From Alteromonas abrolhosensis (GTDB lineage Bacteria; Pseudomonadota; Gammaproteobacteria; Enterobacterales; Alteromonadaceae): a DNA stretch of 64,000 nt. The first letter of the stretch is position 1; each line of letters opens with the position of its first letter. The position numbers and the translations under genes were made by a program. Of this stretch, positions 1 through 64,000 are shown piece by piece. The stretch spans positions 1,915 to 65,914 of the forward strand of contig NZ_MEJH01000006.1 in NCBI RefSeq assembly GCF_001953635.1, in the 5' to 3' direction. The notes beneath the pieces were generated by a model that was not told the DNA's origin, searched no databases, and saw nothing but the letters and a program-made list of their open reading frames with translations.

Positions 1-1315
<1,315 letters not shown>

Positions 1316-1340
1316 TACAACGCCCAAGAAGCTTTAGACC

Positions 1341-1427
1341 TGACTCCATTCCGAACTCAGAAGTGAAACGTATTAGCGCCGATGGTAGTGTGGGGTTTCC
1401 CCATGTGAGAGTAGGACACTGCCAGGT
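1341..1427 (+). pseudogene. 5'-truncated 5S rRNA copy directly after 23S
   Basis: From 'tgactccattccgaactcag' to 'gacactgccagg' this segment is identical to the complete 5S gene at 1569-1685. The first ~30 nt of 5S, which form the 5' strand of helix I and part of helices II and III, are absent. The sequence runs straight from the 23S trailer into the middle of 5S, joining at 'acctgactcc'. Without the 5' 'cctggcag' strand, the 3' 'ctgccagg' has no partner, so the copy cannot fold as a normal 5S. It may be a genuine deletion or an assembly artefact in a repetitive rRNA operon. Confidence 0.8.
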
Positions 1428-1440
1428 CCCATTAAAAGAA

Positions 1441-1463
1441 ACCCGCCTAATGGCGGGTTTTTT
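1441..1463 (+). terminator. Rho-independent terminator after the first 5S copy
   Basis: A GC-rich hairpin 'acccgcc-taat-ggcgggt' is followed by a run of six T. It is nearly identical to the terminator after the complete 5S gene. Confidence 0.85.
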
Positions 1464-1568
1464 GCTTTATATAGAAGCTATAGCATTTTATGTATGCGAG
1501 CTAACAGAATTTAGTAAATTTGATAGAGCATCAGCTTTACGCAGTAAACGCTACTGCAAACCAGTTTT

Positions 1569-1685
1569 TCCTGGCAGCCATAGCGATACGGTACCACCTG
1601 ACTCCATTCCGAACTCAGAAGTGAAACGTATTAGCGCCGATGGTAGTGTGGGGTTTCCCCATGTGAGAGTAGGACACTGCCAGGT
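1569..1685 (+). rRNA. rrf: 5S ribosomal RNA, complete
   Basis: Typical gammaproteobacterial 5S of about 117 nt. The helix I strands 'cctggcag' (1570-1577) and 'ctgccagg' (1677-1684) are exactly complementary. The conserved internal block 'ccgaactcagaagtgaaac' is present. It is the last gene of the rRNA operon and is followed immediately by a terminator. The ends are placed from the helix I pairing and may be off by one or two bases. Confidence 0.95.
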
Positions 1686-1698
1686 CCCAATAAGAAGA

Positions 1699-1721
1699 AC
1701 CCGCCTAACGGCGGGTTTTTT
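1699..1721 (+). terminator. Rho-independent terminator of the rRNA operon
   Basis: Hairpin 'acccgcc-taac-ggcgggt' followed by six T residues, 14 nt after the end of 5S helix I. Confidence 0.9.
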
Positions 1722-1740
1722 GCGTCTGGAAGAAATAAAA

Positions 1741-2071
1741 AATTGGGGTCAGAGTACATTAATCCCCAATTCCCCCTTCAAAACATCGAAATGGGGTCAG
1801 AGTACATTAATATTTTCAATTCTCATCAAAGTAATAACAGCCCTTAACCAGATGATGGCAAATGAAAATGTACTCTGACCCCAAAGTTTTTCCATCTCAT
1901 TTTATGGGCAGCCTAAAGGCTTTACTCCCTTATGATAAATAGGTCGAGGGACATCAGCTTGAACATAGAATAATGGGGTCAGTGTACTTTTTTGAACGGA
2001 TGATTTTAACAGCGTGAAAACGGCGCTTAGCCTCATTGTTTACAGTGCAGAAATGTACTCTGACCCCATTT
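1741..2071. repeat. Cluster of 'tggggtcagagtacatt' repeats in both orientations
   Basis: Five copies of a ~17-20 nt motif lie in 330 bp. The direct copies are at ~1743-1763, ~1791-1811 and ~1973-1990 (variant 'ggggtcagtgtac'). Inverted copies ('aatgtactctgacccca') are at ~1866-1883 and ~2052-2069. Pairs of opposite copies could fold into long hairpins. Similar 'ggggtcagagta' motifs are, as I recall, common around IS200-like (REP-associated) transposase genes in marine gammaproteobacteria. No transposase is encoded here, so this would be a non-autonomous or relic element. The coding-looking frame across 1363-1878 is an artefact of the 5S copies and these repeats. Confidence 0.75.
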
Positions 2072-2073
2072 CT

Positions 2074-2604
2074 TTAAAAGTGGTAGGCGTAGGATAGGTT
2101 AAGGAAGTCTAATCCGGGGTTATCGTTGTTAAAGCCGCCGTTTGAAAAGTGCATATAGCGTAGGGCTACATGTTGTTTCTTATCGATCTCTACAAACACA
2201 CCCAATCTATCTTCGAACTGATAGTTAGATCCAATATCTTTACCAGCGACTTTCTGGTTACCTATGTAACTCGCCCCTATCCCCGCTTCTATATATACGG
2301 GGTATTTGTCATAGAGCGTTGAAACCTGTTTCATAAATACAGGAGTTAATGACGCGCCGTAGCTTGTACTATGCGTATCATTTTCACCATATTCCCATAC
2401 TACAGCACTTACTTCCCAATATAGCTTTATGTCGCCAAACCAATCCGTTAATAGCGTTTGTTCGACCGGTCTGTATGCGAAGCGCATTCCGTCGATATCA
2501 TCAAAACCATGCATATAATCAACACTCACGGTTTGTTTTGCCTGTACGCTATTGGTAATGAAAATAATTAAAAAAGAAAATAAAAGTAGTGATATCTGTT
2601 TCAT
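2074..2604 (-). CDS. PagL-like lipid A 3-O-deacylase (outer membrane)
   Basis: A 176-residue protein with an N-terminal signal peptide (hydrophobic residues ~3-20, cleavage after 'VQA'). The rest alternates like a small outer-membrane beta-barrel and ends in an aromatic residue ('YAYHF'). The C-terminal 'RYMHFSNGGFNNDNPG' resembles the PagL signature, whose His-Ser pair with a later acid forms the active site. PagL removes the 3-O acyl chain of lipid A, which lowers endotoxin activity and adjusts the outer membrane. ATG start, with 'aaggagca' upstream as ribosome-binding site. It stands alone, between the repeat cluster and the binding-protein pair. A PagL-fold protein of other specificity is the alternative. 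Confidence 0.75.
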   Translation of the reverse strand: MKQISLLLFSFLIIFITNSVQAKQTVSVDYMHGFDDIDGMRFAYRPVEQTLLTDWFGDIKLYWEVSAVVWEYGENDTHSTSYGASLTPVFMKQVSTLYDKYPVYIEAGIGASYIGNQKVAGKDIGSNYQFEDRLGVFVEIDKKQHVALRYMHFSNGGFNNDNPGLDFLNLSYAYHF

Positions 2605-2740
2605 GTTTGCTCCTTGATTTAATAATCAACAAGCAAAAAGTTATCCAACTAAAAAACCTAGTAATTTCAGTTGGATAAAGAATGATTTGTAAAGTGAGAG
2701 AATTAAAGAAAAGTGTAATTTACTGACAAAAAAGAAGTTT

Positions 2741-3571
2741 TTACAAAGGTTTCCAGCGCGTATTTTCGCTAATGCCTTGTTCTTTCATTAACCTATCTAT
2801 CAGCTCTTTACTATCTTCTATACCGTATTTGGCTTTAATTTTATTTATGTCATCAGACTCAGAAACCAAAAACGCGTTTAACTCATCGACAATGTCTGGA
2901 TACTTTAAGGTAGATAACGAAAAGGTTACTACATTGTGGGGCAGGGTTAAGTCTGCGGTGAACGGTCCCATTTGGGGAAAACGACGAACAATGTGCTGGG
3001 CAGCATTATATTCTACATCTAAAGCATCTACTTTTTTGTCCTGAAGTAGTCTTAAGCCGTCGTGAATACCCTCTACGCCAGTCACATCAACGTTTCCTTG
3101 TCGAATTTGTTGTTCCCACTTAACAGGTGAAAATCCGTCTGGTGTCGCAATTTTAGATATATGGTTCATTCCCTTGCCTACGTTTTCACTTTTAACCAAA
3201 GTGACTGCGAACGTTTCAGTTAGCGGCTTAGAGTAAACCTTTTTAAGGCCGTGGGTTATTTGATCGTACCATCTAGAGTTGTCGGGAAAGACAAAGTCTA
3301 CATTGCCTTTCTTTAACTCTATTTGAAGGCGTTTGACAGGCATGCTCAAGTAAACAAATTCATGTCCACTTTTCTTGGAGAATGCTTCAAGAATAGCCCA
3401 ACCCAACCCCTTTTCATAATCCGATGAGAAGTTGTAATACGGATAATATTCAATATTTTGAGCGCCTACGATATAGGTGTCGGCTGAAACAAAAGGGCTT
3501 GAAAGTGTGCATGCAACTGGTAGTACAACCATTTGCACAAAGCGACGAATACTATTTCCAAACCTCTTCAA
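2741..3571 (-). CDS. Periplasmic solute-binding-like protein (SBP_bac_3 fold), downstream paralogue
   Basis: About 276 residues, homologous along its length to the protein just upstream (shared 'FVYLSMPVKRLQ', 'KGNVDFVFPDN.RWY', 'LTLPHN' and 'KYGI' near the C-terminus). The pattern is that of extracellular family-3 solute-binding proteins, but no transporter permease or ATPase is adjacent, so it may sense a ligand or be an orphan. The frame opens at a TTG overlapping the upstream stop by 20 bp. That start gives a signal peptide with a basic n-region, whereas the internal ATG at 3532 would give one without. The overlap suggests translational coupling of the two genes. The ligand cannot be predicted. 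Confidence 0.7.
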   Translation of the reverse strand: MKRFGNSIRRFVQMVVLPVACTLSSPFVSADTYIVGAQNIEYYPYYNFSSDYEKGLGWAILEAFSKKSGHEFVYLSMPVKRLQIELKKGNVDFVFPDNSRWYDQITHGLKKVYSKPLTETFAVTLVKSENVGKGMNHISKIATPDGFSPVKWEQQIRQGNVDVTGVEGIHDGLRLLQDKKVDALDVEYNAAQHIVRRFPQMGPFTADLTLPHNVVTFSLSTLKYPDIVDELNAFLVSESDDINKIKAKYGIEDSKELIDRLMKEQGISENTRWKPL

Positions 3572-4343
3572 TTTTCAATCCTTGTTCTATCAAAAGCTTC
3601 TGAGACAACTGCTCGAAAGGGGTTATTCCGTATTTTGTTTTTATACTATCAATTAATTCTGGATTTGAGGATATGAACTTATTAAGTTCACTAATAATGT
3701 CTTGATGATAAAGCGTAGATAGGGAAAAAGGAATTTCATTATGTGGAAGCGTCAAATCTAAAGTAAATGCATCTTGCTCATATGATAGAGGAGCAGATCG
3801 CTGGCTAACGAAATACTCTAAATCTAACCCGTCTACACGTTCTTGGTACAAAAGCGCCAAGCCTTGTTGAATATCCGTAACCCAAGTTATTTGGGTACGT
3901 TGGGTGTCTATTCTTTCTTGCCAATTTACCGGTGTGAAGCCTAACGGCATGGCGAGGTTTTTTATCTTTTTGATGCCTTTCCCAGCGTTCTGTCGTTTTA
4001 CAATTGTCCCCGTTACTGCGCTGGTTAATGGGAGGGAAAAGTACTTGTCATTTGAAGTGGTAATGCTGTTATACCAGCCTCTATTATCAGGGTATACAAA
4101 GTCAACATTACCTTTAACTAACTCGAGTTGAAGCCGTCTTATAGGCAAGCTTAAATACACAAACTCGTGTCCCGAAGCTTCAGAAAAAGCTTCTAAAATT
4201 GACCAGGCAACCCCTTTATCTGTGGATGATGCAAAATCGTAATGGGGGAAATAAGCTAAGTTTTGTGCGCCAATCACATATTTTTCTGCATAAATATTAA
4301 GGCTAAACAAACAGCCAATAAAAAGCCCAATACATCGCATCAT
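3552..4343 (-). CDS. Periplasmic solute-binding-like protein (SBP_bac_3 fold), upstream paralogue
   Basis: A secreted protein of ~263 residues with signal peptide 'MMRCIGLFIGCLFSLNIYA'. It then has the same layout as its downstream neighbour ('YVIGAQNLAYFPHYDF', 'FVYLSLPIRRLQLELVKGNVDFVYPDN'). The ATG at 4343 is preferred over an in-frame TTG at 4355 because 'ggag' lies 8 nt before it. The pair probably arose by tandem duplication and is co-transcribed. No ABC transporter genes flank it. A role as an orphan binding or sensor protein is inferred and its substrate is unknown. Confidence 0.7.
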   Translation of the reverse strand: MMRCIGLFIGCLFSLNIYAEKYVIGAQNLAYFPHYDFASSTDKGVAWSILEAFSEASGHEFVYLSLPIRRLQLELVKGNVDFVYPDNRGWYNSITTSNDKYFSLPLTSAVTGTIVKRQNAGKGIKKIKNLAMPLGFTPVNWQERIDTQRTQITWVTDIQQGLALLYQERVDGLDLEYFVSQRSAPLSYEQDAFTLDLTLPHNEIPFSLSTLYHQDIISELNKFISSNPELIDSIKTKYGITPFEQLSQKLLIEQGLKIEEVWK

Positions 4344-4485
4344 TCTACACTCCAAAATGACTACAGCAATTTACAATATACAAATAAATTATCTTTGAAG
4401 CATTTCCTTGAGAGGAAGTTTTTTAATACAAAAATAAATCGCGTATCTATACACCATAATTTATCGTTTTGCGGGTGTAAAATAC

Positions 4486-7400
4486 TCAGTGAAAATCTCT
4501 TGAACTTAATGACAGCTTTTCGAGCCAAGGCGTACGATCAATTAGCTTACCTGCAATGATATGAATAACTCCTTCTTTTGAGCGTTCGATAATACCATTT
4601 ACCTGTAGTAGTTTAGCCTTTAAGAATGTTTGTTGCTGAGCACGAGCGGTGGCTTGCCATACCACAACGTTCATATTGCCTATATCATCTTCTAAAGTTA
4701 GAAAGGTAACGCCTGCGGCTGTACCCGGGGCCTGTCGACCTGTCACTGCGCCGAGTACTTTTACAAGAGATTTATTGGTCTTATCTTTTAGGGAATTGGA
4801 CCAGCTTATGTCTTTAAGCTTATGTTGCTTTTTGAGTAAAGAAATAGGGTGGTTATTTACCGATAAGCCAGTTGAAGCATAGTCTTCTAGTAAATTTTCT
4901 GCCTCAGAAGGCGTAGCGCCGAGCGCTGTGGTATGTTTATCTGCATAAAATTCGTCGGTATCGAAAAGTGGTAGACGGGTTTGGGTATCCATAATTCGCC
5001 AGCGGGTTTCATACCGATTGCCTGAAATCGTGCGAAGAGCATCGGCGCTAGCCAGTGCCTCTAGTTCATTACTTTTAAGCGAAAGCTGCTGCAACTGCTC
5101 GACATTGGTGTAGCCCTTATCTGAGCGGTTTTCCACAATAAGCTGAGACGAAGCTTCACTTAAGCCTTTAATAAGCGTAAGACCAAGCTGAATATATTTT
5201 TCTTGGCCTTGTACCATTAGAGAATGCTCAACCTCAGACTGGTTAACGCAGGGGGCCTCTACCCTTATGTTATGACGCTTAGCATCCTGAACTAACTGAG
5301 ACGGCGAATAAAATCCCATAGGCCAGCTATTTAACAGCGCTACGTAAAACTCAACGGGAAAGTAAAACTTCAACCAGCAAGACACATAAGCTAATACGGC
5401 AAAAGATGCTGAGTGAGATTCAGGAAAGCCGTAACCTGCAAAGCCTTTTATTTGCTCAAATAAGTTGTGGGCAAACGTACTGTCATAGCCTTTATCTGTC
5501 ATACCTTTAATGAGTTTATCTCTGAACTCAAAAATTCTACCGTCCTTTTTCCAGCTTGCCATGGCGCGCCGCAGTTGGTCGGCTTCTCCGCCACTAAAGC
5601 CTGCTGCAACCATGGCAAGCTGGATCACTTGTTCTTGAAAGATAGGCACGCCCATGGTTCGAGACAGAACTTTCTCCACATCTTTAGATGGGTAGCTAAT
5701 GGTTTCGTTGCCGTGTCGACGTATCAGATAAGGGTGGACCATATCACCCTGAATTGGACCTGGCCGTACAATGGCTATTTGTACGACCAAATCGTAATAG
5801 CGACGAGGTTTTAGCCTTGGCAGCATAGACATCTGAGCCCGTGATTCTATTTGAAAAACGCCTACCGTATCGGCCCGACAAATCATATCGAAAACCTGTT
5901 TGTCATCCCCAAGCTTAGTAATGAATGGAATACTGGTTTCAACCGGATATTGCTTGTTGATAAGAGAAAATGCACGACGAATAGCGCTTAACATCCCAAG
6001 GGCTAGTACATCCACTTTTAATAGGCCTAAGGTTTCAATGTCGTCCTTATCCCACTGAATAATAGTGCGGTCTTCCATCGCGGCGTTCTCAACAGGAACA
6101 AGGTCGTAGAGCGGCCCTGCGCTAATAACAAAACCACCTACATGTTGCGACAAATGTCGGGGCGTGCCTAGTAAAGCTTCGGTAAGGGTAATTAACTGCT
6201 GTACTCTAGGCTCTTCAGGGTTTAGTCCAAGCCCTGCTAGCTGAGACTTCCACGGAATAACACTGTCTCGACGATTGATTTGTTTAACTACAAAATCAAG
6301 TTGTGACTCGCTAAAACCAAGCGCTTTGCCCACATCTTTAAACGCTGATTTAAAGCGGTAGCAAATAACGGTAGCCGCGATAGCGGTTCTTTCTCTGCCG
6401 TATTTTTTATAAATGTATTGGATGATCTCTTCACGACGCTGATGCTCAAAATCCACATCAATATCGGGTGGTTCGTTACGCTCTTTGGAAATAAAGCGTT
6501 CGAACAGCACACTTATTTGCCTGGGGTCTACCGCGGTTATTTCCAAGCAATAGCACACTACCGAGTTGGCCGCAGAGCCGCGCCCTTGATACAAAATGCG
6601 TTGTCGCTTGGCAAACTGAACAATGTCGTAAATGGTTAAAAAGAAATACTCATACTCTTGCTCGGCAATAAGCGTAAGTTCTTTTTCTATGGTTTGGCGG
6701 ATATCAGGGGTTATACCTTCAGGAAAGCGCACTTTTATACCGGCCTCTACACGTTCCCGTAAATACGATGTGGGTGTATACCCTTCAGGTACAAGTTCCG
6801 CAGGGTAGTGGTAGCGCAGCTCTTCTAAAGAAAATGTGAAAGCGTGAGCAAGGGCATTGGTATTGGCAATCCATTTCTCAGGGTAAAGCTTCTTAATTTT
6901 TTGTACGGTTCGCAGACTACGCTCTGCATTACTCAACGCATCCCGACCTATTTTATCTACACTGGTATGCACGTTAGTAGCATGCAATACATGTTGAAGC
7001 GGCAGTCTGTCAGCGTGATGCATGAGTACACCTGTACAGGCAATAACAGGAAAAGGATAAGCAGACTGCAGATGATTGTAATGCGCAAACCTGTGGTGAT
7101 CCCGTCCGTCTAATAGGCGCTGAGCGCCAATATAGGCATCAATACTAGGGTGTTTTTGCAGCCATTCAGCCCAATGCTTGTCTTTAGCTTCTTTGCCGCT
7201 TGGTAACCAAATGAATTTGCAATGGCGAATGGTACGCAAGTCCCACTCAGCTAGTTGGTATTCACCTTTATCAGAGCGACGCCTCGCGTTAGTAATAATT
7301 CGGCACAGTTCGCTATAGGCCGCTTTGTTCGGGCACAACAGCACAAAAGATAAAGTGTCATCAAATACAAAGTAACTACCCACAATAAGCGTAATCGGTA

Positions 7401-7575
7401 GGCCCTGATGCTTAATTTCGTCGAAAGCCCGTACCACTCCCGCTACTGAGCATTCATCGGTAATGGCAAGTGCGTCGTAACCAAGGAAAGAAGCCGTGGT
7501 AACAAGCTCTGCGGGGGAAGAGGCACCGCAAAGAAAACTATAATTGCTTTGGCAAAAGAGCTCACTGTATTTCAT
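4486..7575 (-). CDS. dnaE2: Error-prone DNA polymerase III alpha-type subunit DnaE2
   Basis: 1029 residues, the usual size for DnaE2 (ImuC). It has an N-terminal PHP-like domain, a C-family polymerase core with the metal-binding 'PPDIDVDF' near residue 370, tandem helix-hairpin-helix/beta-clamp region, and a C-terminal OB-fold ('VKVLGAVTGRQAPGTAAGV'). It performs mutagenic translesion synthesis with ImuA and ImuB during the SOS response. It is the last gene of imuA-imuB-dnaE2, 36 bp after imuB. The first PHP motif reads 'LFCQSNYSF', so the paired histidines that bind metal in many DnaE PHP domains are replaced by F and Q, implying loss of PHP metal chemistry. Confidence 0.95.
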   Translation of the reverse strand: MKYSELFCQSNYSFLCGASSPAELVTTASFLGYDALAITDECSVAGVVRAFDEIKHQGLPITLIVGSYFVFDDTLSFVLLCPNKAAYSELCRIITNARRRSDKGEYQLAEWDLRTIRHCKFIWLPSGKEAKDKHWAEWLQKHPSIDAYIGAQRLLDGRDHHRFAHYNHLQSAYPFPVIACTGVLMHHADRLPLQHVLHATNVHTSVDKIGRDALSNAERSLRTVQKIKKLYPEKWIANTNALAHAFTFSLEELRYHYPAELVPEGYTPTSYLRERVEAGIKVRFPEGITPDIRQTIEKELTLIAEQEYEYFFLTIYDIVQFAKRQRILYQGRGSAANSVVCYCLEITAVDPRQISVLFERFISKERNEPPDIDVDFEHQRREEIIQYIYKKYGRERTAIAATVICYRFKSAFKDVGKALGFSESQLDFVVKQINRRDSVIPWKSQLAGLGLNPEEPRVQQLITLTEALLGTPRHLSQHVGGFVISAGPLYDLVPVENAAMEDRTIIQWDKDDIETLGLLKVDVLALGMLSAIRRAFSLINKQYPVETSIPFITKLGDDKQVFDMICRADTVGVFQIESRAQMSMLPRLKPRRYYDLVVQIAIVRPGPIQGDMVHPYLIRRHGNETISYPSKDVEKVLSRTMGVPIFQEQVIQLAMVAAGFSGGEADQLRRAMASWKKDGRIFEFRDKLIKGMTDKGYDSTFAHNLFEQIKGFAGYGFPESHSASFAVLAYVSCWLKFYFPVEFYVALLNSWPMGFYSPSQLVQDAKRHNIRVEAPCVNQSEVEHSLMVQGQEKYIQLGLTLIKGLSEASSQLIVENRSDKGYTNVEQLQQLSLKSNELEALASADALRTISGNRYETRWRIMDTQTRLPLFDTDEFYADKHTTALGATPSEAENLLEDYASTGLSVNNHPISLLKKQHKLKDISWSNSLKDKTNKSLVKVLGAVTGRQAPGTAAGVTFLTLEDDIGNMNVVVWQATARAQQQTFLKAKLLQVNGIIERSKEGVIHIIAGKLIDRTPWLEKLSLSSRDFH

Positions 7576-7611
7576 GATATTGCCTTTACCTTTTTCTTTA
7601 ACCGCATACCG

Positions 7612-9099
7612 CTAGCAAAAAAGGCCCTGCACCCACCAGCGGCTCTCTTCATCTTTAAACACTAAAAGCTTTACGCATTGCTCAGTTTGGGCGATGAAAT
7701 AATCACGCTTTGTTGGGCTGTCATGCCACCACTCACTGTGTAATCGCACGGGGCCAAAGCAAATTTGGGTAGCCTGAATAAGCGGTTTAGGTATATCAAA
7801 GGTGAAGGTGGGCGTAATGTCACTGCTATAAGCGTAATTACCGGCACAGTTACCGACGCTCGGCTCCGTCACCGTCATATATTCAAACTGATGGCTGTCG
7901 GCAGCGCGAGGTTGAAACGTACTGTTATCGCCTAGCTTCGCGTTTAAGCGCCCAATTAATTTCTTCTGTGCGATATCGTTAAATCTGTCGCTAAAAAAGT
8001 CGCCATTCTGCGTATCCATTTCTTCAAATTGCTGACAGGTAAGCGCAATGGCTGTAGCTGGCTCAGGCAACACCAGATTCTCAGTTTTAAGACTAAACAA
8101 CGGCAGCCAACTTTGTACTGAGGACTGAGGAAGTGCCGAACGTATATTAATATCCATTACAGGTGCTTCTCTGAAATGAATATGTACACTGATGCTGGAT
8201 GTATATAAGTTTCTTGCCCGTAAATAGTGAGACAAATGCTCAAACTGCTGGGTGACAAAAGGGGTTAGATGCTGCGTGTTTTCAATATCAAAAGGCAATA
8301 GGATAAAGTTATCGAAGTGCTCCAAAGGCCTAAATAACGTAACGCGTGGAAAGGTTTCTCCCCTTAACGCAGTAAGATACATAATAGTGTTATTGTCAAA
8401 GCGCCGCCCCAGCTCTTGTACCGGCATGGCAAGCAACTGTTGTACGCAGGAAACGCCCACCCTTGCCAGCGAGTCAATGACTTTGGGTGATAAAGCCGTA
8501 ATAGAAAGCGGGCAGGAACTTAGCGCTTTTTTTATTTCATCGGGTGTATGTAAGTAGGTGTTAAATTTATGAAGCGCTAATACTTTTGCGGCTTCTATCG
8601 TCCATGCGCTAGCAAAATGATAGCGAATATCTGCTTCTGCCAGAGCTTGGGTTAAAGTTTTCCACAGTGGCGTATGACCGCCATAGTAATGAGTTAGGTT
8701 ATCTAGCCTTACTGCTAGACCGTTTACACTATTTGAGTGAATGTGGTTGTCTAATACGATATCAGAAGCCAGTGGATAAAGCCGATGGGCTAACTGCGTC
8801 AGCATATGCTTTTCGGCTTCTTCACTGAAAGGCAGAATATGTACGTAAGGACATAGCGCCGCCGCTTGGGCTAGCCCATGCCCAATTTCAATGCCTTCTT
8901 TTTTCGCAATATCATTACACTGCGTAATTTTGTTTGTTTTACTGCAGTACACTGCAACGGGAGTATTCGACGCTAACGCTGAATACTGGTTGTTAGTTTC
9001 GTGTTTCGACAATTGGCTATGTGCACGCTTACTTCTAGCCGCTTTGGTATGGCTGTCTAAAGTTAGTTGATAGCAGTAAATATAAGCCCACAGCATCAT
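7612..9099 (-). CDS. imuB: ImuB, catalytically inactive Y-family polymerase-like protein
   Basis: A ~495-residue protein with a DinB/UmuC-like body. In this family ImuB is not a polymerase but the adaptor that brings DnaE2 to the beta clamp. The ATG at 9099 ('MMLWAYIYCYQ') is chosen because ImuB proteins start with this hydrophobic strand. It overlaps the imuA stop as TAATG, which indicates translational coupling. An upstream frame extension to 9153 lies wholly inside imuA. The palm segment (~'SVNGLAVRLDNLTHYYGG') lacks the usual 'S.DE' catalytic acids, as expected for ImuB. Confidence 0.93.
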   Translation of the reverse strand: MMLWAYIYCYQLTLDSHTKAARSKRAHSQLSKHETNNQYSALASNTPVAVYCSKTNKITQCNDIAKKEGIEIGHGLAQAAALCPYVHILPFSEEAEKHMLTQLAHRLYPLASDIVLDNHIHSNSVNGLAVRLDNLTHYYGGHTPLWKTLTQALAEADIRYHFASAWTIEAAKVLALHKFNTYLHTPDEIKKALSSCPLSITALSPKVIDSLARVGVSCVQQLLAMPVQELGRRFDNNTIMYLTALRGETFPRVTLFRPLEHFDNFILLPFDIENTQHLTPFVTQQFEHLSHYLRARNLYTSSISVHIHFREAPVMDINIRSALPQSSVQSWLPLFSLKTENLVLPEPATAIALTCQQFEEMDTQNGDFFSDRFNDIAQKKLIGRLNAKLGDNSTFQPRAADSHQFEYMTVTEPSVGNCAGNYAYSSDITPTFTFDIPKPLIQATQICFGPVRLHSEWWHDSPTKRDYFIAQTEQCVKLLVFKDEESRWWVQGLFC

Positions 9100-9857
9100 T
9101 AGCTCACAGAGTGTAATGCCTGATCGGAAAGCGTGTTGTGTGCCATGGCCCATTTAATGGCCTGATTGTCAGGTGTCCACCGGTGGGAAATAACAATGTT
9201 ATCTTCTGGCCACCCATGACGCTGCTTGCGTATGTTCACTGCCAAAGCGTGGGGTTTACCCTTTAGCGCGATATCCAACGTAATGGGTAATGCACTGTCG
9301 CTTTGATTCGAAGGAGTGGCTGGTGAATCACTTAAGTTGGCCTTCGGATAACCTAACTGTGATGCCTGCTGTTGCGGTGGAGTATACAGTAAGCACAGCG
9401 CATCATTATGCGTTGCTGCTACCTGTAGGCGTCGTGCTTCTTTTTGATTTACAGCATTACTCCACAGCACTACGCAATGGCAAGCCGTACTTTTTAAACA
9501 TTGCTCTGCTGCCCACAACGACTCTTGTTCAGAACCTGGTTTTACTACCAGAACTTGTTGCGCTTTAAGCCCCAGATTTTCTAACCATGGCGACTGTAGT
9601 AGCCCGGGAGGGTTAATAAATACAACCAGTTTGTGCGTGCGGTGTTGGCATATAACCTGTTTAAAGAGTGAAAGCTCACCCACACCGGTTAACGAAGAGA
9701 TACGGACAAGGCCTGTAGATGCTACACCACCGTTAAGTGCTTTATCCAGACGCGGAAAACCCAGCGAAAACTTGGTTTCACTTTGTCTCTGATCTCTGGC
9801 CCGCCAAATATGCGGGTGGTTATTAAGCACGGATAACGATTTGTTCATGGCACTCAA
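9099..9857 (-). CDS. imuA: ImuA, translesion synthesis-associated RecA/SulA-like protein
   Basis: 252 residues with a RecA-like fold region. The Walker-A position reads 'SLTGVGELSLFKQ', a degenerate P-loop, followed by a strand 'LVVFINPPGLLQSPWLENLG' typical of ImuA. It opens the imuA-imuB-dnaE2 mutagenesis cassette. A perfect LexA operator sits immediately before the start codon, so expression should be DNA-damage inducible. The imuA stop overlaps the imuB start. In better-studied bacteria ImuA works with ImuB and DnaE2; its exact biochemical role is less settled. Confidence 0.9.
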   Translation of the reverse strand: MSAMNKSLSVLNNHPHIWRARDQRQSETKFSLGFPRLDKALNGGVASTGLVRISSLTGVGELSLFKQVICQHRTHKLVVFINPPGLLQSPWLENLGLKAQQVLVVKPGSEQESLWAAEQCLKSTACHCVVLWSNAVNQKEARRLQVAATHNDALCLLYTPPQQQASQLGYPKANLSDSPATPSNQSDSALPITLDIALKGKPHALAVNIRKQRHGWPEDNIVISHRWTPDNQAIKWAMAHNTLSDQALHSVS

Positions 9858-9863
9858 AATAAA

Positions 9864-9879
9864 CTGTATTTTTATACAG
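9864..9879 (-). promoter_or_regulatory. LexA operator (SOS box) upstream of imuA
   Basis: 'ctgtatttttatacag' is a perfect CTGT-N8-ACAG palindrome with an AT-rich centre, matching the gammaproteobacterial LexA consensus. It ends 7 bp before the imuA ATG (codon at 9855-9857), so bound LexA would block the promoter or early transcription. Confidence 0.92.
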
Positions 9880-10096
9880 TATTATAGTGCAGCAATAACC
9901 CTTTTCAAGACAAAAGGTTTTTGGCTTGTTGTTTTAAGCGCTAACTTACTGATTAGTTTGGAAAGGTAAAAAGATTAAACTTTTAAAAGTGTAGGGATTT
10001 GGACTAGGGTCGCTGACCTTACTACATAGCAAAGCGGGCGACCCTGTTGTACAGTTAGCGCTGCATCAGTGCTAACGAGAGACACAGAGTAAAATG

Positions 10097-10609
10097 TTAC
10101 TCTTCAGATGATGGTTCTTTTTGAGCCTTTGCTGTCGTGCCGCTTACTGTTGCTGTAACGGTTTGGCAAAAAGCAATAAATCCATCTGCGGTATTTTTTG
10201 CCCACACCATGCGAACGTTGCTAGGTAGAGCCTTTACCACTTCACGAATTTCCTCAAGTGTCACTTCTTCATTAAGCAGCACTTTATTTAACGATTCCTC
10301 AAATGACATTCCTTTTTCACAACAGGTCATGACAATAGTTGAAAAGTTGCGCATAAGTGGGTGCAGCGCATTGTATTGAGTTTGGTCGATAAGGCGACTT
10401 TTGTAGGCACTTTCAATACGAGCAGTAAGGTTTTTTTCCAACGCATCTGTAACAAGAACAAGGTTGCGGTAAGCATACGTAACCTTATTACTGGTCTGCT
10501 TATTTGAGTGGCGCAACAGCGCCAGCTCTTTCTGTAAGTTCTGCGCTCGCAGCACAAAGTAAATTAAAAACAGGATAAGTAATCCAATAACACCAAATGC
10601 AACGATCAT
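10097..10609 (-). CDS. Membrane-anchored protein of unknown function
   Basis: 170 residues, not recognised. One N-terminal transmembrane helix (~residues 3-22) is followed by a charged, helical, probably coiled-coil stretch. A helical domain follows with two adjacent cysteines ('MTCCEKGMSFEESL'), then a low-complexity tail rich in T, A, S and E. The gene starts 2 bp after the DUF885 gene and ends the DUF1820-DUF885 cluster, so it is likely co-transcribed. The topology suggests a cytoplasmic domain tethered to the inner membrane. Confidence 0.65.
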   Translation of the reverse strand: MIVAFGVIGLLILFLIYFVLRAQNLQKELALLRHSNKQTSNKVTYAYRNLVLVTDALEKNLTARIESAYKSRLIDQTQYNALHPLMRNFSTIVMTCCEKGMSFEESLNKVLLNEEVTLEEIREVVKALPSNVRMVWAKNTADGFIAFCQTVTATVSGTTAKAQKEPSSEE

Positions 10610-10611
10610 GT

Positions 10612-12363
10612 TTATTGTGCCTTTTGTTCTTCTATAAACGTGTTGATATTTTGCTCCAAGATAAACAGTGGAACTGAGCCGTTTTCTAACACGGCACGGT
10701 GGAATTTGCGCACGTCAAAACGCTCTCCTAACGCTTCTTCTGCTTTCTTGCGAAGGCCTTTAATTTTGATTTCACCAATCTTGTAAGACAAGGCTTGCGC
10801 TGGCCAAGAGATATAGCGGTCTATTTCAGTATTTACGTTGTGCTCTGAAAGCGCGGTATTTTCCATCATATAATCAACTGCTTGTTGACGGCTCCAGCCC
10901 ATCGTGTGCATACCGGTATCCACAACCAAACGACATGCTCGCCACATTTCGTAGCTTAAACGACCGAAGTTGTCGTACGGCGTTTCATAAATACCTGCTT
11001 CAATACCTAAAAACTCAGAGTACAGTCCCCAGCCTTCACCAAAGGCTGAAATATAGGTGTTACGGCGCACCATAGGTAAGTCTTCAAGCTCTGCTGCCAA
11101 CGATATTTGAAGGTGGTGGCCAGGCACTGCTTCGTGCAAGGTCAGTGCAGGCAATGCATACAAAGGGCGCTTATCAAGGGCATAAGTGTTTACCCAGTAA
11201 TATCCAGGCTGATCGTCGCGGCTAGGATGGATGTAACGGCCTGTTGTATATTTGGGCGCGATAGCGTCTGGTACAGGCGCTACACCGTAGGGCGTTCTTG
11301 GCAGATACTCAAAGAGCGAAGGTAGTTTTGCGTCCATTTTCTTTGCAATAAACGACGCTTCTTTTAGTAAATCTTCAGCGCTGGTGGCATAGAATTGCGG
11401 GTCTTCGCGTAAAAACGCAATGAATTCGTTAATGTCGCCATCAAAGCCAAGCTCATCCACAATTTGCTGCATTTGCGCGCGAATGCGTTTTACTTCAGAC
11501 AAACCTAAATCATGGATTTCCTGAGGTGTCATATCTGTGGTGGTGTAATGCTTTGCTCTATTGGCGTAATACGCCACGCCGTCAGGCCAGTTATTTGCGG
11601 CAATATCTTCACGGGCATTGGGAATGTATTCGTCTACCATGAAATCGTAGAACATTTGATATGCAGGCAACACGCTGCTGTTTATAGCAGCCTTGCCTTG
11701 TTCCGTTAGCGCTGATTTTTGCTCGGCAGTAAAGTACTCTGGAAAGCGGGTAAATGGAGAATAAAAACCACTGTCCTCAGCCTTTTCAACAATGTACGAC
11801 GCTACCGAGTTCTCAAACCCTTTTAACACTACTTTAGGCTGCGTGTAGCCTTCTTTTAGCGCTTGTTTCATATACGCAATTTGTTGGTCAAAATAAGGCT
11901 TAAGCGCGTTTAGGCGGCTAATGTAGGCCTGATAATCTTCTACGCGCTTAAAGGTGGATAAATTAGGAAGCGAGGCCATTGCACCGTGAAAGCCATATTC
12001 TGAATTGATCGGTACTAAATGCGCGCGGTACGTATATTCGTCCACATAGTTAGCCAAACGATATTGTTGCATCAGCAAGGCAATATAGGCATCAGTAGAG
12101 ATATCTTCTTTTTTATACTGACTTAAGGCCTTTTGAAAAGCACGCCATTGTTCATCTTGTGCTTTCAGAGCCTTGGGAGAAATATCCGGTAATACGTGGG
12201 CAAGTGAAGCATCGCCTTCGCGAGAAGCTAGAAGTGGGGAAACCGAAAGCTCGTATTGCCAAATGTCATCAAGTAGTTGATACAAGCTTTCATCGTTAAG
12301 GTCCTTTGCAGATGAGCTAACGCTGCAAATAAATAATAATGCTGCTAAAACATAGCGATACAT
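10612..12363 (-). CDS. DUF885 family secreted metallopeptidase-like protein
   Basis: About 583 residues with a signal peptide ('MYRYVLAALLFICSVSSSA'). The zinc-protease-like motif 'LHEAVPGHHLQ' near residue 415 and downstream 'FGEGWGLYSE' are the hallmarks of DUF885, a gluzincin-like family distantly related to M32 carboxypeptidases. The ATG at 12363 is preferred to an in-frame TTG at 12378 because 'ggag' lies 7 nt upstream. It would act on peptides outside the cytoplasm; the substrate is unknown. It follows the DUF1820 gene by ~38 bp on the same strand. Confidence 0.85.
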   Translation of the reverse strand: MYRYVLAALLFICSVSSSAKDLNDESLYQLLDDIWQYELSVSPLLASREGDASLAHVLPDISPKALKAQDEQWRAFQKALSQYKKEDISTDAYIALLMQQYRLANYVDEYTYRAHLVPINSEYGFHGAMASLPNLSTFKRVEDYQAYISRLNALKPYFDQQIAYMKQALKEGYTQPKVVLKGFENSVASYIVEKAEDSGFYSPFTRFPEYFTAEQKSALTEQGKAAINSSVLPAYQMFYDFMVDEYIPNAREDIAANNWPDGVAYYANRAKHYTTTDMTPQEIHDLGLSEVKRIRAQMQQIVDELGFDGDINEFIAFLREDPQFYATSAEDLLKEASFIAKKMDAKLPSLFEYLPRTPYGVAPVPDAIAPKYTTGRYIHPSRDDQPGYYWVNTYALDKRPLYALPALTLHEAVPGHHLQISLAAELEDLPMVRRNTYISAFGEGWGLYSEFLGIEAGIYETPYDNFGRLSYEMWRACRLVVDTGMHTMGWSRQQAVDYMMENTALSEHNVNTEIDRYISWPAQALSYKIGEIKIKGLRKKAEEALGERFDVRKFHRAVLENGSVPLFILEQNINTFIEEQKAQ

Positions 12364-12401
12364 AAGGGTCTCCGGCAACCTTCACCGGAATGACCCGGCG
12401 G

Positions 12402-12737
12402 TTACTCTTTCGTTGGTGTATATATTGGACTAGGGAAAGCAGTTACTTTATCAGATTTATTTTCTAATTTAGTAATTTTGGCTGAACCTTTTTTGTTTAC
12501 GGCGTCAATGCGCAAAATGTTGTGCATCGGAACATAAGTTTTTGTTACTTCAGAAAATTCGGTTTTCAACCTTTCATGACTAGGGTCTACAACAACACTT
12601 GTGTGAGTATCCCACACAAAGTCACCTATCTCGATAAAGCCAAACAAAGCGCCCTGCATAAGGCTTTTCACGTATAACTCATAGCGCTCACCGTTGCTGA
12701 TGAACTGAACGCGGTAAAGAATGTCGTCTTTTGACAT
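12402..12737 (-). CDS. DUF1820 family protein
   Basis: A 111-residue soluble protein. The core 'YRVQFISNGERYELYVKSL...LFGFIEIGDFVW' and 'HNILRIDAVNKKGSAKI' match DUF1820, a small gammaproteobacterial family of unknown function. It has no signal peptide or membrane segment. It is the first gene of a minus-strand cluster and is divergent from the M28 peptidase across 188 bp that should hold both promoters. Confidence 0.8.
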   Translation of the reverse strand: MSKDDILYRVQFISNGERYELYVKSLMQGALFGFIEIGDFVWDTHTSVVVDPSHERLKTEFSEVTKTYVPMHNILRIDAVNKKGSAKITKLENKSDKVTAFPSPIYTPTKE

Positions 12738-12925
12738 AGATGCTGCTCTTCACTAAAAAATATAAAAACACCCGGAAGCTGAGCCGGCATATGGCTAACA
12801 ATTTTACCTTGCTCCTAAAATGCGAGCAACGGTAGGAAACACATGGTAAACGTAAGCAGTTTAATGGTATTCCGCCTATTAACTGCGTTACCATGATGCA
12901 CACTTAGTTATATGGTGAAATTAGA

Positions 12926-14563
12926 ATGATAAAAAAACTCCTTATAGGTAGTGCAATGACAGCAATGACCTTTGCTGCTACTGCCCATAACCACGCATCG
13001 ACAGAGAACACTTTTAACCCTGATACGCAGCGAATCAAATCGCACCTGTTTTTCCTAGCAGATGATTTGCTTGAAGGTCGTGACACCGGCTCTCGTGGCC
13101 ATGAAATTGCGGCGCTTTATATTGCGACCGAATTTGCCAAATATGGTTTAAAGCCAGCGGGTACAGACGGCTACATGCAGAACGTAACGTTTCGCAAAGC
13201 GAATCTGGTTCAAGAGTCACCCAAGTTTACTTTCACGCAAAACGGCGAAACCATTGATTTTGACTACCCTAAAGAATACCTAGCTAGCCCGAGCTTGCTT
13301 AGCACTGAGGCCAACCTAAAAGGTGAAATGGTGTTTGTAGGCTATGGTATCGTGGCTGACGAATTGTCTCACAACGATTACAAAGACTTAGATGTAAAAG
13401 GCAAGATTGTAGTAGCGTTAGCGGGTAAGCCAAGCGACTTTCCATCAGAAGAGGGCGCTCACTTTGCGTCTGGCTATCAAAAGCAAAAGTATGCGGTAGA
13501 CAATGGCGCTATTGGCATGATCACCATAACCACGCCAAAGAACGAAAAAGTACGTCCTTATCAAAGCCGTTTGAACTACATCCATACGCCGCGTATGGCT
13601 TGGTTAGACGACAGCGGTCAGCCTGCTAACAGCTTTTCTCAGCTTAAAGGTGGAGCTTACATGAGTGAAGGCGCTGCGCGTAAGTTATTTGAAGGCGCAG
13701 AAAAGAGTCTTGATGATGTTTATGCTCAGCTTGAAGCCGACAAAGTACCGCAGGGCTTTGCGTTAAACGGCGTAGTTGATATCAGTAAGACTAGCGTACA
13801 TGACACTATCACAAGCCCAAATGTTGTGGGTGTACTTGAAGGTTCAGACCCAGAGCTTAAAAACGAGTACGTGGTTTTCTCTGCTCACTCTGATCACATT
13901 GGTTTTGCTAAAACGGTGAAGAAAGACAACATTAACAACGGTGCTATGGACAACGCGTCTGGCACGTCAGTAATGTTAGAAACTGCACGTCTGTTTAGCG
14001 AAATGAAAGAAAAGCCAAAGCGTTCAATTCTTTTCGTGTCGGTAACCGGTGAAGAGAAAGGTCTGCTAGGTGCTGACTATTTTGCTCGTAACCCAACCGT
14101 ACCGGTTACTTCAATGGTGGCGAACGTAAATCTAGATATGCCAATTTTGACTTACGAGTTTGCAGACGTAATTGCGTTTGGTGCGAACCACAGTGACTTG
14201 CAAGAATCAGTGGAAAAAGCGGCGGCCAATGCCAATATCGAGCTAAGCCCTGACCCATGGCCAGAGCAAGCGTTATTCACGCGCTCAGATCACTATGCGT
14301 TTGTAAAACAGGGTGTACCTTCAGTGTTTATGGTGCCAGGTCTTAAATCAAAAGATCCTAACGTAGACGGAAGTAAGGTGTTCGGTCAGTTTTTATCTAT
14401 GCACTACCACAAGCCTAGCGACGATATTAACCAGCCATTCAACTGGAATGCGGCAGAGACGTTTACCAAAGTTAACGCGCAAATTGGTTGGACACTAGCA
14501 AACCAAAAGAACAAGCCAAAGTGGAACGACGGCGATTTCTTTGGAAACACGTTTAGCAAGTAA
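12926..14563 (+). CDS. Secreted M28 family metallopeptidase with PA domain
   Basis: 545 residues with a signal peptide (cleavage near 'ATA-HNH'). An insert around residues 110-260 fits a protease-associated (PA) domain. The zinc-binding M28 core follows: 'FSAHSDHIG', 'NGAMDNASGTSVMLE', 'VTGEEKGLLGADYF', 'NLDMP' and a late His in 'LSMHYHKPSDD'. It supplies the metal ligands and general base of a di-zinc aminopeptidase. It should act in the periplasm or outside the cell on peptides. It is monocistronic, with its own terminator. Confidence 0.9.
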   Translation: MIKKLLIGSAMTAMTFAATAHNHASTENTFNPDTQRIKSHLFFLADDLLEGRDTGSRGHEIAALYIATEFAKYGLKPAGTDGYMQNVTFRKANLVQESPKFTFTQNGETIDFDYPKEYLASPSLLSTEANLKGEMVFVGYGIVADELSHNDYKDLDVKGKIVVALAGKPSDFPSEEGAHFASGYQKQKYAVDNGAIGMITITTPKNEKVRPYQSRLNYIHTPRMAWLDDSGQPANSFSQLKGGAYMSEGAARKLFEGAEKSLDDVYAQLEADKVPQGFALNGVVDISKTSVHDTITSPNVVGVLEGSDPELKNEYVVFSAHSDHIGFAKTVKKDNINNGAMDNASGTSVMLETARLFSEMKEKPKRSILFVSVTGEEKGLLGADYFARNPTVPVTSMVANVNLDMPILTYEFADVIAFGANHSDLQESVEKAAANANIELSPDPWPEQALFTRSDHYAFVKQGVPSVFMVPGLKSKDPNVDGSKVFGQFLSMHYHKPSDDINQPFNWNAAETFTKVNAQIGWTLANQKNKPKWNDGDFFGNTFSK

Positions 14564-14583
14564 GTTCATATTTACTAAACGCT

Positions 14584-14614
14584 AAAAAGCAGCATTTTTT
14601 ATGCTGCTTTTTTT
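14584..14614 (+). terminator. Terminator after the M28 peptidase
   Basis: Stem 'aaagcagcat / atgctgcttt' around a T-rich loop, followed by more T residues. Confidence 0.85.
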
Positions 14615-14764
14615 GTGCCTGAAGCTTACGGATAGTGACTACAGTAATGAACTATGCGCATGTTAGTACGCGGGGGAATCGCCTTCGGCATTTACTTAAT
14701 TTAATTGCCCTTGCCCCATTAATATTGAGAAGTGCTAACGCTATTTAGGATGGCTCTCAAGAAA

Positions 14765-14790
14765 TAAAAAAGGCGCTATAAAGCGCCTTT
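14765..14790 (-). terminator. Terminator after slmA
   Basis: Read on the minus strand, 'aaaggcgct-ttat-agcgcctttttt' forms a stem with a U tail 17 bp past the slmA stop codon. Confidence 0.8.
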
Positions 14791-14806
14791 GTTACGAAAT
14801 TTAGTT

Positions 14807-15394
14807 TTAAACAAACATTTGCTTGAAAGCAGCCCATTGTTCATTGAACTGTTCCGTTGGCTTACGCGTGAACCCGCTGCGGATAAAACCGTTAATACGG
14901 CCATCGGTGTAGCTAATCATCATGTTGGCGATAATCGCTTCGTCAGCAGAAAGGGTTTTACCTTCGCGTAGCTTGCGCTCTCTTAGCACTTGTTTGAGTT
15001 GCGTTTCTAAACGCTCGAAAAGCTTTGCTATGCGCGCGCGCAATCGGTCTTGTTCACCCATTAGTGCATCACCATTTAATATTCGGGTAATACCTGGGTT
15101 CTTCTCGGCAAAGCCTAAAATAAGGTGAAGGATAAGCTGACAGCGCGTAAGCGAGTCTTTTTCTTCATTCACAATCTTATTGATACGCGTAAAAAGCGTT
15201 TCTTCAATAAACTCGATAAGCCCTTCAAACATTCGCGCTTTACTTGGAAAGTGGCGATACAGTGCTGCTTCAGACACTCCCACTTTTTCCGCTAATTTAG
15301 CAGTAGTGATACGTTGACCTGGGCTGGTTTCTAACATTCCAGCAAGTGCTTGCAGAATTTGAGCTCTGCGATTTGTTTTTTTGACAGCAGGCAT
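14807..15394 (-). CDS. slmA: Nucleoid occlusion factor SlmA (TetR family)
   Basis: 195 residues, the usual SlmA length. The N-terminal TetR helix-turn-helix '[20 protein letters not shown]' (~residues 29-48) and '[16 protein letters not shown]' are characteristic. SlmA binds chromosomal SlmA-binding sites and blocks FtsZ ring assembly over the nucleoid. It lies downstream of coaBC on the same strand. In E. coli dut sits between coaBC and slmA, but here only 115 bp separates them and there is no dut. Confidence 0.93.
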
Positions 15395-15509
15395 GACGAA
15401 AGTATTTCCTCCGCTACCGAGTTATAGCAACTCGGGCTCCATGTTAAGTTGGCTTACACCAAAGCGTTTATATTTATCGTTTTTATTATCGACACTTAAT
15501 AAGCATCTG

Positions 15510-16739
15510 TTAGTTTTTATTGTTTAAAGCATAGCGCTCTGCAATAAGTGCAAGCAATTGACCCGCTAACTCGCTTTTACTAGTTGCAGGTAAACGTTTA
15601 TCACCATCTTGCCATATAACGTGCAGTGCATTTTTATCGCTGTTAAACCCCAAACCTTCGGCAGTAATATCATTAGCCGCAATCATGTCTAGCTTCTTTT
15701 TGGCTAGCTTTGAACGAGCATAATCTTCCACATTTTGGCTTTCGGCTGCAAAGCCCACACAAAATGGTCTGTCTTGGCTGGTGGATATAGTTGCTAGAAT
15801 ATCAGGGTTTTTAACAAAAGTAAGTGTTAACTCATCACCAGTTTTCTTAATTTTATTATCTGCAACGCTCACGGCCTTGTAATCTGCTACAGCTGCCGTA
15901 CTAATAAATATATCAGTGGCAGACTTAAGCGTTTCACAAGCGCTAAGCATTTCATCGGCAGTGGTGACATCGATACGGTCACATTGACTAGGTGTTTCAA
16001 GCGATACGGGGCCCGCTACCAAGGTCACATTTGCACCGGCCAGTGCTGCTGACTCAGCAATGGCAAATCCCATTTTTCCCGAGCTGTGATTTGAAATATA
16101 TCGTACAGGGTCCAAAGGCTCCCTGGTTGGTCCCGCAGTTATCGTTACATTCTTACCCGATAACGCCTTTAGCGCTGAAGAAAGGGATAAAGCGTTTCTC
16201 TCTGCATCATTTATAACATTAGCAATATCAACAGGCTCAACCATTCGACCTGAACCCACATCGCCACAGGCTTGTTCACCGCTTGCTGGGCCAATAAAGG
16301 TTACGCCGTGTTCTTTTAAAGTATCGATATTGCGCTTTGTTGCTATCGCTTTCCACATTTGTTGATTCATGGCAGGTGCAATAAAGAGTTTCGCTGTTGT
16401 TGCAAGGTACAGTGTAGTCAGCAAGTCATCCGCCATACCGTGAGCAAGCTTGGCAATAGTGTTCGCAGTTGCGGGAGCGATAAGTAAGATATCGGCCCAT
16501 TTTGCCAATTCAATATGCCCCATAGCGGCTTCGGCAGCAGGATCAAGTAGCTGGCGATGCACAGGGTTTCCTGACACAGCCTGAAGCGATAGTGAACTGA
16601 CAAACTCTGCAGCAGAGTCTGTTAGAACCACACGCACGTTTGCGCCTAACGCAGTAAGCTTGCGCACAAGATCAGGTGCTTTATAAGCGGCAATCCCGCC
16701 AGTAACACCTAGCAAAATATTTTTGTTAGCAATAGACAT
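15510..16739 (-). CDS. coaBC: Bifunctional phosphopantothenoylcysteine decarboxylase / synthetase CoaBC
   Basis: ~409 residues. The N-terminal CoaC flavoprotein half has 'LLGVTGGIAAYKAPDLVRKL', the catalytic His region 'GHIELAKWAD' and the 'APAMNQQMW' substrate clamp. The C-terminal CoaB half has 'ITAGPTREPLDPVRYISNHSSGKMG' features and 'KNPDIL'. It converts 4'-phosphopantothenate plus cysteine to phosphopantetheine in CoA synthesis. ATG at 16739 chosen; an in-frame TTG at 16751 is the alternative. coaD, the next pathway step, lies at 24061-24549. Confidence 0.95.
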   Translation of the reverse strand: MSIANKNILLGVTGGIAAYKAPDLVRKLTALGANVRVVLTDSAAEFVSSLSLQAVSGNPVHRQLLDPAAEAAMGHIELAKWADILLIAPATANTIAKLAHGMADDLLTTLYLATTAKLFIAPAMNQQMWKAIATKRNIDTLKEHGVTFIGPASGEQACGDVGSGRMVEPVDIANVINDAERNALSLSSALKALSGKNVTITAGPTREPLDPVRYISNHSSGKMGFAIAESAALAGANVTLVAGPVSLETPSQCDRIDVTTADEMLSACETLKSATDIFISTAAVADYKAVSVADNKIKKTGDELTLTFVKNPDILATISTSQDRPFCVGFAAESQNVEDYARSKLAKKKLDMIAANDITAEGLGFNSDKNALHVIWQDGDKRLPATSKSELAGQLLALIAERYALNNKN

Positions 16740-16948
16740 AGAAGAACACAAAATCTCTAAATTAGCGTTAGCCTACCATGGTGACAGAAAATCGGATAGC
16801 TGAACGAAAGTAGGTCTTGTTTCGAAAGCGGCGTATAAGCAGTCCTTAAAGGTGGTAAAAACCGTTAGTAAACCCGTCTTTTATACAGTCGTTTCTTTGT
16901 CACCATTCATCTATAAACAACCTTTTATAGAATAGTCGGGCTAGATGA

Positions 16949-17626
16949 ATGTCGATAAAAGTATGGCCAAAGAATGAAAGGCCAAGAGAAAAGTTATTGC
17001 AGCATGGGGCTGAGAGCTTAAGTGACGCTGAACTCATCGCTGTATTGCTGGGAAAAGGTGTAAAAGGAAAAAGCGCTGTGTCTGTGGCACATGAACTTAT
17101 CAACGAGCTAGGCTGCTTAAGGGGTGTGGTAACGGCAACGAAAGAACGGTTTGCCAAAATAACGGGAGTCGGACCGTGTAAATATGCGCAGTTTCAAGCG
17201 GGTTTTGAAATATTTAAACGCAATTTAGAAATAAAGCTGAAGCGTCAGGACGTTTTTAATAATGTAGACGACACCAAGCGTTATCTACAAGCGAAACTAA
17301 GAGATTGTGAGAGGGAGAAATTTGCGCTTCTAATGCTTGATAGCCAGCATCAACTGATTGCTTTTCGTACCATGTTTAATGGCACGATCAATAGTGCCGC
17401 CGTATATCCAAGAGAATTGATCAAACAAGTAATGATCGATAATGCAGCAGCGATCATTTTAGTTCATAATCATCCTTCAGGCGTTGCTGAGCCTAGTCAA
17501 GCGGATATAAGATTAACCGCAGAGATCAAAAGCGCAATGGCGTCGATCGATGTGCCTGTTTTAGATCATTTTGTAGTTGGTGATAAAGAAACTGTTTCAT
17601 TCGCACAGCGAGGCTTGTTAAGATAA
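16949..17626 (+). CDS. radC: RadC family JAMM/MPN-domain protein
   Basis: 225 residues: N-terminal helix-hairpin-helix region ('KITGVGPCKYAQFQA') and a C-terminal JAMM-type metal site 'VHNHPSGVAEPSQAD'. Despite its name, a role in DNA repair is disputed and the activity is unknown. It is divergent from coaBC and close to rpmBG/mutM, as in many gammaproteobacteria; here a yjbEFGH-type operon separates it from rpmB. Confidence 0.93.
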   Translation: MSIKVWPKNERPREKLLQHGAESLSDAELIAVLLGKGVKGKSAVSVAHELINELGCLRGVVTATKERFAKITGVGPCKYAQFQAGFEIFKRNLEIKLKRQDVFNNVDDTKRYLQAKLRDCEREKFALLMLDSQHQLIAFRTMFNGTINSAAVYPRELIKQVMIDNAAAIILVHNHPSGVAEPSQADIRLTAEIKSAMASIDVPVLDHFVVGDKETVSFAQRGLLR

Positions 17627-17718
17627 GAAATCTAAGTCATTTGTCGATTATAATCTAGTCAAAAGGTTGAAAATGATTTAGCATAGGATTTAGTGGGTTA
17701 TTTTATTAAAGGACTGTT

Positions 17719-18072
17719 ATGAAGAAGTCAATCATTGCATTATTTGCAGCTGCAACTATGGTTGCAGGCGTTAACGCACAAGATGGTCAAGGTGGTGAAG
17801 GTACCACTGGCGCTGGTGGCGTAAGCGGCGGTATGATCGCGTCTGGTGTTGTTGTTGCGGGTATCGTTGCGGGTGTTGTAAACAACAACTCTGCTGATGC
17901 ACCAGGAAATGGCGGCACTACTCCAGGTCAACCTACTTGTGAAGGTGACGACCAAATCGTTGATGGTGTGTGCGTAGGTACAACCGAAACTGTTACTGTA
18001 ACTACCTCTGGTTCTGTAACAAAAACCATCACCGTACCTGTTACATTTACTTACGCACCGACCGTACAGTAA
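17719..18072 (+). CDS. yjbE: YjbE-like small secreted Gly/Val/Thr-rich protein
   Basis: 117 residues. Signal peptide 'MKKSIIALFAAATMVAGVNA', then a glycine-rich stretch, a hydrophobic 'GGMIASGVVVAGIVAGVV' segment, a short loop between two cysteines ('CEGDDQIVDGVC'), and a threonine/valine-rich tail. Family assignment rests on position: it opens a yjbF-yjbG-yjbH operon, where YjbE/GfcA-type proteins occur. In E. coli yjbEFGH affects exopolysaccharide production. Ribosome-binding site 'aaaggact'. An intrinsic terminator follows it inside the operon. Confidence 0.65.
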   Translation: MKKSIIALFAAATMVAGVNAQDGQGGEGTTGAGGVSGGMIASGVVVAGIVAGVVNNNSADAPGNGGTTPGQPTCEGDDQIVDGVCVGTTETVTVTTSGSVTKTITVPVTFTYAPTVQ

Positions 18073-18087
18073 ATTTAAGAGTATTCG

Positions 18088-18118
18088 AAAAAGCCGCTTT
18101 TTTTAGCGGCTTTTTTTA
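18088..18118 (+). terminator. Intraoperonic terminator / attenuator after yjbE
   Basis: Perfect stem 'aaaagccgct / agcggctttt' with a T-rich loop and a T tail, between yjbE and yjbF. It should let yjbE be made in excess of the downstream genes. Confidence 0.85.
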
Positions 18119-18166
18119 TTTTTATAGCAAAGTACATTTGTTTTTAGTTTTTGTCGGCGCATTTTA

Positions 18167-18856
18167 ATGAAACTACACACTTTATTTGCCCTTTCGGGTG
18201 TTGTTTGCCTTTTTCTTTCCGGATGTTCCACCACGTCACTAGCGTATTACAACACGCTGAAGCTAGCGCTAAAAGATAGAACTGTCAGTTATACCGTTGA
18301 AGAGATTGCAGCGAGTAAAGCTGATCTAATGCAAATAAAAGCGGGTGACAGAGATGCAGCTTCGCTTGCCCTTGCGTATATCGATGGTGAAAAGTATCGA
18401 TGGGTGTCTGGTGATAAAGTCATCTTTACCATGCATCATGGCATCATTGTGAAAACAGAAGGTTTGGATCACGACCTTTATTATACGGGAAACCTTCAGC
18501 ACAACCCGCTTGCCACCAACAACGTACTGCCATTCAACTGGAAACGTAAAGTTGATATTGCTTCTATAGGATACGGTGTGCCTGTGGATTCGTCTTGGCG
18601 AATAGAAGGGGAAGAAACTCGCGAGTATCTGGGGTTTTCTGTTCCTGTAATTAAGATTATTGAAACCGTAGAGTTTTCTGAATACACCCCATTTATCGAC
18701 GTAGGATTATCGTGGGAAAACACGTATTTCTTACACAAGTACTCAAAGGAACTTCTGGCCTCAAAGCAGCAGTTCAGCCCCGAAGGGGATGTTTACGACA
18801 TGGTTTATCTAAGCCGTGTGGTACGTGAGATGAAGAAACAAGGAGCAACGCAATAA
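18167..18856 (+). CDS. yjbF: YjbF/GfcB family lipoprotein
   Basis: 229 residues. A lipobox signal ends in 'LFLSGC' (Cys ~20), so it is a lipoprotein. The body matches the YjbF/GfcB fold of proteins found in exopolysaccharide and group 4 capsule operons, with features such as 'ALAYIDGEKYRWVSGDKV' and 'HHGIIVKTEGL'. It follows yjbE across an attenuator and overlaps yjbG by one base. It probably acts in the periplasm with YjbG and the outer-membrane YjbH. Confidence 0.85.
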   Translation: MKLHTLFALSGVVCLFLSGCSTTSLAYYNTLKLALKDRTVSYTVEEIAASKADLMQIKAGDRDAASLALAYIDGEKYRWVSGDKVIFTMHHGIIVKTEGLDHDLYYTGNLQHNPLATNNVLPFNWKRKVDIASIGYGVPVDSSWRIEGEETREYLGFSVPVIKIIETVEFSEYTPFIDVGLSWENTYFLHKYSKELLASKQQFSPEGDVYDMVYLSRVVREMKKQGATQ

Positions 18857-19605
18857 TGAAGTATATCTACACGCTTTTTATTGCCTTAGGCCTAACCGCA
18901 TCTACTAAGTTATGTGCCAATGATAACCTTGTTAGTGTCATGATTAACAAGCAAACCTATCAGTTTGACAGACCGATACGGCTATCAAGTGTACTGTCCA
19001 TTGTTGCTGATAACGGTGATTGGTACTGGCCATCAGCTTCGGCCTTTGATTTGGCTAACCCTGAAGCTGAGAAAGAGAAAGAAATGGCGTTATCTCAAAT
19101 TAACGCGCTGCTCAATCAATTTGATGCCGACTCTGAAACGCACAAAGCCCTTCAGAACCTTTATGAACAGGTAAGCTCTTGGACAGTGTCTACGCGTATA
19201 GACATGCCAATTTCTTACAACAGAGCACGTTTATTTTTTGAAGATAACCCCATGTTTCAGCCAGGCAAATACTGGATTAGACTAAATGGACGACCTGACG
19301 TTGTGCATTTCTCTGGCGCTGTTGTAAAGCCTGGTGCGTACAAGCATCAAAGCGATACGTCGGTTTATACGGCGGTTCACACGGTGAAAAAAGCGGTTGA
19401 TGCCGACAGAAGTCATGTCTACGTAATTGACCCAATGGGAAATATTGAAGAAAAGGGAATTGCGTATTGGAATTTAGATTTTGCCCAGCTGATGCCGGGC
19501 AGTCAGGTTTATGTTCCTATCTCTTCAGAACTATTCAGCAATAAACTTAAGCAACTAAATGAGCGCGTAGCCGCTTTAGCAGTACATAGGGTTTTACCTC
19601 AATGA
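18856..19605 (+). CDS. yjbG: YjbG/GfcC family periplasmic polysaccharide protein
   Basis: 249 residues with a signal peptide (to ~residue 21). The C-terminal half carries the GfcC-type beta-grasp pattern 'VVHFSGAVVKPGAYKHQSD', resembling SLBB-like domains of polysaccharide export proteins. Its start overlaps the yjbF stop and its end overlaps the yjbH start by 4 bp, which suggests tight coupling. Likely a periplasmic component of surface polysaccharide secretion or modification. Confidence 0.85.
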   Translation: MKYIYTLFIALGLTASTKLCANDNLVSVMINKQTYQFDRPIRLSSVLSIVADNGDWYWPSASAFDLANPEAEKEKEMALSQINALLNQFDADSETHKALQNLYEQVSSWTVSTRIDMPISYNRARLFFEDNPMFQPGKYWIRLNGRPDVVHFSGAVVKPGAYKHQSDTSVYTAVHTVKKAVDADRSHVYVIDPMGNIEEKGIAYWNLDFAQLMPGSQVYVPISSELFSNKLKQLNERVAALAVHRVLPQ

Positions 19606-21704
19606 GTGCGCCACTACTTTCTAAGAAAAAAACACTCGCGCTTGTAATTGGCAGCGCGCTTTCCTCTACCGCATTTGCTGATACTCAAATTCGCGTTACC
19701 CCTTCACAGATGGTGCAGGGCGGAAATGGTCTTATTCAAACGCCAACGGCTCGTATGCGCGATGAAGGAGGAATGGCCATTAACTACACCGACAATGGTG
19801 AATATCGCTTCTGGTCTGTCAATATTCAACTTTACGATTGGATGGAAGCGACAGCGCGTTATACCGATGTGCGCACAAGACTCTACAGCCAAGTGGAATC
19901 GTTCAGCGGTGATCAAACGCTGAAAGATAAGGGCTTAGACGTTAAATTCAGGTTGTGGAAAGAAAGCTACTACCTACCAGATATCAGCGTTGGTTTCAGG
20001 GATTTTGGTGGAACGGGCTTTTTTGAAAGTGAATACGTTAATGCCAGTAAATCTATTGGGCCTTTCGACTTTCACCTTGGCTTGGGCTGGGGGTATCTTG
20101 GTACAGCCGATGACATCAGCAACCCGTTTTGCGAGCTAAAAGACAGCTTCTGTGAACGCCCGGGAGGCTTCTCTGGCCGCGGCGGAAAGGTAGACTACGA
20201 CCAGTTTTTCAAAGGAACAACCGCCTTCTTCGGTGGTGTGGAATACCAAACGCCATGGGAGCCACTAACGTTAAAACTTGAGTTCGAGGGTAACGATTAT
20301 TCTCGTGATAGAGCAGGTCAGCTAGAGCAAGATTCTCGCTGGAACATTGGTGCGGTTTACCGTTACAAAGATTTTGATTTCACATTGAATTATCAACGTG
20401 GGAATACGGTCGGCTTCGGTGTCACTTATCGCTTTAACATGAATACGGCTTCTCAGATAAAGTTTGATGAACCGCCTAAGAACCTGTTGGGCAGGAAAGT
20501 GCCAACAGATGTAAAAGACGTAGATAAATCTCGTCTTTACAACGACCTGTATAATTCTGGGGGCTTTGTGCTGTCCGATGCTGAAATTAAAGAAGACAGC
20601 GCTACGTTTTATGGTACTCAGGTTGCCTACCGTGACCAGGATGAAGCCATTGAGCGTATTGGTCGTGTAGCCGCTTCAGAGCTTCCTGATTCTGTAAAAA
20701 CCTATCACGTAGTAGACAATCGTGCAGGTCTCCCTTTAGTCGATACGCAGGTGGACGCCGAGGCCTTTATTGCCGCTGCGCGTTATGAATCTGTTGATGC
20801 TGATATCACTGAAACCTACTTCAGAACATCACCGTCAAAAGAAGTGCTCGATGCCTATGAACCTGCCAATACGTCAGGCTTTTACTACAGTACAGATTTC
20901 TTCTTTACCCAGTCATTTGGTAACCCAGAAGACTTTTACCTGTATCAAACCGGATTATTGCTAAACGGCGGTTATGCCTTTAACGAAAACTTCGCCATCA
21001 TGAGCAGCGCTAGGGTTACGCTTCTTGATAACTTCGACAAGTTTAACTACTTGGTAGACAACGAAGAAGTGTCGTTACCGCGTGTACGTACTCGTGTTCG
21101 TGAATATGTGTCGGCAAATGATGTATGGCTAGATACTGCATTCTTACATTACAAAGACAATATCGCTGAAGACCTCTATGCTCAGGCGTACGCAGGTTAT
21201 CTAGAAACCATGTTTTCAGGTGTTGGTGGTGAAATTCTGTATCGCCCAGTTGATAGTAACTTGGCCTACGGACTTGATATCAACTACGTAAAACAGCGCG
21301 ATCCTTATAGTCAAACAGGTCTTGAAGACTACACTGCACTTACCGGGCACGCGAGTGTTTATTGGCAGCCTGAATTCTTAGACGACACGCAAATTACCGT
21401 AAGTGCTGGGCAATTCTTAGCTAAAGATAAAGGCGTGAATATCGATTACGCGAAGCGTTTCGATAGCGGTATCATTGTTGGTGCGTACGCGGCATTCACA
21501 GATGTATCGTCAGAAGAATATGGTGAAGGAAGCTTTACCAAAGGCTTCTATATCTCTATACCTACCGATCTGTTCTTATTAGAACCATCGAAAGGTCGTG
21601 GATTATTCCCATGGGTGCCGATTTCTCGTGATGGCGGTCAGATGCTACGTCGACCTATTCGTTTGATTGACGTGACTGAAATAAGGTCGCCGTTTTTCGA
21701 TTAA
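19602..21704 (+). CDS. yjbH: YjbH family outer membrane beta-barrel protein
   Basis: 700 residues with a signal peptide ending 'TAFA'. It then shows 'GGNGLIQTPTARMRDEGGMAINYTDN', typical of the YjbH/GfcD family, followed by long alternating beta strands. It is predicted to be an outer-membrane barrel involved in polysaccharide export or modification with YjbE, F and G. It closes the four-gene operon. The C-terminal residue is aspartate after 'SPFF', so the last strand's terminal aromatic is one residue from the end. Confidence 0.88.
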   Translation: MSAPLLSKKKTLALVIGSALSSTAFADTQIRVTPSQMVQGGNGLIQTPTARMRDEGGMAINYTDNGEYRFWSVNIQLYDWMEATARYTDVRTRLYSQVESFSGDQTLKDKGLDVKFRLWKESYYLPDISVGFRDFGGTGFFESEYVNASKSIGPFDFHLGLGWGYLGTADDISNPFCELKDSFCERPGGFSGRGGKVDYDQFFKGTTAFFGGVEYQTPWEPLTLKLEFEGNDYSRDRAGQLEQDSRWNIGAVYRYKDFDFTLNYQRGNTVGFGVTYRFNMNTASQIKFDEPPKNLLGRKVPTDVKDVDKSRLYNDLYNSGGFVLSDAEIKEDSATFYGTQVAYRDQDEAIERIGRVAASELPDSVKTYHVVDNRAGLPLVDTQVDAEAFIAAARYESVDADITETYFRTSPSKEVLDAYEPANTSGFYYSTDFFFTQSFGNPEDFYLYQTGLLLNGGYAFNENFAIMSSARVTLLDNFDKFNYLVDNEEVSLPRVRTRVREYVSANDVWLDTAFLHYKDNIAEDLYAQAYAGYLETMFSGVGGEILYRPVDSNLAYGLDINYVKQRDPYSQTGLEDYTALTGHASVYWQPEFLDDTQITVSAGQFLAKDKGVNIDYAKRFDSGIIVGAYAAFTDVSSEEYGEGSFTKGFYISIPTDLFLLEPSKGRGLFPWVPISRDGGQMLRRPIRLIDVTEIRSPFFD

Positions 21705-21912
21705 ATAGACGCACCTCACGTCATTAAAGCGTGTTTTCGTATGAGGGTATCTTTAAATACCTTCTATACGATCTAAAAAATTAAAGCGTAGATTGCGTAT
21801 TTATTCATAGCCTAACCGCTTAGGGAAAAGTACAATACAGGCCGTGAAAAATGAGTGTTGGTAGTTTTTCGAGCAAAAAAAAGCCAAAAAGTAACCTTTT
21901 TGTACTTTCTTA

Positions 21913-21941
21913 TTGAAATGATCCTGCCTTTGCTGTATAAA
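21913..21941 (+). promoter_or_regulatory. Strong sigma70-type promoter for rpmB-rpmG
   Basis: 'TTGAAA' (21913-21918), a 17-bp spacer and 'TATAAA' (21936-21941), close to the sigma70 consensus. The -10 box ends ~100 bp before rpmB. The rest of the 340-bp gap after yjbH (21705-22044) is AT-rich, and I see no further gene or clear hairpin in it. Confidence 0.7.
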
Positions 21942-22044
21942 ATGCGCCCTCTAATTTATAGTAATACGTCATTTGACCCAACCACTGTTTGAGCGCTTGG
22001 GATTAACTGACGCGACAGTTATCGTTGTTCTGGAGACAAATACA

Positions 22045-22281
22045 ATGTCAAGAGTATGCCAAGTAACAGGTAAGCGTCCAACGGTTGGTAATAACCGTTC
22101 ACACGCAAGAAATGCGACTCGTCGTCGCTTTTTGCCAAACCTTCAAACACACCGTTTTTGGGTTGAGAGCGAAAACCGTTTTGTAAAACTACGTTTGTCT
22201 GCTAAAGGCATGCGTATCATCGACAAGAAAGGTATTGATTCAGTTCTAACTGACATCCGTACCCGTGGTGAGAAAATCTAA
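22045..22281 (+). CDS. rpmB: 50S ribosomal protein L28
   Basis: 78 residues: '[20 protein letters not shown]', the L28 signature, followed by the basic '[14 protein letters not shown]'. The frame is open from 21973, but the true start is the ATG at 22045, preceded by 'tggaga'. It forms the conserved rpmB-rpmG pair and is part of the large subunit near the E site. Confidence 0.97.
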
Positions 22282-22292
22282 GGAAGCCGACA

Positions 22293-22448
22293 ATGCGTGA
22301 TAAAATTAAACTAGTTTCTTCAGCAGGTACAGGTTTCTTCTACACTACTGATAAAAACAAGCGTAACATGCCTGGCAAAATGGAGATCAAAAAGTATGAT
22401 CCCGTTGTGCGTAAGCACGTTATGTTTAAAGAGGCCAAAATCAAGTAA
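22293..22448 (+). CDS. rpmG: 50S ribosomal protein L33
   Basis: 51 residues, found by reading the 11-bp downstream gap after rpmB: '[20 protein letters not shown]', then '[20 protein letters not shown]' and '[11 protein letters not shown]'. This is standard L33 of the cysteine-free (zinc-independent) type. 'aaggaag' upstream of the ATG serves as ribosome-binding site. A terminator follows 22 bp after the stop. Confidence 0.97.
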
Positions 22449-22469
22449 TTAGCTTGCTTTTGTCTCCAC

Positions 22470-22497
22470 GAAAACCCAGCCCTTGCTGGGTTTTTTG
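22470..22497 (+). terminator. Terminator after rpmBG
   Basis: Hairpin 'aaacccagc-cctt-gctgggttt' followed by T residues. Confidence 0.9.
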
Positions 22498-22755
22498 CGT
22501 TTTGAAGGAATAACATTGCTTCTTCATGTCACGATCCCATCAGATCCATCATTTATCTCATTAAGATCCCTTATCTTTTTCATGCGATCACTGACTTAGC
22601 TTACTAGGCTTGCAGGACCGTCCGCGATTAAAAGACTTCCATTTAGGCCAAAATTCGTAGTGCAAAGATCATTAGCCTCTAGGCTTTCTTTGAATTGAAT
22701 TAGCTTATGAATTAGCGAGGTATTACTATATTCCTAATTTCAGTATTCATATCTA

Positions 22756-23232
22756 ATGGAAAGACAGGTGGCTAGAATTTCTCAGCGAGCAATGAATAAT
22801 GTGGTCATTATTGCCATGCTTATCATGATTGCATTGTTCAATTTAGACAGTCTTGTTCCCAAAAAGAACGTTGCGCAATCTCAAAGCCTGTTACCTGAAG
22901 ACGCCTATGTGTTAAAAATAGAACACGATGGGAATAGCTTAGAACGAATTGGGCAGCAGTGGCGGCAGACTGGTCAAAACACCGCTCTCGCTATAAAGCC
23001 GGATGTACAGTTTTCACACTGGCAACGGGCGATGCTTGAGCCAGCCACCGAAGTGCCCGAAGCGATTGCCAACATACAGCCTTATATCGTCGTTGTGTGG
23101 CTAGCAGGCAATAATAACGGCAACGTCTACGCTATATATCCGAATACATCACCTGTGGTGATCAAATTTGAAAATAATTGGTACACATTAACCAACACCG
23201 AACTTGATAAACTTTTACCTTGGACATTATAA
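22756..23232 (+). CDS. Membrane-anchored hypothetical protein upstream of mutM
   Basis: 158 residues, not recognised. One N-terminal transmembrane helix (~residues 13-29, 'NNVVIIAMLIMIALFNL') is followed by a predicted periplasmic domain ending '...LLPWTL'. The stop codon directly abuts the mutM ATG, so the two are probably translated from one message. The linkage does not by itself imply a role in DNA repair. The 257 bp upstream (22499-22755) contains no gene I can support. Confidence 0.7.
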   Translation: MERQVARISQRAMNNVVIIAMLIMIALFNLDSLVPKKNVAQSQSLLPEDAYVLKIEHDGNSLERIGQQWRQTGQNTALAIKPDVQFSHWQRAMLEPATEVPEAIANIQPYIVVVWLAGNNNGNVYAIYPNTSPVVIKFENNWYTLTNTELDKLLPWTL

Positions 23233-24042
23233 ATGCCTGAACTACCAGAAGTTGAAGTAAGCCGTTTGGGCGTATCTCCACATCTTATTGGCAATACCAT
23301 TACCCAAGTAGTGGTGCGTGAGCGTAGGATGCGCTGGCCAATACCACAAGAGGTGTCAAACGTTGAAGGGCAGACTGTTACAGCAGTTAAACGCCGCGCC
23401 AAATATTTACTTATTGAAACTGCCACAGGTACGCTAATTTTACACTTAGGCATGTCGGGTAAACTACGCGTAATCGATGCGTCTACACCGACTATCAAAC
23501 ATGACCACGTAGACATTGTTCTAAACACAGGTAAGTGTTTACGTTTTAACGACCCTCGGCGCTTCGGAGCGGTATTATTTCAAGCGCCTAATACGCAAGT
23601 TGCCATGCTTGATAATTTAGGCCCAGAACCGCTTACAGACGACTTTGATGATAAGCGTTTGTTCAATATGTCGCGCAATCGAAAAGGCCCTGTTAAAAAC
23701 TTCATTATGGACAATGCCATTGTGGTAGGGGTAGGAAATATCTACGCGAACGAAGCACTGTTTTTAGCTGGTATAGACCCGCGAAGAGCCGCAGGAAATA
23801 TTAGTGCAGCGCGCTACAAATCACTAACCGCTACTATTAAACAAGTATTGGCGAAAGCGATTGAGCAAGGTGGTACAACACTCAAAGATTTTGCACAAAC
23901 TGACGGTAAGCCTGGTTACTTTGCGCAACACCTAAATGTATATGGAAGAAAAGGCGAGCCTTGTGAAGTGTGTGGCAAAGCTATTGAAAGTAAGGTTATC
24001 GGGCAGCGAAATACCTTTTTCTGTACTCACTGCCAACGTTAA
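23233..24042 (+). CDS. mutM: Formamidopyrimidine-DNA glycosylase (Fpg/MutM)
   Basis: 269 residues. It starts '[14 protein letters not shown]', where Pro2 is the Schiff-base nucleophile after Met removal and Glu3 assists. It has the H2TH region '[19 protein letters not shown]' and ends with a four-cysteine zinc finger '[10 protein letters not shown]...FFCTHCQR'. It excises 8-oxoguanine and FaPy lesions and nicks the strand by beta,delta-elimination. It lies convergent with coaD. Confidence 0.97.
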
Positions 24043-24060
24043 CGCGCCCCTTGCGGGCAT

Positions 24061-24585
<525 letters not shown>

Positions 24586-24660
24586 TCAACACGGTTAATG
24601 TAACACATTAATGGGGTATGTTGAGCGTTGCCAGCAATAAGCTAATCTCACGTGCTTTTA

Positions 24661-25383
24661 TTATTTTACTGCCTCGCGGTAACCATCCATACACGCTGAC
24701 CAGTCGCTCTCTTGCCAATGGAAGATGGGATTTTTAGCCTTTTCTTTATGTAAAGAGCGCCGCAGCCTGTCTAAATTACTTTGTTTCCAGTTGTCTCCCT
24801 GGCGTTGCTCACAGCGGTCAAAATCGATAAGCCAAATCTGCTTTTCGCTATCGATCATGATATTTCGGACGTTGGCATCGTGATGATAAACTTGGCAATT
24901 GTGCATGGCTGCAAGTGACTGGCCAACGCTGTACCACTCATCCTCGCTCAATGGTCCATTGCACAGTGCATGATGTAAATCTTGGCTATTCGGAATACTT
25001 AGCGTGATTAAATCGCCTCGATAAATCAAGCCTATGCGGTGGATACGCGCGGCAACAGGAATCGGCACAAGAAGACCTTGTGATCGCATATATTCAAGCA
25101 GCCTAAATTCTTCAAATGGACGAGAGCGCTCAACACCAACAAACAAATACTGATCGCTCAGCACTTTGCCCACCAGGCCGCCGCGTTTAAAATGGCGCAG
25201 AACCCAATGCTGACCCTCGTGCTCAATGAAAATGGTTGTACCACGTCCTTTAGCTTGACCTGTTATCTTGTTTTGGAGCTGCCAAAACTCAGGGCTAAAC
25301 ATCTCCGCGTTGGGGTGACTGACTAAAGTGTCGTCGAAAATAAAGTGGTGCCCAGCACCGATGTCTCGTCGTATTGTCGCCAT
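24661..25383 (-). CDS. kdkA: 3-deoxy-D-manno-octulosonic acid (Kdo) kinase
   Basis: ~240 residues. A RIO/WaaP-like kinase fold with catalytic loop 'YHHDANVRNIMID' and metal-binding 'LIDFDRCE'. KdkA phosphorylates Kdo of lipid A-Kdo in bacteria that carry a single phosphorylated Kdo. The ATG at 25383 is preferred to a GTG at 25392. Position next to coaD, in the area where LPS core genes (waaA/coaD) cluster in relatives, supports the call. Confidence 0.9.
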   Translation of the reverse strand: MATIRRDIGAGHHFIFDDTLVSHPNAEMFSPEFWQLQNKITGQAKGRGTTIFIEHEGQHWVLRHFKRGGLVGKVLSDQYLFVGVERSRPFEEFRLLEYMRSQGLLVPIPVAARIHRIGLIYRGDLITLSIPNSQDLHHALCNGPLSEDEWYSVGQSLAAMHNCQVYHHDANVRNIMIDSEKQIWLIDFDRCEQRQGDNWKQSNLDRLRRSLHKEKAKNPIFHWQESDWSACMDGYREAVK

Positions 25384-25392
25384 GTCGCCCAC

Positions 25393-25874
25393 AAGTTATG
25401 GTAAATTCTTTATTCTAATGATTTATTTTGGTTTTTCAGCAACCGCTTCGCGTCTGAGATAAAAAAGATGGTTTTATTTACTCTTCATTTTAAGAGGTTT
25501 ATATAAATTGTTGAATTTATGAGCCTAAATCAAGCACTGAGCCATGAAAGCCTAAGTTGTTACACTCATACGCGCGTATCGCTGACAATATCCAAAAAAA
25601 ATATATATGCATGGTAGATTGCGGCGACCCGGGATGGTTCGATGTGAAAAAATGCGCGTATAAACAGCGCTAAAAGCCAATACCTGGGCGAATATACACA
25701 GCGTAATGCATGCTAAAACAGGCGAACTTCTGGAGAAATCACCGTTGATAGACAAAAACATTATCTCAAGCTATTTGTCGCTTAATTTACTTAATTGTAA
25801 GGTAAAACTATCAACTATTATCTACACTTAGCGTTGCGAAGTGTTCCTTTGAAATAACAGGGAGTCGTTACTGA
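25393..25874. other. Intergenic region between divergent kdkA and the PstS-like operon
   Basis: 482 bp, AT-rich. It should contain the kdkA promoter on the left and that of the 25875 operon on the right. A 69-codon minus-strand frame at 25552-25761 has no ribosome-binding site or family resemblance and is probably chance. No repeat, hairpin or RNA gene was recognised. Confidence 0.4.
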
Positions 25875-26348
25875 ATGAAAAAGCCCGCTTTGCGATGGCT
25901 GTCTACTGTTCTTGCTCATACTCACATTAGAATTGTGCTACTACTAAACGTTGCACTTTTTTCGGGTGTGCCTGCGGCACACGCAGCAGAACTAAACGTC
26001 ATGGTAAATGAGAGTGTGACGGTTTCTAAATTAAACCGCTCTGAGCTTCGTCAAATTTTCACTGGCCATCGACAGTATTGGAGTGATGGCACCAAAATCA
26101 CGGTCTTTGTATTGAACGATAATCACGAACTACATAAGCAATTCTGCCGTGAAGTACTCCATATGTTTCCTTATCAATTGTCTCGCTTATGGGACCAAAT
26201 CACTTATTCAGGGCAGGGCGTTACGCCGGTCAGAGTGACCTCGTATCAAGCATTGATTGAAGCACTAGAAAGCACATCGGGTTCTATTGGTTATGTAGAA
26301 CACACCGAAATTGTGAAGCTACGACGCGTGGAGGTAGGTATAGAATGA
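25875..26348 (+). CDS. Small PstS-like periplasmic phosphate-binding-type protein
   Basis: 157 residues with a signal peptide ending 'AAHAAE'. The core 'VSKLNRSELRQIFTGHRQYWSDGTKI' and 'SGSIGYVEH' are PstS/PBP-like elements, but it is about half the length of a transporter PstS, so it covers one lobe only. The 'cagggagt' ribosome-binding site supports the ATG. It overlaps the next gene (a porin) by 4 bp and heads a three-gene operon ending in a GGDEF-EAL protein. No Pst permease is nearby, so a sensing role is inferred. Confidence 0.75.
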   Translation: MKKPALRWLSTVLAHTHIRIVLLLNVALFSGVPAAHAAELNVMVNESVTVSKLNRSELRQIFTGHRQYWSDGTKITVFVLNDNHELHKQFCREVLHMFPYQLSRLWDQITYSGQGVTPVRVTSYQALIEALESTSGSIGYVEHTEIVKLRRVEVGIE

Positions 26349-27520
26349 ATAAGCACATCGTTCTTGCGTTAGGACTACTTAGCCTGCCGACATTCGCTTC
26401 ACAAAGCGACTTTTCTTGGCACGGTTATGTCTCTCAGGGGCTTACTCAATCGAAGGGGAGTAGGGCGATTACCGATAATGACTCAATTACAGGAGAACTT
26501 ACTGAAATTGGCTTGAACGGTTATTACCAAATCGCAGAAAACATCTCTATCGCTGGGCAAGTTAACTATTTAGACGGTGGAAATCGCTTTGAGCAGGGCG
26601 CACGTTTAGACTATTTATTTATCGACTGGAAACTACCTGACCTACCTGGTGATTGGCAAGGGCAAATTCACGCCGGACGCTTTAAAAACCGACATTGGTT
26701 GTATTCTGTTGCCAGGGACGTACCCCACACACGATATACCTCAGTGCTTCCTCAGTCTGTGTACTTTGATGGCTTTCGTGATGCTGCACTGGGAAGTAAC
26801 GGAATTCAGACTAGCTTTTCACATTTTAGTGCAAACAATATATGGGAATTAAACTGGAGCTACGGTCGTTCTAATATCAATGACTCCCAGCGAGACTTTC
26901 TGCTAGGCGATGAAGCTAACGGTAGTATTAAACAAGACTTTGTTCATCAGGCGAGCGTATTCTGGCAACCGGCTACCATGACGTGGAAACTAGGTGCCAG
27001 TTGGTTAAACTCTGATTTCAGATACACCCCATCACAGGATGATAATAGGGTTGCGGGTAAAGCAAATATTGAGCGATTTGTGGTTTCTGGCCAATATTTT
27101 GCGGAAAATTGGGAAGTGTCAGCAGAGGTAATTCGCGAGTTTCAAGATAGTAAGGGGCTGTTTTTTCCAGATTTCGAAACCAAAAGAAGGGGCGAAGGTG
27201 GCTTTGTCCAATTCAGATATTTGTTCAATAACGAGGTAAGCGGCCTGTTAGGTTACGATACCTATGTTAATAATGCGTCTGACAGAGATGGAAAAAAATT
27301 GGAAGCTATGTCAGATGGCGTTATTCCTGCCTACTTTGGTTACCAAGACACCTATACCGTAGGTTTGCGCTGGGACATTGCGCCAAAGTGGCGGCTTCAG
27401 GGAGAATATCACTGGGTGGAAGGCGCTACACGGGTAGTCAGTTTGCTGAACCTTGATGTGGCATCTCATGCAGATAAACATTGGGAAATGTGGTCAGTGC
27501 AATTGATGTATTGGTTTTAA
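26345..27520 (+). CDS. Outer membrane porin-like beta-barrel protein
   Basis: 391 residues with a signal peptide ('MNKHIVLALGLLSLPTFA'). Alternating amphipathic strands fill the rest, with a terminal aromatic ('VQLMYWF'), as expected for outer-membrane barrels. Sequence features such as 'FSWHGYVSQGLTQ' are reminiscent of phosphate- or sugar-selective porins found next to PstS-like proteins. It is placed between the small PstS-like protein and the GGDEF-EAL protein, 9 bp before the latter. The substrate is unknown. Confidence 0.75.
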   Translation: MNKHIVLALGLLSLPTFASQSDFSWHGYVSQGLTQSKGSRAITDNDSITGELTEIGLNGYYQIAENISIAGQVNYLDGGNRFEQGARLDYLFIDWKLPDLPGDWQGQIHAGRFKNRHWLYSVARDVPHTRYTSVLPQSVYFDGFRDAALGSNGIQTSFSHFSANNIWELNWSYGRSNINDSQRDFLLGDEANGSIKQDFVHQASVFWQPATMTWKLGASWLNSDFRYTPSQDDNRVAGKANIERFVVSGQYFAENWEVSAEVIREFQDSKGLFFPDFETKRRGEGGFVQFRYLFNNEVSGLLGYDTYVNNASDRDGKKLEAMSDGVIPAYFGYQDTYTVGLRWDIAPKWRLQGEYHWVEGATRVVSLLNLDVASHADKHWEMWSVQLMYWF

Positions 27521-27529
27521 GGGTATTAG

Positions 27530-29974
27530 ATGAAGGTTCAGGTATCTTTCACCACTAAAACCATCATTATTTTACTGGCAATGGTTCTGACTGTTGCTGT
27601 TGTTATATCGACAGTGCTAATTAAGGAATCTGACGCACGCATTCTACTGCAACAGCGTGAAAACCAGGTTAGTAATCAACGACGAGTCCAGCTTTTCGAA
27701 GATATTCTTCACGGCAGAATGATCACACTCATTGATCTTATTAGCCTAAAAAGTGGAGGAAATGCGGATAGTCTCGAATCGCTCCAGCAAACTCTTAGCG
27801 GGTTGAGCGAGTACTTGAATCTTAACTTTCAAGTTGAATCGCTGTACTTGTTTGACGAAAACGGGGTTGTAGGTAAACCCTTACAGCCGATAAACAAAAC
27901 AATCGAAAGGCTAGTAAACACAACACGCGCTTCGTTTGAAAGCCGCTCTTTACTGTCGTGTGAAGATGTCTGTACGCATTACATCTCAATACCCATCATG
28001 GCAAATAGTGAAGAGCTACCGGTCATCGTTGTGTCTACATCAATGAGAGAGCTTTTATACTTATTCAGCCGCGCTACCGACGTGCACAAAGTGGCGGTGG
28101 TGCAGCATAAAGAAGCTTCATCCGAGCGCTCAGAGTTAAGAGTGGCAAGCCAATTGTCAGCGGCTAACAGACAGTACTTCCAATCGCTATTCGAAGCACT
28201 ACCGAAAAACTGGCGCATTGACGACTTAGTCATCAGAGGTACCAATGTTTCGCTAGAAAATAAGCAGTTGTTGGTTAGCTTATTGCCGTTTAACCACGCT
28301 TCGGGAGACCATCCTTACCTGATTATCGTACAAGACGTGTCAGCGATGGTGCGTCAGAACGAACAATATCAGTACATTGTTATATCTAGCGCCGTGGCTT
28401 TGTTCTTTCTTTTTTCTTCACTGCTCTATCTGTTTCTAAACCAATACAGAATACGCTTGTTAGACATAAGCGAACGCTTGCCTATGCTGGCGGAACACAA
28501 GTTTAGCGAGTTTTACACCATTGCTGCGAAACGCAGGAAGTCTCCCATTTTTAAGCTAATTGACGAATTAGATGTAGTTGAAGACGCGGCAAATAATCTT
28601 GCGCGCCAGCTAGAGAGTTTCGACGGACAAATGGCTATTAACACCGCGAAACTCGAGAAAATGGCAATGTTCGATGTGTTAACCGGGCTTCCCAATCGCA
28701 ACATGCTTACTTTTCAAATCGAAAAGCAGCTAGCTAGTTCAATTCGCGACGATAGATTAGTGGCACTGATGTTCATGGACCTTGATGACTTTAAAAAGGT
28801 TAACGACAGTCACGGTCATGACGTCGGTGACAAACTCTTAAAAGCTGCTGCTATGCGTATCTCTAAGCCTATCCGAGAGTCGGATATTGCTTCTCGATTT
28901 GGCGGTGATGAGTTCGTGGTTTTGCTTTCTAATATCGAAAGTAAAAAGCACGTAGATACAGTAGCCAAAAAGCTGATAGAAGAGTTTAAAGAGCCAATCA
29001 TTGTCGACGGCGTAACCTTTTATGTCTCTATCAGTATAGGTATTGCTATCACCAACCACTCTCGCGCCACGCCGGTAGAGCTACTTCGACATGCTGATAT
29101 CGCTATGTACGAAGCCAAAGCCAAGAAAGGGGCGGAATATCGCGTTTACGACGCCACCATGAACTTGAAAGTGATGCAAAAAGTGGAGCTGGAATCGGAA
29201 GCGCGTGAAGCGCTACGAGACAATCAATTTAGTCTTGCACTTCAGCCTCAAATTGAAATGCACACCGGCAGGTTGGTGGGCTTTGAAGCACTATTGCGTT
29301 GGCATCACCCGAAGAAGGGAAATATTTCGCCTGCCGACTTTATACCGCTTCTTGAAAATACATCTTTCATGCTTGAGCTTGATTACTGGGTTATTACACG
29401 TGCGACCTATTTAATCAGAGAGCTCAAAAATAACGGCTACCCTGATGTGAAACTAGCGATCAACCTATCTGCAGGGCAGTTCTTAGACCCGAGTTTGCCC
29501 GAGTTTCTACAACAGCAAATTATCAAAAACGACATAGCGCCCGACCAGGTGTGTTTAGAGTTAACTGAAACTGTGTTGGTTTCCGACATCAAACGAGCAA
29601 CCAGTATCATGCAAAACATTCGCGATATGGGGTGTATGCTGGCTATCGACGACTTTGGTACCGGCTATTCGTCATTGAGTTATCTAAAATCCTTACCCGC
29701 TGACTTCATCAAAATTGACCGTTCGTTTGTTGCCAACATTGCCAGCAGTGCAGATGATAGAAACATCGTGCACTCTACTATTTCTATGGTGCGCAACATG
29801 GGAATGCAGGTGGTGGCAGAAGGTATCGAAACCAGCGAACAGTACGAACTGTTGTGTCACTTCGACTGCAACCTAGGTCAAGGTTATCTTATCAGCAGGC
29901 CTATTCCCGAAGTCGATATATGGGACGTATTGAGCGATAAAGTGGAATTTGGCTTTTGGAAAGACTCCGCCTGA
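27530..29974 (+). CDS. Membrane-bound bifunctional GGDEF-EAL c-di-GMP protein
   Basis: 814 residues. Transmembrane helices at ~9-28 and ~283-303 bracket a periplasmic sensor domain. A linker leads to a GGDEF domain ('ASRFGGDEFVVLL', ~residue 458) and an EAL domain ('GFEALLRWHHP' ~584, 'AIDDFGTGYSSLSYL', 'FIKIDRSFV', 'VVAEGIET'). Both catalytic signatures are intact, so both diguanylate cyclase and phosphodiesterase activity are possible. Co-transcription with a PstS-like protein and a porin suggests that the periplasmic domain senses an anion or nutrient and adjusts c-di-GMP and so adhesion or motility. Confidence 0.9.
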   Translation: MKVQVSFTTKTIIILLAMVLTVAVVISTVLIKESDARILLQQRENQVSNQRRVQLFEDILHGRMITLIDLISLKSGGNADSLESLQQTLSGLSEYLNLNFQVESLYLFDENGVVGKPLQPINKTIERLVNTTRASFESRSLLSCEDVCTHYISIPIMANSEELPVIVVSTSMRELLYLFSRATDVHKVAVVQHKEASSERSELRVASQLSAANRQYFQSLFEALPKNWRIDDLVIRGTNVSLENKQLLVSLLPFNHASGDHPYLIIVQDVSAMVRQNEQYQYIVISSAVALFFLFSSLLYLFLNQYRIRLLDISERLPMLAEHKFSEFYTIAAKRRKSPIFKLIDELDVVEDAANNLARQLESFDGQMAINTAKLEKMAMFDVLTGLPNRNMLTFQIEKQLASSIRDDRLVALMFMDLDDFKKVNDSHGHDVGDKLLKAAAMRISKPIRESDIASRFGGDEFVVLLSNIESKKHVDTVAKKLIEEFKEPIIVDGVTFYVSISIGIAITNHSRATPVELLRHADIAMYEAKAKKGAEYRVYDATMNLKVMQKVELESEAREALRDNQFSLALQPQIEMHTGRLVGFEALLRWHHPKKGNISPADFIPLLENTSFMLELDYWVITRATYLIRELKNNGYPDVKLAINLSAGQFLDPSLPEFLQQQIIKNDIAPDQVCLELTETVLVSDIKRATSIMQNIRDMGCMLAIDDFGTGYSSLSYLKSLPADFIKIDRSFVANIASSADDRNIVHSTISMVRNMGMQVVAEGIETSEQYELLCHFDCNLGQGYLISRPIPEVDIWDVLSDKVEFGFWKDSA

Positions 29975-30138
29975 TACTCCATTAGTATTTTGACAGGAGC
30001 AGGCTACCTTTAATCTAGTGTGCTGAATAATTTACAAACTTAGTCGACAAACCCATTAAATACAGCGCAAGGGTGTGTACCCTTTAGCGCGCTTTCATTA
30101 AACTAGCGGTTTTTATATATCTACACTCGGAGAATGGC

Positions 30139-31335
30139 ATGTCTGCGGCATTTATTTCTCATTTGCAATCGCAAATTGAAGCCACGAAAGAAGATGGTTT
30201 GTACAAAAAAGAGCGTGTGATCACCTCGCAGCAGCAAGCGGATATTGATGTTGCAAACGGCGAGCACGTTATTAACTTTTGTGCCAACAACTACCTTGGT
30301 CTTGCAAACAACGAAAGCCTGATCGAAGCGGCGAAGAACGGCCTGGATAGCCATGGTTTTGGTGTAGCATCTGTACGATTCATTTGCGGAACACAAGACA
30401 TTCACAAGCAACTAGAAGCGTCTATCAGCGATTTCTTAGGTACAGAAGATACTATTCTTTACCCGTCGTGCTTCGATGCAAACGGTGGTTTGTTTGAAAC
30501 CCTGTTAGGCCCTGAAGATGCCATTATTTCTGATGCGTTAAATCACGCCAGTATTATTGACGGTGTACGCCTGTGTAAAGCTAAGCGATACCGCTACGCC
30601 AATAACGATATGGCGGCACTAGAAGAGCAGTTGAAGCAAGCTGACGCCGATGGCGCACGTTTCAAAATTATTGCCACCGATGGTGTATTTTCAATGGACG
30701 GCGTAATTGCCGACCTTGCCTCAATTTGTGACCTAGCCGACAAATACGATGCCATGGTGATGGTTGATGATTGCCATGCAACAGGCTTCCTTGGCGAAAA
30801 CGGTAAAGGTAGCCATGAATATTGTGGCGTAATGGGTCGAGTAGACATCATTACCGGCACCTTAGGTAAAGCACTAGGCGGTGCGTCAGGTGGTTACACT
30901 TCAGGCAAGAAAGAAGTAGTTGAATGGTTGCGTCAACGCTCGCGTCCTTATCTTTTCTCAAACTCGGTTGCGCCACCTATCGTTTCAGCGTCACTTAAAG
31001 TGTTTGAAATGATGAAAGATGGTGACGAGCTTCGCGCTAACTTATGGCGCAATGCTAATCACTTCCGTAAGCGCATGGAAGAAGCGGGCTTCACACTCGC
31101 TGGTAAAGATCACGCTATTATTCCTGTTATGCTTGGCGATGCACGTTTAGCCAGTGAAATGGCTGACAAAATGCTGGAAAAAGGTATCTACGTTGTTGGT
31201 TTCTCTTACCCAGTGGTACCGAAAGGTCAGGCTCGTATTCGTACACAAATGTCAGCAGGCCATAGCCTAGAACACGTTGATAGAGCGGTAGATGCATTTA
31301 TTGAAGTTGGCCGTGAATTGGGAGTAATTTCATGA
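30139..31335 (+). CDS. kbl: 2-amino-3-ketobutyrate CoA ligase (glycine C-acetyltransferase)
   Basis: 398 residues of the PLP-dependent alpha-oxoamine synthase family. '[11 protein letters not shown]', '[15 protein letters not shown]' and the PLP-lysine motif '[15 protein letters not shown]' are clear. It splits 2-amino-3-oxobutyrate with CoA into glycine and acetyl-CoA. The ATG at 30139 follows 'cggag'. It overlaps tdh by 4 bp, the usual threonine-degradation pair. Confidence 0.97.
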
Positions 31336-32357
31336 AGTCGCTAGTTAAAGCGAAAGCAGAAAAAGGCATTTGGTTACAAGACACGCCAGAGCCTGAAGTA
31401 GGACACAATGACCTACTGATTAAAATTCGCAAAACCGCTATTTGCGGCACCGACATGCACATTTACAACTGGGACGAATGGTCACAGAAAACCATTCCTG
31501 TTCCTATGGTTGTGGGCCACGAATATGTGGGCGAAGTTGTAGGTATGGGCCAAGAAGTAAAAGGTTTTAAAGTTGGTGACCGTGTTTCAGGCGAAGGCCA
31601 TATTACCTGTGGTCACTGCCGCAACTGTCGCGCAGGCCGAGTACATTTGTGCCGTAACACCGAGGGTGTTGGCGTAAACCGTCCTGGTGCGTTTGCTGAA
31701 TACTTGGTTATTCCTGCTTTTAACGCCTTCAAAATTCCAGACAACATCAGTGATGAACTGGCCTCTATCTTCGACCCGTTTGGCAACGCTGTTCACACCG
31801 CACTAAGTTTCGACTTGGTAGGTGAAGACGTCCTGATAACAGGTGCTGGCCCAATAGGTATTATGGCTGCTGCTGTTGCGAAGCATGTAGGTGCTCGTCA
31901 TGTCGTGGTTACCGACATTAACCCTTACCGTCTTGAGCTTGCTAAAAAAATGGGTGCAACCCGCGTTGTTGACGTAAGCAAGGAAGATTTGAAAGACGTA
32001 ATGAACGAACTGGGTATGACAGAAGGCTTCGATGTGGGTCTGGAAATGTCTGGTGTACCTGCGGCTTTCAGAGACATGCTGAACAAAATGAACCATGGTG
32101 GCAAAATTGCCATGCTAGGCATTCCTCCGCAAGACGTTGCTATCGATTGGAACCAAGTTATTTTCAAAGGCTTAGTGATAAAAGGTATCTACGGCCGTGA
32201 AATGTTCGAAACGTGGTACAAAATGGCGAGTTTGCTGCAAAGTGGCTTAGATCTATCGCCTATCATTACTCACACCTTTTCTATTGATGACTTTCAGAAA
32301 GGGTTTGATACCATGGGGTCTGGACACTCAGGTAAAGTTATTCTGGACTGGCAATAA
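31332..32357 (+). CDS. tdh: L-threonine 3-dehydrogenase
   Basis: 341 residues, zinc-dependent medium-chain dehydrogenase. It shows the catalytic zinc site '[13 protein letters not shown]', '[10 protein letters not shown]', the structural zinc cysteines '[15 protein letters not shown]' and the NAD fold '[17 protein letters not shown]'. It oxidises threonine to 2-amino-3-oxobutyrate for Kbl. It overlaps kbl and, by one base, glpE. Confidence 0.97.
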
Positions 32358-32668
32358 TGACAACATTCTCACACATTAGCGTAAATGACGTAGCTAACTT
32401 TCAAGGCGACGTAACTATTGTGGATATTCGCGATCCGCAATCGTTTGCTAATGGACATATGCCAAATGCTGCACCGTTAAACAACGACAACTTTGCGGCG
32501 TTTATTGAACAAGCACCGAAGGATATTCCAGTGGTTGTAGTGTGCTATCACGGGGTAAGTAGCCAACAGGCGGCGCAAGTAATAGCACAGCAAGGTTTTG
32601 AAACTGTTTATAGTATGGACGGTGGCTTTGAAGCCTGGCGACTGGCGAATCCGGTAGTAACCGCTTAA
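32357..32668 (+). CDS. glpE: GlpE-type single-domain rhodanese (thiosulfate sulfurtransferase)
   Basis: 103 residues. A complete single rhodanese domain: 'VTIVDIRDPQSFANGHMPNA' and the active-site loop 'VCYHGVSSQQAAQ' with catalytic Cys. It transfers sulfane sulfur from thiosulfate to acceptors. The ATG overlaps the tdh stop (TAATG), so it is translated with kbl-tdh. As in E. coli, glpE precedes glpG, though without glpR here. A terminator follows. Confidence 0.92.
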   Translation: MTTFSHISVNDVANFQGDVTIVDIRDPQSFANGHMPNAAPLNNDNFAAFIEQAPKDIPVVVVCYHGVSSQQAAQVIAQQGFETVYSMDGGFEAWRLANPVVTA

Positions 32669-32677
32669 CGTATTGAT

Positions 32678-32708
32678 AAAGGTGCACAATGTGCACCTTT
32701 ATTTTTTG
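32678..32708 (+). terminator. Terminator after kbl-tdh-glpE
   Basis: Stem 'aaaggtgcac / gtgcaccttt' followed by 'attttttg'; it separates glpE from glpG. Confidence 0.85.
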
Positions 32709-32808
32709 CAGCAAGGGAGGTATTTCAGTATAAATAGGTTATATACCGCGCCCTTGGTATCTGCCATATCACACTCACATTCTTCTGCTTCGGGGTAACA
32801 ACTAGCTT

Positions 32809-33672
32809 ATGGGTCATCCTTTAATTGCGTTTAACCAGCAAAGTCCTGCGCATCTTCTCGCCAACTATTTAACCAGTCAGCATATTCAGGCCAACGTAGT
32901 ACAGCACGATAAAGAGTTCGTGGTGGTACTAGATAATTCAGAACACATTGACCGCGCAAAAATCATTGCTGAAGACTTCTTGGCGAACCCCACACATCCT
33001 AAGTATCAGCAAGCCGCGTGGGACAATGGAAAAAATGTACAGTTAGCACCTTCCAGTGGTGGCTTTTCAATGGGAAATATTATTGCCGATGCAGTAAAAG
33101 CACCATTTACCTCGGTGGTATTTATTCTTTGTGTTGCCGTTTATTTGTTGTCGTTGTTTGGGTTGTTTGCGCCCATAGCGAAACATTTATTGATGCAGCC
33201 CTTTTCTGTGTTGTCGGAGAGTCACGAATGGTGGCGACTACTTGGTCCCGCATTTATTCACTTTTCAGCGCTTCACATCATATTTAATCTACTGTGGTGG
33301 GGTATGCTGGGAGCCAAAATTGAACGCACCCTTGGCATGAGTATGTTGCTTATTGTGTTCTTAGTATCGGCGGCTATTTCAAACGCCGCACAGGCCCTAT
33401 TTAGCGAACCAGTGCAGGCAAACTTATACCTGTTCGGAGGCTTATCTGGCGTGGTATACGCAGTAATGGGTTTTGTGTGGTGGTTAGGTTGGTTACGCCC
33501 AAGCTGGGGGTTGTCGCTGCCAAACTCAATTGTTGGCTTTATGCTGGTGTGGTTGGTAATCGGCTATGCCGACATTCTATGGGTGAACATGGCAAATGCT
33601 GCACATACCGCAGGGCTTATATCTGGGTGTTTACTTGCTGCTGCGTTAAGCCTAGGGTCAGGAAAGCGCTAG
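32809..33672 (+). CDS. glpG: Rhomboid intramembrane serine protease GlpG
   Basis: 287 residues. A soluble N-terminal domain (~1-90) is followed by six transmembrane helices. 'WWRLLGPAFIHFSALHIIFNLLWW' contains the conserved oxyanion-side histidine and asparagine. 'FGGLSGVVYAVMG' holds the catalytic serine, and 'MANAAHTAGL' the catalytic histidine. It cleaves transmembrane substrates in the inner membrane and takes part in membrane-protein quality control. Confidence 0.95.
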   Translation: MGHPLIAFNQQSPAHLLANYLTSQHIQANVVQHDKEFVVVLDNSEHIDRAKIIAEDFLANPTHPKYQQAAWDNGKNVQLAPSSGGFSMGNIIADAVKAPFTSVVFILCVAVYLLSLFGLFAPIAKHLLMQPFSVLSESHEWWRLLGPAFIHFSALHIIFNLLWWGMLGAKIERTLGMSMLLIVFLVSAAISNAAQALFSEPVQANLYLFGGLSGVVYAVMGFVWWLGWLRPSWGLSLPNSIVGFMLVWLVIGYADILWVNMANAAHTAGLISGCLLAAALSLGSGKR

Positions 33673-33688
33673 TAATAATTTGGAAATA

Positions 33689-33716
33689 GCTAAAAGGCGC
33701 ACGTCAGCCTTTTAGC
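33689..33716. terminator. Perfect 10-bp inverted repeat between convergent glpG and the FliL-like gene
   Basis: 'gctaaaaggc' and 'gccttttagc' flank an 8-nt loop. No long T-run follows on either strand, so terminator function is plausible for the convergent genes but weaker than at the other sites. Confidence 0.5.
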
Positions 33717-33729
33717 GCTTTACCTGCTT

Positions 33730-34143
33730 TTAGCCGCCCTGATACAGATACTTTGTGAAGATAACGTTCTTCACCACTTCACCGCCTGTTTCTTGCTTCA
33801 TGTGCTCTTGAAGCGCTTTAAGAATTGCGCGACGAATGTCTTCTCGACCGGTCAGTGATTTTACTTTTTCCGCTGGTTGCTGACCAAATATTTCAATGGC
33901 TGTAGAACGCAGTAACGGCATATGGTGTTCAGCAATTTCAAGCTGGCTAACATCGTGGATCATCAGTTCAACCGACACGCGAACATAACCTAGCTTTTGT
34001 GCGCTGTCGCTTATGTAGTTGGTAACGATTTCTGGCTCTAAACCTAAATAAGCATAGTTGGCCTTCTCTTGTGCCAATGCCGCGTTACATCCAAAAACGA
34101 AAAAACTAACCGCAAATACGCGTAAAACTAGAGACTTAAGCAT
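33730..34143 (-). CDS. Secreted FliL-domain protein, outside a flagellar operon
   Basis: 137 residues. A signal peptide-like N-terminus ('VFAVSFFVFGCNAALA') is followed by the FliL-type domain: 'YLGLEPEIVTNYISD', 'LGYVRVSVELMI', 'VKSLTGREDIRRAILKAL', 'VVKNVIFTKYLYQ'. FliL proteins associate with the flagellar stator and contain a stomatin-like periplasmic fold. Here no flagellar gene is adjacent. A Cys in the signal region ('FGCNAALA') could be a lipobox or simply part of the h-region. Confidence 0.8.
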   Translation of the reverse strand: MLKSLVLRVFAVSFFVFGCNAALAQEKANYAYLGLEPEIVTNYISDSAQKLGYVRVSVELMIHDVSQLEIAEHHMPLLRSTAIEIFGQQPAEKVKSLTGREDIRRAILKALQEHMKQETGGEVVKNVIFTKYLYQGG

Positions 34144-34291
34144 AGTGAAGTCCGAAACACCAAAGTAATAAATTCACTTGGTAGTGTAGCAAAACTCTGA
34201 TTAAAGACACTACTGCAAAAGTTTAACCGAGTGAAAATAATTGAACATGACGTGTTATCATACTAACAGATTCATTATTCGGGCTTTTCGT

Positions 34292-34861
34292 GTGAGTTTT
34301 AATGCCACTTTTCCAGTGGGTTTGGCGGTTGACTGGCAAGCACCTTCTGGCATCACAATTCCTAATGCACAGCTAAAAAACTGGCTGTTAGACACCGGGT
34401 CGTTAACCGAGCGGGTTCAGTCTTTAAGCGGCCATTTCTCTCTAGAACTTATTGGCCAGCGCACGCAAGTACCTCACGACAACGAGCTTTCGCTGTTGCT
34501 TAACAATGGTGAAACCTCTTATCAAGCGCGAGAAATCCTACTGTGTGGCGACCACAAACCATGGGTGTTCGCACGTTCTATCATTCCTCAAGCCTTTGTT
34601 GATAGCGAGCTTTCTGATCTTGGCCGGGAGCCTTTGGGAAAGCGCCTGTTTAATGATAAGCGCTTTACACGCTCAGAGTTTCAACTATGCACAGTGTCGG
34701 CTTCCCAGTTTGGTATTAACAGCAAACAAACCTTGTGGGGAAGACGCTCGTTGTTTACGTTAGGAAACTACAGCATGATAGTGGCAGAGGTTTTTCTTCC
34801 TGACTCGCCGGCCTATAGCCGCTCTGCCAGTAATGAAAAGGAAAGCGAAAAGCAAATATGA
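34292..34861 (+). CDS. ubiC: Chorismate--pyruvate lyase
   Basis: ~189 residues from a GTG at 34292 ('[18 protein letters not shown]'), the usual UbiC start. The frame is open from 34241, but the added 17 residues look non-conserved. Features include '[13 protein letters not shown]' and 'VFARSIIPQ', containing conserved Arg residues that bind chorismate, and a late Glu ('[11 protein letters not shown]'). It makes 4-hydroxybenzoate for ubiquinone. It overlaps ubiA by 4 bp. Confidence 0.88.
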
Positions 34862-35715
34862 AACACAACTGGAACGCCTATGCGCGACTTATGCGCCTTG
34901 ATAAACCAGTAGGTATTTACTTGCTGCTGTGGCCTACGCTGTGGGCGCTGTTAATGGCGGCTCAAGGTTTACCGCCTTTAGGTATTACGCTCATTTTTGT
35001 CGCCGGAGTGGTTGTTATGCGTTCGGCTGGGTGTGTAATTAACGACTATGCAGACAGAAAAGTAGACGGTAGCGTAAAGCGCACCGCGCAGCGTCCGCTT
35101 GCAACCGGGGAAGTGTCGGCCAAACAAGCATTACAACTTTTTGGTGCGCTTATCGCGTTGGCATTTGTCTTAGTACTATTCCTCAACTGGCAAACAATAG
35201 CGCTGTCGGTGGTTGCGTTACTTCTTGCAGCAAGCTACCCCTTCATGAAGCGCTACACCAACCTACCGCAGGTGGTATTGGGTGCAGCGTTCGGTTGGGC
35301 TATTCCTATGGCATTTATGGCAGTAATAGAAACAGTACCAATGTACGGCTGGTGGTTGTTTATTGCTAACTTACTATGGACGGTCGCCTACGACACCATG
35401 TACGCCATGGTTGACCGCGATGACGACTTGCAAATAGGCATTAAATCTACAGCCATATTGTTTGGCAAATACGACGTACTAATAGTTATGCTGCTACAGG
35501 CTGCTGCCCTTAGCATACTCTGGTGTATTGGTTGTGCTATTAACGCCACATGGCCTTACTACATCGCAGTGCTGTTCTCGGCTTTGTTATGTGTGCGCCA
35601 ATATCAGCTTATTAAACGCCGTCAGCGCGAAGGCTGCTTCACTGCGTTTATTGAAAACCACTACATTGGCTTAGCTATTACGCTTGGCACGGCGCTGCAT
35701 TTTTATTTGGTGTGA
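34858..35715 (+). CDS. ubiA: 4-hydroxybenzoate octaprenyltransferase
   Basis: 285 residues, integral membrane prenyltransferase with about eight to nine helices. The two aspartate-rich motifs that bind the prenyl diphosphate through Mg2+ are '[15 protein letters not shown]' and '[19 protein letters not shown]'. It attaches the polyprenyl tail to 4-hydroxybenzoate, the next step after UbiC. Co-transcribed with ubiC. Confidence 0.96.
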
Positions 35716-35765
35716 CAACAAAAGTAATTAACCAACTACAATCCGTGTGGATAACGTCCACCCAT

Positions 35766-35792
35766 TAAAAAAGCGCCACTAAGGCGCTTTTT
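35766..35792. terminator. Bidirectional terminator between ubiA and ubiK
   Basis: 'aaaaaagcgcc-acta-aggcgcttttt' has a stem flanked by A and T runs, so it can terminate both convergent genes. Confidence 0.8.
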
Positions 35793-35814
35793 GGTTTCTA
35801 CAAACCGCTAAGGT

Positions 35815-36066
35815 CTACTTCTGTGCTAGTTTCGCTTCAAGCTCAGTAATGCGGCTTTCCATAGCGTCTAGTTTTTCGCGAGTGCGAATAAGTACTTGGC
35901 TTTGAATATCGAACTCTTCGCGAGTCACTAAATCTAGCTTAGATAGCTGCGACTGCAATACCGCCTTTACGCGGCCTTCGGCTTCTTCAGCCATGTTTTT
36001 AACGCCAGGTGGTACGGCATCAGCAATTTGTTTCGCTAAATCTTCGAGTTTCTTCGGATCCAACAT
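35815..36066 (-). CDS. ubiK: UbiK/YqiC family ubiquinone biosynthesis accessory factor
   Basis: 83 residues. 'MLDPKKLEDLAKQIADAVPPG' followed by an amphipathic region and a C-terminal coiled coil ('LIRTREKLDAMESRITELEAKLAQ') are typical of the membrane-fusogenic YqiC/BMFP family. UbiK helps the Ubi metabolon work with lipid intermediates. It sits beside ubiC-ubiA on the opposite strand. Confidence 0.9.
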   Translation of the reverse strand: MLDPKKLEDLAKQIADAVPPGVKNMAEEAEGRVKAVLQSQLSKLDLVTREEFDIQSQVLIRTREKLDAMESRITELEAKLAQK

Positions 36067-36178
36067 GGAATTCCCTTATAATGCGCAGCTCAAAATATGA
36101 AAGCTATTCTATCGGTATCGACACGACATGCAATGAAAACCGTGTTGTGCTCAAAATGTACGTTGTTTTAGGTATTAA

Positions 36179-38194
36179 ATGAAACTAAATGAAGCTCAAG
36201 AATCTGCCGTAACCTATGTGTCTGGCCCATGTTTGGTGCTGGCAGGGGCGGGCAGTGGTAAAACCCGTGTAATTACCAACAAGATTGCTCATTTAGTTAG
36301 AAACTGTGATATGCCGGCACGCTATATTGCAGCGGTTACTTTTACCAACAAAGCAGCACGTGAAATGAAAGAACGTGTAGCGCAAACCTTGGGCAAGCCG
36401 GAGGCGCGCGGGCTAAAAGTGTCGACCTTCCACACCATGGGCTTAACCATTATTAAAGCCCATGTGAAAGATCTTGGCTTAAAGCCAGGCTTCTCGTTAT
36501 TCGACGATAAAGACTCGTTCGCGTTGCTTAACGATTTGACGTCCGACACCCTCGATGGCGATAAAGATCAGCTTCAGCTTTTACAAAGCTGTATCTCTAA
36601 CTGGAAAAACGACCTTATCTTGCCCGATGCTTTATTAAAATCAGCTACCAGCACGGGCGAACGAGAGTTTGCAGAAGCCTACAAACGCTACCAAGACAAC
36701 CTTAAGGCATATAATGCGCTAGACTTCGATGACCTAATTTTATTGCCCACACTGCTTTTAAAAAGCAGCGAAGCAATAAGAGCCAAATGGCAGAGTAAAA
36801 TTCGCTACCTGCTGGTGGATGAGTACCAAGATACCAATACCAGTCAGTACGAGCTGGTAAAGCTATTAGTAGGTGAGCGCGCGCGCTTCACCGTGGTTGG
36901 CGACGATGACCAATCTATCTATTCATGGCGTGGCGCTAAACCGCAAAATCTACACCTGTTACAACAGGACTTTCCGCGCTTAAACGTAATTAAGCTACAG
37001 CAAAACTACCGCTCGTCAGGCCGTATCCTGCATTGCGCGAATATTCTTATTCAAAACAACCCGCATTTGTTCGATAAGACCTTGTTCTCTGAGTTGCAGT
37101 ATGGCGAGCCGCTTAAAGTCATAGAGGCCAAGAACGAAGAGCATGAAGGTGAGCGCGTGGTGGCAGAGTTGCTGGCGCACAAGTTTATGAACCGCACCCA
37201 GTTTAAAGACTACGCCATTTTGTATCGCGGGAATCATCAAAGTCGTATTTTCGAAAAGCTGTTAATGAGTAACCGCATTCCGTACAAAATTAGCGGCGGT
37301 ATGTCGTTCTTTGGCCGTGCCGAAGTGAAGGACATCATGGCTTATTTAAGGCTGTTGGTGAACCAAGACGACGATAACGCTTTGCTTCGCATTATTAACA
37401 CGCCAGGGCGCGGTATAGGCCGTGCTACGCTAGAAAAGCTGGGTAATTTTGCGAATAGCTTGGGCGTATCTATGTTCGAAGCGGCGACGCACCCTAACTT
37501 AAATAGCGTGTTGCCCGACAAAGCCTTTCATTCGGTTTCGACCTTTGCCCGCTGGGTAGTGGAGTTGTCGGACAATGCAGAGCGTGGCAACACCGCTGAC
37601 GCAGTGCGCACCATGATCCGCACCATGGGTTATGAAGAATGGCTATATGAAACCAGCGCCAGCCCCAAAGCTGCTGAAATGGCCATGGCCAATGTAAGTA
37701 CTTTATTCGGCTGGGTTAACGATATGCTGGAAGGTAACGACCTAGACCAACCTATGACCTTAACAGAAGTGGTGAACCGCTTAATTCTGCGCGACATGAT
37801 GGAGCGCGGCGAAGACGACGGAGAAGGGGACCAAGTACAACTAATGACGCTGCACGCCTCAAAAGGTTTGGAATTTCCTATTGTATTTCTCGTGGGTATG
37901 GAAGAAGGACTATTGCCGCACCAAAGCAGCATTGATGAAGACAACGTAGAGGAAGAGCGCCGACTTGCTTACGTAGGTATTACCCGTGCCCAGCGTGAAC
38001 TTATATTCAGCCTTGCCAAAGAGCGCCGACAGTTTGGTGAAGTCATAAACCCAGAGCCAAGTCGATTTCTATTCGAGCTGCCGCCCGACGATGTACAGTG
38101 GGAAAATCAAAAGCCAAAGGCAACAAAAGAAGAGCGCCAGCAAAAGGCGCAGGTGGGGATTGCAAACCTAAGAGATATCTTAGGTAAAAAATAG
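36179..38194 (+). CDS. rep: ATP-dependent DNA helicase Rep
   Basis: 671 residues, SF1A helicase. Walker A '[19 protein letters not shown]' at ~21-40, DExQ-type box '[17 protein letters not shown]', motif III '[17 protein letters not shown]', and late motifs '[13 protein letters not shown]' and '[17 protein letters not shown]'. It moves 3'-5' on single strands and helps replication forks pass protein blocks. Divergent from ubiK; normal length. Confidence 0.96.
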
Positions 38195-38238
38195 TCTGCT
38201 CTTAGAGTGGGGCTTTGCAAGCAAGTGAGTGCTAACTA

Positions 38239-40839
38239 CTAGCTTGCTAGCGATGTCATATCCAGCACTTTTGCGTGCTTCAGCACTTTGCCCTGGCCAT
38301 AAATGCATTCAATTTCGTTAAGCGCATCTAACTGTGCCTGAGAGTCTACGCCTTCAGCAATAACCTGAAACTTCAAATGTTCAGAAATAAGCATGACAGA
38401 CTGAATAAGCTTTAAGTTTCGTTGAGAGCGAGGCAGTGACTTAACAAAGCGGTGATCAATTTTGATGAAGTCGAAGGGGTAGGCAAACAAGTAACTGAGT
38501 GAAGCCAATCCGCTTCCAAAGTTATCCAGCACCAAGGTCACTCCAGCACGTTTCAACTTCTTAATAGCAGGAAGAATGAACTGAGAACGGCGATTTAAGT
38601 CGTTTTCATCAAACTCAAATACCAACTGACTGGGCGTTATGCCAGATGTTTCAATTACATTAATCATCTGGTTTACCATAGAAGCTTGTAGCAAATGATT
38701 AATCGAAACGTTAACCGCTATTTTATTTATAGGGTCGTCGGTGTTTTTATAGTGGTTTAACAGCTCACAAGCCTTGGTTAGCTGGAACAGATCTAAATCT
38801 AGCGTCAGGCCGCTATGCTCAGCCACCTGTCTAAATTGCTCTCTAGCAATCTTGCCGTAGGCAGGGTGCGACCAGCGAATGTACATCTCTTTATACAACG
38901 TGCTGTCGTCATTAAGCCTTATAACCGGCTGTAAGAAGTAATCGAACTCTTCTTCGCGCAGTGCTCGCCTGAACTCATTCTCAAGCTCAAGTTCTTCAAT
39001 AAGCCTATCGCGCATGCTTTTGTCGAACATAACAAAGCGTCCGCGACCTAGCGTTTTCGCTTGGTACATTGCAGCGTCAGCATCGCGAAGCACTTCATCG
39101 GCGGCGCGGTAATAGGTTTCCAAATGCGCAATACCAATACTTGCCCCAGAATACATCTCACGGCCATCAAGCAAGAAGGGCTCAGATATAGACGCGATAA
39201 TACGGCTAGCTACTTCTTCTACATCTGCTTCGTCTTCAAAGTTATCAAGCAGCACAACAAATTCATCGCCGCCTAATCGCGCTAGCAGATCGTGGCCACG
39301 AATACACAGCGCAATACGTCTGGCTACTTCAATTAAGAACTCATCGCCGGCGTGATGGCCTAAGGTATCGTTAATGACTTTAAAGCGGTCTAAATCGATA
39401 AACAGTACCGCAAACATGTTTTCGCTGTAACGCTGCTTACTGGCTATAGCTAGCTCTAAGCGGCTGGTGAACATGGCGCGGTTGGGTAAATCGGTTAGTG
39501 AGTCGTGATGCGCATCGTGAATAAGCTTAAGCTCAATCTCTTTACGCTCTTCAATTTGTTGTTTTAAGAACTTATTAGCGCGGTTTAGCTCGGCAGTGCG
39601 TTCTTTCACGCGTTCTTCAAGCTCAATGTTATAGCGCTGCATCGACTCGGTATTGCGTTTTCGCTCAATGGCTACCGCAATATGGTGCGATACAAAGCGT
39701 AAAAGCTCTTGGTCGCGAGAATTGTATTTAGCGTGTTTACCGTAAGTTTGTACGGCAATAACACCTGCAATTTCCCCATCAACAACAAGCGGCGAACCCA
39801 ACCACGAGTTCGCACTGTTTAGCATGGTTTGCGCAACCGACACATCTAAATCGCCAGATTCTGCTAGTTCCAATACTCTGGGCGGGTTAACCAGCTCAGC
39901 TTGCCCTGTTCTCAGTACGAATTCAGTAAGTCCTAACCCTAAAGGCCTTGAACTTATGTCTTTATCTTGTGCGTCACTGAAATACGGGAATGCAAGCAGA
40001 TCGTTTTCTTTATCAAGAATGGCAATGTAACAGTTAGGTGCGCTAATTAGCCTGGCCAGAATCTCGTGCAGGCTGGAATAAAACACATCCATGTCACCTT
40101 CAAGGTTGGCGGCTAGCTCAGAAATCTCGAATAAAGCCTGCTGTAGCGACTCTACCTTCTGGCGCTCTAATATTTCTTCTTGAAGATCGTCGTTAATTTT
40201 ACGAAGTTGGCGTGTGCGTTCGCGAATGGTGCGTTCGGTGAGTTCTCGGTTTTTTACTCTATCCACCGTGGTAACGATGTGTTGAGAAACGAACAGCAGT
40301 ACTTCTAAATCTTCCTGCGTGTAATGCACACCTTCATCATAGGTTTGCACTACCATTGCGCCTATAACCTGGCTTCCTCGCTTGAGGGGAACGCCCAGCA
40401 GCTCAAAAGGCTGCGAGCCAACCAGTTTTATATCGTGCTGAGAGGCAAAAGTTTCCTCATCGTCACGTTTATAAAATAGATAATCGCCGGTTTTAAGAAT
40501 ATAACCGGTCATGCCATCCATTAACGATTCAGCGGGCAATTGGCGAACGGTTTGTTCGTCGAATTCGTCAATGAAATAAGCGAAATCGACAACGTTACTG
40601 TCGGGTTCGTAGAAGGCAACAAAGAAGTTATCGGCGTTCATAAAATCGGCAATGATTTCATGAATAGCGGAGTAAAGACGGTTAAGGTGACTTACAGAAC
40701 TGGCAAGCTCAGAAATATCAAAAAGCGCCTTCTGAACACGTTCAGCACGCTTGTACTTATCAGTGAGTTGCTGGAGCTGCGGTATAAGTTCGCGCAGTTC
40801 TTCTTCCGTCAACTCGTGTTGCGTCGAATCTTGTGACAT
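38239..40839 (-). CDS. Soluble GAF-GAF-GGDEF protein with degenerate EAL domain
   Basis: ~866 residues from the ATG at 40839 (a TTG at 40875 would add 12). Order: coiled coil, GAF (~40-190), coiled coil, second GAF (~230-400), coiled coil, GGDEF ('LARLGGDEFVVLLDN', near 530), EAL-like. The cyclase motif is intact. The EAL domain has 'KEMYIRW' for EALLRW, 'LDNFGSG' for DDFGTG and 'AEGVDS' for AEGVE, so phosphodiesterase activity is doubtful. No membrane segments. Likely a cytoplasmic diguanylate cyclase gated by small ligands on its GAF domains. Confidence 0.88.
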   Translation of the reverse strand: MSQDSTQHELTEEELRELIPQLQQLTDKYKRAERVQKALFDISELASSVSHLNRLYSAIHEIIADFMNADNFFVAFYEPDSNVVDFAYFIDEFDEQTVRQLPAESLMDGMTGYILKTGDYLFYKRDDEETFASQHDIKLVGSQPFELLGVPLKRGSQVIGAMVVQTYDEGVHYTQEDLEVLLFVSQHIVTTVDRVKNRELTERTIRERTRQLRKINDDLQEEILERQKVESLQQALFEISELAANLEGDMDVFYSSLHEILARLISAPNCYIAILDKENDLLAFPYFSDAQDKDISSRPLGLGLTEFVLRTGQAELVNPPRVLELAESGDLDVSVAQTMLNSANSWLGSPLVVDGEIAGVIAVQTYGKHAKYNSRDQELLRFVSHHIAVAIERKRNTESMQRYNIELEERVKERTAELNRANKFLKQQIEERKEIELKLIHDAHHDSLTDLPNRAMFTSRLELAIASKQRYSENMFAVLFIDLDRFKVINDTLGHHAGDEFLIEVARRIALCIRGHDLLARLGGDEFVVLLDNFEDEADVEEVASRIIASISEPFLLDGREMYSGASIGIAHLETYYRAADEVLRDADAAMYQAKTLGRGRFVMFDKSMRDRLIEELELENEFRRALREEEFDYFLQPVIRLNDDSTLYKEMYIRWSHPAYGKIAREQFRQVAEHSGLTLDLDLFQLTKACELLNHYKNTDDPINKIAVNVSINHLLQASMVNQMINVIETSGITPSQLVFEFDENDLNRRSQFILPAIKKLKRAGVTLVLDNFGSGLASLSYLFAYPFDFIKIDHRFVKSLPRSQRNLKLIQSVMLISEHLKFQVIAEGVDSQAQLDALNEIECIYGQGKVLKHAKVLDMTSLAS

Positions 40840-40944
40840 TCCGCTCGCCAGTATAAAAAAGTAACGTTTTCCCAAAGAGTTAAATTACCCGATTAGAGGG
40901 TAAAACGCTACTTTTTCCATCAAGTTGTTATGATTTAGCGGGTA

Positions 40945-41352
40945 TTAGATACCTTCAATCATGTACTCGATTGCAGCTTTAATTTCGTCATCAGAACAGT
41001 TACCGCATGTACCACGAGGAGGCATAGCGTTAATACCATTCAGTGCATTTTGCCATACGCCGTCAAGGCCGCGCTCGTCTAGACGTGGTTGCCAGTCCGC
41101 TGCAACGTGAACTTTAGGTGCACCTAAAACGCCTGCTGAGTGACACGCAACACAAGCAGAGTTGTAAACGTCTTCACCTGACTTCGCACCACCTGCTGCT
41201 CCAGCATTACCTGCCGCCGCTGCACCCGCTACGTGAACCTGACCTACCGGCTTAATACGCTCGGCAATTTCATCGTTACTCATTTCTTGTGCTTGTGCTG
41301 CAAAAACGGTTAGCGCAGTAGCAGCAACAGTTAACCAAGTCTTTAATTTCAC
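40945..41352 (-). CDS. Cytochrome c5-type protein
   Basis: 135 residues with a signal peptide ('TALTVFAAQA'). Heme motif 'CVACH', axial Met in 'INAMPPRGTCGNC', and the extra CxxC pair are diagnostic of cytochrome c5. An Ala/Gly-rich linker (~46-58) may tether the heme domain. A soluble periplasmic electron carrier that likely passes electrons to terminal oxidases or denitrification-type reductases. Stands alone, upstream of the tRNA-Arg on the other strand. Confidence 0.92.
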   Translation of the reverse strand: MKLKTWLTVAATALTVFAAQAQEMSNDEIAERIKPVGQVHVAGAAAAGNAGAAGGAKSGEDVYNSACVACHSAGVLGAPKVHVAADWQPRLDERGLDGVWQNALNGINAMPPRGTCGNCSDDEIKAAIEYMIEGI

Positions 41353-41616
41353 ATCTGTCTCCAGGCAATGATGAATTTGTTTAAAATATAACTGGCCAGA
41401 TTATAACGGTTAATTGGGGCTGAACAACTATTTGAGGCCAATTACCCATAAAAAGTAAGGATTTTTAACACTTGTGCCAAGCCACCTAAAGAGATTTTAA
41501 TAAATGAGTTGAAGCTAACCCACGGCGTAAGTATTATTACGCCCCGTTTGCAGCGTGCATTTAACCGCGTATTTTTCTTTGCAAACGTCACATGGTTATT
41601 ACAACCGTAGCACGAT

Positions 41617-41693
41617 CCGCCCTTAGCTCAGCTGGATAGAGCGCGGCCCTCCGGAGGCCGAGGTCAGAGGTTCGAATCCTCTAGGGCGGGCCA
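41617..41693 (+). tRNA. tRNA-Arg (anticodon CCG)
   Basis: 77-nt cloverleaf. Acceptor 'CCGCCCT' pairs with 'AGGGCGG', D-stem 'GCTC/GAGC', anticodon stem 'CGGCC/GGCCG' around loop 'CTCCGGA', T-arm 'AGAGG-TTCGAAT-CCTCT', and encoded CCA. The loop gives anticodon CCG. tRNA genes are common phage and island integration sites, and a defence island follows downstream. Confidence 0.97.
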
Positions 41694-41846
41694 TTTCTTA
41701 TCTTCTAAAAAATTAACTGCTACCTTCTATTCCGCTACACAGCTATAAGCCCGTTATACGTTACAGACTAAAGCTGTTCAGGTATCTTTGTGGTTATACG
41801 CCGCTTTAGCCAATCGATAGCATTCAAAGGTTAACAAATTAAAAGT

Positions 41847-42476
41847 ATGTCAGTTAAGAATTACCAAAAATATTACGAACCACTAAATGCGGTGCATTCG
41901 GCTGACTTTAATCGCTGTATTTACTGCGGCTGCGAAGCGGCGCGCCAAGACTTTATCCCACCTTTAAAATTCATTCACGACTGGCAAGATGGAAACCTAC
42001 AGGCCGACTTTATTTCTGTGCCTTCATGTAATGAATGCTTTGACCTGTTAAAGAATGAAAACAACGCCACGTTAGAACCTAGAGTTACTGTTTTAAAAAA
42101 GCTGTTAGCCGAAAAGTACAAAAAAGCCATTAGGGTGTTCAACCATTGGAGCGTGGAAGAAATTGAAGAAATGGACGCGGCATTTCAAATAAGCCTAGAA
42201 GGCGGCATGCGTTTGGGGAAAGAAACCTTTTCACGCCTTCAATTTGCAGGGTTCGACTATGAAGTGAATGGGAGTATTACGCGGGTGGCAAAACCTCAGC
42301 GCGAGGTATTCACTGTATTCAATGAAGAATTTAGCAGCTTCAGAGAAGCGCTAGCCTTTGCCAGCGCCACTTACCAAATAAAGAAAAGCCGGCTAAGCCA
42401 GCTTTATTTCGACAATGACGAAAGCTTTGATAGGGCGATTGAGGCTTTTCATGGGTTGGTTGAGGGTAACCCATAA
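41847..42476 (+). CDS. Hypothetical protein with a four-cysteine zinc-finger (HNH-like treble-clef)
   Basis: 209 residues. 'CIYCGCEA' and 'CNECFDLL', 40 residues apart, form a treble-clef pair like that in HNH endonucleases. The usual 'DHxxP' is 'DFIPP', so the catalytic His is missing and nuclease activity is unlikely. The C-terminal ~65 residues ('VAKPQREVFTVFNEEF...LSQLYFDNDESFDRAIEAF') are duplicated as a decayed fragment at ~42940-43130. It is located between the tRNA-Arg and the defence island. Function unknown. Confidence 0.7.
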   Translation: MSVKNYQKYYEPLNAVHSADFNRCIYCGCEAARQDFIPPLKFIHDWQDGNLQADFISVPSCNECFDLLKNENNATLEPRVTVLKKLLAEKYKKAIRVFNHWSVEEIEEMDAAFQISLEGGMRLGKETFSRLQFAGFDYEVNGSITRVAKPQREVFTVFNEEFSSFREALAFASATYQIKKSRLSQLYFDNDESFDRAIEAFHGLVEGNP

Positions 42477-42495
42477 TGCGCTAATTGGTGGTTTT

Positions 42496-42536
42496 GCGCT
42501 CCGGAGTCAGAGGTTCGAACCCTGTCGGGTCTACCA
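42496..42536 (+). pseudogene. tRNA-Arg 3'-end fragment (candidate decayed attachment site)
   Basis: 'ctccgga' then 'gtcagaggttcgaa' match the tRNA-Arg at 41617-41693 exactly, with its 7-nt 'ggccgag' missing between. The acceptor-side sequence ends 'tctacca', with CCA. The 5' half is absent. It cannot fold into a tRNA. A partial tRNA 3' end beside an island is what integrase-mediated insertions leave. Confidence 0.7.
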
Positions 42537-42612
42537 TTTTTTAAGGTTTGACCGTTAATCTCCAAAAGCAAAGTAGTTCAAAGGTCTAGTATGTGTTGCA
42601 AGGGCGCAACCA

Positions 42613-42861
42613 TCATTCTTGCCCGTTTTTTAAGAAGTACAATTCAGAAAAACCCATTTTTACAAATTCGGTATCTCTGAAGTTTCTTACAGTTTTTTTG
42701 TCTTTACTGATAGCGGCAAGTTGCTGTTCAGTTTGCAGGAACTGGGAAAGGTCTATTCCCTCAGCATCGGCTACAGCTTCATGCATATTTTGATGGCGGC
42801 TGTAAGAAAAATTTATCTCCTTTGCCACACCTTTAAACTTATAACGTACTTTATGGGCCAT
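42613..42861 (-). CDS. Small hypothetical protein at the island edge
   Basis: 82 residues, 'MAHKVRYKFKGVAKEINFSY...', with a basic N-terminus and a charged C-terminus, no signal peptide or membrane helix. Not recognised. It has an ATG with a weak 'gag' upstream. It lies between the tRNA fragment and the decayed 3' fragment of the 209-codon gene, so it is accessory DNA. An overlapping plus-strand frame looks less protein-like. Confidence 0.5.
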   Translation of the reverse strand: MAHKVRYKFKGVAKEINFSYSRHQNMHEAVADAEGIDLSQFLQTEQQLAAISKDKKTVRNFRDTEFVKMGFSELYFLKNGQE

Positions 42862-42939
42862 ATTCTACTCAAGTTGGTCGATGTAATTCAAAAAAATGTT
42901 TAACCGCTATTATAAACTCAATTAGCGCTAATAATTACC

Positions 42940-43130
42940 CGTATTAAAAAAGCGGTTGGCAAAACCGCAGCGTGAGGTGTTTAAAGAATTCGAAGGAGAG
43001 TTCAATGGCTATAGAGAAACACTAGCCTTTGCCTGCGCCACCTGCAAGATAAAGAACAGCCGACTAAGCCAGCTTTATTTCGACAACATTAAAAGCTTTG
43101 ATAGGGCAATTGAGGTTTTTAATGGGTTGG
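42940..43130 (+). pseudogene. Diverged 3' fragment of the 209-codon zinc-finger gene
   Basis: In frame, 'AKPQREVFKEFEGEFNGYRE' through 'RLSQLYFDNIKSFDRAIEVF' matches the C-terminal ~60 residues of the gene at 41847-42476. The start is missing, and the original stop is gone, so the frame runs on to 43201. Several substitutions separate the copies, so this is an old or imported duplicate and not a recent one. It ends just before the mcrC-like gene. Confidence 0.75.
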
Positions 43131-43157
43131 TATCAAATATTCAGCAGTTAATTTGCA

Positions 43158-45383
43158 TTATAAAAATTCTAATAAATGATGACCGTCGGGTTTACTTATA
43201 GGGGAGCTAAGTTCACCGTCGTCTTCAATACTGAACAGCCAGTAGCTCTCACTTGAGCGAAGAAAGTTCGATTTTCCTGTCTGCTCGACGGTCAGATCCT
43301 TTCGCATCGCCTTCGATACTGCTTTGACCCGCCATCGCCTTGTCGCAATACGGGGTCGCTTGTCATTGCAAGATCGACTTACTATTACTAAATATTTCAG
43401 TGATCTAATGATTTGTTCTTCAATGTGCTCACGCTGGGTAGCTTCACAACGCATATGAAAGAAATTTGCAGTTCCGTCATGGAATCGTTCGTAGTATCCA
43501 TGCGTCCTAAAATCCTCAGCTCCGGTAACAAGTAAAGTTCGGCTGACATTTCTAAATTGAGTCATTCCATAAGTTGGGATTCGTGGGGGTTCCTCAACGT
43601 AAAAACGATCAACTGAATCATAGTCAGTTGCATAAGAGAAACGTGAGCTATCACCGAATTTTGTCTTGAGAAACTTTTTAAGCCAGTAATGACCTGAATC
43701 CTCAGTCGTCGGAAGTAGTGCGAAAGCTCCGATTCCTATTTCATCTATGGCAGTCTGGTATACATTTTTGACATCTGGGTCTGACTGTTCAAAGTATCCC
43801 GGATACAAAGCGAATGCGCCAAAGACGGGTCTGCTGTATCCATTTTTAGACTTATATACCAGCGAGTCGCGGTACCTGTGCATTTGGTTTATTGCATCAT
43901 CAGGAACGCGGTCGGTATCGTCAGATTTGCTCTCGAGGCGGTACTTGGCATCAAACAGCCAGATAAGCGTTTCACCTGAATCAAATTTTGCTTCTAGGAC
44001 AATATCTGGCCTCTGGTTAACAGTAAGCGTTCTAACCTCACCTTTCGTTTTACCGTAGGTTACTTCGTGAGAAAGGCGGACCGTAATCCCTCTTTTTACC
44101 AGCTTGAACGCGCCGCCAAATCCATCCTTTGTTTGCCATTCCAGCCCTTCCTGTCGTACTGTTGCGCTTTCATGAGATGTAACCTCGAAACCACACTCTT
44201 GCAGTAGCTTTTTAATTTTGAGAAAACACCAGACCTCATAAAGCTCGTCCATGCTTTTTACTGAAAGAAAGGCGCCCTTCCCGAATAAATCCAGATACAT
44301 CTTAAGCTCTTGCCACGTACGGTAGAACCCCGAATATCCAATTCGTTGCTGCAGCACCAGCGACTCTTTTTTCATACCACTGAACGTACTAAGTTCTTTG
44401 AATAACGGAGCTCGGTGTAGTTTGGTTAACGTATCTCTCCAAGTTTGAAGATCGGAGAAAAAGTGAGCTGATAATCCGTAATCTTCACTATCACGGGCTG
44501 CTTCCGCTTTGCGGGTCGTTTTCTCCAACTGAACCAAGAGGTTGATCATTGTGGTGAGCGCATATTTTATAAAGCGGTTTTCAGGTGTATCAACACTCAA
44601 CTTTTTCTTGTTTACAGTATATCTTTTGGTGTACTCCCCAGCAGCAAAATCGCTGGAAATCTTTTGCTCCAAGCGTGATGGAATCTTCCCTTTGATTTTT
44701 TCTGCGCGGAGCTTTTTCTCGTATGAAAGTAATCTGTTATGCGGAGCATTAATGATGAGCTGAGTTTGCTGCCGCAATTCGTTCCATAGACTTTTGAAAT
44801 GAGCCAGCCATAGTAACGGAAAGTCCTTTTGTCTGGAGCGTTGGCGTTCAAAGCTGTGTTCCGTAGGTGCAACTAAAGTATAACGCCATTCATCGTAGTC
44901 AGGTAAAAAATCCCTGAAAATTGCTTCGAAGTCGCTTCGTAGGTCCATTTTAGTCGGCCAGACCGTAAACGATACGGAGACGTCCTGCTGCCCGTCAGTT
45001 GACTGGTAACGCAAGGGAAGAGTGGCTTTGCCTATATGGTTGCGAAAATTTATGGTACCAGAAAGGCTATTTGTGCGATTCTTAACGTGAAAAGCATCTG
45101 CGAATACCGTGTAGTGATGCGCTATTTCAGGCTTTATAGTTTCAACGGACAGATGGTCTTTGAATATAAATTCAAATTCATATTCAGTATTTTCAAAAAA
45201 GAGCGGTTTTTCAAACTGCTCGTCATCTGCTTCCTGCTGCAAAGAGAAATCCTGAGCAGGCAGATCTGCAGGCTGAGATCTTTTAGTTAGTGCGGCTTTT
45301 AATTTTTTTTGTTTTGCGCTGACATCCCTTGTCCATACGATCAGCGTGAAATCCTGCCTATCAACCGTGATAATATCTGGCAC
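43158..45383 (-). CDS. McrC-like DUF2357 protein with PD-(D/E)XK nuclease
   Basis: 741 residues. The N-terminal half is a DUF2357-type region. The C-terminal nuclease domain has 'YEVWCFLKIKKLLQ' (~379), 'QRPDIVLEAKF' (~457) and 'LIWLFDAKYRLES' (~478), which supply the PD...D-x-K residues. Such proteins are the nuclease partners of McrB-like GTPases. It follows the mcrB-like gene by 15 bp and would cut DNA once McrB translocates. With the upstream 5mC methyltransferase, the set matches LlaJI/BsuMI-type restriction and not methyl-dependent McrBC. Confidence 0.85.
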   Translation of the reverse strand: MPDIITVDRQDFTLIVWTRDVSAKQKKLKAALTKRSQPADLPAQDFSLQQEADDEQFEKPLFFENTEYEFEFIFKDHLSVETIKPEIAHHYTVFADAFHVKNRTNSLSGTINFRNHIGKATLPLRYQSTDGQQDVSVSFTVWPTKMDLRSDFEAIFRDFLPDYDEWRYTLVAPTEHSFERQRSRQKDFPLLWLAHFKSLWNELRQQTQLIINAPHNRLLSYEKKLRAEKIKGKIPSRLEQKISSDFAAGEYTKRYTVNKKKLSVDTPENRFIKYALTTMINLLVQLEKTTRKAEAARDSEDYGLSAHFFSDLQTWRDTLTKLHRAPLFKELSTFSGMKKESLVLQQRIGYSGFYRTWQELKMYLDLFGKGAFLSVKSMDELYEVWCFLKIKKLLQECGFEVTSHESATVRQEGLEWQTKDGFGGAFKLVKRGITVRLSHEVTYGKTKGEVRTLTVNQRPDIVLEAKFDSGETLIWLFDAKYRLESKSDDTDRVPDDAINQMHRYRDSLVYKSKNGYSRPVFGAFALYPGYFEQSDPDVKNVYQTAIDEIGIGAFALLPTTEDSGHYWLKKFLKTKFGDSSRFSYATDYDSVDRFYVEEPPRIPTYGMTQFRNVSRTLLVTGAEDFRTHGYYERFHDGTANFFHMRCEATQREHIEEQIIRSLKYLVIVSRSCNDKRPRIATRRWRVKAVSKAMRKDLTVEQTGKSNFLRSSESYWLFSIEDDGELSSPISKPDGHHLLEFL

Positions 45384-45398
45384 GTCTGTATTCTCCCT

Positions 45399-47234
45399 CT
45401 ATGGCCAGAAGCTGGTAAATCCGCTTGTTAGCTTTTGCTTCATCAACTCAATCTTTCTTTTAGAGCGGCATGCAATGTACTCTTTCGATTCTCGCCATAG
45501 ATCAGGACGAACATTATCCCCACTCCATATATCGCAGAGTAAGGTGCTTAACACGTCTTCCAGAGAATCCAGTATATCCCTTGCTTTGTCTGCATCACCT
45601 TCAACTCTTGGGAGTAGTTTCATCATTAGGAAGTCGTCCCAGACAGCTTGCAGTTTGGCTTTGTCAGCCACGTCCCCGTCAAATGACTCCACTGTAAGTA
45701 ACAATTCATTCAGGGCGCGGAATGCAAGTTCAAAAGGCGTTCCTTTCAGTTTTTCATTAACGGCTTTAAGAAAAGAGCGGCTTTCTTTTGCAGCGGCTGT
45801 CGCAGCATTTGAATGTGAAGACAACGGAAAACTAAGCTTCACTGGATATTTCCTTTTAGCCTCTTCATCATCAAAAAAAGCATCAAAATCATTTGGAAAG
45901 AACTCATTAAAATCAAAGCTGATTGCACGATCGATAACCTTGCGGGAAAATCCGTGAGTTGTCTCATCCATATTAACAGTTCCAGCCACAATTAAATTGA
46001 AAGGAATAGGCAACCCTGCTTCCAGAAACAATTCCCACAGCGCAGTATATTCAGCCGCATCCATACCCAGCTCTTTTTTTAGTTTTTCGCCACCCACGCT
46101 CAACTTTCCGTTGTCGAGTAGGGCATCGCAGGAATAACTAAACAAACCATTCTCTTTATGCCATTTTCGAGTTTCTAAAACCGAAAGGTAATCTGAGAAG
46201 TACTGTTCTACTGGCGCAAGATTCATCTCGTCTAAGCACAACCAGTGGGCACGAACTCGGGTCAGAGCATCCTGTTCGCCGGAAACATAAAACGATTTAA
46301 TTCCATCCTGTTCGTAAGTTTCCAATTCAAAGCCGTTATCAACGAGTTCTTTCCAAGCAGAAGCTATAAACTTAAGCACTTCTGTTGAAGAATATTCGGA
46401 ATCGCCAGTTTTGGTAAGGCGAGTTTCGTATCCAAGAAGATCACTTGGCTCATGCCAGTCAGGCCTGACGGAAACCAATTTGTAAGCTCCATGCTTTGCT
46501 TGTTCGCGGACAAACCGGGTTTTACCAGTGCCGGATATGCCTGCTAGCAGAACGAAGGGTTTAGGGAGGTGGGTGAAACTAATATCTTCATCAGGCTGTT
46601 CATGTTTGACTGATTTTTCGACAAGATAGGCATCTCGTAAACTTTGATAAACTTGGGGATGCTTGCATAGGTCATACACAAGTCTTCCGAAGATACTGGA
46701 GGATGCATCTGGTAAATTTATCTCTTTAAGTATCATTGAGCCGAAGCAATCAGTGGAGCCTCTTGGCTTACCTTGATCACTGATAAATTTTTTCGCCCCT
46801 AATCTGTAGGTATTGTCATCCTTATCAATGAATCTAGCGAAAAGCTCTTTATCTTCATTAGATTGGAAATGCCGAGAAGCATTGGTGCTGGAGTTTAGGT
46901 TCTGTAAAACATGGGGGTAATTGCCTAGGATTAATTTTGGAGTTGAGCGCAACTTATCGTAAATTTCAAAATATTTAAAAATCTCGATGGCCAGCTCATA
47001 CATTTCTACGGCATATATAAAATACTGATTCGGAATCAACGCATAATTAGCAGATTTGCCCACTGTTTCCTTATCCGTAATAGCGTATGAAGTATATCTG
47101 TCAAAATCATATCCGATAGCTCTGAAACTGGGCGTCAAAATAGAGATCAACTTGGGAGATAACTTATGGTCAGACAGATCTTTCTTTTTCAAAAATGGTT
47201 TAGTTGTGCTGAAATCCGATAAACGTTTTAACAT
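45399..47234 (-). CDS. McrB-like AAA+ NTPase (restriction motor)
   Basis: 611 residues. After an N-terminal region of ~225 residues without a recognised DNA-binding domain come Walker A 'LLAGISGTGKTRFVREQA' (~231), Walker B 'WLCLDEMNLAPVEQYFSDYL' (~333) and 'AGTVNMDETTHGFSRKVIDR' (~416). The last is at the position of the McrB 'NTxD' signature that gives GTP preference; here it is NMDE. It should form a hexamer that drives the McrC-like nuclease. 12 bp after dcm. Confidence 0.87.
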   Translation of the reverse strand: MLKRLSDFSTTKPFLKKKDLSDHKLSPKLISILTPSFRAIGYDFDRYTSYAITDKETVGKSANYALIPNQYFIYAVEMYELAIEIFKYFEIYDKLRSTPKLILGNYPHVLQNLNSSTNASRHFQSNEDKELFARFIDKDDNTYRLGAKKFISDQGKPRGSTDCFGSMILKEINLPDASSSIFGRLVYDLCKHPQVYQSLRDAYLVEKSVKHEQPDEDISFTHLPKPFVLLAGISGTGKTRFVREQAKHGAYKLVSVRPDWHEPSDLLGYETRLTKTGDSEYSSTEVLKFIASAWKELVDNGFELETYEQDGIKSFYVSGEQDALTRVRAHWLCLDEMNLAPVEQYFSDYLSVLETRKWHKENGLFSYSCDALLDNGKLSVGGEKLKKELGMDAAEYTALWELFLEAGLPIPFNLIVAGTVNMDETTHGFSRKVIDRAISFDFNEFFPNDFDAFFDDEEAKRKYPVKLSFPLSSHSNAATAAAKESRSFLKAVNEKLKGTPFELAFRALNELLLTVESFDGDVADKAKLQAVWDDFLMMKLLPRVEGDADKARDILDSLEDVLSTLLCDIWSGDNVRPDLWRESKEYIACRSKRKIELMKQKLTSGFTSFWP

Positions 47235-47246
47235 TGTAATCCTTTA

Positions 47247-48497
47247 CTACAGTACTTTGGTGATTTGCTTCGCTATTGCATTGATAACATTCACTGTAAC
47301 ACTGTTTCCAAATTGCTTATATGACTGAACCGTGGATGGGTTTAATTTAAACTCATCTGGAAATCCCTGTAATCGCGCAGCTTCTCTGGGACTCAGTTTT
47401 CTTGGATTTTTGCCCAGCTGCTCGATAAGAACTTCACTTCCGTCTTTGTAATATCTGGCAGATATAGTATTAGTATACGGTGACTCTGCCGTAACAAGAC
47501 CATATCCGAAACCTTTACCATTTAGCTTATTCTGAACTTTACGCCTTTGATGACCTGCCCATAGTCGGTCAGAAATTGTGAGCTTTGGCTCCGGCTCTTG
47601 TTCAAGAATATCGCCGACTTTCATTGTTTGCTCAAATGGATCGGGGTAAGTAAAATTTTCAATCTCGCCATCACGCCATAGTACAATATAAATTCGCTGT
47701 CTGTTTTGAGGTATTCCATAATCTATAGACTTTAAAACCATTTCTTTAGCAAGTTTCTGTATTTCTTTCGTACTACCGTGTTCAATAACATCTTTAGGGA
47801 TGTTGCAGCTATACCCTATATTTGTCAGGGTATTAAGGATAACCTTTAGTGTGTGGCCTTTGTCATGACTAATTAAGCCTTTCACATTTTCTAGTAACGC
47901 AAATCTTGGCCTTTTAGTATCCAGAATGTTTGCTATATTGTGAAACAGAGTACCGCGCGTGTCTTCGATGCCTAGTTTCAGGCCTGCATGAGAAAAAGGT
48001 TGGCAAGGGAAGCCTGCCAGAAGTACGTCATGGTCAGGGATTTCATTTGCAGGAACGTGTGTTATGTCGCCAAACGGAACCTCGCCGTGATTGGCCTTAT
48101 AAGTTTGCTGAGCATGTTTATCAAACTCGGAGGAAAAAACGCAGGCTCCGCCGTGTTGCTGAAAGCCTAGTCTCACTCCCCCAATCCCGGCAAACAAGTC
48201 AATAAACCTGAACTCCGGATTCAGGGCTGGTTTGAGCGACAACTGGCTGAATACCACATCATAAAACTGTTCACGGGATTCATATAGCCGCTGTTCTTTG
48301 AGAAGAGATATCACAGAAGTTTTCAGTGCTTCTGGGCTGGAGATATCCGGATTGCAATATAGCTGGCTGTCAGTGGCAATTGCATGTAACCACTGGTCAA
48401 CGACTGCTTCGACATGGCTTTCCTGCGGAAAATGCGGAGTTGCCAGGGGGGTAAGCAGATCTTCTGCCTGATTAAGCGCGTCGTTTTTATTCGTCAT
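47247..48497 (-). CDS. dcm: DNA (cytosine-5) methyltransferase
   Basis: 416 residues. An N-terminal ~90-residue extension precedes motif I 'FIDLFAGIGGVRLGFQQHGG', catalytic motif IV 'GFPCQPFSHAG' (Cys ~163), motif VI 'LLENVKGL', motif VIII 'QNRQRIYIVLW', and motifs IX-X 'LSPREAARLQGFPDEF', 'QFGNSVTVNVINAIAKQ'. All are complete, so an active 5mC enzyme is expected. It heads dcm-mcrB-mcrC and is divergent from vsr. The target site is unknown. Confidence 0.95.
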   Translation of the reverse strand: MTNKNDALNQAEDLLTPLATPHFPQESHVEAVVDQWLHAIATDSQLYCNPDISSPEALKTSVISLLKEQRLYESREQFYDVVFSQLSLKPALNPEFRFIDLFAGIGGVRLGFQQHGGACVFSSEFDKHAQQTYKANHGEVPFGDITHVPANEIPDHDVLLAGFPCQPFSHAGLKLGIEDTRGTLFHNIANILDTKRPRFALLENVKGLISHDKGHTLKVILNTLTNIGYSCNIPKDVIEHGSTKEIQKLAKEMVLKSIDYGIPQNRQRIYIVLWRDGEIENFTYPDPFEQTMKVGDILEQEPEPKLTISDRLWAGHQRRKVQNKLNGKGFGYGLVTAESPYTNTISARYYKDGSEVLIEQLGKNPRKLSPREAARLQGFPDEFKLNPSTVQSYKQFGNSVTVNVINAIAKQITKVL

Positions 48498-48819
48498 ATT
48501 ATTACTACTAAAGCTGTAAGAGTCTGTAATGGTGTAAAGTTGTTTCCGTAATTCAGCGTGCTATGAATACAGATAAAGTCCGGAAAAGCCTCTCGCAGAT
48601 TTTATATAGGGAAGTAAAGGAATACCAGTCTGCATGAGCTGTACGGATATACATATAATCGAGCAGGTTAGCAATTATTTCAATTAAAGCAAACTTAAAT
48701 ATTCCCTGAACTGTTGCAGTCAGGAGGCATGTTCGATGGCTGATCCATGTCTCTGCAGGAAAGTATGTATTTAAAAGCCTCTCGCCCGATTCTGGCTTGA
48801 GCACACAAATAGTCAGGGA
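48498..48819. other. Divergent intergenic region between dcm and vsr
   Basis: 322 bp that must hold the dcm promoter and probably that of vsr. A 96-codon minus-strand frame (48553-48843) overlaps the vsr start and has no family resemblance; I do not annotate it. No clear -10/-35 pair or operator was recognised. C-protein-like boxes were not seen. Confidence 0.4.
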
Positions 48820-49296
48820 GTGCCCAGAGTGACTGATATACATTCCAAAGCAATCCGGTCAAAAAACATGAGTGCGATCCGCGGTTCTAATACCACACCC
48901 GAACTCACTGTTCGCCGGTCACTACATGCTATGGCATTCCGGTTCCGGCTACACTGTAAAAAATTGCCGGGTAAACCGGATATTGTTCTGCCCCGCTACA
49001 AAGCCGTCATATTTGTGAACGGATGCTTCTGGCACAAGCATGACTGTGATGTATTCAGGTTACCTGCTACCCGCAGGGAGTGGTGGAACAGGAAGCTGAC
49101 AGCAAACAGGCTGAGAGATGAAGCTGTGCAGGATAACCTGCGAGAGTTAGGCTGGCGGGTAATGGTTGTATGGGAATGTGGCTTGCAAGGGAGGAAACGC
49201 ATTCCGTCTGATGAAGTGAATAGCTTTCTCCGGAAATGGATCCGAGAAGCACGGAGCAGTTATGCAGAAATACCTGCTCCAGCTTTTTCTGAATGA
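48820..49296 (+). CDS. vsr: Very short patch repair (Vsr) endonuclease
   Basis: 158 residues from a GTG start. It shows 'NMSAIRGSNTTPELTVRRSL' with the metal-binding region, 'LPGKPDIVLPRYKAVIFVNG' with the catalytic Asp, 'CFWHKHDCD' with zinc ligands, and 'GWRVMVVWECGL'. Vsr nicks at T:G mismatches left by deamination of 5mC, so it normally travels with a Dcm-type methyltransferase, here divergently encoded. It converges with the RelE-UvrD gene, whose stop is 4 bp away. Upstream spacing gives 'cagggagt' near the start. Confidence 0.95.
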   Translation: MPRVTDIHSKAIRSKNMSAIRGSNTTPELTVRRSLHAMAFRFRLHCKKLPGKPDIVLPRYKAVIFVNGCFWHKHDCDVFRLPATRREWWNRKLTANRLRDEAVQDNLRELGWRVMVVWECGLQGRKRIPSDEVNSFLRKWIREARSSYAEIPAPAFSE

Positions 49297-49300
49297 AAAT

Positions 49301-51448
49301 TTATTGTTGAGTAATAAGCGCTGACAATTCACCGTAACCGCTGATAAGTAGTCTTACTATCGCCCGCGTGGCGGCCACGTGAAGAAGCGCACGTTCTCTG
49401 ACAAGCCGCTCTTTTTCTGAAAATTCAAAACTGTAGTCAGCTGCCGGAATAATATTGGCATTGGCTGAAGCAATGAACAGAAATCTGAATTCCAGTCCCT
49501 TAACCCTGTGCATGGTAGACAGGCGAACTCCCTCCACGGAACGGTCATCCTGCCCTTTTTTCAGGACGACTGTCGTAATACCACGGGCTTTCAGGGCTGT
49601 GGCCAGTTTGTCTCTTACTGCCGTTGTTCTGGCTACAATACAAATATCCGAATCCCGTTCACCTGATGAACACAGCTCACCAAGTGTTTCTGCAATCCAG
49701 TCCTGCTCCTCTGCCTCTGTAGTAAACTGTTTCAGTACAGGATCATTACCGTGTGTCAGTGAATAGTAATCACTGCCGGAATCAAGCTGTCCGTCCAGGT
49801 CGTCAATCTCTAGTCCCTGCAGCAGCTCTTGTGCGAAGAGTTTAGTTTCGTGAGTCGTTCTGTAATTAATTTTAAGTTTTCTTCCCCGGCCCTTAATATC
49901 GATGCCGGAATGACCAATAACAATCCGGTCTCCGTAAATCCGCTGGTGGGCGTCACCAACCATAAGGATATTGTTATCTGCATCGGGTACCAGCGCATTT
50001 ATGAGTCTGAGATGAGGCAGGCTGAAATCCTGTATTTCATCGACAATGACAGACCGGTACAGCAGCGATTCTGCTTTTTGCAGCATTTCCTCAATGTCAA
50101 AAACAGACTCAGGGTAGTACCTGTATCTTTTGAACTCAGAGTGCTTTCTGAAAGCTTCAAATATCTCCCAGCAGTTTAAACGCTCTTTCCGCGTCAGTCG
50201 CTTACCACGGCCGTACCGTGAAACGCTCAGATAAGCTTCACGGGTTGTGATCTGATTATTCACAACAACTTTCAGAAATTCTGTTTCGAGAAACTGTATT
50301 GATGGTGCTGGTTTTATTCCGGTACTTTTAATCGCCTTATTCCAGAAAAACTCTGAATTTGAATTACCGGGGTAAAGCGGGCTGAACGGATATCTACCGG
50401 ACCTGAGGAAGTTGGCTATCCACTTATCGATATGGATAACCTCAATTCTGCTGAACTCGTCAGCACTGCAAAGCGATTTAAGAGCAGTGGAAATATCAGC
50501 CGCGAGATTGGCGTTGAAGGTTGAAAACAGGATTTTTTCACCCGGCTGTAACGTATTCGCGGCCAGCCAGCGCGCTCGGTGCATCGCGACAACCGTTTTC
50601 CCGGTTCCCGCACCACCAAGAATTCTTACTGGTCCGTTCCAGTTCCGTGTAACCAGCTTTCTCTGTGCAGGATGCAGGAAGGTGCGCCACAGCTCCAGAG
50701 GCTTATCGAGCATGTCTCTGAGCTCGTCTTCGCCATCAATCACACGGAATCCGGAAAGCGAGCGCCCTCTGGTCAGTGCAGCATCGATATCACCTGTATC
50801 GTAAACCGGCTCGTCCTGTTCAGAATAGATATCCTCAATACTCTGCCAAGGCTCACCTTCCATATACAGCTCCAGAGCTTCTGCAACTTCCTGAGGGAGT
50901 TTGTCAAACAGAGCGGTAATTTCTCCACGCGTTCCGGCTGAAAGTAGAACACCGGTATAGTCATCCGGTGTACCGATCCTGAGGAGCTGTTCAGTTTCAA
51001 GTCCCAAGGTATAAGGTACTTCAGCAGCAGTAACTGTTTCGTCCGCTTGGCTTTCAGAGCCGTAAGTACCCTGATTCACATGATAAGCACTGTCATCAGA
51101 ATCAGTGTGACTGAAAGACTCATAGATTTGAATCATACCGGTGTAGGCATTTACCAGACATTTTTTGCGTCGTGCCCAGGCATAAGCGCTGTCATGGTTA
51201 TTAACATGCACAAGAAGAAAATTATTTCCTTTTTCTGGTTTCAGCACAATGCCGCGATGATTCTGATCGATTCTGACGGATCTGTAGCCCGGATGTGCGG
51301 CATCATTAATTTTTTCGTAGTTAATTCCCGGAGAGTCCGGGTTATCCGTAAACTTAAGAACAAATTTAACAAAACCAGCCTGTGCTCTGCCCGAAAGCCG
51401 ATCGATTGCCCTCATACAGTCTTTTGAAACAGCCAGACTACATTTCAC
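49301..51448 (-). CDS. RelE-like domain fused to UvrD-like SF1 helicase
   Basis: 715 residues. Residues ~1-100 ('CMRAIDRLSGRAQAGFVKFV', 'YRSVRIDQNHRGIVLKPEKG', 'LLVHVNNHDSAYAWARRK') resemble the RelE/ParE toxin fold. After a linker is an SF1 helicase: Walker A 'RILGGAGTGKTVVAMHRARW' (~278), 'VIVDEIQDFSLPHL' (~469), 'MVGDAHQRIYGDRIV', and 'VRLSTMHRVKGLEFRFLFIA'. Last gene of the five-gene drmA-like operon, 3 bp after its upstream neighbour. The RelE-like part may bind RNA, DNA or the motor; toxicity is unproven. Typical residues cannot be checked by eye. Confidence 0.85.
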   Translation of the reverse strand: MKCSLAVSKDCMRAIDRLSGRAQAGFVKFVLKFTDNPDSPGINYEKINDAAHPGYRSVRIDQNHRGIVLKPEKGNNFLLVHVNNHDSAYAWARRKKCLVNAYTGMIQIYESFSHTDSDDSAYHVNQGTYGSESQADETVTAAEVPYTLGLETEQLLRIGTPDDYTGVLLSAGTRGEITALFDKLPQEVAEALELYMEGEPWQSIEDIYSEQDEPVYDTGDIDAALTRGRSLSGFRVIDGEDELRDMLDKPLELWRTFLHPAQRKLVTRNWNGPVRILGGAGTGKTVVAMHRARWLAANTLQPGEKILFSTFNANLAADISTALKSLCSADEFSRIEVIHIDKWIANFLRSGRYPFSPLYPGNSNSEFFWNKAIKSTGIKPAPSIQFLETEFLKVVVNNQITTREAYLSVSRYGRGKRLTRKERLNCWEIFEAFRKHSEFKRYRYYPESVFDIEEMLQKAESLLYRSVIVDEIQDFSLPHLRLINALVPDADNNILMVGDAHQRIYGDRIVIGHSGIDIKGRGRKLKINYRTTHETKLFAQELLQGLEIDDLDGQLDSGSDYYSLTHGNDPVLKQFTTEAEEQDWIAETLGELCSSGERDSDICIVARTTAVRDKLATALKARGITTVVLKKGQDDRSVEGVRLSTMHRVKGLEFRFLFIASANANIIPAADYSFEFSEKERLVRERALLHVAATRAIVRLLISGYGELSALITQQ

Positions 51449-51451
51449 TGC

Positions 51452-52864
51452 TTATACTTCCATATAATATTTGCACTTTTTAAGGTGAAGGTTCAGTGCA
51501 TTGGTTACCGGGAATATGTCTGCGCTCAGAATACCGAGAATCTCACTTGGCTTTGCGTCAGCAGAATATGTGAATTTAAGGACAAACGAATTATCAATAA
51601 CCTCAAACCGGCTGCCGCCAGGTAAACAGTGCTGGTTACTGATTGCCGCTTTCGCTAATGAAGGAGAGAATTTTTTACTGCCTTCACTCGCTATATCGTT
51701 AATCAGAACGAGGTATGCACTGTTGGTTTTGCCGAGAACTAATTCTCCGCTGAAACCTTTCTTGAGATTCAGATCGCGTACTTTGTAGTATTTGCGTTCG
51801 TCGCTGGTTTCTGCAGTGAAAAACTGGATCAACGGCTCACCGGTTATACCGAGAGACATTTGCTGATCGTTTCTCTCAGGTTTTTCCTCAACATGCTGAG
51901 GCAAGGAAGCAGGCACAAAACCTGAGAGGCGATTGTAGATTTCAGCAGCGATATTTCTGAGGCTGTTGACCGCATCCGGTCCGGGGCGCAGACGATCCTG
52001 ATGGTCCAGACGACTGTAGCCATAGCGAAAAATCGCCAGTTTCTGAGCAAGCTCTGTAACCAGTGTGCCGGTTTCCAGCGTTGTATCCTGCTTTATTGCG
52101 CGAAGGGCATTCTCGTCAGGATTCAGAAGCAGCAGTAAAAATGCTTTTTCAACCAGGTATTCGCCGTCGCTGAAATCCGGGATGTCTGTTGCGCCCGACT
52201 CGAGTGATGCAAAGGCCGATGCTATATAGTTACCAGACTCCGGGTGAAGCTGCGAAAGCTCAGTGATAATATCTGCCGCATTCCAGCCGGCCTCCTTATC
52301 ATACTTTATACAAAGGCTAATCAGGTCGCAGAGTAAGTCTGTATTGCCATACCGGCTGAAATATACATCAGCGAGTGCTTCCAGAGGGTTAATGGAGGAG
52401 CCGGTCAGTTGTGATGAAAATTTTTCCGCAGAACCTTTTAACGCAGCGTGAAACAGAAAACCTCGTACTGCATCTGTCTGACGGAGGATTTCACCAGGCT
52501 TCGAGTCCGCTGGTTCATCAGTTTCAGTTTCGCCTTGTAGCCATTCTTCAGCCAATACCCCGAAGGTAAACTCGCCAAAGTCATAATTAGACAGAGACGT
52601 GGCTGTGAGCTTGTTTATGACAGCTTCACTGGTCGCAAAAATCTTCTCTGCCAGCGAAATGGACAGGGCGGCGTTTTCCACCGCTGGTGCTGATAACTGT
52701 ATAACCAGCAGCGACCCGGTAAGCCTGACGTTTTTTAGCTGCTGTTCCGAAAAACAGGTCTGCCCGTTTACACTGACTAGCAGGTCTGGCGTTAGCAAAT
52801 CGTAAACCAGCGATACCCTTTTAAAGGCCTTGCTGGGCATAATGATAAATGTGGGTGTTTGCAT
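51452..52864 (-). CDS. Unrecognised protein of the drmA-drmB-like operon
   Basis: 470 residues, no family recognised. The N-terminal ~80 residues look beta-rich. A long helical middle follows, with repeated leucine- and alanine-rich segments ('LISLCIKYDKEAGWNAADII', 'AFLLLLLNPDENALRAI'), as in helical-repeat scaffolds. The C-terminal ~130 residues look mixed alpha/beta ('FFTAETSDERKYYKVRDLNL', 'GKTNSAYLVLINDI'). No signal peptide, membrane helix, P-loop or nuclease motif was seen. It lies 3 bp from genes on either side, so it is a coupled, probably structural or specificity component of the system. Confidence 0.75.
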   Translation of the reverse strand: MQTPTFIIMPSKAFKRVSLVYDLLTPDLLVSVNGQTCFSEQQLKNVRLTGSLLVIQLSAPAVENAALSISLAEKIFATSEAVINKLTATSLSNYDFGEFTFGVLAEEWLQGETETDEPADSKPGEILRQTDAVRGFLFHAALKGSAEKFSSQLTGSSINPLEALADVYFSRYGNTDLLCDLISLCIKYDKEAGWNAADIITELSQLHPESGNYIASAFASLESGATDIPDFSDGEYLVEKAFLLLLLNPDENALRAIKQDTTLETGTLVTELAQKLAIFRYGYSRLDHQDRLRPGPDAVNSLRNIAAEIYNRLSGFVPASLPQHVEEKPERNDQQMSLGITGEPLIQFFTAETSDERKYYKVRDLNLKKGFSGELVLGKTNSAYLVLINDIASEGSKKFSPSLAKAAISNQHCLPGGSRFEVIDNSFVLKFTYSADAKPSEILGILSADIFPVTNALNLHLKKCKYYMEV

Positions 52865-52867
52865 TAA

Positions 52868-54238
52868 CTATTCCCGGCTGGATATTAATTCGAGCAACTC
52901 CGGCTCATTTACCGGCAGATATTTCATCGCGCCTGCATCAGACTTTGCAGGGGTCTCTGACATCATGATCAGTTCATTTCTTGCCCGCGAACACATTACA
53001 TACATGTTCATTTTAAAGGTGTCTGAATCTGTATCTTCTGCCTCATAATCCTGTAAGCAGGGGAGAAATACAACATCAAATTCAAGACCTTTGCAGCTCT
53101 GCCGGTTAAGAACGGTTACAACCCCCTGCCTGTCAAATATGAGACTGTCACTTGTACTGCGGTCATTACTGTCATAAGTCTGGACGGTATAATTTGTTAG
53201 CATTCCGGTCAGTAAACTGAAGAACTGCTCTCTGAGTTTATTGTCTGGTAGCACAACGCCGACTTCATGATTTCCCCGGAGCCTGAGATAGCGGGCGATG
53301 TATTCAACCTGCTGCTGCACGTTTGCATCGCAGACCAGTCTCGGTTTGTTCCCTTTTTTATCGGGTAAATCCGGTGTTCCGGATGGTAAGCCAGTATAGA
53401 ACTTGCGTGCCAGCAGAGCGATTGGCCGGGTATTCCTGAAATTCCGGCTTAATGTAAACTTTCTGTCTTCGCCGATATTCAGCAAATCAGCAATCTGCGT
53501 TGTGGTTGAATTCTCTTCGCCCAGCCGCTGGTTATCATCAGCAAGTACTGTAATGGCTGAGTCACTTTCAGAAACACGTGACGCGTATTTAAGAAATTTG
53601 TAGGTGTCATTGCAGAAGTCCTGCCCCTCATCAATGATCAGGTGTCCCCAGCCTTTTTGTTTTTCCGGCTCTGCATCGGTGTACAGGTCGATGAGCCTGT
53701 CCCAGTCAGGCTTAAACTTTCGTATTTCCGGCGCATCATACGTAGCCTTATTTACTCTGGTTGTCGGGGTTCCGTCCCTTGGATCAGGTAACCACGGTGC
53801 AAAGACTTCGGGCGCCCTGTTTATTACTGCCTGAGTTGCAGTCCATGAACGCGCATTTTTATCCCATCTTGCCCCCTTTTCTCTTACTTCAATACGTCTG
53901 TCATACGGGGTGGTCAGATAGATGAGCTCCGCGCTTTCTTCATCCTGGTTTTCAATCTGCAGATTTCTCCACCAGTTATAGAACCAGGAATGAAATGTCC
54001 TGCAGCTCACATTCCGCGAGTCAGCACCGACATTCTGAGCAAATCTCTTCAGCACCCGGTTGTACATAATAACGTCAACTTTTTTGTTTTTCTTTGCGAG
54101 CAACATGGCTCTCAGGAATGCGATAACGGTTTTTCCTGTACCCGGCGGGCCGGTAACCAGTACGCGACCATCCAGCGGAGCGTCTTCGAAAATGTCCTGC
54201 TGTTCATCGCTTATATCGCGGGCGTTCGGCATTCTCAT
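52868..54238 (-). CDS. UvrD-like SF1 helicase with an inserted DUF5710-like segment
   Basis: 456 residues. Walker A 'VLVTGPPGTGKTVIAFLRA' (~27-45), 'LIIDEGQDFCNDTYKF' (~206), a 'LADDNQRLGEENSTTTQ' motif III, 'LSRNFRNTRPIALLAR', and late 'VTVLNRQSCKGLEFDVVFLP'. Between the first motifs, residues ~106-135 ('IYLTTPYDRRIEVREKGARW', then 'DKNARSWTA') match the small DUF5710 domain pattern (LxVPYxE...ALGARWD...W). The gene overlaps drmB by 4 bp. It is short for UvrD, so accessory subdomains are reduced. Role as motor in the DISARM-like complex is inferred. Confidence 0.82.
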   Translation of the reverse strand: MRMPNARDISDEQQDIFEDAPLDGRVLVTGPPGTGKTVIAFLRAMLLAKKNKKVDVIMYNRVLKRFAQNVGADSRNVSCRTFHSWFYNWWRNLQIENQDEESAELIYLTTPYDRRIEVREKGARWDKNARSWTATQAVINRAPEVFAPWLPDPRDGTPTTRVNKATYDAPEIRKFKPDWDRLIDLYTDAEPEKQKGWGHLIIDEGQDFCNDTYKFLKYASRVSESDSAITVLADDNQRLGEENSTTTQIADLLNIGEDRKFTLSRNFRNTRPIALLARKFYTGLPSGTPDLPDKKGNKPRLVCDANVQQQVEYIARYLRLRGNHEVGVVLPDNKLREQFFSLLTGMLTNYTVQTYDSNDRSTSDSLIFDRQGVVTVLNRQSCKGLEFDVVFLPCLQDYEAEDTDSDTFKMNMYVMCSRARNELIMMSETPAKSDAGAMKYLPVNEPELLELISSRE

Positions 54239-56034
54239 TTAACGTCCTCCTGAGTTGCGGCGACCAGGCTGAGCAGTCCTTCCAGTCCCTCATCGTTGCC
54301 GGTGAGCAGTGCTCTGTCCAGCAGCAGGTTGTTATACTCACAGCCTGTCTCCGAAATCAGTGAACAGGAATGGCAGGCCGCTTTGTTCATTTCCATCACG
54401 CCCTGAGTTTCTGCCTCAGAACATACCGGATCATTAGAACACCATTGCGCGGTTTCAACAGCTGATTCAATAGCTGCATAAAGACGATGATATTCGCCCT
54501 GCTGAACCAGGCCTCCCAGACTGCCCTCAGAGTCGCCGTCTGCGGTGTAGATCATGATGCCCGCCTGATCTTCGTCAAACGCATAAATACGTTCGCGCAG
54601 AGAGCTGGCAGAGTAGCCGCTTTCAAAAGTGAGCTGACGAATAAGAATGTGCGCAAAAGTATGCAGAGCTATAAATTTAGCTGACGGCTCCGGCAGATAA
54701 AGGCTGTTCAGGGATGCATGCTTGGCCTTTATATTTTCCAGTCTTCTGGTGAGCTGGCCGTGGTTGCGGTCTTCCCAGTCGCTGATTTGCGTACTGCTGA
54801 ACTCGATGAAAATGCCTTCCCCGAATACTTCAGTGGCAGGCAGCCATTTCCTCTCATCTCTGGTAGTCGTTGCGGCAATAATATTACCGTCCGGCTTTAT
54901 CCGTTCAAAACCACAGAAAGCACGTACTTCCCTTAGTTTATCAATCAGTACAACTCGCTTTATTAATTTTCGTAGTTCTGATGGTGAACCGGAAGGCTGT
55001 TGCTGCACCCGTGCCTTAAACAGAGGCCACGAGAAAGAAGCGGGGTCCTCAGAGGTCAGGATCTGCCATTCAGCCTTTCTGATATCTTCATCCCTGGGTA
55101 TTTTAAATTCTCTTTTTTCGGTGTTTTTCCCGCGGATAGCCTTGAGTACGGATTCCGTATCAGTGCCTAGTGTTTCGGCGATCTCTAAGGCTATGGCTTC
55201 CGCTCGCCCCGCCTTCTTTCTTCTTTCCGCGTCCAGCAAGTCCTCGTATTCACTATTCTGCTTTATTTTTTCAATAAGCGGATCTGTCTCAGAGCAGGAA
55301 CCGACCGGAATATCCAGCGCAGATTTTATGATGCCGTAATAGAGGTTGCTGGCGCCTCTCTGTAACACCCGAAGCGTTTCATTGCAGGAAGTGAGGGTTT
55401 CCCTGAATTCATAAGGTTGCTTGCCAAGACAGGAGCCGGGCACGCTGCCAGGTGCCATGATGGAACCAAGAGACTGTGAACTGCCACAGTCGGGATTTCT
55501 GCAGGTTACTTTAAGGGCATCTAGGCCACTGCCTTCACCCGATTTGCTTTCAAAATAAAGTTGGGCGCGGGAGTCACTGCCTTCCGTACATGTGCCGCCG
55601 GACTTTTTATGCGCCCATTTGTCCCACGGGATATCCTGAAGGTGACCGTGGTTACAGGCAGCAACAAACCGCATCGGTACCAGGGTTCGGTCTTTACAGG
55701 CAGCGTTCTTACATACGGGAACGCCGTCAGCATTAACTGCTTCATCACTGGCTTTGCGGTATTCCAGCTTTCTGCAGCGTGAGCAGAAAAGCCAGGCAGG
55801 GAAGCGCGAAGCCCACAGCCCGTCGTGTGAATCTCTGACGACCGGAGGGGCTTTTTTGAGATGAAATACACCGGTGGCCTCGGTGAGCCTTTTCAATTCT
55901 ATCCGCTCCAGCTTAGAGGGCCACTGATCCGTTCCGTTCATGATCAGCGACTCTTCTCCGATATCCACAATGGCGCCCGGGCCGAAAGGGCTGATTAATT
56001 GTGATGTCCGGAAGGTACGACGGTTTCCGCTCAT
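54235..56034 (-). CDS. drmB: DrmB-like DUF1998 protein
   Basis: 599 residues. The N-terminal 'RTSQLISPFGPGAIVDIGEE' is typical of DrmB. It has zinc-ribbon cysteine pairs ('CSRCRKLEYRK', 'CKNAACKD', 'CRNPDCGS'). The C-terminal DUF1998 has 'ALHTFAHILIRQLTFESGYS' (~455), 'SLRERIYAF', 'IMIYTADGDSEGSLGGLV' and a cysteine cluster 'CSNDPVCSEAE', 'CHSCSLISETGCEYNN'. DrmB works with the DrmA helicase in DISARM. Its start overlaps the drmA stop by 4 bp. Symbol by family resemblance only. Confidence 0.88.
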   Translation of the reverse strand: MSGNRRTFRTSQLISPFGPGAIVDIGEESLIMNGTDQWPSKLERIELKRLTEATGVFHLKKAPPVVRDSHDGLWASRFPAWLFCSRCRKLEYRKASDEAVNADGVPVCKNAACKDRTLVPMRFVAACNHGHLQDIPWDKWAHKKSGGTCTEGSDSRAQLYFESKSGEGSGLDALKVTCRNPDCGSSQSLGSIMAPGSVPGSCLGKQPYEFRETLTSCNETLRVLQRGASNLYYGIIKSALDIPVGSCSETDPLIEKIKQNSEYEDLLDAERRKKAGRAEAIALEIAETLGTDTESVLKAIRGKNTEKREFKIPRDEDIRKAEWQILTSEDPASFSWPLFKARVQQQPSGSPSELRKLIKRVVLIDKLREVRAFCGFERIKPDGNIIAATTTRDERKWLPATEVFGEGIFIEFSSTQISDWEDRNHGQLTRRLENIKAKHASLNSLYLPEPSAKFIALHTFAHILIRQLTFESGYSASSLRERIYAFDEDQAGIMIYTADGDSEGSLGGLVQQGEYHRLYAAIESAVETAQWCSNDPVCSEAETQGVMEMNKAACHSCSLISETGCEYNNLLLDRALLTGNDEGLEGLLSLVAATQEDVK

Positions 56035-59000
56035 CTCTTTTCTCCTTTAACCTTAATTAATGTCTCACTATCCACGTTGCGCATGGAGTTCAGTGTGGCC
56101 CAGCCTTTGTCTTCACTTTTAGCATCAAAGCTCTTCATCAGCGGCTGGAACTGCTTGCCTGCTTTCCGGCTTTCATAGCGGTTAATATCGCCCGATTCGG
56201 CTTTGCCGTGCCATTCATCAATTAGGTTGTCCAGAAACAGAAAGATATCCTTCTGCTCTTTCCCGGTAAGGCCTTCCATTGCGTTTTGCATCCTTTCTTT
56301 AAGTGCATCGGTTACCCGTTTTATGTCCTCGTTATCCTTGCGGAAGTGCTTTGCGCTTCCGCTATCACGAAGGCCTGCCGCAGCCCGGATGGCAATGATG
56401 AGAGCAGCGTGCAGCGCCCGTTCCATTGCCGGCTCCGTCCACGGTGTCACGCTGGTGGCCTCAACATGCCGGTAAAGCGCCTGATGGTAGCTTCTGAAAG
56501 TCTCGTAGTGAGAAATGTCCCGCGGCTTATTTGGTGAATACAGCGTGACCACAAGACCGGGAGGATATTTGCTGCTCCGGCCAACCCGGCTTGATGCCTG
56601 AATATACTCAGCTGAGGATTTGGGTTGCCCGACCACGATCATCGTATTAAGTCGGCTGATGTCCACACCAACAGAAATCATATTGGTGCAGGGCAGTATG
56701 TCGACGGCTTCACCCGAACGCTGCGGTTTGGCAAGATTCTTAAGAAGCTCAGGAATTTTGGGCCCTTTTACGTTTGCACTCAGTTCCTCAACACGTGTAA
56801 TGTCACGCGCATCCTGTTCGTCTGTTGCTATAACCTTTATCCTTGCAGGAATGTCATCCCGCGCCAGGGTCATGGTTTTCCCCAGTTCCCGGCGGCTGTT
56901 GTGATAAACCGGCAGCGTCCAGTAACTGTCAAGTACAGTGTCCTGCATGCCCAGTGAAACGGGGGCCTGCAGAATTGCTGCTGCAGACTGCACCATGGAT
57001 GTCTGACCTGTATGCCCCGATGGCATTACGCCCAGATACATCCGGCCCGGCCCTGTTGTATCAGACTTTGAAAAGAATGAATCATCATCTTCAATGCCGG
57101 TGGGCGGGAATATGTTCACTTTTCTGCCAAACAGCCGGTTTACCTGGTAGGGGGCATTTCGGATGGTTGCTGTTGCGGCCAGTACTTTGGGCCGCTTACC
57201 GGCCATGCTGATGGCTGTATCGATGCCCGATTCATACACCGACGCAATGGTGCCCAGTGGCCCGGATATCAGATGCAGCTCGTCCTGAATGATCAGCGAC
57301 GGTGGTAACGTGTGTTCGGGGGCAATCAGATTGTGGGCTTCTGCAATCCAGGCGAGTTGTGCAAACTTGTCCGTGGTTGCGATCAGCAGCGTTGGTGGCT
57401 GGCTGTAAAGTTGTTCATCGATAACCGAAACGGGCAGAGATTCGTGAAAGTCACAGCCGCTGTCCGGACAGTAAAATTCAAATGAGGTCGACGTTGAACG
57501 AATACCATAATCTTCGTTGTTGTCTGAAAAGTACTGGGGGATCACAGGCTTGCTGCACCACGGACAGCTTCTGAGCTGAAACGGGTTGTCGGGCTCATTC
57601 TCATTCCGCAGCGTTTCAAACTGCTGAACTGCAGCTCTATATTTGTTAGGGGAAGTGTTGCTGCCTGCCCAGAACCCCAAGGTAATCTGTTCTTCGCCAA
57701 GAAGTTCGGGCTCCTCCTTTCTGAGTGATTCCAGCGCACAAATCAGCGTGCCGGCACGTTCAAACTGCTGTGATGTAAGCAGTCTCAGAGTATACCGCTT
57801 GATGACTGCTGTACCACCACCTCTGGTGCCGTGCAGTATACGACGGGAAATAATTTCCCAGGCCGCCACGGCAAGATAGGCTTCTGTTTTTCCGCCACCA
57901 GTGGGGAACCACAACAGGTCTGCTTCATCGTGTGATTCAGGGAGTTCCCCGTTTTCATCCGAGATCATCGATTCCAGCACTATCAGCTGATAAGCCAGCT
58001 GAAACGGCCTCCACCGGTATTCATCCTTAAACTGAGCAGCGCAGTAATCGGGAGTTATAAATAACCCGTCTGCGTCCCTGGATACTGAGGTTATTTTCTC
58101 ATCTGAATGAATCATCTGCATGAGCATGGCACGGTTGGCCATTCTGAATGCAAACATTGCATTCTTGTTCCGGCCCAGTTTCTCAATGCCGCTGAACAGT
58201 CTTTCTGACGCCTTTTTCAGCCGCGAAAAAATATTCGCCCGTGCGGTGTCATGCTGCTCTGGGAGGATCCTGTGTTCCAGTTCCTCAATCCAGTAACTGT
58301 AGCCGTTAGCCAGCGTTTCCAGCGAAATAATAACATCTTCATCAGTACTGTAAGCGGGAAAGGCAAGTTTGTGAAGATTCAGCACATCTGCGGATATTTC
58401 CCATTTCTCAAGATCCTCATCGCTGAAGTCTGCAGTAAGCGGCTGAATTTCGTAGGCTGGCAGGTGCTCGGAAAACAGAGTCTCAGGCGAGGCATTGCCC
58501 TGAGAAATCCAGTTTGCAGAAACACCGTGCCCCACAGCCCATGTCACACGGTTTCTGTAGATAAGGGAGAGCTCAGCATGCTCTTCGTCATTCCTGAATC
58601 TGGCAGAATCTGGATACTTGAGAACAGCGCCTTCCACGACGGATACTTTAATACCGGCTTGGAAAAGGCAATATCCCACTTCCAGCTTTTCTGTTCCAGT
58701 ATGACGGTTTGTTAGTGCAATAGTGACTATAAAATCATCGCCGCTTTTGCGTTTTTTAAGAATAAGTGCGGCGTTATCATCCCAGATTTTTTTTTCGACT
58801 TTACCGTATTCATTCAAAACATAAGTCTGGCAAAAGCTGAGAGGTTTTCTGCGCCATTCACTTGCCTGTCCAGCAGTATATTTGCCGGCACTCAGCTCTA
58901 TTTTGAGCGAAGTACCTTTTTTCACTGCGAATGAAAGCGCCATTGATGAAGGTTTGAAATCTGATTTGAGTGCATCCTCATCACTTTGTGAATCCTGCTC

Positions 59001-59168
59001 GTCATCAGTAATTTTTGTCGCTGCTACGGGGTAGAGTATTCCTGATAAATAGCGTTTTTGTGGCGAATCTTTGAGAAGTTCTGTCTCTGAACTATATGGG
59101 CCTGTAAGTTGCTTTCGGATAAAAGATAAAAGCTCGTTTCTTTGCGCATTGAAGTACGCTGTGTCCAT
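56031..59168 (-). CDS. drmA: DrmA-like SF2 helicase
   Basis: ~1045 residues, within the DrmA range. Motif I 'LLWFPTGGGKTEAYLAVA' (~420), a DEAD-type box 'LIIQDELHLISGPLGTIASV' (~628), 'AATATIRNAPYQVNRLF', and the C-terminal motifs 'NMISVGVDISRLNTMIVVGQ', 'EYIQASSRVGRSSKYPPGLV' and 'RDISHYETFRSYHQALYRHV'. These match DrmA, which in DISARM forms a complex with DrmB that senses DNA ends or 5' overhangs. The ATG at 59168 is preferred over a GTG at 59174, since 'aggga' is 9 nt upstream. First gene of the five-gene operon. Confidence 0.88.
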   Translation of the reverse strand: MDTAYFNAQRNELLSFIRKQLTGPYSSETELLKDSPQKRYLSGILYPVAATKITDDEQDSQSDEDALKSDFKPSSMALSFAVKKGTSLKIELSAGKYTAGQASEWRRKPLSFCQTYVLNEYGKVEKKIWDDNAALILKKRKSGDDFIVTIALTNRHTGTEKLEVGYCLFQAGIKVSVVEGAVLKYPDSARFRNDEEHAELSLIYRNRVTWAVGHGVSANWISQGNASPETLFSEHLPAYEIQPLTADFSDEDLEKWEISADVLNLHKLAFPAYSTDEDVIISLETLANGYSYWIEELEHRILPEQHDTARANIFSRLKKASERLFSGIEKLGRNKNAMFAFRMANRAMLMQMIHSDEKITSVSRDADGLFITPDYCAAQFKDEYRWRPFQLAYQLIVLESMISDENGELPESHDEADLLWFPTGGGKTEAYLAVAAWEIISRRILHGTRGGGTAVIKRYTLRLLTSQQFERAGTLICALESLRKEEPELLGEEQITLGFWAGSNTSPNKYRAAVQQFETLRNENEPDNPFQLRSCPWCSKPVIPQYFSDNNEDYGIRSTSTSFEFYCPDSGCDFHESLPVSVIDEQLYSQPPTLLIATTDKFAQLAWIAEAHNLIAPEHTLPPSLIIQDELHLISGPLGTIASVYESGIDTAISMAGKRPKVLAATATIRNAPYQVNRLFGRKVNIFPPTGIEDDDSFFSKSDTTGPGRMYLGVMPSGHTGQTSMVQSAAAILQAPVSLGMQDTVLDSYWTLPVYHNSRRELGKTMTLARDDIPARIKVIATDEQDARDITRVEELSANVKGPKIPELLKNLAKPQRSGEAVDILPCTNMISVGVDISRLNTMIVVGQPKSSAEYIQASSRVGRSSKYPPGLVVTLYSPNKPRDISHYETFRSYHQALYRHVEATSVTPWTEPAMERALHAALIIAIRAAAGLRDSGSAKHFRKDNEDIKRVTDALKERMQNAMEGLTGKEQKDIFLFLDNLIDEWHGKAESGDINRYESRKAGKQFQPLMKSFDAKSEDKGWATLNSMRNVDSETLIKVKGEKR

Positions 59169-59174
59169 TTGCAC

Positions 59175-59225
59175 TCGTCCCTGATAATTATACTGCTAAT
59201 ATTTTATTATACTAAAGTCTAACGT
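59175..59225 (-). promoter_or_regulatory. Probable promoter region of the drmA-like operon
   Basis: The short gap between the drmA-like gene and the next gene is AT-rich. On the minus strand it has two TATAAT-like hexamers ('gtataataaa', 'gtataattat') close to the start. No good -35 box at 17 bp was found, so the exact promoter is uncertain. Confidence 0.35.
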
Positions 59226-59259
59226 GTAACCTAGTTTTTTTAATATGTCACTCATATTT

Positions 59260-61836
59260 TTAAAAAAATTCGCTGTCTGCTAAGAGTGTATTTCTTTCTA
59301 TATATTTATAAAAATAATCATCACCATCTTCAAACATTTGAATCCTTATCAACTCTATATCGCTGCTCTCTAGCTTGTCCCACAAAACAGCATCAAAGGC
59401 TAGTTTGTCTAAATCCTTGGCGTGGTACATAAAGCTTTTGCGCTCGAATTTTTCGAATGGGTTCTGAAGAATGCTTTTAGTTAGCCGACTTTTGTCATTT
59501 AAAAACTCTTCATTATTCAGAGGGCTGTTTGGTTTTTCAGATTTTCCGTATTTTGTCAGTAAGTCTTTATAAAATGACTGGTAATCATCTCTTAGCAATG
59601 TAAGTGATACTTCGCCAGTTTTATCTGCGTGCTTAAGCATTAATAGCAAAAAGATGATTTTGAATGAAAACGTATAATCTCGTTGCTCCAAAAACTCGAA
59701 AAAATCCTCCCTTCTCGTGGCTTCGCTACGAAGCTTCAGGTTTTTTTCTTCGCGTATCTCGTGAACTCTACTTTGTTTGTAATAGTTAAGCATTTTATTG
59801 CCAAACGGTAATTGCTTGTCAGGAACTACACTTAGGTTTTTTACCCATTTTTTTACTGTGCCCGTGGAAACAAATAGTTCTCTTGCAAGTTGTTCATCAT
59901 TTACATAATCACCGAATTCATCCTCGAAATTAAATAGCTTAATAGGTTTTAGATTTCTTACGGACTCATAAAGGTGATCAAGAACAATCTCTTCGCCTAC
60001 AGGTGCTGCGTTTGGGTTAAACACATCAGCGAAAGGTTTGTAATCAGTCAAATTGAATATGCTGTGTAAGCTCCAAGGTTGAAGTGCTGGCCCATAGCTA
60101 TCGACAACATCAACTACGTAAAGCGCTTCTTTTCCTGGGTGGTTTCGTGTACCCCTTCCCAACTGCTGCATGTATAGCACTTTGGACATGGTCGGTCTTG
60201 CCATTACGATAATTGAAGTATTGGGGGCATCCCAACCCTCATTTAACAAATCACATGCACATAAAAACCGTAGTTTTCCTTCTTTATATTTTTTTAGACC
60301 TTCTCGGCTGTTTGCCGATACAGCCTCCGCACTAATTTTGTTTTTGTTTAGAAGCGTAGCGAGTCTATTAGCGTGTCTTACATCTACGCAAAATATAACA
60401 CCTTGAAGTGAAGACAGAGATTGGCGGGTAGTGGTGTCTTCTTGGCCAAAGTATTTAGAAATAACATCAACTATCAGCTGATCTCGAGAAGGAATGATGA
60501 CGTCATTATTGAGGTCGCTTTTTACAAATTCTTTCCCATTAAATCTTACTTGTGAAAAATCAATATTACTCTCTAATCGAAAAGCGCGTATTGGTGGTAA
60601 GAGGTGTTGTTTTATAGCCTCTTCTAAGGTCATGTTTAGTCGGTATCGACCAAATATCTCAGCTAAGTCTTTTTGATCCAATCGTTTATCGGTTGCAGTG
60701 CAACCCAGAAGCGTTTTGGGTTTAAAGTGTTGTAGCACTCTTTTAAGACCTTGTGCAGGAGCATGATGTGCCTCGTCCACTACAATATAGTCAAAGTGGT
60801 CTGAAGGAAGAGACGAGAAATGCCGCTGTATGGCTTGCGTTGTTTGTACAATAACATCTGCTTTTAAATCGGTTATATCCGAAGACATATTCAGACAAGA
60901 GTTACGCTCAACAAATCGCGACTTTGTTTGGTCGCGAAGTTCCTTGAAAGGAACAATAACTAATCCCCTCTTTGCCAGCCCCAGTTTTCGCTGCCTATCG
61001 TGGTCAGCGATAAATACTTCTGTTTTGCCTGTGCCAGTCGGAAGTACCAATAAAAAAGTATCTTTTCCAGCCTCTCTACTATTTTGTATCTCAGATAGAG
61101 CGTCTTTTTGGTGTTTAAAAAGTGAAAAACTAATGTTTCGAAACTGACTTGCTGAGGGTTTTTCGCAGAACGATTCCGTGTTTCCAAAATAAAGCCGAAT
61201 TTGATCAGCAAACTTTTTTTCATCAGCCATTCCCGCATTTGACCAACGATATACTTTTATACCGTCTTTCATTAACGAGTTCTGCTTAAGTAGCTGGGAG
61301 AGGTATCGTTTTCTATCAATCACCAACGGGTGATGGAAAGCTTCGCCATTTAATTCAATTGCAATATCACCGTGTCGGGTTTTTAGCATGTAGTCTACAT
61401 AACGGCTTTTACCGCGTAGATCTATGTATTGATGTTCCCGTTCAAGTGCATAAAGATACCTAGAACCATAAACCTGTTCAAATAGGCTTTCGAAGTTGTA
61501 CTCAGGCCTTGTGGGATCTATTTCGTTTATGTGCCTGTCAGTACCATATTGTTGAAAATCATATTCATCGTCTGATTCACCTAAAACGGTGTCAACAAGC
61601 CACTTATTGTCAGGTTCTTGATCATCAATGAATCTATATAGCTTGGAAAATTTATGCATAAGCGCATTTTGCCAACCAGTATATTCATGATATGGGAATT
61701 TAGGTTTGTCAGTGCCATATAACCGTGTATCTAGAATAATGCCAGTTTCTTGCGCGGTGTCACTGTATAGATCTGAAGTATATTGTGAATCGATTAGTTG
61801 AAATCCTTTGCTTTCTAATAACTTCGATAAACTCAT
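59260..61836 (-). CDS. PD-(D/E)XK (Vsr/DUF559-like) nuclease domain fused to an SF2 helicase
   Basis: 858 residues. Residues ~130-205 read like a Vsr/DUF559-type nuclease: 'YVDYMLKTRHGDIAIELNGE' (~145-165), 'HHPLVIDRKRYLSQLLKQN', 'GIKVYRWS'. The helicase core has Walker A 'LVLPTGTGKTEVFIADHDRQ' (~264), 'YIVVDEAHHAPAQGL' (~352), 'LGCTATDKRLDQKDL', 'FLCACDLLNEGWDAPN' and 'YMQQLGRGTRNHPGK' (~560). A C-terminal region without a recognised domain starts with an HTH-like 'QLARELFVSTGTVKKWVKNL'. It resembles stand-alone defence helicase-nucleases. It is separated from drmA by 86 bp on the same strand and is lower in G+C, so it may be an independent gene. Confidence 0.82.
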   Translation of the reverse strand: MSLSKLLESKGFQLIDSQYTSDLYSDTAQETGIILDTRLYGTDKPKFPYHEYTGWQNALMHKFSKLYRFIDDQEPDNKWLVDTVLGESDDEYDFQQYGTDRHINEIDPTRPEYNFESLFEQVYGSRYLYALEREHQYIDLRGKSRYVDYMLKTRHGDIAIELNGEAFHHPLVIDRKRYLSQLLKQNSLMKDGIKVYRWSNAGMADEKKFADQIRLYFGNTESFCEKPSASQFRNISFSLFKHQKDALSEIQNSREAGKDTFLLVLPTGTGKTEVFIADHDRQRKLGLAKRGLVIVPFKELRDQTKSRFVERNSCLNMSSDITDLKADVIVQTTQAIQRHFSSLPSDHFDYIVVDEAHHAPAQGLKRVLQHFKPKTLLGCTATDKRLDQKDLAEIFGRYRLNMTLEEAIKQHLLPPIRAFRLESNIDFSQVRFNGKEFVKSDLNNDVIIPSRDQLIVDVISKYFGQEDTTTRQSLSSLQGVIFCVDVRHANRLATLLNKNKISAEAVSANSREGLKKYKEGKLRFLCACDLLNEGWDAPNTSIIVMARPTMSKVLYMQQLGRGTRNHPGKEALYVVDVVDSYGPALQPWSLHSIFNLTDYKPFADVFNPNAAPVGEEIVLDHLYESVRNLKPIKLFNFEDEFGDYVNDEQLARELFVSTGTVKKWVKNLSVVPDKQLPFGNKMLNYYKQSRVHEIREEKNLKLRSEATRREDFFEFLEQRDYTFSFKIIFLLLMLKHADKTGEVSLTLLRDDYQSFYKDLLTKYGKSEKPNSPLNNEEFLNDKSRLTKSILQNPFEKFERKSFMYHAKDLDKLAFDAVLWDKLESSDIELIRIQMFEDGDDYFYKYIERNTLLADSEFF

Positions 61837-61873
61837 CTACTTCTATCCATAATCACAAAACTTTTTCCCGACA

Positions 61874-62476
61874 TTATCCCTTCACCACTTCAACCGTAAC
61901 CCACTTCACATCTTCTCGCTTCAAGCCATCCTGACTCGGAACTGGGTTTAAATTGCGTGCGGTGAGTCCATTGTTGTTAGCTAAAGTAGCCAATTCCTCG
62001 TAGCTAACCGGGTGCATGGGTCTTGCTTCATCATTGGGGCCGAACCGAAGGCTTATGTACATGGTTCCGTTTTCTGATAGCAATTCAGCCAAACGTTCTA
62101 ATGCTCGTGGCCTTTCACTTTCCGGCAGGTGCATCCATACAGCGGAAAGCAGCACTAAATCGTATGTTTCTGGTTCTTTGGGGAGGGCGGTAAGCGCAGG
62201 TAAGCTGGCGTTACACCATGTAACACTGTTATATGAACTAGCCTTTGCTAGGGTTCGTAACTCATCAGCAGGTTCTACAGCTACTACTTTCCAGCCTTGC
62301 TCGGCTAACCAATTTGCATCACGGCCACTGCCAGCACCTACATCTAATGCTGTTCCCGGATTGGTCCTGTGCAAAAAGGCTTTCCAATCGCAATGTACCT
62401 TCTCGGCATCTACCGAATTATATAAGTCGAAGTAATGCTGCGCTTTTTCGCTGTAATGTTTAATCGTTTGTGTCAC
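61874..62476 (-). CDS. Class I SAM-dependent methyltransferase
   Basis: ~200 residues from a GTG at 62476 ('VTQTIKHYSEKAQHYFDLYN'); an upstream ATG at 62527 would add 17 unlikely residues. Motif I 'ALDVGAGSGRDANWLAEQGW' binds SAM, followed by 'VVAVEPADELR' and 'LVLLSAVWMHLPESERP'. A small-molecule or protein methyltransferase in the UbiE/Tam-like group; the substrate is unknown. It marks the right-hand border of the island, and its composition is like that of the housekeeping genes. Divergent from the HlyD gene. Confidence 0.82.
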   Translation of the reverse strand: MTQTIKHYSEKAQHYFDLYNSVDAEKVHCDWKAFLHRTNPGTALDVGAGSGRDANWLAEQGWKVVAVEPADELRTLAKASSYNSVTWCNASLPALTALPKEPETYDLVLLSAVWMHLPESERPRALERLAELLSENGTMYISLRFGPNDEARPMHPVSYEELATLANNNGLTARNLNPVPSQDGLKREDVKWVTVEVVKG

Positions 62477-62662
62477 TGTGAACAGAGTCCATTCTTTGTT
62501 TGACCTTAATTTACCGTATGCACACATGCTCGGCTAGCGAATCCAACCTACCAAAACTTTGATCCAGCGCAAAGCCTAAGTGCACTATTCAGTATACTTT
62601 TTAAGCTGGCCCAGCGTCATAGCCTCACCTTGACCTCGATTATCAAATACCCGGAGCACACT

Positions 62663-63727
62663 GTGAAAAAAACACCTTTTATCTTATCCATATTGTTTGT
62701 TGTGCTTGTATTTGTGGTTGTCAGCATGGTTTTTAATGGCGACGAAGACCTTGATGTCGTGTCGGGGAACGGGCGAATTGAAGCTACCGAAATTGGTATT
62801 TCGGCAAAAGTCGCAGGGCGTGTTGAAGAAATATATGTCCGGGAAGGCGACATGGTCAGCGCAGGTGACGTGGTCGCAAAGCTCGATGCGTCTACCATAA
62901 ACAGTCAGTTGCAGCAGGCTAAAGCGCAGCGCCAGCAAACCCGAAGCGCTGTTGAAGCTGCAAACATGGCCATAGCCCAGCGAGAGAGTGAAAAGGCCGC
63001 ATTAGAAGCAGCCTTGCTTCAAGCAAAGGCTGAGTTAAAAGCGGCTATCGCTCATGCCAAGCGCACCAGCGAACTGGCTAAAACCGGGGCTGTATCCAAA
63101 CAGCTAGCAGAAGACAACCTAACATCAGTAGAAAGCGCCAAGGCTGCGGTTAATGCTGCAAAGGCGCGATTAACTGCTGCCGATGCCACTATTGAAGCAA
63201 CGAAAGCACAGTACTTCTCGGCGCAGGCGGCAGTAAGTGCAGCCGATGCCACCATTGCCCAGATAGAGTCTGAAATAAATGACATGGTGCTTAAAGCGCC
63301 GCGCAACGGGCGCATTCAATATCGAGTGGTTGAGCCTGGTGAGGTGGTTGGCGCCGGTGGCAGAGTGTTAAGTCTGGTGGATCTCACCAATGTTTACATG
63401 ACGTTCTTTTTGCCTGCCTCTCAAGTGGGAAGGCTGGCTATAGGAGGCGAGGCGCGAATTGTGCTTGATGCAGCGCCCAATATAGCTATTCCTGCGGTTA
63501 TTTCTTACGTGGCTGACGTTGCCCAATTTACTCCTAGGTCGGTGGAAACCCAAAGCGAACGCGAAAAGTTAATGTTCAGGGTGAAAGCCCAAATACCTGT
63601 TTCTTTATTAAATCAACACATTGAAAGGGTTAAAACGGGCTTGCCTGGCGTTGTTTGGGTGAAGCTAAACGAAGAAGCTACTTGGCCTGAAAGCCTTCCT
63701 GAGCTTATTGAGTTTATTGAGCGATGA
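62663..63727 (+). CDS. HlyD-family membrane fusion protein (YhiI-like)
   Basis: ~354 residues from a GTG at 62663 ('[17 protein letters not shown]'), which has 'cggag' 7 nt upstream. The frame is open from a TTG at 62630. One N-terminal transmembrane helix, a lipoyl half-motif '[19 protein letters not shown]', a long coiled coil (~80-210), the second half '[20 protein letters not shown]', then a beta-barrel. Periplasmic adaptor of a tripartite efflux system. It overlaps the following ABC gene by 4 bp, the arrangement of yhiI-rbbA. Confidence 0.88.
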
Positions 63728-64000
63728 GCAACATTATTGAGGCGCACGACCTAACGGTTCGGTACAAAAACGCTACTGCCCTTAGTAATGTTTCGCTATC
63801 TATACCTGCGGGTGTAACGGTGGGTGTAATTGGCCCTGATGGAGTGGGGAAGTCTACTTTACTGTCATTAATCGCGGGTGAAAGGGTGATGCAGCAAGGG
63901 CAGCTGAGAGTGCTAGGTGGGGATATACGCAGCAATAAGCACAGAAAAATCATCTGCTCCGACGTTGCCTATATGCCTCAGGGGCTAGGTAAAAACCTTT
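63724..64000 (+). CDS. RbbA/YbhF-type ABC transporter ATPase, 5' part (runs off the window)
   Basis: The first ~92 residues are visible: '[20 protein letters not shown]', '[20 protein letters not shown]' and '[11 protein letters not shown]'. The Walker A variant 'GPDGVGKST' and Q-loop 'YMPQGLG' are typical of RbbA, a large fused ATPase-permease that in E. coli is linked to the HlyD-type protein YhiI. Start codon overlaps the HlyD stop (ATGA). The rest lies outside the window. Confidence 0.85.

Follow-up and report, generated by a model that had tools for sequence, protein, structure and literature searches.

The operon studied here looks like an anti-phage cluster in which the helicase pair of DISARM is joined by conserved partners of its own. 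It lies in a stretch of 64,000 nucleotides from Alteromonas abrolhosensis (the window, whose numbering is used throughout), and the best reading of its gene content is a methylation-gated, DISARM-like system. The DrmA-DrmB pair of the DISARM family and the ArmD-type helicase of ARMADA are already known; what appears to be new is a DISARM-like subtype with its own conserved SF1 helicase and a conserved protein of 470 residues, named X here. How DISARM stops phages after DrmAB has sensed DNA is an unsolved problem, on which this sister family may bear. The genes concerned are the following:

47247-48497, minus strand: C5-cytosine DNA methyltransferase (Dcm/DrmMII-like), 416 aa, by Pfam and PADLOC; probable self-marking enzyme
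48820-49296, plus strand: Vsr mismatch endonuclease, 158 aa, by NCBIfam and Pfam; companion of the C5 methyltransferase
49301-51448, minus strand: ArmD-like RelE-like/UvrD helicase, 715 aa, by Pfam UvrD_C and identity to ArmD-like proteins; in the slot after X
51452-52864, minus strand: X, 470 aa, fourth conserved gene; predicted folds DarT-like, ARH3/DraG-like and secretion-chaperone-like
52868-54238, minus strand: SF1 helicase with a DUF5710 insert, 456 aa, by Pfam and motifs; third conserved gene
54235-56034, minus strand: DrmB, DUF1998/MZB protein, 599 aa, by NCBIfam, PADLOC, Pfam and a solved homologue
56031-59174, minus strand: DrmA, SF2 (YprA-family) helicase, 1047 aa, GTG start, by PADLOC, NCBIfam and a solved homologue

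The five open reading frames of the operon are co-directional and tightly coupled, with a 4-bp overlap at two junctions and a 3-bp gap at the other two, in agreement with the positions and spacing of the initial annotation. Promoter-like sites (29 vs 22.8 expected) and terminator-like sites (11 vs 16.0 expected) were not informative. McrB-like and McrC-like genes lie downstream in the window, and further restriction genes adjoin the operon. A 14-bp copy of tRNA-Arg sequence was the only attachment-site repeat found.

The operon had been proposed to be related to DISARM, and both DrmA and DrmB indeed match DISARM-family profiles of PADLOC and NCBIfam. DrmA matches PADLOC DrmA at 4.4e-200 and NCBIfam DISARM_DrmAS at 855.5 bits, a score under the cut-off of 950 that speaks for family-level membership only. 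Its profile (A5) matches the solved Serratia DrmA (7s9v_A) at E 3e-230, and the motor motifs are intact (Walker A PTGGGKTE at 424, IIQDELH at 628 and ASSRVGR at 860). DrmB, encoded separately from DrmA with a 4-bp overlap between the two, scores 459.5 bits with NCBIfam DrmB_fam, above the cut-off of 240, and is also matched by PADLOC DrmB (4.9e-83), Pfam MZB (2.9e-9) and, with profile A6, 7s9v_B (E 1.5e-104). In Serratia DrmA a valine is reported to contact the base, and 5mC to slow the DrmAB ATPase (PMC9142583). V1034 of the window DrmA is aligned with this residue, V1296 of 7s9v, whose equivalent is Val in 76/76 SF1-type DrmA rows and in 11/12 reference DISARM rows; since it is as common in reference DISARM DrmA, the valine marks the DrmA family and not the SF1-X subtype. 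A shortened trigger loop in DrmA was considered and dropped, given that loop lengths in SF1-type DrmA (76 rows, median 43, range 8-55) overlap the 31-65 of the 12 references.

The third gene had been described as a helicase with a DUF5710-like segment, and Pfam AAA_19 and DUF5710 (29.7 bits vs a cut-off of 26.5) are both above cut-off. The protein carries the motifs GPPGTGKT, DEGQD and KGLE, and is 47-51% identical to three gammaproteobacterial-type relatives. Among the matches listed, 80 loci were chosen by SF1 similarity, and the frequencies given here are conditional on that choice. DrmA, DrmB, SF1 and X are strictly adjacent in 38 of these 80 loci, which by their labels cover eight named phyla and a Parcubacteria MAG, and the four genes also occur on Photobacterium and Deinococcus plasmids. 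Over 43 loci the distances among the four proteins correlate at r 0.89-0.97, the highest of 999 permutations being 0.21. In the DrmA tree the SF1-type rows form a group of 76, separate from 12 plasmid reference rows (SH-aLRT 97). A search of a phage collection with SF1 and a DNA search of E. coli genomes gave no match. One locus (L003) carries the four genes and a C5 methyltransferase inside a P22-like phage region, which suggests a minimal set. Judged by gene order, then, the conserved unit is the four genes DrmA-DrmB-SF1-X. The partner set of five genes that had been claimed holds for these four, which keep their synteny in distant genomes; the exact order of five was found nowhere else, and five genes as one conserved unit were rejected because the fifth is variable.

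This fifth gene, annotated as a RelE-like/UvrD fusion, matches Pfam UvrD_C (5.9e-22), with the motifs GGAGTGKT at 278 and DEIQD at 470, so its UvrD part stands. Its product aligns with ArmD-like proteins over 692-697 residues at 41% identity; on E. coli and Aulosira plasmids these proteins are encoded by the third and last gene of ARMADA-II-like operons. Pfam has no match for the first 105 residues, and the term RelE-like thus derives from this identity and from the description of ArmD in PMC12458937; a sequence search of the PDB with the same N-terminus gave an unrelated best match (E 0.17). Comparison among loci indicates that the second SF1 gene of such operons usually encodes a NERD-helicase, and that the fifth gene of the window is outside the conserved set. 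A NERD-type nuclease-helicase is found directly upstream of the four-gene unit in 29/38 loci and after X in four, and in the window the ArmD-type helicase occupies the slot that the NERD-helicase has in those four. L032 is the only other locus of this kind with a RelE-like/UvrD gene in the operon, there at the upstream end, in the NERD-helicase slot. DrmE was not found in 25 NERD-helicases, among the best 25 of 57 families. With SF1 and X fixed and the second helicase exchanged between NERD-nuclease and ArmD types, these loci form a natural experiment for telling the sensing parts from the acting ones.

The ArmD-type gene could itself be the effector: its RelE-like domain would cut RNA once the helicases had sensed phage DNA, causing arrest or abortive infection. 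Besides the identity to ArmD-like proteins and the gene in L032, such a role would fit the report that Walker A mutation and gene deletion of ArmD each abolish ARMADA II defence, but that defence is reported to be direct and non-abortive (PMC12458937), and the RelE-like domain of the window gene is without a Pfam match. Moreover, eight of the 44 loci with DrmA, SF1 and X have no NERD-type helicase, and none of the eight holds a full-length match to the fifth gene of the window, which indicates that the core can exist without an ArmD-type gene. We regard this role for the ArmD-type gene as unlikely.

The initial annotation saw no motif in X, and it is true that the window protein matches no family in Pfam (E<=0.1), PADLOC (0.01) or NCBIfam (0.1); folds are nevertheless recognisable in predicted structures. 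These comprise a DarT-like domain (about 1-110), an ARH3/DraG-like domain (about 125-316) and a secretion-chaperone-like C-terminus (about 380-467). The model of the window X (pLDDT 73.9) matches DarT 7omx (VIA) with Z 7.3, rmsd 2.8 and 103 aligned residues, insufficient by itself, and ARH3 2g4k (VIA) with Z 8.0, rmsd 4.0 and 173 aligned; alone, it gave no Foldseek match at E<=0.001. The same folds are predicted at higher Z for the X of L024 (DarT 10.8, ARH3 10.7). ARH entries fill the structural matches to the ARH-like region, which is helical, so that a common arrangement is possible below Z ~13. The X profile matches a DarT-family profile with P 0.0008-0.0014 (0.0056 in an earlier comparison), against 0.08-0.75 for unrelated profiles, and ARH with P 0.13-0.15 (earlier 0.098-0.13). 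Pfam 2CompART is above cut-off only in the X of L024, a distant one; it has two matches at E<=0.1 among 33 scanned X proteins and 0/10 at E<=1 in the X of ten further loci. A PDB sequence search with the X profile gave an unrelated best match (E 0.045), and the four PADLOC matches of the 33 X proteins include no Drm family. The idea that X has no homologues outside close relatives was rejected, as a profile built from five X sequences picked up distant homologues that occupy the corresponding position. In these models the N-terminal part of X resembles an ART fold of the DarT kind, and X ties helicase-based defence to ADP-ribosylation protein families.

Such a resemblance raises the question of whether X is an active ADP-ribosyltransferase that modifies bases in the manner of DarT once DrmAB and SF1 expose single strands of the phage, with the ARH-like part reversing or limiting the reaction. 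The Z scores and 2CompART match of L024's X and the DarT-family P values point that way, as does an Azospirillum plasmid on which a related DrmA-DrmB-NERD-helicase operon includes a stand-alone DarT, although hhalign gave no match between the X profiles and this single DarT. The catalytic residues argue against it. When 34 X proteins were mapped by sequence alignment onto H13, T15, N19 and E160 of Thermus DarT, His was found in 0/34, Thr in 16/34 and Asn in 19/34, with no conserved Glu around the E160 position. The window X has Met and Ala at the T15 and N19 positions and keeps none of the four residues. The ARH metal-binding motif DTDT is absent in 34/34, and several Actinomycetota X proteins keep G-x-D-D/E-x-T. 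Since X lacks most of the key catalytic residues, it is probably a pseudoenzyme, and an active transferase seems to us distinctly improbable.

A C5-cytosine methyltransferase and a Vsr gene, omitted from the initial annotation, lie beside the operon, where the convergent Vsr gene separates the methyltransferase from it. The methyltransferase matches Pfam DNA_methylase at 8.8e-97 and PADLOC DrmMII at 1.3e-100, its best PADLOC match being MTase_II (2.4e-117), and is the sole PF00145 match in its genome; a small Methyltransf_11-type protein is the other methyltransferase near the operon. Vsr matches NCBIfam vsr (3.4e-43, above cut-off) and Pfam Vsr (2.9e-30), and has homologues in 16/44 DrmA+SF1+X loci. 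A C5 methyltransferase is linked to 29/44 DrmA+SF1+X loci vs 1/25 DrmA+SF1 loci without X; it is missing from 15/44 of the fetched loci, and often on the opposite strand. From this linkage, the C5 enzyme probably belongs to the system.

The presence of DrmA, DrmB and a DrmMII-like methyltransferase might also be read as a class 2 DISARM, degraded or incomplete, from which DrmE and DrmC have been lost and which relies on host nucleases, the other genes being bystanders. DrmC has been reported to be non-essential for DISARM activity (PMC9142583). In line with what had been claimed, no DrmC, DrmD or DrmE was found: the NCBIfam scan of ten proteins at 43-62 kb gave no DrmD or DrmE match, and likewise none to a DrmC model, among the matches listed (for the ResIII gene, the best 25 of 30), and PADLOC, Pfam and NCBIfam gave no DrmC or PLD in the window proteins scanned, among the matches listed. 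The PADLOC scan covered nine window proteins, with the best 25 matches only for three of the nine. The N-terminus of the ResIII gene had a best match of 0.41 in a PDB sequence search. The five genes had further been said to be without an obvious nuclease, and no recognised nuclease was found on any core gene of the window. Against degradation, SF1 and X keep their adjacent order in 38/80 loci, which is unexpected of bystanders; their distances track those of DrmA, and the 76-row DrmA group includes none of the reference DISARM loci. A decayed DISARM is accordingly quite an unlikely origin. A DNA-repair operon related to MrfA/MrfB would be in line with Vsr being a mismatch-repair enzyme and with the repair enzymes among YprA-family helicases (PMC12458937), but is highly improbable given the patchy distribution (X is found in 1/369 genomes of the class), the plasmid-borne and phage-region members, the adjacent restriction genes and the grouping of DrmA with DISARM-type proteins.

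Taken together, we consider it reasonably likely that this is a DISARM-related anti-phage system with a DrmA-DrmB-SF1-X core and a C5-cytosine methyltransferase, acting in four steps. The methyltransferase would mark the host chromosome. DrmAB would use the valine that senses the base in Serratia DrmA to load on DNA of an incoming or replicating phage that is unmethylated and either single-stranded or with a 5' overhang. The SF1 helicase and X would then bind the exposed strand; X, descended from DarT-like and ARH-like enzymes, would serve here as an adaptor or sensor without catalytic activity. Finally, the phage DNA would be blocked or processed by an SF1 motor that can be exchanged, as a rule one with a NERD nuclease but in the window the ArmD-type RelE-like helicase. 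More tentatively, these loci may belong to a DISARM-like immune family that spans phyla, with the DarT/ARH-derived X as an essential core component. By reading or writing a mark of the ADP-ribose type, or by holding ssDNA, X would link methylation-sensing DrmAB to effector helicases that can replace one another and that ARMADA has as well. If true, ADP-ribosylation-type proteins and DISARM-type helicases would be parts of one immune mechanism.

Class 2 DISARM consists of drmE, drmMII, drmA, drmB and drmC. The window shares with it the split DrmA/DrmB, homologous to the solved Serratia DrmAB over nearly their full length, and a DrmMII-like C5 methyltransferase nearby. It differs in that a conserved SF1 helicase and X are found instead of DrmC and DrmE matches, and that its DrmA is below the NCBIfam DISARM cut-off and outside the reference rows. 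With no DrmC, DrmD or DrmE match, canonical class 1 and class 2 were both rejected. As in DarTG, a DarT-like fold is predicted in the N-terminal part of X; unlike DarT, X lacks the catalytic Glu, and the window X also the NAD-ribose-binding Thr and Asn, while its partner domain resembles ARH3 instead of the DarG macrodomain and the gene sits in a helicase operon. Searches of the main articles in the open-licence PMC literature turned up no account of this operon and no link between DISARM and DarT-like proteins. The downstream McrB-like and McrC-like genes recall a DISARM-like cassette beside McrBC operons (PMC11090510). The text of that paper gives no further detail of the cassette, and its figure abbreviations list SWI2/SNF2 and PglX, both absent here. 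ARMADA type II shares with the window an ArmD homologue (RelE-GajB-like helicase), 41% identical, but has an undivided YprA helicase with a C-terminal Vsr domain, whereas the window helicase is divided into DrmA and DrmB, of the DISARM kind, without a fused Vsr match. The operon has no BrxHII-like or PglX-like gene, for which reason ARMADA II was rejected. The passages of PMC12458937 on DISARM-like classes describe no SF1-X operon, X or ADP-ribosylation-like component, and it is very likely among the uncharacterised DISARM-like classes mentioned there that this operon lies.

The initial annotation had proposed five co-directional genes at window 49301-59174, and all five were confirmed there on the minus strand, in the order DrmA, DrmB, SF1, X and gene 5, with overlaps of 4 bp (DrmA/DrmB and DrmB/SF1) and gaps of 3 bp (SF1/X and X/gene 5), as claimed. 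DrmA and DrmB have strong family matches (PADLOC, NCBIfam), and each can be aligned with its solved Serratia counterpart (7s9v). The helicase motifs of DrmA, SF1 and gene 5 are all intact, and SF1 (gene 3) carries a DUF5710 insert (Pfam). At the thresholds applied, searches of Pfam, PADLOC and NCBIfam all gave no match for X (gene 4, 470 aa). In the alignment, the DUF5710 insert of SF1 (window 52868-54238) is confined to gammaproteobacterial-type relatives, and it is longer, apparently doubled, in loci L003 and L008. One further helicase gene adjoins the operon:

Window 59260-61836, minus strand: ResIII-type helicase, 85 bp upstream of DrmA

This gene is placed outside the core because 98 related loci (5,664 ORFs) yielded no homologue. 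By eye its residues 1-230 resemble a PD-(D/E)xK nuclease, with no support from Pfam or PDB.

X was found in only one of 369 genomes of the class, that of the window itself. A tblastn search of plasmids revealed a Photobacterium plasmid protein 24.5% identical to X, encoded in the same DrmA-DrmB-SF1-X order as in the window, and this order also occurs on a P. damselae plasmid, a Deinococcus plasmid and an IMG/VR contig. A six-SF1 profile run against the genome collection gave at least 588 stretches and 188 relatives, the best 80 of which were analysed; these contain DrmA in 71 cases, DrmB in 66, SF1 in 74 and X in 45, the last counted with a model of 34 X proteins taken mostly from the same loci, whose own matches arise by construction. 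Distant members directly after SF1 had already been picked up with a model built on just five sequences. The four genes are strictly adjacent on the same strand in 38 of these best 80 loci, which were selected via SF1 similarity and are uninformative on DrmB neighbourhoods at large. By record labels, the 38 belong to Pseudomonadota, Actinomycetota, Chlorobiota, Bacteroidota, Planctomycetota, Acidobacteriota, Verrucomicrobiota and Thermodesulfobacteriota, and include one Parcubacteria MAG; Deinococcota are represented by the plasmid mentioned above. Streptomyces loci such as L006, L053, L066, L070, L073, L075, L076, L079, L082 and L083 have DrmA-DrmB-SF1 without X; in several of them a gene encoding roughly 1,000-1,300 aa immediately precedes this set (labelled sigma factor in L006). 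Loci L050, L055, L056, L060 and L085, where a weak X match (34-73 bits) comes after SF1 and the stretch gave no DrmA or DrmB match, are possibly an additional DrmAB-free arrangement.

Protein distances of DrmA, DrmB, SF1 and X across 43 loci correlate at 0.89-0.97, the maximum of 999 permutations being 0.21. This shows joint inheritance; contact is not implied, because shared descent of neighbouring genes yields the same correlation. X is by far the most divergent (median identity 15%, with 40% for DrmA, 36% for DrmB and 34% for SF1).

Of the 38 loci, 30 have a second SF1 helicase immediately before DrmA, and four more have it after X. Among 25 such helicases scanned, 24 have a NERD nuclease domain with its E, D, E and K residues, the exception being that of locus L032, whose N-terminus is weakly similar to the window RelE-like domain (29% identity in the alignment) and whose Pfam ParE-like match (0.046) is below the cut-off. 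The NERD-helicase type accounts for 29 of the 30 upstream genes, nine of them assigned solely by profile. The window lacks a NERD-helicase, and the slot after X is filled by the RelE-like/UvrD helicase, gene 5. In a DrmA tree of 88 rows, built by a quick method with midpoint rooting and several long branches flagged, 76 SF1-type rows split from 12 plasmid references, which include loci with annotated drmC or drmD (SH-aLRT 97). The window DrmA falls in a nine-row group (support 100) whose loci all lack the NERD-helicase; since this group is nested among NERD-helicase-bearing loci, the tree suggests that the gene was lost in the window's line. No other locus of the group gave a full-length match to gene 5. 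Veronia nyctiphanis carries two operon copies on one contig (L016 and L017), with DrmA identical in the tree and DrmB and X each split over several ORF pieces.

Close relatives of gene 5 were found in 50 plasmid records (E<=1e-20). In all three inspected, the relative is the last gene, preceded by a helicase of 2,108-2,116 residues (with DEAD and MZB domains in Microvirga) and, before it, a large gene, which two of the three records annotate as a DNA methyltransferase. We name gene 5 ArmD-like, after the RelE-like helicase of ARMADA II, because these rows fit the layout of that defence system in the available text of PMC12458937, the BrxHII gene lying outside the plasmid stretches compared.

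The L003 cassette is located inside a P22-like phage region (L003 1-21485), since terminase and portal genes lie just upstream of DrmA-DrmB-SF1-X, and X is followed by a C5 methyltransferase on the opposite strand and then by holin, endolysin and major head genes. No gene of the NERD or ArmD type was seen in this stretch.

Within the fetched stretches, C5-cytosine methyltransferase and Vsr homologues accompany 29 and 16, respectively, of 44 DrmA+SF1+X loci. Each occurs in 1/25 DrmA+SF1 loci without X, mostly Streptomyces and so closely related that they form a weak control, and each in four of the 12 plasmid references. The window methyltransferase is the sole PF00145 match of its genome; across the order, such a match occurs in 31 of 59 genomes. 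In Serratia DrmAB, the available text of PMC9142583 reports that V1296 touches a base and that 5mC reduces ATPase activity. The aligned residue is Val in all 76 SF1-type rows and in 11 of 12 references, and, by analogy with the Serratia data, this conservation supports probable methylation sensing here as in DISARM. Two further genes adjoin the methyltransferase:

Window 43158-47234, minus strand: McrB-like AAA gene and McrC-like DUF2357-PDDEXK_7 gene (PADLOC, Pfam)

The McrB-like gene matches PADLOC PDC-M26A (1.8e-31). In Chlorobium (L027), homologues of both genes, a methyltransferase and Vsr lie beside a NERD-DrmA-DrmB-SF1-X operon, and Rhizobium (L097) has weaker homologues. The 3' half of a tRNA-Arg gene (window 41617-41693) recurs as a 14-bp copy at 42506, 0.8 kb downstream; one ORF without Pfam match lies between the gene and the copy, perhaps the remnant of an integrated element.

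The window X model has a mean pLDDT of 73.9, and most of residues 1-310 are well predicted. Residues 1-110 resemble the ADP-ribosyltransferase DarT (7omx, Z 7.3, rmsd 2.8, 103 aligned) and residues about 125-316 the ADP-ribosylhydrolase ARH3 (2g4k, Z 8.0, rmsd 4.0, 173 aligned; both VIA); Foldseek gave no match for this model at E<=0.001. The X of L024, folded as a replicate (pLDDT 87.7; 15-17% identical in larger alignments), again resembles DarT (7omw, Z 10.8, rmsd 3.4, 140 aligned; Foldseek E 2.5e-3, probability 1.00) and ARH3 (7akr, Z 10.7, rmsd 3.6, 181 aligned), and its residues 415-553 resemble type III secretion chaperones and also YbjN-like proteins, with Z reaching 13.0. Its residues 1-180 pass the Pfam 2CompART cut-off of 27 (27.5 bits), and those of the X of L028 fall below it (15.6 bits). 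An X profile matched 17 DarT proteins at P 0.0008-0.0014, with P 0.08-0.75 for four other profiles; against 30 ARH proteins it was not significant (P 0.13-0.15) and was in register with the DTDT stretch. Activity is disfavoured because most of the catalytic positions are lost, in the window all of them, and we read X as a putative pseudoenzyme adaptor. On an Azospirillum plasmid (L095 3019-13254), a stand-alone DarT (PF14487, 3e-11) comes after a related operon, UvrD-DrmA-DrmB-NERD-helicase, which makes this another DISARM-like arrangement with an ADP-ribosyltransferase.

Taken together, the operon is a DISARM-related system by its core and, probably, by its mechanism. It belongs to no named DISARM class, because DrmC, DrmD and DrmE are absent and SF1 and X are fixed. 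As the available text of PMC12458937 reports that many DISARM-like classes remain uncharacterised, the DrmAB-SF1-X lineage may be present, unnamed, within the tree of that study.
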